From: a virus
IMG/VR virus record: IMGVR_UViG_3300021373_001696
Coordinates: 1 to 39,848 of that record
Reading direction: 5' to 3' (one strand)
Length of the DNA: 39,848 nt
A program made the position numbers and the translations under genes. The notes under the pieces were generated by a model, which did not search any database, had not been told where the DNA came from, and saw only the letters and a list, made by a program, of their open reading frames with translations. Below are positions 1-39,848 of this stretch, in pieces. The number at the start of each line of letters is the position of its first letter. Position 1 is the stretch's first letter.

Positions 1-2763
1 TCTTCTGAAACCATCTTTACTCACAATAAGGCTGGTACTAGCGGTCTCGGTGGTAGACTTATAGTAGACAACGACGAAGCTAAGCTTGACATAACTAGAA
101 GTGCTGGTCAAGGAGAGACGTCTGTCACCGTAAGCGCACAAACCCTGGCTGGCTCTGATGTAGGGACAATAACTGGAAATGTCGCCTTTTCAAACAGTAC
201 TCAAGAAGCGTTTACTGTAACTGGAGGAAACCCTGGGCTCGGATCTCCATGGTTCACGACAAAGGGGAGACTCGTCGCTGAAAACGGAATATATGTAGGC
301 GCTGGAGGTGGAACAGAGTTGTCCATTACGGACCTAGATAAGGTCCCTTCCTCTCTCGGATCTGCTGGTCAGGTTCTTGCTGTAAACTCTGGAGCAACAG
401 CCCTTGAGTTCGTCAATCAGACTGGAGGCGGTGGTGGAAGCTCTACTCTTCTTGGTCTCTCAGATACTCCTTCGGGTTTTGGTGCTACTGGTCAAGTCTT
501 GGTCGTTAATGCGGCTCGAAACGCTATGGAGTTTGCCACCCCATTGGAGATTGGAACCACATCTACTACGGCCTTAGCTGGGGACACAATCACTATCACG
601 ACTTCCCAAGCTCTACAGATCGCTTCAAATGCATCCAAGGTTTCTTTCCCAGGATTTGGAACTACAGCTGGTACTGCCCTTGAAGGTAACACAAGCCTGT
701 TCTCTGGTGCTTACGCTGACCTGACAGGCGCCCCTACTATTCCTACAAATAATAATCAACTTACTAATGGTGCGGGATACATTACTGGATACACTGTTGT
801 TGAGTCGGATGTTACTCAGCATCAAGCAGCACTAAGTATTACTGAATCGCAGATCAGCGACCTTGGGACATACCTAACATCTGTTGCGTTTAGCGACCTG
901 ACATCAACCCCAACCACGTTAGCTGGATATGGGATTACGGACAGCTTGCAGATTGGCACAACAAGCACAACTGCACTTGCTGGAGACACAACGACGATTA
1001 CTACTTCGCAAGCGTCAGAAATTACTGCTAATACCGCGAAGACTAGCTTCCCAGGATTTGGCACAACTGCAGGAACTGCGCTTGAGGGTAACACAACATT
1101 ATTTGATGGAACGTATAGCAGCCTGACAGGTGCGCCTACGATACCTACCAATAATAATCAGCTTACTAACGGAGCTGGATATATAGGTAGTGTGGTGGAT
1201 GACACCACTCCTCAGCTAGGAGGAAGTTTAGATGTTAACTCTAACGAGATACAAAGCAATAGCGACTTAGTTATTAGAGTAGACGCCGACAACAACACAG
1301 CTAACTCCAGTTTTATTGTAAAGAATGGAGCAGGGCTAAATATGCTGGCCCTCGATGAAGAGGGTATGACCTCTATAACCACTGGAGCGGACAACCCGTT
1401 AAAGCTCGGAAACTTAGACGGGGGAACCAGCACATTTAATTGTGTCTCTTTAAATGGTAGCACTGCCTATCCTGGATTAATTGGGTTTGCAGCTGGCTCA
1501 AACTCTAACGATAATTTCTTCATGATGGGAGAAATTATTGACTTGAGACCTGATACCGCTAACCCGATTACAGGTGCTATCCGTTTACAAGCAGACCCAA
1601 ACAATTCAGGTGAATCTGTTTGTACTATTAACCATAGGTCTGGATCTGAACCTACAACCCATTCACTAGCAGTTAAAGGAACAGCTCTTATATCTGACGA
1701 TGTAGACTTGTCAGCAGATTTAGATGTTACAGGCACATTGACTGCGTCAGGATTGACATATCCTACAACTGACGGGACAAACGGACAAGTTCTTAGTACT
1801 AACGGACTAGGAGCGTTAAGCTTTGTAGATGCTGGTACTGGAGGAGGAGGTGGAAGTACTCCGATGGAGATTAACTATGTCCGTCTTAGGATGGGTAGCA
1901 CTGTAATTCTGGGTGGTGCTAATCAACAAGACTTTAATAGCACAAGTTATGTAGTAGCAAAGTTTGACGTAGAAGAAGACAATGAGGGCACACAGCTAAC
2001 TAGTGACACGGTAACAGACAACAAGGTCACTGTAGCCAGTGACGGATTGTATAGGTTATCTACTGCTATAACATTTAATGCTACCGTTGCGCGTGTTACC
2101 CCTTCTGTTTCTTTTAATGTAAACCAAACTAGAATTATTGGTGAAGCGTATGGATACATTCGTGCATCTTCTGGGCAGAACGAAAACGCTTGTAACCTTA
2201 CTAGGGTTATAGCCCTTAGCGCTGGTGATGAGATACAAGTATGTGCTCACGATACATCTACTGCAAGCGGAGCCTGTCTTGCTGTTGAGGCAATCTTTGA
2301 AGTAGAAAAACTTGGAGGAAGTGTACAGCAACAAACTTTAGAGGGCACCTATTTAGAAGTAGTAACTCGTAACTCAGCCTATACTGCGGGGGATTATGAA
2401 GGGAAGGTCGTTAAGTTCGGTACAGGCACTCTTACTGCAGGAAAGATTTATGTTCTCAGGGATAGCGGTGGGTCACCACTATGGGATGAGGCTGACGCTG
2501 ACGCCGAGATACAGACAAAGGGACTTATGGGTCTTGCCCTGGGAACAAGCCCTACTACAGATGGCCTGCTTGTAAGTGGTATTAGCACGTATTCCAATAG
2601 CTTTACTGTAGGCGCACCCCTCTATGTAAGCTTGACAGCGGGTACATTAACGGATGACTTATCTTCTCATACTACAGGAGACTTTGTTCGAGCCGCAGGG
2701 TATGCATTAAGTACGCAGCTTGTCTATTTAAACCCATCACCAGACTACATTGAGATTGCGTAA
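1..2763 (+). CDS. Tail fibre protein with C1q-like domain (5' end outside window)
   Basis: The frame is open from base 1, so the N-terminus lies before the window; 920 residues are visible. The first 550 residues are Gly/Ser/Thr/Asn-rich with phage tail-fibre repeats: GSAGQVLAVNSG-type units (around residues 112-170), two near-identical 80-residue blocks, and TTLAGYGITDS-like repeats (around 308). After a GGGG linker (around residue 617), residues about 624-770 resemble a C1q/TNF-like trimeric jelly roll, with the family pattern of a GLYRLS strand, a repeated Arg-bearing strand, and L-x-x-GDEIQV before a final F-E-V-E-K-L strand. The last 150 residues form a further beta-rich domain. It is inferred to be a trimeric receptor-binding fibre. 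A TTG at 319 is not the start, because the same frame encodes fibre-like sequence upstream of it. The next gene overlaps its stop by one base. Confidence 0.8.
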   Translation, partial: SSETIFTHNKAGTSGLGGRLIVDNDEAKLDITRSAGQGETSVTVSAQTLAGSDVGTITGNVAFSNSTQEAFTVTGGNPGLGSPWFTTKGRLVAENGIYVGAGGGTELSITDLDKVPSSLGSAGQVLAVNSGATALEFVNQTGGGGGSSTLLGLSDTPSGFGATGQVLVVNAARNAMEFATPLEIGTTSTTALAGDTITITTSQALQIASNASKVSFPGFGTTAGTALEGNTSLFSGAYADLTGAPTIPTNNNQLTNGAGYITGYTVVESDVTQHQAALSITESQISDLGTYLTSVAFSDLTSTPTTLAGYGITDSLQIGTTSTTALAGDTTTITTSQASEITANTAKTSFPGFGTTAGTALEGNTTLFDGTYSSLTGAPTIPTNNNQLTNGAGYIGSVVDDTTPQLGGSLDVNSNEIQSNSDLVIRVDADNNTANSSFIVKNGAGLNMLALDEEGMTSITTGADNPLKLGNLDGGTSTFNCVSLNGSTAYPGLIGFAAGSNSNDNFFMMGEIIDLRPDTANPITGAIRLQADPNNSGESVCTINHRSGSEPTTHSLAVKGTALISDDVDLSADLDVTGTLTASGLTYPTTDGTNGQVLSTNGLGALSFVDAGTGGGGGSTPMEINYVRLRMGSTVILGGANQQDFNSTSYVVAKFDVEEDNEGTQLTSDTVTDNKVTVASDGLYRLSTAITFNATVARVTPSVSFNVNQTRIIGEAYGYIRASSGQNENACNLTRVIALSAGDEIQVCAHDTSTASGACLAVEAIFEVEKLGGSVQQQTLEGTYLEVVTRNSAYTAGDYEGKVVKFGTGTLTAGKIYVLRDSGGSPLWDEADADAEIQTKGLMGLALGTSPTTDGLLVSGISTYSNSFTVGAPLYVSLTAGTLTDDLSSHTTGDFVRAAGYALSTQLVYLNPSPDYIEIA
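544..783 (+). repeat. 80-codon repeat, copy 1, in tail fibre
   Basis: In-frame 240-bp unit starting with codons for LEIGTTSTTALAGDT and ending NNNQLTNGAGYI. It matches the block at 946-1185 across its full length at protein level, with many silent base differences, so the copies are old rather than fresh duplications. Confidence 0.85.
946..1185 (+). repeat. 80-codon repeat, copy 2, in tail fibre
   Basis: Second copy of the 240-bp unit, starting LQIGTTSTTALAGDT and ending NNNQLTNGAGYI. The two copies have identical length and are separated by 54 codons carrying ITESQISDL and TTLAGYGITD fibre motifs. Confidence 0.85.
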
Positions 2764-4310
2764 TGCCAGATATAGCGGAGATATCGGGAGTAGCAGAAGC
2801 GAGTATTGCTAAGATTGATGGTGTGGCCAAAGCCAACATCGCTAGTGTAAGCGGCATCAGTATTCCTGCAGGGGTGGGGGGAAAAGTCACCTCTGGACTA
2901 GTTATGCATTTGGATGCTGGAGACTCTAGCAGCTATTCTGGTAGCGGGACAAGCTGGCTTGATCTGACATCAAGCAATATCGACTTCACCTTGATAAACA
3001 ATCCAACCTATTCGTCCACTGATGGTGGTGGATCTTTTGAATTTGACGGAGTGGATGATGAGATCAGCTCTACCTATTCTGCCTCTTCCCCAATACTGTT
3101 TAGCGCAAACGATTTGGATACAAACGGAGCTACAATTCAGCTTTGGGCAAAGAATGTTACGGGTCAAGTTATCTTTTTTGATACTAATAGCGCTAGTAAC
3201 AACCACTACTATGGTCTGTCGGTATCACCTCAGTCTCATTCAACTAATGGTCAGAGGGTTGTCGCTCACATTTTTGAAGGGACTGCCAACAACGCCCCCT
3301 CATCGAGGAGGACAGCATTTTCTAGCTACGGCACACACAGTGCGGACACTTGGTATCTTTTCACTTTTACTTATAGCAGCAATGAAGCAAGTGATATTGG
3401 CTTTTACGTAAACACTACCTCAGTAGCTAATTCAGGTACAAGCGGAACTGGAGACGACAACTCTCCTGGATACGATAGTAGTCGATTTCCAGCGATGGGA
3501 AGGGTAAGGGGTGTAGCAAGACAAGGCTATGTATCTCAAGTTATGGTGTACGACAAGGTGCTATCCGCATCCGAGATCACACAGAATTTTGATGCATTCA
3601 AAAGTCGATACGGTTATGGAGATATTGTGGAAACGGATCTAGTGATCAACTTGGATGCAGGCAATTCCAACAGCTACTCTGGGTCTGGAACTACGTGGTC
3701 CAATCTAGTGTCAGGTACAAGCTTTGATTTTACTTTGACCAATGGCCCCGTTTACACTGCTGATCAAGGAGGGTATTTTCAGTTTGACGGGATAAACGAT
3801 TACGCCACAAAAACTAGTCTGTTTAATATGGCTGACTATCCGTCGTTTAGCATAGAGTCCTGGGTGTACGCAGACAACTCAAGTAGCGACCACTCCATCT
3901 GCGGTCAATGGCAAAACTCCCCTTCAGGTTTCGGCCCAGGCATTCTTTATTTGGACGTTGGTGACGGTGCTGTGGGTTGGGACTGGATTGTAAGGCTTTC
4001 AGATGGCACTAACAAAAGGATTGGCACGACAACAGCCAATGGCAGCGTCGGTGCGTGGAATCATGTGGTCGCTACATTCAACAGTACCCAAATGCAGTTG
4101 TATGTCAACAATAGTTTGATTGGGACTGTATCGACTGGGGATACGATCGACGACAACACTGATGAAGGACTTGCCATCGGTGCCGATAGGGATACTGGCG
4201 GTAGATATATGGATGGAAAAATTTCAATATTTAGGTTTTATGAAAAGGTTTTGAGTTCTACTGAGATTGCTCAGAACTACAACGCAATAAAAGGCAGATA
4301 CGGATTATGA
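2763..4310 (+). CDS. Tandem LamG-like (concanavalin A-like) virion adhesin
   Basis: 515 residues. Residues 1-32 are three 11-residue repeats of the form IAxIxGVAxAx, a possible attachment stalk. Two concanavalin A/LamG-type jelly rolls follow, at about 42-275 and 290-513. Each opens with LDAG-x-S-x-SYSGSG-x-x-W, then a G-FxFDGxxD strand, a sugar-binding-like core and a closing SxxEIxQNxxAxKxRYG signature. Such domains commonly bind carbohydrate. Lying directly after the fibre and coupled to it by a TAATG overlap, it is probably a second receptor-binding or fibre-tip protein. The next gene overlaps its end through ATGA. The domain type is clear; the ligand is unknown. Confidence 0.75.
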   Translation: MPDIAEISGVAEASIAKIDGVAKANIASVSGISIPAGVGGKVTSGLVMHLDAGDSSSYSGSGTSWLDLTSSNIDFTLINNPTYSSTDGGGSFEFDGVDDEISSTYSASSPILFSANDLDTNGATIQLWAKNVTGQVIFFDTNSASNNHYYGLSVSPQSHSTNGQRVVAHIFEGTANNAPSSRRTAFSSYGTHSADTWYLFTFTYSSNEASDIGFYVNTTSVANSGTSGTGDDNSPGYDSSRFPAMGRVRGVARQGYVSQVMVYDKVLSASEITQNFDAFKSRYGYGDIVETDLVINLDAGNSNSYSGSGTTWSNLVSGTSFDFTLTNGPVYTADQGGYFQFDGINDYATKTSLFNMADYPSFSIESWVYADNSSSDHSICGQWQNSPSGFGPGILYLDVGDGAVGWDWIVRLSDGTNKRIGTTTANGSVGAWNHVVATFNSTQMQLYVNNSLIGTVSTGDTIDDNTDEGLAIGADRDTGGRYMDGKISIFRFYEKVLSSTEIAQNYNAIKGRYGL

Positions 4311-4570
4311 TTAATATTCCCACCGACAGAAGATATGTCATCATCAACGCCAGTGATATTGACAGTATTGACTTTGCACAAGTCCTAGAGACATCAATAG
4401 ACACGGTTCGATATAGACTTGATGGTGTCGAGGCGGTATTGAAATATGAAGGAGCTATGCCTGCGACTATATCTGCTTTATCACCGACACCACAGGTGTA
4501 TACACGCGATGAAATTCGACCGATCATGGGGAGCATCGAGTGGGAGTTCGATGATACAGATGAGGTCTGA
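4307..4570 (+). CDS. Small acidic virion-module protein, unknown
   Basis: 87 residues, not recognised. It starts MINIPTDRRYVIINASD and ends with an acidic tail EFDDTDEV. The start overlaps the stop of the LamG gene as ATGA, which argues for translational coupling. The composition suggests a small mixed alpha/beta fold with no membrane segment. By position it could be a fibre accessory or chaperone; this is inference only. Confidence 0.65.
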   Translation: MINIPTDRRYVIINASDIDSIDFAQVLETSIDTVRYRLDGVEAVLKYEGAMPATISALSPTPQVYTRDEIRPIMGSIEWEFDDTDEV

Positions 4571-4612
4571 TTTGACCTAATCTTATGGCCTGACCGTGAT
4601 TTTATTTATGGC

Positions 4613-4620
4613 TATATTTG
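4613..4620 (+). promoter_or_regulatory. Bacteroidetes-type -7 box, nearly leaderless
   Basis: TATATTTG matches TAnnTTTG and ends 4 nt before the ATG at 4625. No TTTG -33 box is at the usual 19-21 nt. The 16-nt string CTATATTTGTAACATG is repeated exactly at 15985-16000. Confidence 0.65.
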
Positions 4621-4624
4621 TAAC

Positions 4625-4918
4625 ATGAAAGCCTGTAAGTCTTACAAAAAAGGAGGAAGGGTCCGACTTAAAATGGGGAAGCACAAAGACCCCAAAGGCG
4701 GGCTTACGCAGGCTGGAGTAAACAAATATAATAAAGAGACGGGAAGTAAGCTGAAAATGGCTGTAACAACCCCGCCCTCAAAGCTTAAAGCTGGAAGCAA
4801 ATCAGCAAAGAGGAGAAAGAGTTTTTGTGCTCGTATGAGTGGCGTTAAAGGGCCAATGAAAAAGCCCAATGGAAAGCCGACTCGTAAGGCACTTGCACTG
4901 AGAAAATGGAATTGCTAA
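4625..4918 (+). CDS. Small basic protein, DUF6321-like
   Basis: 97 residues, strongly basic. It carries the pattern KDPKGGLTQAGVNKYNKxTG, then K-x-GSKSAKRRKSFCARMSG, KKPNGKPTRKALALRKWNC, which matches my memory of the DUF6321 family found in many phages. The opening residues MKACKSYKKGG share the YKKGG tag seen in the gene at 5384. Function is unknown; the charge suggests contact with DNA or packaging in the virion. It is the first gene after the promoter at 4613. Confidence 0.7.
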   Translation: MKACKSYKKGGRVRLKMGKHKDPKGGLTQAGVNKYNKETGSKLKMAVTTPPSKLKAGSKSAKRRKSFCARMSGVKGPMKKPNGKPTRKALALRKWNC

Positions 4919-4920
4919 TA

Positions 4921-5127
4921 ATGGATACGCTTACACAGTTTGAACTACTCAGTATAGTTGGGGCATTAATAGGTATGTGGATTAAGTTTCAAGCTGACTT
5001 CACTCACCTTAAAGCAAGGGTTAATTCTCTTGAAAACGACAACGGGGAGCTAAAACAAAACATAAAGCAACTCTTGGAAGACATACAAGAGATAAAACTT
5101 CTTCTTGCTAAAAATAAAGTAACATGA
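4921..5127 (+). CDS. Small membrane-anchored coiled-coil protein
   Basis: 68 residues from ATG 4921, which follows the preceding stop directly (TAATAATG); an in-frame ATG at 4906 would add five residues. Residues about 8-24 (LLSIVGALIGMWI) can form one transmembrane helix. The rest is a charged heptad-patterned coiled coil. The layout resembles XhlA-like lysis accessory or holin-associated proteins, but no family signature is decisive. It overlaps the next gene by ATGA. Confidence 0.6.
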   Translation: MDTLTQFELLSIVGALIGMWIKFQADFTHLKARVNSLENDNGELKQNIKQLLEDIQEIKLLLAKNKVT

Positions 5128-5384
5128 ATCATATAGACGAGATATCATTTGGGCAGCTTGGGTGTGAGCTTTCTACAACCACAGAGGTTCCCGCGCCAAG
5201 CGGAAAGACCATTGTAGCAATAACAGTATTGGCAGCAAATCAAACGATAACCGCCGATTCTGAAGATACAGATTTGTGGCCCAACCTCGTTAATCTTCCT
5301 GTACCGCAGGGTGTCACCATATACGGGAGGTTTACTAATATCCTTACGGCTAGTGCCAATGGAGCCATATACTACTTTGGATAA
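5124..5384 (+). CDS. Small beta-rich structural protein, unknown
   Basis: 86 residues, not assigned to a family. It is Thr/Ala/Gly-rich with alternating hydrophobic strands and ends with a small Gly/aromatic tail IYYFG. The motif GVTIYGRFTNI is typical of small beta-sandwich proteins near phage fibre genes. It starts inside ATGA with the previous gene and ends in TAATG with the next, so it sits in a coupled run. It may decorate the tail or head; this is inferred from position only. Confidence 0.6.
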   Translation: MNHIDEISFGQLGCELSTTTEVPAPSGKTIVAITVLAANQTITADSEDTDLWPNLVNLPVPQGVTIYGRFTNILTASANGAIYYFG

Positions 5385-5569
5385 TGAAAGCCGTCAAGTA
5401 CAAAAAAGGCGGAAAACTAATAACTCTTAACAAAAAGGTAAACGTTGACGCTCCTAAGGGGTATCACTGGATGGAAGAGTCTGGTAGGTACTACCTTATG
5501 GAGGGGGACTACAAGCCTCACCCTGGGGCTGTAGAAAAAGCATCGTTTAAAACAGTGACTCATGGCTAA
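5384..5569 (+). CDS. Small basic YKKGG-tagged protein, unknown
   Basis: 61 residues. It begins MKAVKYKKGGKLITL and continues with PKGYHWMEESGRYYLMEGDYKPHPGA in two adjoining parts, an aromatic-rich beta-hairpin-like region. The start shares the K-YKKGG tag with the DUF6321-like protein at 4625. Function is not known. Its one-base overlap with the previous stop and 8-bp overlap with the next gene place it in the same transcription unit. Confidence 0.6.
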   Translation: MKAVKYKKGGKLITLNKKVNVDAPKGYHWMEESGRYYLMEGDYKPHPGAVEKASFKTVTHG

Positions 5570-5750
5570 GGCGGTTAAGAAGAGCAAAGTAAACGAAGCT
5601 GGAAATTATACCAAGCCTAGTATGCGCAAGAAGTTGTTTAACGCGATCAAGGCTGGTAGCAAAGGTGGTAATCCTGGTCAGTGGTCTGCCCGCAAAGCAC
5701 AGCTTCTAGCCCAGAGGTATAAGAAGGCTGGGGGTGGCTACACAAACTAA
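5562..5750 (+). CDS. Small basic protein, DUF5872-type half
   Basis: 62 residues. It shows the conserved run NYTKPSMRKKLFNAIKAG, then SKGGNPGQWSARKAQLLA and RYKKAGGGY. I know this pattern from a family of small phage and bacterial proteins (DUF5872-like), where it often lies in the same polypeptide as the motif of the next gene here. It is very basic, and function is unknown. It overlaps the preceding gene by 8 bp and the following gene by 1 bp. Confidence 0.65.
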   Translation: MAKAVKKSKVNEAGNYTKPSMRKKLFNAIKAGSKGGNPGQWSARKAQLLAQRYKKAGGGYTN

Positions 5751-5989
5751 TGTCTTTAGCTAAATCACAAAGAAGTCTGAAGAAGTGGACGGCGCAGAAG
5801 TGGCGCACTTCTAGCGGAAAAAAATCCGAAGGTAAGCGCAGATACTTACCTGACGCTGCGTGGAAATCCCTCTCATCAGCAGAGAAAGCAGCGACAAACA
5901 GGGCTAAAGCAAAGGGTAATAAAGAGGGGAAGCAGTTTGTTTCTCAACCCAAGAATATCAAAAAGAAGGTGGCTAAATACCGCAAGTGA
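5750..5989 (+). CDS. Small basic protein, partner half of DUF5872-type protein
   Basis: 79 residues. It shows SLKKWTAQKWRTSSGKKSEG, KRRYLPDAAWKSLSSAEKAA and GKQFVSQP, ending in a lysine-rich tail. This block commonly co-occurs with the NYTKP/GQWSARKAQ block, which here is the separate gene just upstream. It is strongly basic, so nucleic-acid binding is plausible but not shown. It is the last gene before the promoter at 5998. Confidence 0.65.
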   Translation: MSLAKSQRSLKKWTAQKWRTSSGKKSEGKRRYLPDAAWKSLSSAEKAATNRAKAKGNKEGKQFVSQPKNIKKKVAKYRK

Positions 5990-5997
5990 TTGATATT

Positions 5998-6005
5998 TAT
6001 ATTTG
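5998..6005 (+). promoter_or_regulatory. -7 box before scaffold/capsid genes
   Basis: TATATTTG matches TAnnTTTG and is followed by an A/T-rich 15-nt leader to the ATG at 6021. A TTG in the box itself (6003) is rejected as a start, because it would be inside the promoter. Confidence 0.6.
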
Positions 6006-6020
6006 TACCAAATTAAATTC

Positions 6021-7100
6021 ATGGAAGAGCAAGAAATTAACGCTACGGAAGAGCAACCATCAGTAGGTTTTTCTTTCGTAGATGAATCAGAAGTAGTGCA
6101 GGCTCAGCAAGAAACTCAACCTGAGGTTCAACCTGAGGTTCAACCTGAAGCCCCCGTTCAAGAGGATTCCTTTGAGCAGGATGCACAACAATACGAGTCT
6201 TCAACGGAAGATACTCAGACTGAATATACAGAACAGTATTCTCAAGAAGACGTTGAGAGCGCAGTGATCAACTACCTTAGCGAAAGGCTGGGTACTGACA
6301 TTGAGTCTCTGGACGATATCATGAGAGTACAGCAACAAGAGAGCGAGATTGACGAGCGGATTGCGGCTATTGCCGAATTCGTAGAGGACACTGGTAGGGC
6401 TCCCCAGGACTGGTTTATTTATCAGCAGCTCAATCCTTCCGAAATGGATGATATGACTGCTATTCAGGTGCAAATGGCATCTGATTACCCAAACCTTTCT
6501 CAAGATGAGGTGGCCACGCTGATGTCCAGCAAGTACAAACTCGATACTGATCTGCACACAGAGGATGAGGTAAAACTCTCGCAGTTGCAACTTAAAATCG
6601 ACGCTCAGAATGCGCGTCAGGCCATCGACACACTGAGAAGTCAGTATGCCGCGCCTGAAGTTCAGGAAAGCGTCGAGGAAGATTTCTCTTTCGACGACAG
6701 CTGGTATGATGCCATGACGCACGAAACGAGAGCTCTCGACGGGGTCGAATTTGACCTTGGTAACGGGAATAGCTTTACGTTTGGGCTTAATGAATCATAT
6801 CGGAATGAATTGGTAGAGAAGAATACTCGCCTTGACGAGTTCTTTGATCCTTACGTCCAACAGGATGGGGCATGGGACTACGACAAGCTGAATGTTCACA
6901 GAGCCGTGATCGACAACATGGAACAGATTGTTCAATCCGTATACAAGCAAGGTATGGCGGACGGTCAAAGGGGCATTGTGAATCAAGCAGCTAACGTTAG
7001 CGCTCAGACCCCGAATCAAGGTGGGCAAATTCCCCAAGAGGACAATCTTACGGCTCAACTAAAACGAGCTTTGGGAGGAGATTCCACTTGGTCTTTTTAA
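6021..7100 (+). CDS. Scaffold-like head assembly protein
   Basis: 359 residues from ATG 6021. It is very acidic and Gln/Glu-rich, with a disordered N-terminal 80 residues that include a tandem PEVQPEVQPEVQPEAP repeat (near bases 6118-6150), then a mainly helical body and a polar C-terminal tail. Phage scaffolding proteins are usually acidic, helical and encoded directly before the major capsid gene, which is exactly the arrangement here. No protease motif was seen, so it is not an obvious fused prohead protease. The assignment rests on composition and position, since scaffolds are poorly conserved in sequence. Confidence 0.6.
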   Translation: MEEQEINATEEQPSVGFSFVDESEVVQAQQETQPEVQPEVQPEAPVQEDSFEQDAQQYESSTEDTQTEYTEQYSQEDVESAVINYLSERLGTDIESLDDIMRVQQQESEIDERIAAIAEFVEDTGRAPQDWFIYQQLNPSEMDDMTAIQVQMASDYPNLSQDEVATLMSSKYKLDTDLHTEDEVKLSQLQLKIDAQNARQAIDTLRSQYAAPEVQESVEEDFSFDDSWYDAMTHETRALDGVEFDLGNGNSFTFGLNESYRNELVEKNTRLDEFFDPYVQQDGAWDYDKLNVHRAVIDNMEQIVQSVYKQGMADGQRGIVNQAANVSAQTPNQGGQIPQEDNLTAQLKRALGGDSTWSF

Positions 7101-7128
7101 ACAATAACAACAACAACAACACAATATC
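7101..7128 (+). promoter_or_regulatory. CAA-repeat leader of capsid gene
   Basis: The 28 nt between the scaffold stop and the capsid ATG contain only two T-rich steps and five AAC/CAA units. There is no Shine-Dalgarno sequence. An unstructured A/C-rich leader suits translation initiation in Bacteroidetes, where purine-rich anti-SD pairing is little used. Confidence 0.55.
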
Positions 7129-8547
7129 ATGAGTGCTATAAGCATTGCTAATTCGGGTGTTGGAGCAGCTACTACGCCAGCTAACTTGGCAGCTACGCTG
7201 AAGACCGACCCCTCAAAGTACGTCTCCATTGGAGACCTTATCGACGTTACCAAGCCCGACAACAGGGATCTCTTGGTGAACACCTACGGTGACCAAGGTA
7301 TCACTGGCTTTCTTCAACTGACTGGAGCTACCCGCTCTGGCGGTACCGCTGACGAAGTTCAGTACTGGGAGGAGGGCCGTCTGCACAAGACTGTCACCGC
7401 TTCTTTGGCCGCTGATGGTGTTGATGGACAGGGAACCCTGACCACGACCGACTCCCTACGTGCTAATGACGTTCTGCTTACCCAAGCTGGCGACAGGCTG
7501 GTGGTCATCAACCCGACCTCCGCTGTCGCTAATAACGTCAAGACCATGGACGGAACGGCTGTGACTGTAATCGGGGCTGGATCTGAACAGGAGATGGCGA
7601 TCATCGGTAACGTTTACGCTCAGGGTACGGGTCAGCCCGATGAGTTCTACCAGACGGAAGTCGTCAAGCGTGTCAACCCGTACTTCATCACCAAGGAGTC
7701 CTTCCGCGTGACTGGTTCTCAGGCCACGAACATCGGCTGGATCAACCTCGGTGGAGGTGAGTACCGTTGGTACGTGAAGGGCGAGATGGACGTTCGCAAG
7801 CGTTTCATGAATCAGAGGGAGATGATGATGCTTCTCGGTCAGAACCCGAAGAGCGTTGACGCTGATCACGCTGACTACGCAGACGGTAGTCCTGATTTGA
7901 CTCTGACCGATGGCTCCGCCGACCTTGGTTCTATCGCTGGATCCGAGGGTTACTTCCAGGCTATTTCTCGTCGTGGTATCACGACCACGGGTAGCTTCGG
8001 TGACGGTGCTGGCTTTGCAGACATCGACGAGCTGATCTTCGCTCTCGACAAGCAGGGTGCTCCTCAAGAGTACGCTATGTATGTTGACACGGCCACGTCG
8101 TTGGCTATCGACGACATGCTTGCTGCTGGTATCGCTACGCAGACCACCGCTGGTCTTCCTGGTCAGTTCGGAGCCTTCCAAAACAGCGCTGACATGGCTG
8201 TCAAGCTGGGCTTCAAGAGCTTCACCAGAGGTAGCTACACCTTCCACAAGCACGGTTGGAAGTTGCTGAGCGATCCTACTTTGCTCGGTGCCTTCGACAC
8301 TAAGCCGTTTAAAGGTGCTATGGTTCCGCTTCGCACGGTGGCTGATGCCAAGTCTGGCAATCACTCCCCTGCATTGGAGATGAACTATAAGGAAGTTAAC
8401 GGTTACAGCCGTGAGCTCGATCACTGGATGGAAGGTGGTGGCGTCCTTGGTCACGCTACGAACGATGTGGACGAAGCTAAGTTCCACTATCGTTCTGAGT
8501 GCAACCTGATCACTCGCGCTGCTAACCAGCACGTCTTGCTGACTTGA
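7129..8547 (+). CDS. Major capsid protein
   Basis: 472 residues. It lies directly after the scaffold-like gene and uses a visibly different codon set (C-ending codons, CGT/CGC for Arg, GGT for Gly), the mark of the most abundant protein. The C-terminal third carries capsid-like features: HKHGWKLLSDPTLLGAF, a conserved GAMVPLRT strand, and YRSECNLITRAANQHVL at the end, reminiscent of HK97-fold major capsid proteins of Bacteroidetes podoviruses and crAss-like phages. It has a CAA-rich leader and is followed by a stable hairpin, which fits independent high expression. The fold is inferred; the capsid role is well supported by context. Confidence 0.75.
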   Translation: MSAISIANSGVGAATTPANLAATLKTDPSKYVSIGDLIDVTKPDNRDLLVNTYGDQGITGFLQLTGATRSGGTADEVQYWEEGRLHKTVTASLAADGVDGQGTLTTTDSLRANDVLLTQAGDRLVVINPTSAVANNVKTMDGTAVTVIGAGSEQEMAIIGNVYAQGTGQPDEFYQTEVVKRVNPYFITKESFRVTGSQATNIGWINLGGGEYRWYVKGEMDVRKRFMNQREMMMLLGQNPKSVDADHADYADGSPDLTLTDGSADLGSIAGSEGYFQAISRRGITTTGSFGDGAGFADIDELIFALDKQGAPQEYAMYVDTATSLAIDDMLAAGIATQTTAGLPGQFGAFQNSADMAVKLGFKSFTRGSYTFHKHGWKLLSDPTLLGAFDTKPFKGAMVPLRTVADAKSGNHSPALEMNYKEVNGYSRELDHWMEGGGVLGHATNDVDEAKFHYRSECNLITRAANQHVLLT

Positions 8548-8561
8548 TTAAACTGAAGTGA

Positions 8562-8587
8562 AGGGAGGGGGTTTCGGCCCTCTCCCT
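8562..8587 (+). terminator. Hairpin after capsid gene
   Basis: Ten-pair stem (one G.T) AGGGAGGGGG / CCCTCTCCCT closing a TTTCGG-like loop, 15 nt after the capsid stop. The U-tract is poor, so it may act as an attenuator or 3'-end stabiliser rather than a full terminator. Confidence 0.6.
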
Positions 8588-8609
8588 AATCTTCTCAACA
8601 CAAATAGAT

Positions 8610-9008
8610 ATGGCAAATATTTTTCCTATTGTCTCAGAAACAGCATCTGAAACGGTTACCCTTCCTATTGATGCCGCCGCTACTTCGGCTACGCACAACC
8701 TTATAGTTAACTCAAGAAAAATCTCGATTGACGCTGAAGGTGCAGACGCAGCATGCACTCACGTAGTGAATGTACAGGCCCCAAACGGCATGATTTTTTT
8801 CGTTGATTTTCTTAACGCTGATTCCTTGAATGCAAATGGAGGTGACGTAGACGCTACGTCTGTTACTCTTAAAAAAGGTGATAACGAAATCCTTCTTAAT
8901 GCTATTGCAGAGACCGCATGTGTCTTGGCCACCGAGACTGGATTTGTGGATGGAACTGGTATCCTTGGAACTGACCTTGGAGCTACTTCTGGTGCTACGT
9001 TCAGCTAA
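8610..9008 (+). CDS. Small head protein, possible decoration protein
   Basis: 132 residues, Ala/Thr/Asp-rich and beta-prone, with no charged tails or membrane segments. It is flanked on both sides by stable hairpins (8562-8587 and 9025-9048) directly after the capsid gene, a layout typical of abundantly made head decoration or fibre proteins. Sequence alone does not name a family. The start ATG follows an A/C-rich leader (CAACACAAATAGAT). Confidence 0.6.
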   Translation: MANIFPIVSETASETVTLPIDAAATSATHNLIVNSRKISIDAEGADAACTHVVNVQAPNGMIFFVDFLNADSLNANGGDVDATSVTLKKGDNEILLNAIAETACVLATETGFVDGTGILGTDLGATSGATFS

Positions 9009-9024
9009 TAAACACTGGTAATTG

Positions 9025-9048
9025 AGTGGGGGTTTCGGCCCCCGCTCT
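9025..9048 (+). terminator. Hairpin after decoration-like gene
   Basis: Nine-pair stem GAGTGGGGG / CCCCCGCTC with a TTTCGG loop, 16 nt after the stop at 9008. It shares the GGGGGTTTCGGCCC core with the hairpin at 8562-8587. Only a weak U-rich stretch follows. Confidence 0.6.
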
Positions 9049-9076
9049 CTTACTTTCACTTTTAAATTTTAATTCA

Positions 9077-9892
9077 ATGCCTACTACAACCGAAAAGCGG
9101 GGACCTGGTCGTCCCGCTACAAAAACCGCGACCAAGAAGGTGGAGCCTAAGCCAGCCTTTCAGATAAAAAGACAGGTTCCAAAAGACGTCATTAAAGAGT
9201 ACAGGACCCTAAAACCAATGGGTGCCACTTTCATGATGCAGCAAAAAGGCACTACAGTTTTTGACGCTGAACAAAACACAGTCAGAGAGCTTAGGTATTG
9301 CCCTAACGAGCCTAGCGTATGGAGGGACGAACAATCCGATAGCGCCACTCGTAAGTCTGTTGTTTTTCAAGACGGAAAACTATGGGTTCGACCTGATCAG
9401 CCAAACCTAAATAGGTTTATGGAGCTTCACCCTGGGAATAAAGAAAACGGCGGAACACTGTTTGAGCTTGTAAACAAGGAGAAAAAAGCTGAGGTTCACG
9501 CGGACACAGAGTTTCTTATGGCCGATGCAATTACAATGGTTCGAGACAAAGATTTAGAAGATCTCATGAGTGTAGCGGTGGCGTCTGGAATCAATATTGA
9601 CAGGCCTGTAGCTGAGATAAAGCACGACCTTCTTGTGTACGCAAAGAGAAACCCTAAGTCGTTTATTGATTCGTTTGACAACCCTGTGGTTCAAATGAAA
9701 ACTAAACTTAAAATGGCTGAAAAGTATCAGGTCATTAAGCTGACTGCGTCTAGCGTAAACTGGTTTGACAGCGGAAAAATGATTGTGTCAGTTCCTGCTG
9801 GAAAAGACCCTATGGATGTTTTTGTTAGGTACTGCCTTACTGAATCAGCCGTTTCCACATTGGAAGAAATAGATAGACAACTGCAGAGCTGA
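9077..9892 (+). CDS. Head-module protein with N-terminal AT-hook-like motif
   Basis: 271 residues from ATG 9077; the frame extends upstream to about 9026, but that part overlaps the hairpin and is not used. Residues 6-20 (KRGPGRPATKTATKK) are basic and contain the GRP core of an AT-hook, suggesting minor-groove DNA contact. The rest is a mixed fold, not recognised, with a helical C-terminus. Located between capsid/decoration genes and the ring proteins, it may line the inside of the head or help packaging. The role is inferred. A canonical terminator follows the gene. Confidence 0.65.
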   Translation: MPTTTEKRGPGRPATKTATKKVEPKPAFQIKRQVPKDVIKEYRTLKPMGATFMMQQKGTTVFDAEQNTVRELRYCPNEPSVWRDEQSDSATRKSVVFQDGKLWVRPDQPNLNRFMELHPGNKENGGTLFELVNKEKKAEVHADTEFLMADAITMVRDKDLEDLMSVAVASGINIDRPVAEIKHDLLVYAKRNPKSFIDSFDNPVVQMKTKLKMAEKYQVIKLTASSVNWFDSGKMIVSVPAGKDPMDVFVRYCLTESAVSTLEEIDRQLQS

Positions 9893-9915
9893 GACTAAAT
9901 AAAACCCTATGAAAG

Positions 9916-9943
9916 AGCCGCCTTAGAGCGGCTTTTTCTTTTT
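9916..9943 (+). terminator. Rho-independent terminator
   Basis: Six-pair stem AGCCGC / GCGGCT with a 6-nt loop followed by TTTTTCTTTTT. It is the best intrinsic terminator on the + strand and is followed at once by the -7 box at 9945, marking a transcription-unit boundary. Confidence 0.8.
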
Positions 9944-9944
9944 G

Positions 9945-9952
9945 TATATTTG
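9945..9952 (+). promoter_or_regulatory. -7 box before ring-protein genes
   Basis: TATATTTG ends 4 nt before the ATG at 9957, the same spacing as at 4613 and 15986. It sits directly behind the terminator. Confidence 0.65.
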
Positions 9953-9956
9953 CTTT

Positions 9957-10703
9957 ATGGCAAGCGTATCCGCTGTATACGACACTCTAAAGGATTTGGT
10001 AAATAAAGACCAGAATGGATTTATTACGCCAGACATTTTCAATAGTTTCGCTCAAGTAGCTCAGGTTAGAATCTTTAATAGGCTTTTTAGTGACTTTAAA
10101 GACGCTAAGAGGGTAAACAAAGCTGGGTTCAATCCTGGGCGTGACAAGTCTAGATTTAAGCAAATAGAAGAGGATCTGGCGTTTTTTGCTAGAACTAGAC
10201 CTATTCCTAGAGAGGATGGGGTATTTGCTAAGCCTGAAGATCTGGCTAGGATTATTTCGGCCACCACAGACGGAAGCCTCCTGATGGGCGAAAGCACAAG
10301 AACGATTATAGATCTGTGTTACGACGAAGACAAAATCGAAAGACTATTGCTTAGTGACATCAGCAGGCCCACGGAAATGGCTCCTGTAGCTCTTGTAAGC
10401 GGGGACATTGAGGTTTTCCCAGATAGCATTAATGCAATTAGACTAAGGTATTACAAGTACCCAGAGAGCACAGACTATCAAGGTAATAGCTCTACAAACC
10501 CGCCTCAGTACGCTGTTAACGTAGTGGGTGGAACAGAAACGTTTTCTGCAGCAAACAGCTATGACTTTGAGCTTCCTGATCACTACCTAGAGCAACTTGT
10601 GATTGAAATAGCTGAAATGGCTGGAATAAACCTTAGAGATCAGGCGTTAAACCAGGCTGCGCAATTAGAGCAAGCGGAGCGTAAACAAGAAAAAACCTTC
10701 TGA
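9957..10703 (+). CDS. Head-tail ring/adaptor protein 1
   Basis: 248 residues from ATG 9957; an upstream in-frame TTG falls within the promoter. The opening, with VYDTLKDLVNKDQNGFITPD followed by FNSFAQVAQVRIFNRLF, matches a family of structural proteins in crAss-like and other Bacteroidetes podoviruses encoded just before the second ring protein and the tail nozzle. A central RxxPIPRE segment and the late DFELPDHYLEQLVIEIAEMAG helix also fit. It likely forms a ring at the portal-tail junction. It overlaps the next gene by one base (TGATG). Confidence 0.65.
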   Translation: MASVSAVYDTLKDLVNKDQNGFITPDIFNSFAQVAQVRIFNRLFSDFKDAKRVNKAGFNPGRDKSRFKQIEEDLAFFARTRPIPREDGVFAKPEDLARIISATTDGSLLMGESTRTIIDLCYDEDKIERLLLSDISRPTEMAPVALVSGDIEVFPDSINAIRLRYYKYPESTDYQGNSSTNPPQYAVNVVGGTETFSAANSYDFELPDHYLEQLVIEIAEMAGINLRDQALNQAAQLEQAERKQEKTF

Positions 10704-11527
10704 TGTCTAGGAACTACATACCCCTTAATCAAGTCGTAAATGACTTCGTAGTAACTCTTGACACAGACGATTACGCAAGCTACGCTCCTGATACCACTAT
10801 TAGGGCTTTTGCTCTTCGGGGAATTAGAGAGATGGGGTTTGATATGCTAAAGGTTATCAGATCCCTTAAACTGGCTGTTTCTGCTAACGGAACAATAGAC
10901 TTGCCTGACGACTACGTGGACTGGACTAAGGTGGGTGTTGTAGGGTCTGACGGTCTGGTATATGTACTTGGGGAAAACAAAAACATCAACCAATCTCAAA
11001 AATATTCTACTTCTGGTGGATACTTTTACGACACTGACGGTGACGGGTTGTACGATAGAGAAGACAGTAAGAGCCCTACGAATAGCGGATCTCCGATGGT
11101 GGACGACGGAATCTCTGAGGGTATGAACTCATACATCTTTAGAAACTTCGTCCATGAAAACAATCACGGCAGGCTGTACGGAATAGGTGGGGGTCACTAC
11201 TATGAGGAGTTTAGGGTGAATATGGACCAAAACAGGATAGAGTTAAAGTCTAATAGGGACATCAACGAGGTGGTTATTGAGTACGTTGCTGACGAGGCAA
11301 GGTCAACAAACCCCAGGGTTCATGTTTACGCCGAGGAAGCTCTTAGATCCTACATTTACTATAAGCTCATAGAGCGTAAGTCAGCGGTTCCTGCTAATGA
11401 GAAGGCTAGGGCTAGGCAAGAGTACTACAACGAAAGGCGCAAGGCTAACGCTCGTATGAAGTCCTTCACGAAAGAAGAGTTGCTCAAGACTATTCGTAAG
11501 AACTTTAAGCAAGCACCTAAGCGCTAA
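10703..11527 (+). CDS. Head-tail ring/adaptor protein 2
   Basis: 274 residues. The N-terminal helical part has ALRGIREMGFDMLKVIRSLK then IDLPDDYVDWTKVGVV, the pattern of the gp11-like/ring protein family in short-tailed Bacteroidetes phages. A C-terminal helical half includes EALRSYIYYKLIERKSAVP and a basic tail. A central insert (about residues 100-140) has an EF-hand-like DTDGDGLYDRED segment, a thrombospondin type 3-like calcium-binding pattern. It is coupled by TAATG-type overlaps to both neighbours and likely assembles between portal and tail nozzle. Confidence 0.65.
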   Translation: MSRNYIPLNQVVNDFVVTLDTDDYASYAPDTTIRAFALRGIREMGFDMLKVIRSLKLAVSANGTIDLPDDYVDWTKVGVVGSDGLVYVLGENKNINQSQKYSTSGGYFYDTDGDGLYDREDSKSPTNSGSPMVDDGISEGMNSYIFRNFVHENNHGRLYGIGGGHYYEEFRVNMDQNRIELKSNRDINEVVIEYVADEARSTNPRVHVYAEEALRSYIYYKLIERKSAVPANEKARARQEYYNERRKANARMKSFTKEELLKTIRKNFKQAPKR

Positions 11528-14500
11528 TGGCTATCGATAAGACTATCCCGAACAGACTCCAAGCAGACGCTGACCAGAGGCTTGTACGCCCTGAAGTCGG
11601 GGAGATGCTTGATGCTCAGAACGTGACTATGGCAGAGGGTGGAGGCAGTTCTTCTGGCGTCATCAAGAACGTCAGGGGTACTATTGCTGGTGAGCCTCTT
11701 ACTGCTGCAGACAGGATCGCAGACGATGATGCGGTAAGGGTTATCGGCAGCGTGTCTGATCCTCAGCGGGGGTTCATATACTGGTTTGTTGCTGATGTAG
11801 GCGGAAATAGTCAAGACGCTATATATCAGTACAATACGTCAGACGATACTTACAGGGTTGTTTTCAAGGACTCTCGACTAAATTTTGATCATAACGGTTT
11901 TGTAAAAGCAGATATAGTTAACGCAGCTTTTCAGCAAGATGGCATTGTTCAATCCATACTATATTTTACTGACAACAATAACCCACCAAAGAAGATAAAC
12001 GTAGACAGGGCCATAGCTGGAGATTATGATCGTCCTGCTAATGTTGGGTCTATAGGATACGACAGAATGCTTGACAGGATGATTGAGTGTGTTAGACGCC
12101 CACCAATTAGGAATGTAGATTTCTTTTTTGAGTCTGACGAAAACTTTAAGAGTAACAACTTTATAAGAGATACCTTTCAGTTCTCAATTCAATACATCTA
12201 CAAGGATGGAGAAGAGTCGGCTATGTCTTCTTATTCTAAACTCGCGTTCCCTGACATAGTAAATAGTTACGGGGTAGAGGACGGATCTGTAGGGTATAGC
12301 GTGTACACACAAAACGTGTGCGTTATAGACACTAAGTGGTCTAGTGATACATCCGATACTCGAAGACATTATCACGACGTAAAAAAAATAAGGCTTCTTG
12401 CAAGAAACGGAAACGAAGGTGTATTCTTTATCATTGATGAGTTCGATCCAAATGAGAATCTGTACAGAAACATCCTCGAAGAAAACTTTACCGTGTACAA
12501 CGCCTCAAGTGGGCTTTACAGATTTTACAACGATGGAAATTACACTTTTGTATCTAGTGACCTTGTAAATAAGCTGTACGACAATGTCCCGTTTGTGGCG
12601 GCGGGACAGGCTGTGGCTGGAAACAGATTGATGTACAGTAACTACACTGAGGGTAGGCCGAGTCATGACCCAGGGGCTAATATGACCGTGTCTTATGCTG
12701 GTCCAGGATCAATAAATTCATTTAAGGTTTCTACACCAGTAACAGAAACTGGTTTTGGTGATGTTTCTGTAGATTTCTTAGGTGCTGGGGCATTTACTCC
12801 TGGTCAAATTATTCCAGCTGGATCTAAAACAACGATAGAATTCCCGTTTAGACCAACTGGAAACGTTAGCATGCTTAGCGAGTACATGTTTGAAACGTTT
12901 TTTGTTTTGGCAAATAATTTTAATCAAAGCATCCGTGTAGGCTTTGCAAATTCTGCAGACTCTCAAGCCTCATACGTAAAAGTTTATCCAGAAGGATACT
13001 CTCAAAATGCAGGAGACATAGGTCTGTTCCTTACGTTCAGTGTTACTGTAACAAACATTTCAGATATAAGCGTTGCTGATTTGGTATCTCTTTTTGCAGA
13101 CGCGATGTCTGAAGAAGAGACATCTCTTTCTAGTAAATTTCAAGTTTCTCCGACTGATTGCGAAGGCACTGTTTTAAGTGTAGATGGGGCCAACAACCCG
13201 TTCTCTGTCGGGGACCAAGTAACATTTTCTAGCGGGACATCTATAACAGCGAAATACTCTTTCTCGGAGACAGACACTTCAGCACCTACAACGCTTGTTA
13301 TAAAACCGAGGTTGGTGAACTACTACCCGTCTTTAGGCAATGAAATCACCGTATCTGGAAATAACATCTTGCCAGCAGGTAGCCTTAATGATCCTGCAAA
13401 CTCAACAAACGCAACAGATAAAGCTAGTGCTTCCTACAGCTGGGCAGCAAACTACACGGTCGATACGGAAAATACCCCAGCCTTTGTTCGGGCCCTATCA
13501 AGCACTTCTTTTGCTTCAAACTCGTCGTTTAAGATGGGGGCATCTCATGAGTTTGGGGTTGTTTACTATGACGACGCAAATAGATCTTCTTTCGTAAATA
13601 AAATTGGATCCGTGTATGTCGATCACGTATCTGAAAGATCTTCTGGAGAAGAAGGCGCTGCTGGCGTTACATTTTCGTTCTCAAACAATATTCCGACTTG
13701 GGCAAACTCCTTTCAGATTGTATATACTGGCAACTCAAGTTGGCAAGATGTTCAAACATACACTACTGGAAGGGGGTATTACGTTTCTCAGACTTCGGCG
13801 GCACAGATTACCAATCCAGTATTGACAGACAAGAGGATCTACGTTTCCTTAAAGACTCTTGATTTGTTTTCCAAGCAAAAGTCAGCGAATAGGGACTACT
13901 CGTTTACAAAGGGCGATAAATTAAGAATCGTTAGTTACGACTCAGAAACTGGGGCTGGAGACAATGTTGCGACTTCTGATCCAGTTATCGTTTACCCTTC
14001 AGCAAACGACGGGTCTCCAATAGAGTTTGATGTTGTTGGTGTGGTCGCTCTTACGGAAGCCTCTAATGGTCATCCAGTAGAGATTGAATTGAATACAAAC
14101 AACCTTCACAATCAGCACCATACTGCTGATGATCAAACTCAATTCGAGGGGACGTTTCTTATTCTAGAAGCAACTCAGGTGGTCAATCAGGCTGAAAGGT
14201 CTGACGGAACATCTGGAAGCATAAAGTACCCTGGGTTTGACTGGTACTCAATAAGCGCTACTGCATATCCAGATGGTACTGCAAGCCCAAACTTAAATCA
14301 CTGGGGAAAAAGGTGTGTCGTAGAAATATTGACGCCAAAAAAGAATGTATCCGAGAAAGTCTACTATGAGATAGGAGATAAAAGACTTGCTAGATCACCT
14401 AGACCTGGTGATACGTTCACGACAAACCACGGGCCAAACTTTACTCTTTTTAGTGGCGACGTGCACTACAGAACTGTGTCGGCAAAGACGCCATATAGAA

Positions 14501-15984
14501 ATTCGTCGGGGCAGTGGAATTGGGATCTTCCAAAAGACTGGAGATACGAAGCTATATTCATGGAATCTAAATCCGTGTCTGATATATTTAATTCAGAAGA
14601 TTGGGACAGAGGACGACCGCACGCAGCGTTTGAGAGCGCCGCAACTGTCCGCCGATACAACGGGATTACATACAGTGATGCCTATGCCGAGGACGTAGCA
14701 AACCTTTCACTATCATCATTCAACGGCAGTCTCGCTAACTTCTTCAGCCTGGAGTCCGCTAACGGGGCGTGCAACTACATAGATACGTTTAGAGACGGGT
14801 ACTTGCTTGCCTTCCAGGAAAATAGGGTTTCTAGGGTAGGGATAAACAAAGACATCATCACCACCCCAGCGGCAGGACAGATCCCGACCTTAACAACACA
14901 AGTACTTGGGGAGCCTGTATACTATCTAGGCGACTTTGGGTGCGGGGATAACCCTGAGTCTGTTCTTATCCGCGATGGCAATGCTTTCTTTGTGGATACG
15001 TCAAGGAAGAAGCTGGTTAGGCTCACTGCGGAGGGTTTGTCTCCAATCTCTGAGAACGGAGTAGACTCTATGTTCAAGACCAACCTAGACTCATTTACAG
15101 AACAAGGGGGGACACGTATTGTCAGCGGCTATGACCCAGAGGACAATCAATACTATGTAACCCTAAGAGAGGCTGGTGCGTTTACTGGGTTTACTCTGGG
15201 GTACAATATTTCTGCAGGGGTGTGGCAGAGCAGGTATACGTTCTATCCAGACATGTACGCTGATCAAAACGGAACCATGTACTCTGCTTACTACAATAAC
15301 CCTGTTGGCGACGACAACGCAGAGGTGTTTCATCACCACACAAACGAAACAGACTATAATACTTTCTACGGCTCGTTTGGAGACTCTCTAGTAAAGGTAG
15401 TGAGCAACGCTAATCCAAGCATGGTGAAGGTGTTCAACTCAATTTCGCTAGAGGGGAATAGCGCAAACTGGACCGCCAACCCCGTGGCAACCGACCTTAG
15501 TAGTCTTGCTCAGTCAAAACAGTTTGTAGAGAAAGAGGGGAGCTACTACTCTGAATTTACCAGAGACACAAACGGGACCAAGCACACAACTGGTATTGGT
15601 AGGGTGGCCTCCCTGGACTCTGGGGGAAACAGGATTAAGTTTGTAAACAGAGTAAATAGGAATCCAATTCCATACGGAAGTAACATTAGGCTTATATCTG
15701 CTGGAGCCTACGACAATATAGGGTCTCTTGAAGAAGATGTTACCTTTGTTAAATTTGTAGACTCCTACACCATTGAGGTCGCTGGAACCATAAACCTTCT
15801 GCTTAACGGGCTTGTCGGCGGTGACCTTGTTGCCATATCTGAGTCCACTGTAAACGGAGACCCAGTACGGGGTCATTGGGCAGAAATAACACTAACTAAT
15901 AACCAAGCTACACCTTTTGAGTTGTATTGTGTAAACACGCACATCGTACAATCACATCAAGACCACTCGTTAGGTCAGCAATAA
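11527..15984 (+). CDS. Tail nozzle/muzzle-like protein
   Basis: 1485 residues. The N-terminus reads NRLQADADQRLVRPEVGEML then DAQNVTMAEGG, followed by VRGT and a VIGSVSDPQRGFIYWFVAD strand pattern, as in the large tail 'stabilisation'/muzzle proteins of crAss-like and related podoviruses and analogous to T7 gp12. The C-terminal part contains propeller-like strands such as RIVSGYDPEDNQYYVTL (from about residue 1197). The middle is Ser/Thr/Asn-rich beta structure and may be a host-variable domain. It probably forms the tail tube extension through which DNA leaves. It follows two ring genes without a gap and is followed by a new promoter. Confidence 0.7.
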   Translation: MAIDKTIPNRLQADADQRLVRPEVGEMLDAQNVTMAEGGGSSSGVIKNVRGTIAGEPLTAADRIADDDAVRVIGSVSDPQRGFIYWFVADVGGNSQDAIYQYNTSDDTYRVVFKDSRLNFDHNGFVKADIVNAAFQQDGIVQSILYFTDNNNPPKKINVDRAIAGDYDRPANVGSIGYDRMLDRMIECVRRPPIRNVDFFFESDENFKSNNFIRDTFQFSIQYIYKDGEESAMSSYSKLAFPDIVNSYGVEDGSVGYSVYTQNVCVIDTKWSSDTSDTRRHYHDVKKIRLLARNGNEGVFFIIDEFDPNENLYRNILEENFTVYNASSGLYRFYNDGNYTFVSSDLVNKLYDNVPFVAAGQAVAGNRLMYSNYTEGRPSHDPGANMTVSYAGPGSINSFKVSTPVTETGFGDVSVDFLGAGAFTPGQIIPAGSKTTIEFPFRPTGNVSMLSEYMFETFFVLANNFNQSIRVGFANSADSQASYVKVYPEGYSQNAGDIGLFLTFSVTVTNISDISVADLVSLFADAMSEEETSLSSKFQVSPTDCEGTVLSVDGANNPFSVGDQVTFSSGTSITAKYSFSETDTSAPTTLVIKPRLVNYYPSLGNEITVSGNNILPAGSLNDPANSTNATDKASASYSWAANYTVDTENTPAFVRALSSTSFASNSSFKMGASHEFGVVYYDDANRSSFVNKIGSVYVDHVSERSSGEEGAAGVTFSFSNNIPTWANSFQIVYTGNSSWQDVQTYTTGRGYYVSQTSAAQITNPVLTDKRIYVSLKTLDLFSKQKSANRDYSFTKGDKLRIVSYDSETGAGDNVATSDPVIVYPSANDGSPIEFDVVGVVALTEASNGHPVEIELNTNNLHNQHHTADDQTQFEGTFLILEATQVVNQAERSDGTSGSIKYPGFDWYSISATAYPDGTASPNLNHWGKRCVVEILTPKKNVSEKVYYEIGDKRLARSPRPGDTFTTNHGPNFTLFSGDVHYRTVSAKTPYRNSSGQWNWDLPKDWRYEAIFMESKSVSDIFNSEDWDRGRPHAAFESAATVRRYNGITYSDAYAEDVANLSLSSFNGSLANFFSLESANGACNYIDTFRDGYLLAFQENRVSRVGINKDIITTPAAGQIPTLTTQVLGEPVYYLGDFGCGDNPESVLIRDGNAFFVDTSRKKLVRLTAEGLSPISENGVDSMFKTNLDSFTEQGGTRIVSGYDPEDNQYYVTLREAGAFTGFTLGYNISAGVWQSRYTFYPDMYADQNGTMYSAYYNNPVGDDNAEVFHHHTNETDYNTFYGSFGDSLVKVVSNANPSMVKVFNSISLEGNSANWTANPVATDLSSLAQSKQFVEKEGSYYSEFTRDTNGTKHTTGIGRVASLDSGGNRIKFVNRVNRNPIPYGSNIRLISAGAYDNIGSLEEDVTFVKFVDSYTIEVAGTINLLLNGLVGGDLVAISESTVNGDPVRGHWAEITLTNNQATPFELYCVNTHIVQSHQDHSLGQQ

Positions 15985-15985
15985 C

Positions 15986-15993
15986 TATATTTG
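15986..15993 (+). promoter_or_regulatory. -7 box before internal virion genes
   Basis: TATATTTG ends 4 nt before ATG 15998. The flanking 16 nt (15985-16000) are identical to 4612-4627, so this is a conserved late promoter/start unit. Confidence 0.65.
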
Positions 15994-15997
15994 TAAC

Positions 15998-16957
15998 ATG
16001 GACCCAATTACTTTATCGCTTATAGGATCTGCTGTAGGTCAGGGGATTCAAGCTCTTGGGCAAGGAAGCGCCGCCAAGAGAGAAAAAGAATTCTTTGAAG
16101 GCCTTCAGTCTTCTGGAGAAAAACAAGCAAAATCGCTAGAGAAGCAAAGAGCGGGTATGTACGGCATGGGTCCAACCATGCGTAAGTATCTGCAGTACGC
16201 CATGCAAGATCCTACTGCCGATTTTCAGAGACAAGAGGCGCAACGGCAGTCTGGCACAGCGATAGGTGCGCTGAAGGCTGGAGGGGCTAGAGCTCTCCTC
16301 GGTGGGCTTGGGGCTCAGCAGCAACAAGCTGCTTCCACAATGGCTCAAATCGGAGCTGATGAGTACGGAAGAAAGACTGGAGCTATGGCTAAGGTTGGTC
16401 AGATGGAAGAAAGACTAAGGCAAGAGCAGAGGGGAGACATAGGTAATGATCTTCTTATGGCTAGGCAGCAAGCTGCTCAGGGGCTTGCTGGGGCCTTTGG
16501 CGCTGAACAGGCAAGAAGGCAAGCGGGGACTGACTTTTTCTCTGGTCTGGCTAGTACGGCGGGACAAATAGCAGGGGCTGAGTTTGGAAAACCGACTGAA
16601 GCAGGAGACATATTCAGGTCCACTACAGGTGGCCTTTCTGATCTTGAAGCAAATAACCTATTGGCTAAATTCGGTTATGGATCAGGTATAGATGTTAGCG
16701 GTCTATCTAAGACTGTGGCTGGTCTGCCAGGGATTCAAGGCTACAAACCAAACGAGAATGGAGGTAAAGTAAAGAAGACTCCTGGGCAGTTCTCTCACAG
16801 AAAAAACCCGATAGACGTTATGCAAAACGGAGCTAAGATTGGTGAATTGACAGGAGGTGAATATGTACTCAACCCTGAGCAAGCAGCAGCTATTTCAAGG
16901 CAAAGCGACATCGCCCGAAAGCTGTTTAGGAAATTTGATAAAGAACAATCCGCATAA
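15998..16957 (+). CDS. Putative internal virion (cargo/ejection) protein
   Basis: 319 residues. The N-terminus is a small hydrophobic/Gly stretch (LSLIGSAVGQGIQALGQGS), then a long Ala/Gln/Gly-rich helical middle, as in ejection proteins. The C-terminal 80 residues carry a separate motif: GGKVKKTPGQFSHRKNPI followed by GELTGGEYVLNPEQAAAI, a recurring C-terminal module that I have seen in phage virion proteins. Position after the nozzle and before two larger internal proteins supports an inner-core or DNA-delivery role, comparable to T7 gp14. It overlaps the next gene by one base. Confidence 0.6.
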   Translation: MDPITLSLIGSAVGQGIQALGQGSAAKREKEFFEGLQSSGEKQAKSLEKQRAGMYGMGPTMRKYLQYAMQDPTADFQRQEAQRQSGTAIGALKAGGARALLGGLGAQQQQAASTMAQIGADEYGRKTGAMAKVGQMEERLRQEQRGDIGNDLLMARQQAAQGLAGAFGAEQARRQAGTDFFSGLASTAGQIAGAEFGKPTEAGDIFRSTTGGLSDLEANNLLAKFGYGSGIDVSGLSKTVAGLPGIQGYKPNENGGKVKKTPGQFSHRKNPIDVMQNGAKIGELTGGEYVLNPEQAAAISRQSDIARKLFRKFDKEQSA

Positions 16958-18228
16958 TGCTATACGGAGCCGTAAATGTACCGCAAAGGAAAGAGCCTCA
17001 GAAATATTTTGAGGACATCCAAAAGCAGCTGAAGGAAGCTCAGATTCTCAAGGAGGCTGATAAAGCCCAAGAAGAGGCGGCTAAAGCTGGTATGGGGGCG
17101 GTTCCTCTTGTGTCGTCGGCGAAGATGTTCGACTCTCACGCAAAAGCATGGAAAAAAGCAGCGGAACAGCTTAGGTCTGAAAAGGACAAGTACATGGAGA
17201 CTGCTGAAGGCAGGGAGAAGTACACGCAGCTACTCAACGAGTTGAACTTTGGAATTCAAGAGTCTGAGGCATACTTCAAGGAGGCAAGCCCTGAGCTTGA
17301 AGCAAACCTCAATATTGCTAGGTCTGGCCAAAACCTTGACCAGTGGGAAAAGCAAGGCCAAAAAGACAGTCACGACTTAGCCTACTATGAGGACGTTCTT
17401 AACGATCTTGACTCTGACAAGTTTGCTGTAAGTATTCAGGACGGACATTTTGTCTTGGATGACGGCACAGGGCCTAAATCCATAGAAGATCCCAGCTTGA
17501 TGGACTTCTCTATTGTAAAACCAGCTTTGGTCATGACTGATCCCGTAGACCCTAAAGACTGGTGGGTTAGATCTCACGACGACAGGATGTACGAGGATAG
17601 AGAGGAGGCCAAGCAATGGACTAGAGCTACAGTAGGACAGTCTCAGAGAGGGAACCTGGATGTGGCTAGGTGGTGGGTTAGCAGCGGTAAGGCTCCAGAA
17701 GGTATGACTGCAGAAGAAGTAGTAAACGAAGCGGGAAGGATGGATGAAGCGCTAAATGCCTACGCAGAAGACGCTGTCCCCGAAGGGTGGTCTAAGGAAG
17801 ACCCTAATGAAAACGCCGAACCTACAGCAGAAGAGAAAAAGAAGACTAGATTCAATAAGAGCCTTGACGAAATAATAACTAATGTTTCAAACCCTAACGC
17901 CTCTGTGTCGCCACCAGCGGCACCTGGCCCTCCTACTCCAGATCAGGCTACATATGAGTTTCCTTCACAAGATTACGTCACAATAGACACTTCTGCGTGG
18001 GGGGATGAAGCCATGAAAGACTCTGATGGGAAGATCATAAGTATTTCTATTACTGGTATAAAGCATGATGCTCTAAGTAGTGATATTGAACTTATGACAA
18101 ACGTTGGGCCAATACAGGTGACCCCAGGGACTCCTGTATATAAAAGCATAAAATTAAACATAGACAGAGCTGAGGGCGAAGGGGCTTTTGAGAGGATTTT
18201 TGATTCTCTATATGCTGCTACACACTAA
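16957..18228 (+). CDS. Putative internal virion protein, helical
   Basis: 423 residues. The first 130 residues are highly charged, Ala/Glu/Lys-rich helix. The middle has a Trp-rich stretch (DPKDWWVRSHDDRMYED). A Pro-rich linker (SPPAAPGPPTP, about residues 318-328) precedes a small C-terminal beta-rich domain. No enzyme motif is visible. Sandwiched between the ejection-like protein and the giant protein, it is likely part of the same internal assembly. Coupled by TAATG to the upstream gene. Confidence 0.6.
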   Translation: MLYGAVNVPQRKEPQKYFEDIQKQLKEAQILKEADKAQEEAAKAGMGAVPLVSSAKMFDSHAKAWKKAAEQLRSEKDKYMETAEGREKYTQLLNELNFGIQESEAYFKEASPELEANLNIARSGQNLDQWEKQGQKDSHDLAYYEDVLNDLDSDKFAVSIQDGHFVLDDGTGPKSIEDPSLMDFSIVKPALVMTDPVDPKDWWVRSHDDRMYEDREEAKQWTRATVGQSQRGNLDVARWWVSSGKAPEGMTAEEVVNEAGRMDEALNAYAEDAVPEGWSKEDPNENAEPTAEEKKKTRFNKSLDEIITNVSNPNASVSPPAAPGPPTPDQATYEFPSQDYVTIDTSAWGDEAMKDSDGKIISISITGIKHDALSSDIELMTNVGPIQVTPGTPVYKSIKLNIDRAEGEGAFERIFDSLYAATH

Positions 18229-18239
18229 GCCCATTTCAT

Positions 18240-18247
18240 TATCTTTG
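18240..18247 (+). promoter_or_regulatory. -7 box before giant protein gene
   Basis: TATCTTTG matches TAnnTTTG, 12 nt after the previous stop and 20 nt before the ATG at 18268. Its leader contains AAAAAGGTG, one of few SD-like strings in the window. Confidence 0.6.
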
Positions 18248-18267
18248 CTTTTACAAGCAAAAAGGTG

Positions 18268-21200
18268 ATGGGAGAAGACTATAACGCTGTTATTGAAGAC
18301 TTCAGGTCTAGAGGAAAGTCCGATGAATATATAGCCAACGTTCTAATGTACGACCCCAAGTACAAATTAGATCCAAACAAGGCAAGGGCGCTTTTAAATC
18401 TAGACTCAAAAAAAAAAGAACAAGGAGGAAACCCGTTTACTATTTCGTCGTCTATTTCTTCGGATATCGTCTTGGCTTCACCTTCGGAGTTGACAGAGAG
18501 GACACAAAACCCCGTATCTGAAGCTTTATCACCCTCTATCAAAGAAGAGGACCTCTCCCCTCAGATTAAGCAGTGGAGAAACTACAACATTTCAGAAGGT
18601 CTTCATAGTGAGGTCAACATGTATGACACTGAAGACATGCAAAGTGCGTATGTCACTGACGCTGTCGATTGGTCTCTCGAAAATAACGTATTTGACGGGG
18701 AGCTCACCAGGGAAGATATACTGGGTGGCAATGATCAAAAAGACATTACTGCGGAGCAGACGAAAAACATCAGGTCAGCGATGTCGGCTTACGATGATCA
18801 CTTGAAGTCACAAGGAGACATAGACATTACTGAAAAGCAGATTTCAAAAAGAGAAATGGACGCTAAGTCGCTGTCCATTATAAAGACGTACTCTAAGAAG
18901 ATGGAGGAGGACTACAAGTCCACCCATAAGACTTTGATGTCTCAGAATGAAGAGTATAGAAAAGCTATTGAAGAAGCAGAAGAGAAGTTTAAGAAAGGAG
19001 AGCTGACTGAAAGAGGTTATCGAACTGCCACAAACAGGGCGTTTCAAATTCACGCTGAAGACTACTGGAAGGAAAGGTTTAATGAATACACGGAAGAGAT
19101 TGTTAATTCTCTTCCAGAAGACCTAAGAGATGACGGAAGCTTTCTTGAGGACCTGTCAGAAGACATATACGAAAAGTCAAACAGGAGCCTAAGGCTTGAC
19201 CTTGACGGAGACAACGTATATAATGAGGGGATACCAGTTTTAAGTCAGGTTGGCGACTTTCTGTTGGGCACTGCAGCAACACTAGTTGACATTGCAGGAC
19301 CCACTTTGGCTGTTGCTGGTGGAAGCGGTGTTCCTGCCATTCCAACCAGTATCGGCAGGAGGATGCTTTATGATGCTCAAAAAGAACTTTCAGAATATCT
19401 GAGGAGCAACATAACAGATTACCAGGACTACGAATATTTTTCTGTGGACGAGGACGAGGGCCTGTTTAATCACATTGCTCACGGACTGGGGGACGTTACT
19501 CGCGCTACGAGTCAGGTTATACCTTACGCTGCGCTCGCTTACGGTGGTCCTGTGGGACTCAGTATACTAGGTGTTACGGGAGCTATAAATACGTTTTCAG
19601 ACAGCTATTATTCAGATGTAGACAGGGTTGCAGAGGGTCTTGATCCTGTTTTTGACCCCGACAGCTCTCTAGACAATACGTCAAGATTGGGGATGAGCGC
19701 ATCTATCGGTGCAATACAGGCGTATGGTGGAAAAATACTTGGCGGAATTGCAGGAAGGGCTGTAGGACAAGCTGGCTCAAGCGCAGTAACAAACAGTATA
19801 GTAAGAGGTTTAATGGGGGGAGCAGGTAAGGCCGCTACAAAGACAAGGGCTCTTAAAGCGTATCTTCTCGCTCAAGGCATCGACGCTGTCGGCGAAGGAA
19901 TCGAGGAGGTCGTAGAAAACGCGGTGCAGACGGCCTTTGAATCTGGCCTTGGAGACAGCGATGTAACTTGGAACGAGTTTGTTTCTGAAACACAGTATGC
20001 GTTCGCCGAGGGGATTAAAGGAAGTGCTGGTATAGGTGGTGCTGGATTGGCTCTTGGTAGGGGGGCTAGATCTGGAAACGCCATACTTAACGGCGATGTG
20101 TCGCTCATAACAGGGCCTCAAGCGGCTACTCATTCAGTTGCCGACCCCAGTTCTTCTGAAGTGGAAGTCGATGGTGAATCTCCATTGATACAAGGCAAAG
20201 ACAAAGAGTCTTATGAAAAAAGCTCAGGAGAAATTGAGAAGCACAGAAGAGAAAACGAAAAAAGGTATAGGGTCATAAAACTCAGGTATCCAGAGGCGTT
20301 CGATAAGATAGCCCGAATGGACGCTATGTTGGCCTCTAAAGCAAATAAAGCTGGCGCAATATTCTCTAAGTACGGAGAGGGGGATGCCGTTTCTGAAGAA
20401 GATCAGGCGGCACTGACTCAAATTGAAAAGGAGTTTAAACAACTTATAGAACAAAGAGCAAAGCTGTATAACTCATTTAAGGGCGAATCACTCGAACTAA
20501 CCAATCAAGAGGCAAGAAACGTAGACAAAGCAAGAATAAACAGGAAGGTTAAGGACATTGATGATGAGGTAAGACTCCTAGAAGAGTCCCTTGCTGAGCA
20601 AGATGAACTTTTAGGCACTACCGCTGCCGATCCTGACGTAAGAAACCAAATAGAGTCAGACCTAGAAAGAGCTAAGGCAAAAAGAGAAAGGGTACAAGAG
20701 CTTTCTAATGAAGTAGATAGGGCTACGGCTGAGGTAGAAAGCGCTGCTGATCAGATGGGAGGGGAGTCAACTGACGCATCAGCGGCAGAGATGAAAGCAG
20801 CAGAAGAAGCTAAAGCAGTAGCTGAGCAAGAACTGCTTAACTATCTGGGTGTTAAGGGAGAAGGTCTTGGATTATCTACAGAAAAAGCAGATGACCAGAA
20901 GGCTCCAGTAAGCAGAAAGGGCCAGGTTGAAAGCCACTCTAAGAACGGAGGAAGCACCTTCTCTCTTGACGGCAAAGACATGTCAGGCCAGCCAAAAGCA
21001 AGCGTAAGCATATTCCCCGAAAGGACTAAGCTTGTAGAAGGGGAAAGTGTAACAGAAGAAGACATTGATTCTTTCGTTGAAGAAAACAAAGACTTGTTCG
21101 AAGGCAACGAAGATGTGCTTACTGTAGGTACGTGGTATGATTCTGAATCAGGAAAAACATATATAGATGTTATCACTGTAACAGACAAAGAGTCAGCCGT

Positions 21201-24200
21201 AGAGCTTGGAAGACAGTACAATCAAAAGGCTGTATGGGATCTGGAGTTTTCTAAAGAAATTGACACTGAGGGTACAGGGGAGGCTCAAGAAGGAGCTAAG
21301 CCTGAGGCGGAAAGGGTAGCTGACATAAGGTCCATAATAGGAAAGGAGGTTGAAGCCGAGGCTGAGGCTGAGGCCGAAGCCAAAGACCAAGCGCCCGAAC
21401 AAACCACTGAGGAAGCGCCTAAAGAAACAGAAGAGAGGGGAATTGTGGGTCAGTTTACGGATCACACCCCATCCAAAGACGGTACGTTTGGGGTGATCCC
21501 TAAAGGCTCTCTTAGCGTTGGCATGGCTAGGTTCCTTAACGGGAAGGTGGTGAGGACTATATCCAATATGATTGCTGATGGACGTCCTGTTAAGATAAGA
21601 ATTCACGACACGGTTGAATCAGCAAATAAAGCCTGGGGCAGAGGCTTAAAGGAAGGAGAGGGTGTTCGAGGGTTTAAGGCAACACAAGAGAACGGAGAGA
21701 TTGTAATACACGTAAATCCTCAGTATATAGCTGAGACATCAGAAAACTCAACGAAAGCGTTTGAGGCCGTTATTCTTGAAGAGCTTCAGCACGGTATGCT
21801 CGGCCCGACAATAAACACTCTTTTTAAGACAGACAGGAAGGCCGCAGAAAAACTCCTCAGCGACCTTATGGCTCTTGCGCCAAAAGAAGTGCGGGAGCTC
21901 GCGGAAAGAAAAAGAAGGCGTTACAGGGAGTATTACAAGAGAGAAACAAAAAAGTCGGATGATGAGATTGAAATGATCGCTCACGAAGAGGCGGTATTTG
22001 AAATAACATCTAGGCTGGCTCCGATGCTTAACGGCATGGAGGTAAAAGCCAAAAAGAATCTCTTGGATAAGATCCGAGTGATCTTTAATCAAATGTACAA
22101 GGCCATAAACGCGCCTAAACAATTCACTATCACGGATGTAACAAGTGCAGAACAACTTGTTCAGGCCATGGGGCTCATGTCCAGGTATGGTACAGGAATA
22201 AAACTTTCTGCGGATGGAAAGGTCGAAAGTGGGACAGAATCAGACAGGGCATCGATCAAAGGCAAAAGACCCGTAAGAGTTGTGTCGCTGCCAGAAGACG
22301 GGAAGTTTACTGTCTCATACAATATGCCTACGTATGGAAGAGGTGCAACAGATGGGATTATGGTGGGGAGTAGAGTTCAGGAGCAAGAGTTCAACGGAAA
22401 ATGGCACTTTATAAACTGGTGGAAAAGGGCTACAAGAATGGGTGAGCTGCCGTATGGAAGTTGGCAGATTGATCTTGGTAACGGACCGCAGCCTTTTGAC
22501 GCAGATGCAATGAAGAAGTGGAGTATGTCTCCTCCAAAAAGGAGAAAGACGTATTCGGAGCAAAGAAGGGAAGAAAGAGACGCCCTTTTTGATGAGTCTA
22601 ATGCTATTAGAGACCTACTAATAAATGAATTTGGTAGGCTGCATAATCCAATGCAGAAAAAACTAAAGAGCGTAACAACAGAGCTTTTCGGAGAGGAGTT
22701 GGTAAAAGATGTCATGCGCCAGAGCTCAGACGGAAAAAGTATTAACACCCTTGATCTCACTATAGAGCAACTCTCTCAGATTAGACTAAAGATAGAAGAG
22801 GACTTTGGGCTGAGAAAGCCTGAGGACGGGGATCAAATGTCTAGCGACAGGGCATCACTTGATATTAACAAAGAGGCGCACAAAAAGGGAGATCCGATAC
22901 AAAGGGCTAAAACCATTGGAGAACTAGCAAAAAAAGTTTCGTGCGGAGGGGTTGTATTCACCTGTAATATATCCGAGGCGCAGATGATTAGAAACGATCT
23001 TATGACACAGATCTCTAAGTCTGTTTCTGGCGCTGATCGGAAGCCCTCAAGCATTGCGGCAGACATACTCCCCCTAATACAGTTTCACCTGGGTGATAGA
23101 CTAAGTCGTACTGGCAAGGATATAAGAACGATAGATCAAGAAATAAAAGGGGTTTACGACAAGGTTTCCGATTATATGGAAAGTGTTCATGGGGACATTC
23201 TACCAGAAAACCACAGGGATCACTTTGGAATCTTTGCTGCTATACTCGCCGTGACTTCTAACGGAGCTACGGCAGAGTCCAATTTAGATGTAGCTATAAG
23301 AATATACGATTCATACATATACGGTATATCTCAGGGGTTGAAGCCATCTGAGGCTGTAAGTAAGACTGTCCTTGACGGAATAGAAGCCGCCAATCCAGAG
23401 ATTATAATTAATAAGGGGGACATAAACAAACAAAGGGCAGGATCTATAAGAGCGTCCCTTGAGCGGGTTTTTGCTGATGCTGACAGATACTATAAGGACG
23501 GCAAGTTTGATTCCGAGGCTATGGCCAAGAGGTACGGAAGAAAGAAAACAAACAAAGACGCCATTCAATCTAGATTTATACTTGGTGCCTCTGACGCGGC
23601 TAAGACTGGTGAGCATGCCGCTGGAATGATGGGGAGGGGTGAGCGAGCATACTTGGAGAGTGAGCGATGGGTGAGGAGATTTATGCACGTGTTTCAAGGT
23701 AAGTTCACTCCTCTTTCTGGAGATACCGTGATAAGACCTGAAGCCATAAGCGCTGCCGAGTCTCTTGCTGAAGAGGCTGGAGTAACAGATCAGGAAATCA
23801 ATAAGATCCTGGAAGAAAAGTATGGTGTAAAAGAAGGGGACTATGGGTTTACACACAGGGGTGCACGCGCTGTTGCAGCCATGAAAGCTATAAGAGCCAG
23901 AGGTAAAGGTAAGTTTTCTAAGAGGGCAAGTAAAGCTACATGGACTCTCCTAGGAAGGGACAGCATTTTTGACGATGGCGGCTCTAACCTTGAAGTAAAC
24001 GATGCTCTTTCTAGAAAGACCATGGAAGAGCTGGTTAAAATGCTGAACAGAACCACTGGTAGAGGGGAGCCTAAGTGGAATGCCTACTCTTTGCAGCAAT
24101 CTATCTGGGAAATAATGCAGGAAGAAATGGGGGCGTACAGAGACGGAGAGTACGCTTTGGTTTCTTACGGAGATCTTATCGAATCCGCTATAGAAAGGGT

Positions 24201-27200
24201 AAGTGAGGAAGGTCTTGGTTCTGTGAACATGGAGATAGAGATGGGGGAGGGAGACGTGATCAAGGGTATTAATAACTCAGGCGATCTTTCTAGCGACCGT
24301 GCCTCTATGCTTTTTGACCCTATTGATCTCGGACCAGGTAAAGACGTAGTAAACTCTAATGAATCCCCACTCTATAGAGCTAGGAGTATTGAGGAGGTAG
24401 GAATGGTTAAAGTCGGTCCAGACAACTACAGGCCAATGACCGATAAAATGGTATCAGAAGCCCTGAAGACCGACAAGCGCTCTGTTCAAATAATGAACGA
24501 GAGAAACGAGATTGAAGAAGGGAAAAAGGTAGCTGTTAGACTAAACCTAAACGTTAAAAAGAACACTGGGGTCCCAGTACAGACGGTTCACGATAAGTCT
24601 GCTACAGGAAAGGCCCTAAGGTACTCTGGCGCTGTAACCCTGAATAACGTAGAACTTGCTGTAAATCAAGGAGCTAGAGAAAAGATTGTGACCTTCCAGG
24701 AAAATAAATTTCCTATGGCGGCGGTCCAAGGAGAGTTTGTTTCAGACGGGGTTTCCGTTAGCGACCTTGACGGAGTTAAGGCTACGTTTAATCCGTTCAG
24801 GGAACACTTGTTTGTGGACGCTTCAGGAAGGGCCATCAAGTCTGCTGAACAGGCTACTGTAATTGGCAACACTGTTCTGCTCAGGGGTAAGATTACATAC
24901 TTTAGCATGAACGACCCTATCCTTCAGAGGGGTAAGGTCGAATCCCCTAAGGGCAAAGCCAAGCGACTACTGAGGGGCGATAAGTATGAACAGGCCCTGA
25001 AAAGATTCAAGTCTTATGCCGAGGGTGCGCTGGGCATGGAGTTTAAGAACAGAGCAGAGCTGGAGCTTGCTTACGATGGTATGCAAGTGGGATCTAAAGT
25101 TGCCCTTGCGGAATCTGAAGTCGCAGACAACATGGCTAACGCGGCTGACAGAGCAAGTATATCTAGCTACCTCGACAAGCAAAAGATGAGGCAAGCAGCA
25201 AGAAAGCAAGCCAACACATTCTTAAATACCACGAGGCAAGCAATTTTAGACAACCCAGAGAATTACATATCTCCTCAAAACATAGGTAAAATAAAAAATC
25301 AGCTTCAAGACGTTACCGACCAAGAGTTGATTGAGTACCTAACTGACGAATCAATAGGGCGGCTGTCACAGAAAAATGATGACATAGGGGTTCTTGCTGG
25401 ATCTGAGTTGATACGAAGGGCTGTAGCTAGGGGAGAGATGGACAGAGTGCCATCTATTGTAGCTGAGTTAGCTGCCGTAGGCACCACGGCGGGTAGGATA
25501 CTTCGTCACTTCAGGGAACTTAAATCTAGCGGACCTGCTGGTCTTGCGGCTATTATTGAATCTGCGGTATCTAACAACGGAAACTCTCTGTCTGAACAGC
25601 AGAAGATTGAACTTCAAAAGATTACTTCTGACCTTTTTGGTCAGCAAGCTAAAGTGGAGGATTTGATGCGAAGGGCTGTTGGGGGAGAGGAGGTAGACGC
25701 AGAGCTCAAGGAGGCCGTAGAGGCCATGAAAAACACTGAGCGTAAACTCGATACGTTTGCAAACAACTACATAGAGAAAGACTGGGGGTCTCTGTTTGGG
25801 CAACTTGTTCAGGGCAACCTGCTTACCACTATGTCTCAGGTGTTTAACGTAGCTGCAAACATGGTCAACGCCGCTGGTCATATTGCTGTTGACTTGTTCT
25901 CGCTTCCTTTTGAGGCGGCAATGACAAAAATTGGCACAGCGATGGGTAAAGACATTCAGCCTAGAAGAAGGCCAAGTTTGATGGCTTACGTATACGGGGT
26001 GAGAAAGTTTGGATTAGGGTTTGTAGAAGCAGCAGATCAGGTTGTCACTGGCCAAGATAAGGAGCTGTCGGAATGGAGGGTATCCAGGGGCCTTGCTCCG
26101 TTTAGATCACTAAAGGCTGCTTTTCAAAAGGATCTTCCTTTAGGGCCTGACGGTCAGGGAAGTCTTGGCCAACGCCGAAAGCTTTTTGTTCAGGGTACTC
26201 TTGGGATTCCAGCTGAGACAATGTTTAGGTTGCTGTCTCTTGGAGACATACCGTTCAGAAGGTTTGCCGAAGGAATAGACCTGTATCAAGCTGGAAAGGC
26301 TATGGGACTAGAAGGAGAGTCTCTTAAAAGGTTCCTGAAGTACCCCACTAGAAAGGAACTTGAAAGGGCAAAGAGAGAGGGCAGGAAGCTTACCTTCCAA
26401 GAGGAAACTGCGGCAAGTAAAAACGTAAACAGCATAGTAAGCGCACTGGAAGGTATTGTGGCGAGAGGAGTAGAGCCGTTAGGAATCAACGGAGACAGCT
26501 TCGCAAAAGCCTTGTTTAAAGTGATTCTTCCTTTCCGATCTACACCAGCTAACATCCTGTATGAGACGTTTACCTGGGTTAATCCTTATGTAGGAACTGT
26601 ACGAATGGCCTCCGAACTGAAGAGAGGTGATGTCGAAGAGAGTTCAAAAACTCTTGCTAAAATGATGATCGGTTCGGTCACAATGGAGGCAGCAATAATG
26701 CTTATTAGCGAAGGAATTATATCTGGACCAGTACAGTGGGACGAAGACGAGGAGAAGAATATGGCTTACGACATTTTCCCGCCAAGCAGTGTAAACGTAT
26801 CGGCCTTGAGGAGACTGATGGAAGGAGGGGACACGGCTCACCAAGTAGACGATTACTTTGTTAGGTATGACAAGCTCGGAATGATCGGGGCAATAATGTC
26901 TACTGCCGTCCAGTCTGTTGACTCCGAATCAATAAAGGAAAGGAACTACAGTTCTCCCGTTCAGTTTGCCGCTCACACCGTATCAGACTTCTTCGGGGCT
27001 GGTTCTATGTCGGCTATATCAGCCATGATGGAGCAAAGCTTTGTGCAAGGCCTAAACGGGTTCCTGAAGGTATTGATGGGAGATAACGTAGAAAGGGATC
27101 TGGAGAACTTCTTGACTACGATGTTCAAGGCAGGTAGCGCAGCACTCCTTCCGAATCAGTTGAATGCATTTTACAGGGCTGAAAGGGATTATCTCCCAGA

Positions 27201-27861
27201 CAGCAGAGTGACCAGGGATGTAGGTGAAGAAGGTGGAGCAATGGGCCTCGCTGAGAGGCTGTCTCATAAGTTCCTGTACACCATTAAAGACAGAACGTTT
27301 GGTCTTGCTGACTACCCCGTAAGAATAAACTGGAAAGGAGAGGAGATACAACAGACCCCACGTGGAGCGTCAGGTATAGGGTATCAGCTATTTGATGTTA
27401 CGAAGTCTAGGCAAGGAAGTGCAGACCCCCTCTCTAACGAGGTGTGGAGGTTGTACGAACAGACTGAGGACTTGACCAGCGTATGTGGGACACCTTCGTA
27501 TGCGTCCACTAGGAAGCTAAGCGTACCAAACATAACCTCCAAGAAGGACATTAGGATGGTGAAGGCGCTGGGAAGGGGGTATACCTGGATCGACGATGAA
27601 GAGTTTATGGCTGAGAGAATATATCTGTCTACAAGGCAGATAAACGAACTCATGAAAGTCTCTGGAAGAGCTAGGTATGAGGCCGCTATGAATCTTGTCG
27701 AAACAAAGGAATACAAAGAAGCTAACGACCAAGAGAAGGTAGAGATGCTTAACGAGGTAGCTGACGACTTTAACAGCGCAAAGGAGTACGGTCCTAATGG
27801 ATATAGAAGACACACAGTCCTTCTGTTTGACATGATACAGAAAATTTACGATGCCAGATAA
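18268..27861 (+). CDS. Giant polyvalent internal virion protein
   Basis: 3197 residues from ATG 18268 (a GTG one codon earlier is possible). Charged helical N-terminus; hydrophobic Gly/Ala-rich segments near residues 328-360, 417-445 and 578-605, as in membrane-penetrating ejection proteins; coiled coil about 650-880; an (EA)n stretch near 1029-1041. At 1080-1260 lies a metallopeptidase-like domain: a GEIVIHVNP strand, helix with EELQH (1171-1175) instead of HExxH, then HEEAVFE (1239-1245) as possible third ligand. Four (S/A)DRAS motifs (1325, 1526, 2009, 2293) divide the rest. Near 2752 a PFRSTPANI motif opens the hydrophobic C-terminal domain common to huge phage virion proteins. It is probably injected with the DNA. 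No lytic transglycosylase or RNA polymerase motif was found, though one could be hidden. Confidence 0.75.
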   Translation: MGEDYNAVIEDFRSRGKSDEYIANVLMYDPKYKLDPNKARALLNLDSKKKEQGGNPFTISSSISSDIVLASPSELTERTQNPVSEALSPSIKEEDLSPQIKQWRNYNISEGLHSEVNMYDTEDMQSAYVTDAVDWSLENNVFDGELTREDILGGNDQKDITAEQTKNIRSAMSAYDDHLKSQGDIDITEKQISKREMDAKSLSIIKTYSKKMEEDYKSTHKTLMSQNEEYRKAIEEAEEKFKKGELTERGYRTATNRAFQIHAEDYWKERFNEYTEEIVNSLPEDLRDDGSFLEDLSEDIYEKSNRSLRLDLDGDNVYNEGIPVLSQVGDFLLGTAATLVDIAGPTLAVAGGSGVPAIPTSIGRRMLYDAQKELSEYLRSNITDYQDYEYFSVDEDEGLFNHIAHGLGDVTRATSQVIPYAALAYGGPVGLSILGVTGAINTFSDSYYSDVDRVAEGLDPVFDPDSSLDNTSRLGMSASIGAIQAYGGKILGGIAGRAVGQAGSSAVTNSIVRGLMGGAGKAATKTRALKAYLLAQGIDAVGEGIEEVVENAVQTAFESGLGDSDVTWNEFVSETQYAFAEGIKGSAGIGGAGLALGRGARSGNAILNGDVSLITGPQAATHSVADPSSSEVEVDGESPLIQGKDKESYEKSSGEIEKHRRENEKRYRVIKLRYPEAFDKIARMDAMLASKANKAGAIFSKYGEGDAVSEEDQAALTQIEKEFKQLIEQRAKLYNSFKGESLELTNQEARNVDKARINRKVKDIDDEVRLLEESLAEQDELLGTTAADPDVRNQIESDLERAKAKRERVQELSNEVDRATAEVESAADQMGGESTDASAAEMKAAEEAKAVAEQELLNYLGVKGEGLGLSTEKADDQKAPVSRKGQVESHSKNGGSTFSLDGKDMSGQPKASVSIFPERTKLVEGESVTEEDIDSFVEENKDLFEGNEDVLTVGTWYDSESGKTYIDVITVTDKESAVELGRQYNQKAVWDLEFSKEIDTEGTGEAQEGAKPEAERVADIRSIIGKEVEAEAEAEAEAKDQAPEQTTEEAPKETEERGIVGQFTDHTPSKDGTFGVIPKGSLSVGMARFLNGKVVRTISNMIADGRPVKIRIHDTVESANKAWGRGLKEGEGVRGFKATQENGEIVIHVNPQYIAETSENSTKAFEAVILEELQHGMLGPTINTLFKTDRKAAEKLLSDLMALAPKEVRELAERKRRRYREYYKRETKKSDDEIEMIAHEEAVFEITSRLAPMLNGMEVKAKKNLLDKIRVIFNQMYKAINAPKQFTITDVTSAEQLVQAMGLMSRYGTGIKLSADGKVESGTESDRASIKGKRPVRVVSLPEDGKFTVSYNMPTYGRGATDGIMVGSRVQEQEFNGKWHFINWWKRATRMGELPYGSWQIDLGNGPQPFDADAMKKWSMSPPKRRKTYSEQRREERDALFDESNAIRDLLINEFGRLHNPMQKKLKSVTTELFGEELVKDVMRQSSDGKSINTLDLTIEQLSQIRLKIEEDFGLRKPEDGDQMSSDRASLDINKEAHKKGDPIQRAKTIGELAKKVSCGGVVFTCNISEAQMIRNDLMTQISKSVSGADRKPSSIAADILPLIQFHLGDRLSRTGKDIRTIDQEIKGVYDKVSDYMESVHGDILPENHRDHFGIFAAILAVTSNGATAESNLDVAIRIYDSYIYGISQGLKPSEAVSKTVLDGIEAANPEIIINKGDINKQRAGSIRASLERVFADADRYYKDGKFDSEAMAKRYGRKKTNKDAIQSRFILGASDAAKTGEHAAGMMGRGERAYLESERWVRRFMHVFQGKFTPLSGDTVIRPEAISAAESLAEEAGVTDQEINKILEEKYGVKEGDYGFTHRGARAVAAMKAIRARGKGKFSKRASKATWTLLGRDSIFDDGGSNLEVNDALSRKTMEELVKMLNRTTGRGEPKWNAYSLQQSIWEIMQEEMGAYRDGEYALVSYGDLIESAIERVSEEGLGSVNMEIEMGEGDVIKGINNSGDLSSDRASMLFDPIDLGPGKDVVNSNESPLYRARSIEEVGMVKVGPDNYRPMTDKMVSEALKTDKRSVQIMNERNEIEEGKKVAVRLNLNVKKNTGVPVQTVHDKSATGKALRYSGAVTLNNVELAVNQGAREKIVTFQENKFPMAAVQGEFVSDGVSVSDLDGVKATFNPFREHLFVDASGRAIKSAEQATVIGNTVLLRGKITYFSMNDPILQRGKVESPKGKAKRLLRGDKYEQALKRFKSYAEGALGMEFKNRAELELAYDGMQVGSKVALAESEVADNMANAADRASISSYLDKQKMRQAARKQANTFLNTTRQAILDNPENYISPQNIGKIKNQLQDVTDQELIEYLTDESIGRLSQKNDDIGVLAGSELIRRAVARGEMDRVPSIVAELAAVGTTAGRILRHFRELKSSGPAGLAAIIESAVSNNGNSLSEQQKIELQKITSDLFGQQAKVEDLMRRAVGGEEVDAELKEAVEAMKNTERKLDTFANNYIEKDWGSLFGQLVQGNLLTTMSQVFNVAANMVNAAGHIAVDLFSLPFEAAMTKIGTAMGKDIQPRRRPSLMAYVYGVRKFGLGFVEAADQVVTGQDKELSEWRVSRGLAPFRSLKAAFQKDLPLGPDGQGSLGQRRKLFVQGTLGIPAETMFRLLSLGDIPFRRFAEGIDLYQAGKAMGLEGESLKRFLKYPTRKELERAKREGRKLTFQEETAASKNVNSIVSALEGIVARGVEPLGINGDSFAKALFKVILPFRSTPANILYETFTWVNPYVGTVRMASELKRGDVEESSKTLAKMMIGSVTMEAAIMLISEGIISGPVQWDEDEEKNMAYDIFPPSSVNVSALRRLMEGGDTAHQVDDYFVRYDKLGMIGAIMSTAVQSVDSESIKERNYSSPVQFAAHTVSDFFGAGSMSAISAMMEQSFVQGLNGFLKVLMGDNVERDLENFLTTMFKAGSAALLPNQLNAFYRAERDYLPDSRVTRDVGEEGGAMGLAERLSHKFLYTIKDRTFGLADYPVRINWKGEEIQQTPRGASGIGYQLFDVTKSRQGSADPLSNEVWRLYEQTEDLTSVCGTPSYASTRKLSVPNITSKKDIRMVKALGRGYTWIDDEEFMAERIYLSTRQINELMKVSGRARYEAAMNLVETKEYKEANDQEKVEMLNEVADDFNSAKEYGPNGYRRHTVLLFDMIQKIYDAR

Positions 27862-28294
27862 GAAGTTTAAAGACACCAAGGTCGGGAAGTGGGTCAAGGA
27901 AAAGTTACCTGAAGTAGCGGGCAACTTCGCTAACGTGATCCCCGATCAGGGCGTATTAGGCATTGTAAGGCGCATAGTGGACGGATCTCCAGAGCTCTCG
28001 GCTCAGGACAAGCTGGAGTTTGATAGGCTTGCTATGGAGCAAGAAAAAGCTGCTCAGGACAATGTGACGAAGAGGTGGGAGGCGGATATGTCTTCGGACG
28101 TAAACCTCGCCAAGTACATACGCCCCGTAATACTTATCTCTCTTACCTTGTTCTACATGATCATCACTGTCTGGGATGGACTCGATGTGGCTTTCATGCC
28201 TCCAGAGAACTACATAAGCTTACTGGAGATCCTGATGCTCACTGTGTTCGGCGCGTACTTCGCAGGAAGGACAATAGAAAAGGTTAGAAAGTAA
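27851..28294 (+). CDS. Holin-like membrane protein (3TM holin type)
   Basis: 147 residues, overlapping the end of the giant gene by 11 bp. A charged N-terminal half with VTKRWEADMSSDVNLAKYIRP precedes two clear transmembrane helices (about 92-108 and 121-138), ending in FGAYFAGRTIEKVRK. The W-x-x-DM-x-SD ... RP ... G-x-Y-F-x-x-R-x-x-EK pattern is that of the 3TM holin/gene-transfer-agent holin group. It would make pores in the inner membrane at lysis. No endolysin is identifiable beside it. A bidirectional terminator follows at once. Confidence 0.7.
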   Translation: MPDKKFKDTKVGKWVKEKLPEVAGNFANVIPDQGVLGIVRRIVDGSPELSAQDKLEFDRLAMEQEKAAQDNVTKRWEADMSSDVNLAKYIRPVILISLTLFYMIITVWDGLDVAFMPPENYISLLEILMLTVFGAYFAGRTIEKVRK

Positions 28295-28295
28295 A

Positions 28296-28319
28296 AGAGG
28301 GAGCCCGAAGGCCCCCTCT
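28296..28319. terminator. Bidirectional terminator between late and early modules
   Basis: The stem pairs GAGGGAGCC with GGCCCCCTC (one mismatch on +), with loop CGAA on + and a stable TTCG tetraloop on -. On the - strand it is followed by TTTTAC, giving a good terminator for the leftward operon ending with the reductase. On + it closes the structural operon. Confidence 0.75.
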
Positions 28320-28397
28320 CTAAGGTTAGCGAAATTACCCCGCACTAAGTCGGTGTAACGGTGCTAAGATAGTACAACTGGCTGACCCAGCATTCGC

Positions 28398-30290
28398 TTA
28401 TCGGACGGGACATGCTCCTGTATCACAGTTGTCAATGTCTACCTCATCGAGTGAGATGCTGTCGATGCTTGTGATGGGCTTGACCCCTGCCTTCAACATC
28501 TCGTACTCTTCCTTGGTAATCTCTTCCATAGGAGCCTGATCGAAACCGTGGTCGCTATGAAGGAGGAAGGAAACAGACTTAGTATTGAAGTAGTTGTCGT
28601 GGAGCCACCAGCGGATACCCTCCAGCTCTTCCTTGCGGTAGTAGATGGTTACGCTAACGCTGTTGTCTGACCACTCCAGCTGGAGCCTCTTGATGACTTC
28701 AAGCTGATCGATAGCGGACATGTCGGTTCCGAACTTAGTGCCTTCAGGGAAGGAGCAAGGGAAGCTAACCACTACCGTTGAATGGTCTTCAGTCCCGTCA
28801 AAGTTCCGTACATATTCTACGTGGTACCCATGACTCCGAGCAACTGATGCAAGCTCACTATCTGCCGCCATTCGGATTCTTCGAATGTAATATTGGGAGT
28901 ATCCAGGGTGAGCCCCTGGTGTAACACCAGCAAGTAGAGACAACGTTCCAGAGGGTTTAACTGTAGTAAGCTTGATGGAATTAGGGAAACCATTTAGTTT
29001 AGAATATTCTTCGTCGTAAGCTCTAAGATACACATAAGCTTTGTCCAACCAATCTTTTTGCTCTTCTGTGGCCTGAAGGTATCCAGTAACTCCAATCCCC
29101 ATACGCATGTTCTTGTGAACGATGTCTTCTGTCTCCTTCAAGGAGCACGGGATAGCGAGGCTGTGCTTGTTCACCCTATACAGGTAGCGAAGCACCTTTC
29201 TCAACTCTTCATAGTTCTCTATGTTTGGGAGGTACACCTCAGCCAAGCAACAGGTCTCGAAGTTTGCCAGTGACTGCTCAGCACAGGGGTTGAAGCCCAT
29301 CACGTCAGGATCGGGGTACTCAGACTCACCCGTCCTCCCCATCTTACGGGAAGCCTCTAGGTTAATCAGTCCATATGGCTCTCCGTTACCTTTGTACCCA
29401 TCCCAGAACTCCTCAGGGAGGTCTTTGATATCGCTACAGATAACAGAGTTGTTAGACATAGCCCTCCAGTTCGGGATGTTACCGAGGTCCCAACGCTTTG
29501 CGCGTAGGAAATCGATGTCGTCATGATCGCCGAGTGCAATCTGAGCCGAGCGCCTGACGTTGCCAGCCACTACGATCTTACCCACAATATTCATAATATC
29601 GAGGCAGTCTACACTGGACAGCCTACGACCAGCCTTGGAGTTAAGGATTTTGTTTATCTCAATCATCCCCCAGACAAGGTCTTCGCTTCCGCTGGCTGTA
29701 CCGCCAAATCCTTTGATGGGCGCCCCCTTTGGTCGGATGAGGTGAGTAGCGAACGTGAAACCTTCTCCAGTTTCAAAGCTTGCCCTGAGCACCCGATCGA
29801 GGAGCTCTACCCATCCCTCACGAGAGTCAGGAACAATGAAGTCAGCATCGTTTCGGTCTGCGCGAGTGACATCCACCTTTGCTTTAACCTTTGGGAGCTG
29901 GTACACATGCTCACGCTGGATGTTGAACCCCACTCCGCTACCAAGCATAAGCATCTCAAACGCCCAAGTGAACGGACGGATGGGGTTGTCTACCACTACA
30001 AACGAACAGTTCTGCAACGAGGGGAGCCCAAGGCGATCCACTGTCTCAGTACCAAGTTGCCATAGGAATCTTCCAGCAACTGTTCCTTTGAGGTCGAGCA
30101 TGATGTTCCTCAACTCTTCTTTCTCGTCGTCTCGGAAGTTGCAACCAAGCTGGCTGTTACATGCCTCAACAACACGATTTACGGTGTCTGGCCACTCTTC
30201 TGTGCCGCCACCTTCGAGGGGTCTGGAGTACGTTCTTTTGAACGTGGGGTATCCCACCTCACCCCATGGAGTAAGTTTTTCTTTTGTCAT
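28398..30290 (-). CDS. nrdJ: Class II (adenosylcobalamin) ribonucleoside-triphosphate reductase
   Basis: 630 residues. It reduces ribonucleotides to deoxyribonucleotides using coenzyme B12. All catalytic residues of the monomeric RTPR type can be placed: C95 in LQNCSFV and C347 (redox pair), N334-P-C336-A-E338 (radical Cys and Glu), and the C-terminal relay pair C622/C627 in CDTGACPVR. The PSGTLSLLAGVTPGAHPG loop is typical. It is about 100 residues shorter than the Lactobacillus enzyme (739), with no ATP cone seen. It is the last gene of the leftward operon, 29 bp after the nuclease gene and before the terminator. The host must supply or salvage B12. Confidence 0.93.
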   Translation of the reverse strand: MTKEKLTPWGEVGYPTFKRTYSRPLEGGGTEEWPDTVNRVVEACNSQLGCNFRDDEKEELRNIMLDLKGTVAGRFLWQLGTETVDRLGLPSLQNCSFVVVDNPIRPFTWAFEMLMLGSGVGFNIQREHVYQLPKVKAKVDVTRADRNDADFIVPDSREGWVELLDRVLRASFETGEGFTFATHLIRPKGAPIKGFGGTASGSEDLVWGMIEINKILNSKAGRRLSSVDCLDIMNIVGKIVVAGNVRRSAQIALGDHDDIDFLRAKRWDLGNIPNWRAMSNNSVICSDIKDLPEEFWDGYKGNGEPYGLINLEASRKMGRTGESEYPDPDVMGFNPCAEQSLANFETCCLAEVYLPNIENYEELRKVLRYLYRVNKHSLAIPCSLKETEDIVHKNMRMGIGVTGYLQATEEQKDWLDKAYVYLRAYDEEYSKLNGFPNSIKLTTVKPSGTLSLLAGVTPGAHPGYSQYYIRRIRMAADSELASVARSHGYHVEYVRNFDGTEDHSTVVVSFPCSFPEGTKFGTDMSAIDQLEVIKRLQLEWSDNSVSVTIYYRKEELEGIRWWLHDNYFNTKSVSFLLHSDHGFDQAPMEEITKEEYEMLKAGVKPITSIDSISLDEVDIDNCDTGACPVR

Positions 30291-30319
30291 TATTTTTTTC
30301 GGAAAGGCCTACAAGGTAC

Positions 30320-30817
30320 TCAATAGTCGTCAAAGTATTTCCATACTCGGTATGACTCTAACTTCCTGAGATCCTGCAGGGTAAGTTTTGTTATAAGGTC
30401 TTGCCTGTCCTTACGTCTGTACAGCTTCCTGTACGCATCGTTTTTATGCGTGACGTGTTCAAGCTCGACATTCTGATCGACCCACTTCTTTAGTTCAAAG
30501 CGGTCTACTACTGAAAATCCTCCTTCTTCGGGCATGTCGAATGCTATTATCTTAGCGTCACCATGCAACCAACCTGGATTCCCTCCTACGTTCATTAGCT
30601 CAACCCATATCTCGTCTGGCAGGTTGTTCCCTTTTACGTCTACACCCCAGTTGCCTACGTTACCGTATGCCATCCAGTAGTCTACGTGCCTGTTTATGTC
30701 GTCGCTTCTTGACGACTTCTTCACTTGAAGTCCTAACGCCTCTGCCGCTCTCACAAACCTAACCTCAGCTACTCTCCCCGTCGATCCCGAATAGGCTCGT
30801 CGATTCTGACTCAGCAT
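30320..30817 (-). CDS. PD-(D/E)XK nuclease-like protein
   Basis: 165 residues from the ATG at 30817; a TTG at 30853 could add 12. It has the layout of a restriction-endonuclease-fold enzyme: GRVAEVRFVRAAEALG helix with E18, D46 in HVDYW, D60-V-K62 in GVDVKG, and E73 in IWVEL followed by GWLHGDAKIIAF. Substrate is unknown; it could be a branched-DNA or ssDNA nuclease in recombination. The 5' end overlaps the upstream small gene by 53 bp. The active-site residues are seen directly; function is inferred. Confidence 0.65.
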   Translation of the reverse strand: MLSQNRRAYSGSTGRVAEVRFVRAAEALGLQVKKSSRSDDINRHVDYWMAYGNVGNWGVDVKGNNLPDEIWVELMNVGGNPGWLHGDAKIIAFDMPEEGGFSVVDRFELKKWVDQNVELEHVTHKNDAYRKLYRRKDRQDLITKLTLQDLRKLESYRVWKYFDDY

Positions 30818-31037
30818 GGTCTTCGTAAAATTGGTTCGACGCCTCTCGTACAAGGTCGAGTTCGAGATTGATTTGTTGCCTGAGCTTTTGTGTCAGCTCA
30901 ATAACATATCCTGGGTGCCTCTTTGGGTCCCCCTGCCTGTTGAATAGGTCCTCATAGAAATTCGCTATCAAGCGGTGCATCCTCTCGGTTGCAACGCCGT
31001 AGCTCCTTCCTACGTCTTCCTTTGTTATTTTGTTCAT
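30765..31037 (-). CDS. Small helical protein nested between two nucleases, unknown
   Basis: 90 residues, charged and helical with an acidic, serine-rich C-terminus (ESESTSLFGIDGESS). Not recognised. Its 5' 86 bp overlap the endonuclease I-like gene and its 3' 53 bp overlap the next nuclease gene, each in another frame, so half the gene is double-coding. Such packing favours a real, coupled gene, but the protein has no known relative I can name. Confidence 0.55.
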   Translation of the reverse strand: MNKITKEDVGRSYGVATERMHRLIANFYEDLFNRQGDPKRHPGYVIELTQKLRQQINLELDLVREASNQFYEDHAESESTSLFGIDGESS

Positions 31038-31479
31038 TGCCTTTTATAATACTTACAGCGTGCTCTATCTGCTGTCTATTTTTACAAATAAACAACATGG
31101 GGAGTGGTTTTCCAAGCTCGGTTAAGTATTTCATAAAAAGCTTCCAGCGCATTGGGAAGTCGTGATGAGAATGAAGGAAACCCTTCGTCTCTATAATCCA
31201 GCTCTCGTCTTTGGCTACAAAGTCGGGCTTGTATCGTATCGGGAGTGCAACGGCGTTGCTCCGATCAGACATATCTTTATTCTTAGAGGTCATCTTCCAG
31301 TACGTACCCTCGTAACGGAACTTTTCCATTAGGGTGTACTCGTGTTCTTCATAGGCAAAAGGTATCCCTGATTCAGCGAGAAGGTCAGCGCATGTTTTTT
31401 CCAGACCGCTCTTATACCTTCCTAACTCCCTTTTCTTGGCAGTCTTCCTCTTAGAAGTCTGTCCTCTCTTTCGCTTCAC
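30952..31479 (-). CDS. T7 endonuclease I-like Holliday-junction resolvase
   Basis: 175 residues from GTG 31479 (no ATG is near). After a basic N-terminus the sequence follows T7 gp3: YKSGLEKTCADLLAESGIPF with E27, YKPDFV with D86, and WIIETKGFL with E97 and K99. These equal E20, D55, E65 and K67 of T7. A ~22-residue insert lies between E27 and D86. The enzyme resolves branched DNA before packaging. It follows the primase-helicase by 16 bp. The basic tail beyond about residue 145 is the part overlapping the next gene. Confidence 0.8.
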   Translation of the reverse strand: MKRKRGQTSKRKTAKKRELGRYKSGLEKTCADLLAESGIPFAYEEHEYTLMEKFRYEGTYWKMTSKNKDMSDRSNAVALPIRYKPDFVAKDESWIIETKGFLHSHHDFPMRWKLFMKYLTELGKPLPMLFICKNRQQIEHAVSIIKGNEQNNKGRRRKELRRCNREDAPLDSEFL

Positions 31480-31495
31480 ATAGGAAAGTTACAGC

Positions 31496-33301
31496 TTATT
31501 TCGATACGAAGTCTTCATTTGGGGACATCTTAAAAGTTTTATAGTTTCTGAACTCAGAACCAATGGGTTGAAACAGCTTCTCCTGTGTGTTATTCGACCT
31601 GAAGGCTGTCATTGAGGTGTCCATTGTGAAGGTAATTGGCTCATCAATCGACGTTGGCATGCCTCCAGTCTCTACATCTCGCACTTTCCTGACGTGTAGT
31701 TCAGTTGTTTTCTTGATGTTGTTGTCTGGAGCTTGAACCTTCCTGTGTATGGTGAGGAAACAATCAGCCCTGTTTACGAACTTGCCTCCACCCTCGGTGT
31801 CCTCAGCGTATGGGGCGACAGGTAGCCCGTCATCACCCTTACGGCGTTGAGCCTCGGTAACAGCATGCATGTTCAACCATACAGCTACGTCATTGGCGTT
31901 AGAGAATGTAAGAAACTCTGAAGCCGCTTGGTAGTGGTAGTCATGGCTATTGCCCTGGCCCGATAGCTCCAGCTTGAGGCTGTTGTATGGATCGACCAGA
32001 ACAGCATCAAACTTCTCCTGCCTGTAGATTTTCTCAAGGAAGACGATGATGTCTGTGTAGCTGTACACTTGGTTGTTGCTAATTACAGTGAAGTGTTTGT
32101 TCACCCAGGTGTATGCCAGCTTGCGCTGGTCGTATGTCATGTCTCCAATCTTGCGGTTGGTAGCAAATTGCATCAGCGTCATCTTGAGTGAAGCCGTTCT
32201 GTTCTCTGAGGAGTACACCACCCACTTCCAGTTGTGTCGGCGGGCGGCGTTCACCATCAGGTAGAGCATCATGGTCGTTTTACCTACGTTGCTGTGTCCA
32301 TTGATGATAGTGAACTCCTTTTTGTAGCGGAAGTACTGGTCGAGTTTAGCGTCTCCAGTGTCAAGACCAACTTGTATACGCCCGTTAGCGTAGTCGTCGA
32401 TCCACCTGAAGTCTTCGTCGTCAGAAGAGATGAAGGACATATCCCCATCATTGATTAGGAGCTCTCGCTGTGCGTCCTGCTCGGCACCAATGGTTTCTTT
32501 GATAGGGTCGTTCTTACCTTTCTCCAATCCTTCTCGGATGGTTTTGATGGCGTGTTCCTCGCTGTCAATCTCGCGCTTGGTAATCTCTCGCATGAGAATC
32601 CTTACGGCTTCTTCTTCCTCGATCCTGCCCGCCCCTACAAATCCACCTACGAGTCGTGCGGCACGGAGTAGCGTGTTGTGCTTCTCCCCATCCTCACATT
32701 GACGAATCATGCGACACGCAAGGTTGAGCTTCATGTAGTCTGTTACAGCGCCTACACGTGCTTCCTGCACCTGCTCACTACGCTCAGATGCGAAGCTACC
32801 GAACTTCGTAGCACCAGGGTTCAGAACGAGCTCAGGGTCGTAAGACTCGAAGCAAGCACGAGATTCGTTTACACCTGACTCGTCAACCTCAAGGTCGTAC
32901 TGCTTGTGGAAGTAGTTCTTGAGGGAGCGAAAGTGGTCGCGGTGGCGCTCAGGGTTGGTTACCCGAACCAGCGCCTTGAGCCCGTCACCTGACGGAGAAA
33001 CCCAACAGGCATAGACGTGAGCGTCAGTAGCCAGTACCGTCTTGGATTTCTCAACGTCGATGTGATCGAAGTCCAGTACAATAAGTCCGCTGTGGTCGAA
33101 CAGACCCTCGTCACTGCGGTCCGAGAATTCACCGCTGAAGCATACAATCGGGAGCGTCTTCTTTGCGTCTTTGTCGCCATTACGAACAGATTCAATCGTG
33201 GTTTTCGATTGGCCCTCCCTTATCCGTTCTAATGCCGTATGTACTTCCACGTGGTGTGGGGCATCCTTGTCGTACAGGTTTTTGAAGAAGGTTACTTTCA
33301 T
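31496..33301 (-). CDS. Primase-helicase: VirE/BT4734-type N-domain plus RecA-fold helicase
   Basis: 601 residues. Residues 1-170 match the BT4734/VirE N-terminal family, a primase-polymerase-like fold: KKTLPIVCFSGEF, LIVLDFDH (D77/D79) and VSPSGDGLKALV (101-112). A helical linker follows (about 185-265). Residues 310-560 are a DnaB/RepA-type RecA domain with Walker A GHSNVGKTT (335-343), a VVYSSEN strand, Walker B DAVLVDP (432-437) and a WLNMHAVTEAQR motif. It likely primes and unwinds at the fork, as in T7 gp4. The N-terminus is conserved, supporting ATG 33301 despite a 110-bp overlap with the upstream gene. Confidence 0.82.
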   Translation of the reverse strand: MKVTFFKNLYDKDAPHHVEVHTALERIREGQSKTTIESVRNGDKDAKKTLPIVCFSGEFSDRSDEGLFDHSGLIVLDFDHIDVEKSKTVLATDAHVYACWVSPSGDGLKALVRVTNPERHRDHFRSLKNYFHKQYDLEVDESGVNESRACFESYDPELVLNPGATKFGSFASERSEQVQEARVGAVTDYMKLNLACRMIRQCEDGEKHNTLLRAARLVGGFVGAGRIEEEEAVRILMREITKREIDSEEHAIKTIREGLEKGKNDPIKETIGAEQDAQRELLINDGDMSFISSDDEDFRWIDDYANGRIQVGLDTGDAKLDQYFRYKKEFTIINGHSNVGKTTMMLYLMVNAARRHNWKWVVYSSENRTASLKMTLMQFATNRKIGDMTYDQRKLAYTWVNKHFTVISNNQVYSYTDIIVFLEKIYRQEKFDAVLVDPYNSLKLELSGQGNSHDYHYQAASEFLTFSNANDVAVWLNMHAVTEAQRRKGDDGLPVAPYAEDTEGGGKFVNRADCFLTIHRKVQAPDNNIKKTTELHVRKVRDVETGGMPTSIDEPITFTMDTSMTAFRSNNTQEKLFQPIGSEFRNYKTFKMSPNEDFVSK

Positions 33302-33482
33302 CGGTGTATTGATCTTTAATTATGAATTGCAGGTATTCGATTGCCTTTAGGATGTCCTGCTTCCCACCCTTCTGTTTGTGTCTACACACGTACTTAATTA
33401 CGTTAGCCTCCAAGAACGGGATGTCATTGGCTACAATGAACTCCACGGGAGGAATCTTCATGTCATAGTGCTTAGGCTTCAT
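33192..33482 (-). CDS. DUF3310 family protein
   Basis: 96 residues. Residues 1-57 show the DUF3310 pattern: KPKHYDMKIPPVEFIVAND, FLEANVIKYVCRHKQKGG and DILKAIEYLQFII. These proteins are frequent in phages and are often annotated as nucleotide kinase-like, though activity is not established here. The last ~37 residues come from the 110 bp that overlap the start of the primase-helicase in another frame and have no family match. It overlaps the upstream gene by ATGA. Confidence 0.75.
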   Translation of the reverse strand: MKPKHYDMKIPPVEFIVANDIPFLEANVIKYVCRHKQKGGKQDILKAIEYLQFIIKDQYTDESNLLQKPVRQGCPTPRGSTYGIRTDKGGPIENHD

Positions 33483-33736
33483 ATTGCGTTACTGTTTACG
33501 TATCCAACTATCTTCTTAGAACGAATCTTCTTCACGATGATTCTCTTGTCTCCTTTGTAGGTCTTGCCATAGTATTCTCTCTTGAGCCTACTCATGGTAT
33601 GTTCGCTGTGCGCCATAATATCCTGTGGGGTATCGTACCTGCACACCGCCCAGGCTTCAAGGTTGTATATGCGTTTACCCTTCTTGACTGCTATGTCAAG
33701 GGTCATGGAGTATATCGGGGGTCGTGAGCTTTGCAT
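33479..33736 (-). CDS. Small basic protein, unknown
   Basis: 85 residues from ATG 33736, or 75 from ATG 33706, which would reduce the overlap with the upstream gene from 41 to 11 bp and may be the true start. The lysine-rich body (KREYYGKTYKGDKRIIVKK) suggests nucleic-acid contact. No family is recognised. It is ATGA-coupled to the DUF3310 gene in the replication operon. Confidence 0.6.
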   Translation of the reverse strand: MQSSRPPIYSMTLDIAVKKGKRIYNLEAWAVCRYDTPQDIMAHSEHTMSRLKREYYGKTYKGDKRIIVKKIRSKKIVGYVNSNAI

Positions 33737-34049
33737 TCCACTTTCGTTTTAGTTTCTTAGAAATCCATACCATGTCTACCCTTTCGTCAATCTTCTCCCA
33801 CGTATCAGTGCGAGCCAGTATGACGCAGTTGTCCCCCTCTTTGTTTGGGATGAACAGAAGCAGGAAGTCGGTATCGAATTTAGGTACCGAGACGGTGAAG
33901 TCTTTGTCGTAGTTCTCTGCATGAACGGTGAACGTCATTGTCCTCCCGTTCTTTTTGCCTGAGAAAGTTTGGGGGCTGAGAAACTTCACGTCTCCCAACC
34001 CCCAATCAATCGCGGCGTATAGCCCGAACCCTTTAGAAAGGAAGGTCAT
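33696..34049 (-). CDS. Unknown beta-rich protein downstream of SSB
   Basis: 117 residues from ATG 34049, which overlaps the SSB-like stop by 17 bp. A longer frame to 34145 would run antiparallel-free over the SSB gene in another frame and is low-complexity Pro/Arg, so it is rejected. The body alternates hydrophobic strands (FTVSVPKFDTDFLLLFIP) with a basic C-terminus. Function is unknown; co-expression with SSB suggests a role in replication. Confidence 0.6.
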   Translation of the reverse strand: MTFLSKGFGLYAAIDWGLGDVKFLSPQTFSGKKNGRTMTFTVHAENYDKDFTVSVPKFDTDFLLLFIPNKEGDNCVILARTDTWEKIDERVDMVWISKKLKRKWNAKLTTPDILHDP

Positions 34050-34341
34050 CCTGTGCCACTTGGGCGTTAGACGCGGCCTTGGCCTCGCGCTTCTCCTTGG
34101 CGGCTTCGCTGTTAGGATTGAAGACACGGGCGCAGGCTTTGCCATTCTTGCTCATGAAGAGGGTAAGGTAGACGTTGCCACCACGACCTTCTTCGTCACG
34201 ACGAGTGACATACTGATCGAGCATGTCCTTGAGTTCGTTGTCCTTGAGTCGGACGTTCCAGCTCATCAGCTCGTTATTATCGTTGTACTTGGGGTCATCG
34301 GCCCAGCCGACGAGAACGGAGTCATACTTAGTATCGCTCAT
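34033..34341 (-). CDS. SSB-like protein with acidic DDLPF tail
   Basis: 102 residues. The first 75 residues are beta-rich with a W-N-V-R-L-K strand, a GNVYLTLFM strand and a final ACARVFNP strand, compatible with a small OB-fold. The end is a KREAKAASNAQ linker and then QDDLPF, the acidic hydrophobic tip that SSB proteins use to recruit partners. The neighbours (RecE-like, ERF-like, primase-helicase) fit an ssDNA-binding protein. No direct family match is claimed. It has its own promoter at 34384. Confidence 0.6.
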   Translation of the reverse strand: MSDTKYDSVLVGWADDPKYNDNNELMSWNVRLKDNELKDMLDQYVTRRDEEGRGGNVYLTLFMSKNGKACARVFNPNSEAAKEKREAKAASNAQVAQDDLPF

Positions 34342-34354
34342 TTTGTTTATTGAA

Positions 34355-34489
34355 TTAAAGGATTGTGTTTATTAGAATTGCTACAAAGGTAATCACTATG
34401 GAGTACACGGCAATCATAAATGTGCCATGAATTAAGTAGGTTACCCATTTATACTTTGAACCTAAGGTAGTCTTGGACAGGGCTTTCAC
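34355..34489 (-). CDS. Possible 44-residue membrane microprotein
   Basis: GTG-started frame overlapping the end of the RecE-like gene by 41 bp. It has a basic N-terminus (MKALSKTTLGSKYKW) followed by a single hydrophobic helix (HGTFMIAVYSIVITFVAIL). It contains the promoter proposed for the SSB gene, so coding and promoter calls compete. An internal ATG would leave a 20-residue peptide. Confidence 0.3.
   Translation of the reverse strand: MKALSKTTLGSKYKWVTYLIHGTFMIAVYSIVITFVAILINTIL
34384..34414 (-). promoter_or_regulatory. Bacteroidetes promoter upstream of SSB-like gene
   Basis: On the - strand, TACCTTTG (34384-34391) matches the -7 box and a TTG (34411-34413) lies 19-20 nt upstream as -33. 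The predicted leader to ATG 34341 is about 40 nt and A/C-rich. Confidence 0.55.
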
Positions 34490-35237
34490 CCTCTTCAAGG
34501 AATTTTTTGATGCGTTCGATAGCGTCATTGAATTTCATTTCGCCAGCGAAGAGAGTCTCTTCAGAACACTCTACGATTGCTGGCAGGTAAGGGTACGTCT
34601 TCTCTTGCACGAGCCAGTAGAATTCGTTTACACCGAAGACCTTAGTGTAGATGTACGCTTGGATGTCGTAACTGAAGTCACGGACGCTGTACCTGAACTT
34701 GGATACGGACTTGGTAGACTTAGAGTCTACGATGTATCCGTCACCGAGGCAGTCCAAGAACCCTTTGACCTTGACGGGTCCAAGCATCTCATTGAACTCA
34801 ACTTGGTAGTTGCCACTCGACAGGTACTGGTCAGCAAGCCCGCATTTTTCGAGCCTGTCAATCATGTCGTTAGCCATCTTCCAGTCGTCAGGGGACACGA
34901 GCTTCTTGCCTTCAGCCTCAGACTGCTCATTCATCTCTGCTTTGATTTTCTTAAACTCAGCAGACATACTTGGGCGCTTCATCTTCTTGACTGCGTCAGA
35001 ACACCATTCCAGGATCCTGTCGTCAGACATGATGGTGTAAGATTGCATCGCTTTCTCGCGCTCAAACAGGAGCATATCGTAGAGCGTACCGAAGTCGAGT
35101 GCTGGTGACTCGAACTTCAGCTCACGCTTCATGTACAGGTCGAACTTCGCCATATCGTCGAGTGCGACCTTGAGAGAGGAGTACGACAAGTGTGCCTTGC
35201 CATACCTCTCTTCTAAGGCTTTAGGGATATCAATCAT
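34449..35237 (-). CDS. RecE/exonuclease VIII-like 5'-3' exonuclease
   Basis: 262 residues. A PD-(D/E)XK exonuclease of the RecE/PDDEXK group: SPALDFGTLYDMLLF near residues 45-58, QVEFNEMLGPVKVKGFLD with D162, YIVDSKST with D171 and K173, and DFSYDIQAYIY with the Gln-Tyr motif of motif IV (Q193, Y195). It would resect dsDNA ends for annealing. Its start overlaps the ERF-like gene by ATGA, the classic pairing of exonuclease and annealing protein. Confidence 0.8.
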   Translation of the reverse strand: MIDIPKALEERYGKAHLSYSSLKVALDDMAKFDLYMKRELKFESPALDFGTLYDMLLFEREKAMQSYTIMSDDRILEWCSDAVKKMKRPSMSAEFKKIKAEMNEQSEAEGKKLVSPDDWKMANDMIDRLEKCGLADQYLSSGNYQVEFNEMLGPVKVKGFLDCLGDGYIVDSKSTKSVSKFRYSVRDFSYDIQAYIYTKVFGVNEFYWLVQEKTYPYLPAIVECSEETLFAGEMKFNDAIERIKKFLEEGESPVQDYLRFKV

Positions 35238-35776
35238 CGTACAAATTTCTTGAGACCAGATTTCTGCTTGTCAGTAAGGTCATCACCATACTTGCTGAGG
35301 ATGCTGTCGTAAGCCTTCTGCTTATCGGTTTGACCCTTGATGTAGTTCACGGCCTTGTCCATGATTGAGGTGTCTGACTTGGCTTCGCGGGGCTTCTTGG
35401 TCAGATTAATCCCTGATTCTTGTTTAGCAATCGCATCCGACACTTCATTCGCCGAAGCGATAGATGTATCAATACCGATACCAAGCATAGCCAAAGCACG
35501 ACCTACGGCTGACGTCTCGCAGTTCTCGATGTGGCTCGTCTTGTTGATGTTCGAGCTACCCTTGGTCTCGTGAGCATGGCCTGTAGCAATAGCCAGTCCA
35601 GTTTGGTCACGGATGGTGGTACACATGATGATATCAGTATCGTTCATGCGCTCGATGTTGGTTGTGATGCTCCAACCCTTGTACTGCTCCTCCTGACGGA
35701 AGAACTTGATGCGTTCGTTGACTTCAACGTACTGCTTGCCACGGATGTTCGTGGTCTTGAATTGATAGTTACTCAT
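35234..35776 (-). CDS. ERF-type single-strand annealing protein
   Basis: 180 residues. It contains YVEVNERIKFFR, ATGHAHE, SHIENCETSAVGRALAMLG and ASANEVSDAIAKQ, the core of the ERF superfamily of phage annealing proteins. It would bind resected ssDNA and anneal homologous strands. Adjacent RecE-like nuclease completes a two-component recombinase. The C-terminal third (from about 120) is charged and helical, possibly a partner-binding domain. Coupled to the upstream DnaA-like gene by ATGA. Confidence 0.82.
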   Translation of the reverse strand: MSNYQFKTTNIRGKQYVEVNERIKFFRQEEQYKGWSITTNIERMNDTDIIMCTTIRDQTGLAIATGHAHETKGSSNINKTSHIENCETSAVGRALAMLGIGIDTSIASANEVSDAIAKQESGINLTKKPREAKSDTSIMDKAVNYIKGQTDKQKAYDSILSKYGDDLTDKQKSGLKKFVR

Positions 35777-36186
35777 TTTTGTGGGATTTCTATTGAGTTG
35801 AGTTCGTTGCGCAGGATCGCGGCTTCTTGTTCCAGTAAGTAAATTTTGTTTGTGATTTCAGCAAGTTTGTCTGCCTTGTTTGTTGCGGATAGCCTGTTGT
35901 CTACGATTAGTTGAGCCTTCTCGTATAGCTCATTGTACCCCTTCCAAAACTTTAGGTTGTCTTCGTGGTTGAGCATCATGTGGGCTACTGTTGACCTATC
36001 TCTGTTTAGCACTTGCGCTACCTCTTGTTGGCTGTCAGCCCATTGTAATAGGGCTACTCCGATGGCGTTACGTGCTTTTACTTGGTCGGCTGTTCGGCTG
36101 TTGTCAGGTTTCATGTTTATTGCTGAGTAGAAGCTGTCTACCGACGATAGCATGAGTAGTTGTCTGTTGTGTGGATTGAATCTCAT
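35773..36186 (-). CDS. DnaA domain IV-like DNA-binding protein
   Basis: 137 residues. Residues about 36-75 form a helix-turn-helix with NRDRSTVAHM (61-70), very like the DnaA signature RDHSTVxHA that reads the DnaA box. There is no AAA+ domain. A C-terminal coiled coil (about 95-132) may mediate dimerisation. It could recognise a phage origin or act as a regulator; the operon position before recombination genes fits replication. The leader upstream is A/C-rich. Confidence 0.7.
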   Translation of the reverse strand: MRFNPHNRQLLMLSSVDSFYSAINMKPDNSRTADQVKARNAIGVALLQWADSQQEVAQVLNRDRSTVAHMMLNHEDNLKFWKGYNELYEKAQLIVDNRLSATNKADKLAEITNKIYLLEQEAAILRNELNSIEIPQK

Positions 36187-36301
36187 TATGTGAATTTAGT
36201 GTGTGTTGGGTTAATATCCAAGAAAAGAGCGGACTTTGTTTCTTCAGGTCACTCACGACCTTGTTGCAGGTTCTCCCTGCACACCATCCGCCCGCCCAGG
36301 G

Positions 36302-36643
36302 TCAGCGTTCTGACCTCATTTCTTTGGCGATTGTCTCGAAGATTGCCGCGTACTTAATCATGGCAATCATGGTACTCTCCATCTTATCGCGGAGGTTGTG
36401 CATCTCGATCTTTACCCCGTCATCATACCCGAAGATTTCGCATCGGTCATTGATGAAGTTTGAGGCTGTGCTGTTGTTGTGTTCTACGAACTGATTGAGG
36501 TGACCCGCAAGGGGTAACCTCACCCAGTCCAAAACATCTGATTCGAGAATGTCTTCGCAAGCAAAGACCTTGGCGACAACGTCCTCCTTGGAGTTGTCTG
36601 CGGTCATTGCCGCAACTATTTTGATGGCTCTTTCATTCGTCAT
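36302..36643 (-). CDS. Helical protein, unknown
   Basis: 113 residues, mostly helical, beginning MTNERAIKIVAAMTADNSK and ending in a charged EMRSER tail. No motif recognised. It starts within the stop of the 49-residue gene upstream (overlap 11 bp), so it is part of the coupled string of short early genes. After it, 115 bp without a gene or clear regulatory site separate it from the DnaA-like gene. Confidence 0.6.
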   Translation of the reverse strand: MTNERAIKIVAAMTADNSKEDVVAKVFACEDILESDVLDWVRLPLAGHLNQFVEHNNSTASNFINDRCEIFGYDDGVKIEMHNLRDKMESTMIAMIKYAAIFETIAKEMRSER

Positions 36644-36782
36644 TTGGGCGATGGTGGATTAAGACTGGGTCTCCTATGCCGCGCATGTCGGCGAAGTCCC
36701 AGTCGGGGGTTACACAAACGTCTCCAGTGTTCAGGCGGTATGCCCAAATGCACTCGTCTTCGGGGTTAATTACGATACTCAT
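36633..36782 (-). CDS. 49-residue acidic microprotein
   Basis: Reads MSIVINPEDECIWAYRLNTG and continues with CVTPDWDFADMRGIGDPV to HHRPNDE. It starts in a TAATG overlap with the upstream 48-residue gene and ends overlapping the next start by 11 bp. The tight coupling and balanced composition argue for a real gene. Function unknown. Confidence 0.55.
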   Translation of the reverse strand: MSIVINPEDECIWAYRLNTGDVCVTPDWDFADMRGIGDPVLIHHRPNDE

Positions 36783-36928
36783 TACTTGATTGGTTTTCCG
36801 TAAAGTTCTTCTTGTAGGCTGTCAAATTTTCTGCGCAGAAGGACAGACTTAGGATAGTTGTCTTTCTTGACGGCGTTTATTGCTTCGTCTGTTATGGACA
36901 TAAGTCTATGGAGTTGCTTGGTTGTCAT
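36782..36928 (-). CDS. 48-residue basic microprotein
   Basis: Begins MTTKQLHRLMSITDEAIN and ends EELYGKPIK, a lysine-rich helical peptide. It overlaps the upstream 59-residue gene by 23 bp and the downstream gene by TAATG. Function unknown; an anti-host early protein is possible by analogy with early phage microproteins, without direct evidence. Confidence 0.55.
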   Translation of the reverse strand: MTTKQLHRLMSITDEAINAVKKDNYPKSVLLRRKFDSLQEELYGKPIK

Positions 36929-37085
36929 CTTGCATCTTGAGTTTGAGTTTTGCTTCGTAGGAGTTCATGGTAGCCTCCAGCATAATCTGGTACAGGCGTT
37001 GCTCATGCCCTTCTGTTTCTTCGCGGCGAGTGCAGAGGTGTTCAATCATCTCTCGCATCTCGTTCATGTATTTATCGGTTATCAT
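36906..37085 (-). CDS. 59-residue helical microprotein
   Basis: Starts MITDKYMNEMREMIEHLCTR and is Met/Glu-rich, predicted as one or two long helices, ending DDNQATP. Overlaps the preceding gene by 14 bp and the next by 23 bp. No family recognised. Confidence 0.55.
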   Translation of the reverse strand: MITDKYMNEMREMIEHLCTRREETEGHEQRLYQIMLEATMNSYEAKLKLKMQDDNQATP

Positions 37086-37644
37086 GTGCGGCTAATAGTT
37101 GGCGTTCAAGTGACGCGATGGTTGCTTTGAGGATGTCAATCTCCTTCTTGAGTTCATCCTTCTCTTCGAGCCTACGTGCAGACGCCATGTCTACGGTCTC
37201 GAAGTTATCCTTCCACTCGTCAATCTCGGCGCGGGCTTGGACGTACCTGTCGTGCAGGGAGTTGTGTGCGCTGGAGATTGCCGCCATCTCGTCCTCCACG
37301 GAATCGAGGAAGACCCCGATGTATTCGAGGTCAGGGTTTGTCTCGCACGGGTCGCCGATAAATTTGCATCGGTCAGCGTAATCTTCGATGGCCTTGACGA
37401 TGCGCTTCTGTGCGCCTTCGATCGTGGTTTCCATGACGGGGATGTTCTTGCTCATCTTGGGTTGGACAGGAATGTTAGGGAGTGTGCCCACCAAGAACGC
37501 CTTGATTACTCTTGCGTCCTCGAAGTCGTCGTCCTCCACGCCATCAGACCAAAGCAGACGATTGACCGCTTCGATAGCCTGTGCCGCCGTGAACGTCTCG
37601 TTCGGGAGCGGGTTGTCGATGTTGTTCAGTTCTTCTTTAATCAT
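37072..37644 (-). CDS. Acidic coiled-coil protein, unknown
   Basis: 190 residues from ATG 37644, which forms ATGA with the 35-residue gene upstream; the longer frame is rejected because it would cover that gene. The C-terminal 50 residues are a charged coiled coil (LEEKDELKKEIDILKATIAS). The central part has DPCETNPDLEYIGVFLDSVE. Not assigned to a family. Confidence 0.6.
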   Translation of the reverse strand: MIKEELNNIDNPLPNETFTAAQAIEAVNRLLWSDGVEDDDFEDARVIKAFLVGTLPNIPVQPKMSKNIPVMETTIEGAQKRIVKAIEDYADRCKFIGDPCETNPDLEYIGVFLDSVEDEMAAISSAHNSLHDRYVQARAEIDEWKDNFETVDMASARRLEEKDELKKEIDILKATIASLERQLLAAHDNR

Positions 37645-37748
37645 TTTGCTAAGTATTCGTAGGTTAATCCTGCCAGCATCCACGCTACAAGTGTGATGCA
37701 AGTGTATGTGACCAGGAGGTAAAAGTGTTCTTTGTCTTCTCTTTTCAT
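37641..37748 (-). CDS. 35-residue membrane microprotein
   Basis: Charged start MKREDKEHFY is followed by one hydrophobic helix (LLVTYTCITLVAWMLAGLTY) and a short EYLAK tail. Both its start and stop are in ATGA overlaps with neighbours, strongly suggesting it is translated. It may modify the host membrane early in infection; this is inference. Confidence 0.6.
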   Translation of the reverse strand: MKREDKEHFYLLVTYTCITLVAWMLAGLTYEYLAK

Positions 37749-37930
37749 GCTGTCATTCTGTATATGCTCTCCAGTTCAGTCCATGTGACCTTCCTGAAGC
37801 TGTCTTCCACAGGGTTTAACGTGGAACTATCTGCCCATCGGTCACGCGCTTTCTTACGTGCTGACCTAATGTTCATGGCTTGCTGTGTGTTCCAGCCGCC
37901 ACCTTCAAAGTTGTAGATGTACCAGTTCAT
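37745..37930 (-). CDS. Small basic protein, unknown
   Basis: 61 residues from ATG 37930, beginning MNWYIYNFEGGGWNTQQAMN then a basic helix NIRSARKKARDRW. Its start is an ATGA overlap with the gene upstream, the reason for preferring it over a longer frame. No family recognised; the basic stretch might bind nucleic acid. Confidence 0.6.
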   Translation of the reverse strand: MNWYIYNFEGGGWNTQQAMNIRSARKKARDRWADSSTLNPVEDSFRKVTWTELESIYRMTA

Positions 37931-38175
37931 TGGTTCAGGTATCGCTCTTTGATTTCTTTCATCGGATCGTCGTAGTGTTCGCGGCGCAAGTCCCATTCAC
38001 TGAAGCTGTCTCCATCGCGCAGGTGGTTGGCGAGTTCGTCCAGCCAGTCACACTCGTACTGCTTTTGTCTGCCGTAGAAGCGTTCTTGAAGGATAATCAT
38101 TGCAATCTCTTGCAAGCTCTTGCGCTCAATCTCGCGGACTACGCCGTCGATGCGCTCTTGTTTAAATGTGCTCAT
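37927..38175 (-). CDS. Small charged protein, unknown
   Basis: 82 residues, helical and charged, starting MSTFKQERIDGVVREIERKS, with a Trp/Tyr-containing middle (QYECDWLDELANHLRDG). Its start follows a variant of the repeated early leader (38179-38190). Function unknown. Confidence 0.6.
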   Translation of the reverse strand: MSTFKQERIDGVVREIERKSLQEIAMIILQERFYGRQKQYECDWLDELANHLRDGDSFSEWDLRREHYDDPMKEIKERYLNQ

Positions 38176-38178
38176 GTT

Positions 38179-38190
38179 TGTTTGTGTTTA
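38179..38190 (-). repeat. Early-leader repeat, variant copy
   Basis: TAAACACAAACA on the - strand, two mismatches from the other three copies, 3 nt before the ATG at 38175. Its TAA is the stop of the upstream gene. Confidence 0.55.
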
Positions 38191-38325
38191 GTCTGTTTCT
38201 TCTTCGATACCGAGGGCGGCCAAGGCCTCGACCTCAATCTCTGCGAGAAGTTGTTCTGTGCGTTCGCTGTTACCCCCCATTGCATTGCGGGCATAGTCAA
38301 GGATGGCGAGCATATTGTCTTTCAT
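38188..38325 (-). CDS. 45-residue acidic microprotein
   Basis: Begins MKDNMLAILDYARNAMGG and ends ALGIEEETD. It is preceded by the exact repeated leader TAAACACTCACA at fixed spacing, which supports translation. Its stop TAA begins the leader of the next gene. Unknown function. Confidence 0.6.
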   Translation of the reverse strand: MKDNMLAILDYARNAMGGNSERTEQLLAEIEVEALAALGIEEETD

Positions 38326-38328
38326 GAT

Positions 38329-38340
38329 TGTGAGTGTTTA
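38329..38340 (-). repeat. Early-leader repeat TAAACACTCACA, copy 1
   Basis: Sits 3 nt before ATG 38325. The TAA is also the stop codon of the upstream 89-residue gene. Confidence 0.7.
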
Positions 38341-38607
38341 CTTGTTCTTGAGGTTACGCTCTATTCTTGCCTCGATGCCCATCATTTTCACACCCATGAC
38401 CCACTTGAAGCAGAAATCTGAAAGGTCACTCTTGAAGTTCTCCATCTCAGTGCCGTCATCGTCGAGGGTGTCGGTGACCTTGTGGTCAAGGTAGTTCCAT
38501 AGACGGTTCACGAAGTCGCTGTCGTGGCAGTGCTCGATGATGTCATTAAACTGCTTCCTTTGCTCAGGAGTGAGCAGGTCTGTTGTGGTTGTTACGTAGT
38601 AGTTCAT
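38338..38607 (-). CDS. Small acidic protein, unknown
   Basis: 89 residues, starting MNYYVTTTTDLLTPEQRKQF. Asp/His-rich middle (DIIEHCHDSDFVNRLWNYLD) and a basic end. No family recognised. It lies directly downstream of the tRNA in the same transcript and has the exact early-leader repeat before its start. Confidence 0.6.
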   Translation of the reverse strand: MNYYVTTTTDLLTPEQRKQFNDIIEHCHDSDFVNRLWNYLDHKVTDTLDDDGTEMENFKSDLSDFCFKWVMGVKMMGIEARIERNLKNK

Positions 38608-38610
38608 GTT

Positions 38611-38622
38611 TGTGAGTGTTTA
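38611..38622 (-). repeat. Early-leader repeat TAAACACTCACA, copy 2
   Basis: Sits 3 nt before ATG 38607, between the tRNA 3' end and the gene. Confidence 0.7.
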
Positions 38623-38630
38623 AATGTTTG

Positions 38631-38702
38631 TACCCCCAAGAGGAATCGAACCTCTATCTGCGGTTTAGGAAACCGATGCTCTATCCGTTGAGCTATGGGG
38701 AT
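38631..38702 (-). tRNA. tRNA-Arg (anticodon CCU)
   Basis: 72-nt cloverleaf: acceptor ATCCCCA/TGGGGGT (one G.U), D stem GCTC/GAGC, anticodon stem TCGGT/ACCGC with the outermost pair mismatched, loop TTCCTAA giving anticodon CCU, T stem AGAGG/CCTCT with loop TTCGAAT, discriminator A. CCA is not encoded (ACA follows). It reads AGG, a codon that is frequent in the late genes. It is embedded in the early operon rather than transcribed alone. Confidence 0.9.
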
Positions 38703-38836
38703 TGGTGTGCGCCGACTGCAGTTCGACGACTTCCCCCTGTCGTTTTATCGGATGGGGCGTTCCGCTACCTGTTCCCTTCTGTGGTGAGGTCGGGCATAGG
38801 ATCCACCTACACCAATTCACACCTCTGAACAGGAGA

Positions 38837-39451
38837 TTATTCCCACTCTTCCATGGGGTCTGTACCCTTCTCGGATGTGAAGCCGAGGTCTTGGAACAGC
38901 TTCAGTGCATCCTCTGTCACTTCGCGGTTGTACCCCGCTTCCGCTTCAGCACGTCCCGCCTCATCCTGTGGGTACGGGGTTCGACCCTCGCTGTCGAGTG
39001 TGATGCGCTTGGTCTCCTCGTTACGACCGAAGCTGTAGATGACGGACGGACATTGAACGCTGTCGTTCTCTGCCATGTCCAAGGCGCGTCCCTTCATGTA
39101 CTCGACACGGACAAGGCTCATGTAGATGCATCCTCGCCTATGGTTGAAGGACATCAGCACCCCGTAGGTAGCGGGGTCTTGGTCGTGTCTCTCCGCAAGA
39201 GCCTGTGCTTCTCGCAGGTAGTCTGCCCAGTATGAGTACGCCCCCTTAGGGTCGGTAGGGGAGACCACGATAGCCTCTTCGTCCGTGGCGAAGTAGTAGA
39301 ACCCGTAGGACTGAGGGTTGAGGAGTGCGTCACAGGTGACGATGTCCTGACCGAAGGCAATGGCGCGACCGATGGATTCGGCGAAGGCGCGGGTGTTGGT
39401 GTTATTGTTCAGCATTGTCTTGTGTGTTGATGATAGTGACTTAGGTGTCAT
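38837..39451 (-). CDS. Early protein, unknown
   Basis: 204 residues starting MTPKSLSSTHKTMLNNNTNT; a second Met at residue 13 is possible, but the first follows the exact early leader. Mixed alpha/beta with YGFYYFATDEEAIVVSP and an acidic C-terminus. No catalytic motif is evident. Between its stop and the tRNA lie 134 bp without a gene. As one of the first genes in the leftward operon it may act on the host. Confidence 0.6.
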   Translation of the reverse strand: MTPKSLSSTHKTMLNNNTNTRAFAESIGRAIAFGQDIVTCDALLNPQSYGFYYFATDEEAIVVSPTDPKGAYSYWADYLREAQALAERHDQDPATYGVLMSFNHRRGCIYMSLVRVEYMKGRALDMAENDSVQCPSVIYSFGRNEETKRITLDSEGRTPYPQDEAGRAEAEAGYNREVTEDALKLFQDLGFTSEKGTDPMEEWE

Positions 39452-39454
39452 GTC

Positions 39455-39466
39455 TGTGAGTGTTTA
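39455..39466 (-). repeat. Early-leader repeat TAAACACTCACA, copy 3
   Basis: Sits 3 nt before ATG 39451, in the 19-bp gap after the previous gene. Confidence 0.7.
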
Positions 39467-39470
39467 GGGT

Positions 39471-39692
39471 TTATTGCTTTGCTTCGTACATATCCATCAT
39501 GGCTTCCATGATTTCAAACAGCTCAATTCGAGAAGCCTCTTTGAGCGGGTTGGCTATGAACGGGTCGAACTCTTCGAGCCACGTCTGCATCATACCCATG
39601 AACATGAGGTGAGTGTGGATGGCAACGTCAGGGTGTACCTTGTCTCGGTTGTAGTCGGCGATGTGCGCCTCGGTGGATGTGGGTTGTTTCAT
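39471..39692 (-). CDS. Small acidic helical protein, unknown
   Basis: 73 residues from ATG 39692; an upstream TTG at 39722 lies in the promoter and is rejected. His-rich N-terminal part (HPDVAIHTHLMFMGMMQTW) and a Met/Glu-rich helical end. It is the first gene after the clear promoter at 39720-39751, so it should be among the earliest expressed. Unknown function. Confidence 0.6.
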   Translation of the reverse strand: MKQPTSTEAHIADYNRDKVHPDVAIHTHLMFMGMMQTWLEEFDPFIANPLKEASRIELFEIMEAMMDMYEAKQ

Positions 39693-39719
39693 GTGGTGTG
39701 AGGTTTGAATTGTCGTGGA

Positions 39720-39751
39720 CAAAGTTACAACGATTGTTTCTTATTTGCAAA
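39720..39751 (-). promoter_or_regulatory. Strong Bacteroidetes promoter for early operon
   Basis: On the - strand, TTTG (39748-39751), 20-nt spacer, TAACTTTG (39720-39727). This matches the published Bacteroidetes consensus TTTG-N19-21-TAnnTTTG fully. A second -7-like TAAATTTG overlaps the -33 box. Confidence 0.8.
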
Positions 39752-39752
39752 T

Positions 39753-39848
39753 TTATTTTGCTACCCTTTGGGTAAGCCATTCATTGATAGCGGCGTTGTT
39801 GCCGAGAGTAAACACAGGTGGACGGAAGTCTTCGAGGTGTACGTCATT
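39753..39848 (-). CDS. C-terminal end of an unknown protein (partial)
   Basis: 31 codons open from the window edge to TAA at 39753, ending INEWLTQRVAK. The composition looks coding. The start is beyond the window. Its end abuts the -33 box of the early promoter. Confidence 0.45.
   Translation of the reverse strand, partial: NDVHLEDFRPPVFTLGNNAAINEWLTQRVAK

Follow-up and report, generated by a model that had tools for sequence, protein, structure and literature searches.

Recurring, jointly re-spelled tags between the modules of a giant polyvalent-type phage protein: candidate cleavage sites of a polyprotein

A giant gene in a podovirus structural cluster

The window, by which we mean the whole stretch of DNA analysed, is a virus record of 39,848 bases. 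The genes of its structural cluster that are needed in what follows are these:

7129-8547: capsid-type virion protein, ~30% identical to proteins of Flavobacterium elemo, Maribacter Panino and Cellulophaga phages
11527..15984, plus strand: crAss-muzzle-like tail protein (PF25729, E 7.8e-10; phrog_14478, E 5.4e-114)
18268..27861, plus strand: giant polyvalent-type protein of 3197 aa, encoded by the cluster's final long gene, which a holin-like gene follows directly

The cluster runs from the capsid-type protein through an SU10-adaptor-like protein, the crAss-muzzle-like protein and two unknown genes to the giant gene, which is translated without an internal stop, and the holin-like gene. The crAss-muzzle-like protein marks the structural cluster that holds the giant gene as that of a podovirus, and by the gene content of this cluster the phage is of podovirus type; to judge from the hosts of its relatives, its own host group is probably Bacteroidota, and for relatives, links through the major capsid protein indicate hosts among the Flavobacteriia. 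The gene lies inside the structural cluster, and in the related phage elemo a megaprotein carries the annotation of structural protein; the giant protein is a putative virion protein. Elsewhere in the window, a class II (B12-type) ribonucleotide reductase gene lies on the minus strand at 28398-30290, with a primase/helicase and a PDDEXK exonuclease-like gene beyond it, and the protein encoded at 2763-4310, which combines a concanavalin-A/laminin-G-like domain with similarity to the C-terminus of long virion proteins, is a possible receptor-binding protein.

Two traits of polyvalent proteins (Iyer et al., 2017) are found in the giant protein. It combines domains that occur on their own elsewhere: in mycobacteriophages the L5 gp82 domain (PF25735) forms a small protein by itself, and shorter open reading frames of 205 and 473 aa (L063 and L071) contain it too. 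Domains are also shuffled among its relatives, by swaps near aa 862-945 in the W family and by the gain and loss of modules in a second family described below.

Tags, modules and a zincin-like domain

Features within the giant protein, all on the plus strand, are the following:

21520..22182: zincin-like domain, aa 1085-1305, with EExxH at aa 1171-1175 (bases 21778-21792) and a further invariant E1241
22240..22257: tag 1, SDRASI, directly after the zincin-like domain; pLDDT <50, model residue 282
22258..22842: module between tags 1 and 2, aa 1331-1525, with a conserved FNGKWHFINWWK stretch
22843..22860: tag 2, SDRASL; pLDDT <50, model residue 483
22861..24291: module between tags 2 and 3, aa 1532-2008; aa ~1589-1982 resemble the AGOG DNA glycosylase / phage PUGT fold
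24292..24309: tag 3, SDRASM; pLDDT <50, model residue 966
24310..25143: module between tags 3 and 4, aa 2015-2292, holding a mycobacteriophage L5 gp82 family domain at aa 2082-2202
25144..25161: tag 4, ADRASI; pLDDT <50, second model, residue 235
25162..27858: C-terminal piece, aa 2299-3197, mostly helical, which together with the gp82-like domain is the best-conserved part

The motif (S/A)DRAS[ILM] occurs exactly four times in the 3197 residues, starting with its S or A at residues 1325, 1526, 2009 and 2293 (DRAS at 1326, 1527, 2010 and 2294); translation of the reading frame thus bears out the earlier note, which had listed the same four copies, residues and bases, each copy followed by I, L or M. 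Shuffling of the protein gave mean expectations of 0.09 for DRAS and 0.001 for the 6-mer, with maxima of two and one, respectively (2000 shuffles), and DRAS is absent from all other open reading frames above 150 aa on both strands of the window. All four copies differ in their codons, which rules out a DNA repeat as their origin. Two further RAS at aa 1741 and 1899, which bring the total in the window protein to six, were rejected as tags, having no D or E before the R, and the one at aa 1741 sits in a well-predicted helix (block pLDDT 90).

Two AlphaFold2 models were built with the relatives' alignments, one of aa 1045-2215 and one of aa 2060-3197, in which 16% and 27% of the residues, respectively, have a pLDDT below 50. 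All four tags lie in such low-confidence linkers, so that the location inside folded domains which would have spoken against a processing or linker role was not found; the model of aa 2060-3197 is itself weak (mean pLDDT 61.6), so the linker argument is weak for site 4. The remark that the sequence changes character at each tag is likewise borne out, since every tag sits in a low-confidence stretch and in a dip or at a border of conservation. The acidic and serine-rich lead-ins (QMSS, DLSS) that had also been proposed are not a common feature: the residues before the motif vary in relatives, with the exception of an E or D just before the R in about half of the instances.

As to what the tags separate, the resemblance of aa ~1589-1982 rests on VIA-align scores of Z 8.5 to an AGOG DNA glycosylase (7ou3) and 7.7 to a phage PUGT (8z2n) over 210-227 residues. 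This resemblance to a glycosylase or thymine-modification fold is suggestive only; the module between tags 2 and 3 could be an enzyme that modifies or repairs DNA and is delivered alongside it. The gp82-family domain is supported by PF25735 (E 6.3e-12) and phrog_586 (E 1.3e-9). The modules between tags 1 and 2 and between tags 2 and 3 had no tblastn match in phages, and the 1171-aa model gave no Foldseek match against the PDB at E 0.001; against viral models, the significant Foldseek matches include ART-PolyVal-like and other polyvalent phage proteins.

The zincin homologue ends ~20 residues before site 1. In hhalign it matches the HExxH zincin of L066 and its family over 152 columns (probability 98.6, E 6.5e-16), a family with weak M78/IrrE similarity, and is thus homologous over the core; where HExxH has its first His, EExxH has its first E, and the region of E1241, the candidate downstream Glu ligand, aligns with the NEE..xE stretch of the HExxH family. 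A PDB sequence search with the domain gave no match. Among the aligned relatives, E1171, E1172, H1175 and E1241 are invariant and E1245 nearly so, and all of them carry EExxH, in which Glu replaces the first zinc-binding His, instead of the catalytic HExxH; we therefore class the domain as a family homologue and not as an active zincin peptidase. Owing to this substitution it may be inactive or work otherwise; its invariance across proteins that are ~30% identical argues for some function. The suggestion that a protease-like neighbour makes autoprocessing worth testing thus holds insofar as a zincin homologue does adjoin site 1 and a second family has an intact HExxH, but the domain of the window protein itself has EExxH.

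Tags across related megaproteins

When viral contigs were scanned with the C-terminal part of the giant protein, 25 loci were obtained, and a profile scan added three full relatives (L039, L051 and L059). The resulting alignment comprises 26 giant proteins, in which the window protein is compared with 25 relatives (~30-76% identical); conservation is poor in the N-terminal two thirds and good in both the gp82-like domain and the C-terminal third. No relative of the giant protein was found in cultured phages, either by DNA or by tblastn of a long fragment, which returned gp82-like domains only, and 60 pattern matches in bacterial genomes included no true relative.

The four junctions are common to the relatives. 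At each, the flanking linkers vary in length and sequence and a short tag is kept, whose spelling is specific to the lineage and changes jointly at several junctions (DRAS/ERAS, ERAA, ERSA, GRAS, KAS, EMAS). In the nearer relatives the tag is mostly [DE]RA[SA], and ERAA is found at several junctions of L010, L015 and L024. In L009/L020, L023 and L016, three or all of the four junctions carry xRASxx[LIMV] or a form close to it; L021 has five copies of GRAS[ANS][KR][MIL], L011 and L017 have KAS at the first three junctions, L006 and L013 have ERSA at junctions 1 and 2, and L025 has EMAS at junctions 1, 3 and 4 plus a fourth copy. A recognisable tag is missing at some junctions of some relatives, for example at site 3 of L010 and L014. 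In the contig segments and structural proteins, no clear case of the tag in another protein was found.

No other 3-mer is as concentrated at the four junctions as RAS: of its 61 occurrences, 42 fall inside junction windows that make up 3.2% of the length, and in the distant proteins outside the W clade 26 of 39 lie at the four junctions (p 8e-30). The DNA encoding the tags varies freely, with AGA, AGG, CGA, CGT and CGG for R, TCN as well as AGT and AGC for S, and all four Ala codons in use, from which it follows that selection acts on the protein.

The concerted change was assessed by a test that presumes no motif. For each pair of different junctions the best ungapped 6-mer match was taken, within and between proteins, and the protein labels were permuted 5000 times. 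Junctions of the same protein resemble one another more than junctions of different proteins do (z 8.9, p 2e-4, the floor of 5000 permutations), and four offset control positions gave z values of -1.1 to 1.5. The result holds with one protein per clade (z 9.1) and with the W clade removed (z 6.6), and five shifted controls gave z -0.6 to 2.1. Since the alignment pairs only like junctions, similarity across junctions is not a product of the alignment. When 265 windows covering the whole protein were scanned in the same way, the eleven best were the four junctions. The next best, near aa 908 (z 4.3), was rejected as a fifth junction, because it lies in a domain-swap region where similarity follows domain type. 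In this region upstream of the zincin-like domain (aa 862-945, about 20850-21105), the relatives carry at least three alternative domains, one of them with an AMLTAENP stretch like the LLTAENP of an elemo protein annotated DUF3293. Taken as a whole, the test supports the view that the tag is a real, functional signal that would be recognised by something common to the sites.

A comparable arrangement recurs in a second megaprotein family (L066, L069, L080 and L081), which has the gp82-like domain in common with the window protein and carries EKAQ five to six times, downstream of an intact HEVMH zincin. Its first tag, TEK[NSPA]Q or KEK[NK]Q (overall TEK[NSPKA]Q or a near variant), stands directly after the zincin and before three different modules. 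Between EKAQ tags, whole modules come and go: L080, for example, has 123 aa between two of them that are missing from L081, and a 99-aa module between such tags in L069 is missing from L066. At homologous junctions L070 has NERQQ, NEREQ and NERLQ, again a concerted change (ERxQ versus EKxQ). In a third family, represented by L072, the gp82-like domain is flanked on either side by VGAAQ, which recurs at a point beyond it. No convincing recurring 4-mer tag was found in the megaproteins of elemo, Gundel_1, DC33 and ctEw122, and the tag design is therefore not universal. As a side observation, the Limnohabitans phage DC33 (L095, PQ492659.1), a circular record of 39 kb with a megaprotein gene of 9.4 kb, is filed under Inoviridae; given its likeness to the podovirus record ctEw122, this taxonomy line looks wrong.

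Cleavage, docking and other readings of the tags

The earlier note had offered processing sites or docking signals as readings of the motif. That the motif is a real signal, shared among relatives and changing jointly, has been established above; the choice between the two is one of inference. We consider it probable that the tags are sites at which a polyprotein is cleaved by a single cognate protease, for which the adjacent zincin is a plausible candidate, because they are repeated, confined to linkers and drift in concert, bracket exchangeable modules and start right after the zincin. The four tags would divide the giant virion-type protein into five pieces of about 1330, 200, 480, 285 and 900 aa. 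A single protease would read all of them, and slow drift of its specificity between phage lineages would re-spell the sites of one protein together. The likeliest reader would be the zincin-like domain immediately upstream of site 1, which could act in cis or on neighbouring copies, in the prohead or once the protein has been ejected into the host. All the pieces would thereby be freed, among them the L5 gp82 family protein, the DNA-glycosylase/PUGT-like one and the large helical C-terminal piece. As to the cutting itself, the bond concerned, the identity of the cutter and the timing, we infer them from the arrangement and evolution of the tags.

Viral polyproteins with an internal protease have several sites of one consensus between their modules, and these are expected to co-evolve with the protease. 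The giant protein agrees with them in the repetition of one recognition motif at inter-module linkers and in the co-variation of the sites within a protein, as if read by one reader; unlike them, it is a phage protein of virion type with a zincin-like candidate protease, and its module content varies among relatives. A cut between A and S like that of herpes assemblin was considered by analogy.

Zincin-driven autoprocessing of polyvalent proteins was predicted by Iyer et al. (2017; PMC5512222), whose passages on motifs, linkers and cleavage describe no recurrent cleavage-site tag in linkers and propose no sites. As described there, polyvalent proteins with an MPTase domain are likewise multidomain megaproteins with a zincin-like domain among enzyme-like or DNA-related modules; the window protein differs from them in its EExxH and its concertedly spelled tags. 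The same source describes the N4 virion RNA polymerase, which has an MPTase domain, as packaged uncut, and this counts against the cleavage reading. No such tags are described in the literature on polyvalent proteins, crAss cargo and phage polyproteins within our reach, which took in few subscription journals and preprints.

The main rival is that the tags are docking or packaging peptides for one partner, such as a scaffold, a portal-side protein, the capsid shell or an unfolding factor, with no bond being cut; several copies per protein would then improve loading or threading. One common partner would also give concerted re-spelling and would put the tags in exposed linkers, and capsid-targeting peptides are known in megaproteins: P1 DarB, a head-packaged megaprotein of 250 kDa believed to enter the host, needs no more than its N-terminal 30 residues for targeting (PMC9024508). 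That signal is, however, single and terminal, with repeated tags not reported there, whereas the tags described here stand between modules and bracket those exchanged as units. In both families, too, the tags begin immediately behind the zincin domain and follow downstream, and a clear copy of the tag was found in no further protein of the contig segments. On balance we regard docking as rather unlikely.

Second among the rivals is cutting by another protease, either a phage prohead protease or a host enzyme, with the EExxH domain dead or regulatory; to this we assign a minority share within the cleavage explanation. Prohead proteases (P1 Pro, SPN3US gp245, T4 gp21) offer a close parallel in that one protease makes several cuts at a short motif and Ser is common after the cut: SPN3US gp245 cuts after A-X-E, before S (PMC10052503), P1 gp23 is cut between E120 and S121 (PMC9024508), and P1 DarA is cut by the prohead protease according to the literature compared. 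The lack of the first His of HExxH in the window's domain also favours such a reader. These proteases, however, cut several head proteins, mostly removing N-terminal propeptides (PMC10052503), whereas the tag is confined to one protein, where it divides modules, and is absent from the other long reading frames, those of the remaining head proteins included. Pfam and PHROGs revealed no prohead protease within the window, although several head genes there had no match. The invariant E1171, E1172, H1175 and E1241 argue against decay of the domain, and the zincin is intact in the second family.

That the tags might be recombination seams for module exchange, functionless in the protein, is suggested by the gain and loss of modules exactly between the EKAQ tags of the second family, but this is very improbable and largely refuted by the codon data, as the DNA of the tags is not conserved among relatives (R as AGA/AGG/CGN, S as TCN/AGY, four Ala codons) or among the window's own four copies, and joint re-spelling at the protein level would not be expected of seams. 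A functionless, linker-like tetrapeptide recurring by chance or composition can practically be dismissed: Ser, Asp and Ala are common in linkers, yet the shuffles, the concentration of RAS in distant relatives at the same four junctions and the concerted test refute it.

Beyond the window protein, it is conceivable, though we hold it with some doubt, that at least two megaprotein families are plug-and-play polyproteins with lineage-private tags ([DE]RAS, GRAS, KAS and EMAS in one, EKxQ and ERxQ in the other) and a built-in zincin-like reader, which in one family would be a working EExxH variant, so that a payload would be gained or lost by being flanked with its own tag. Whether, where and by what the megaproteins injected by phages are divided has been a question since zincin autoprocessing was proposed in 2017. 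For two families the concerted tags predict exact cut sites and piece boundaries that can be tested, and a search for linker tags that are re-spelled together offers a route to such sites in other megaproteins. If cut, the tags would explain how a module can be swapped while those next to it stay undisturbed, and they would yield a series of protease/site pairs that differ in specificity; if the cleavage reading is true, phages make a self-dividing polyprotein.
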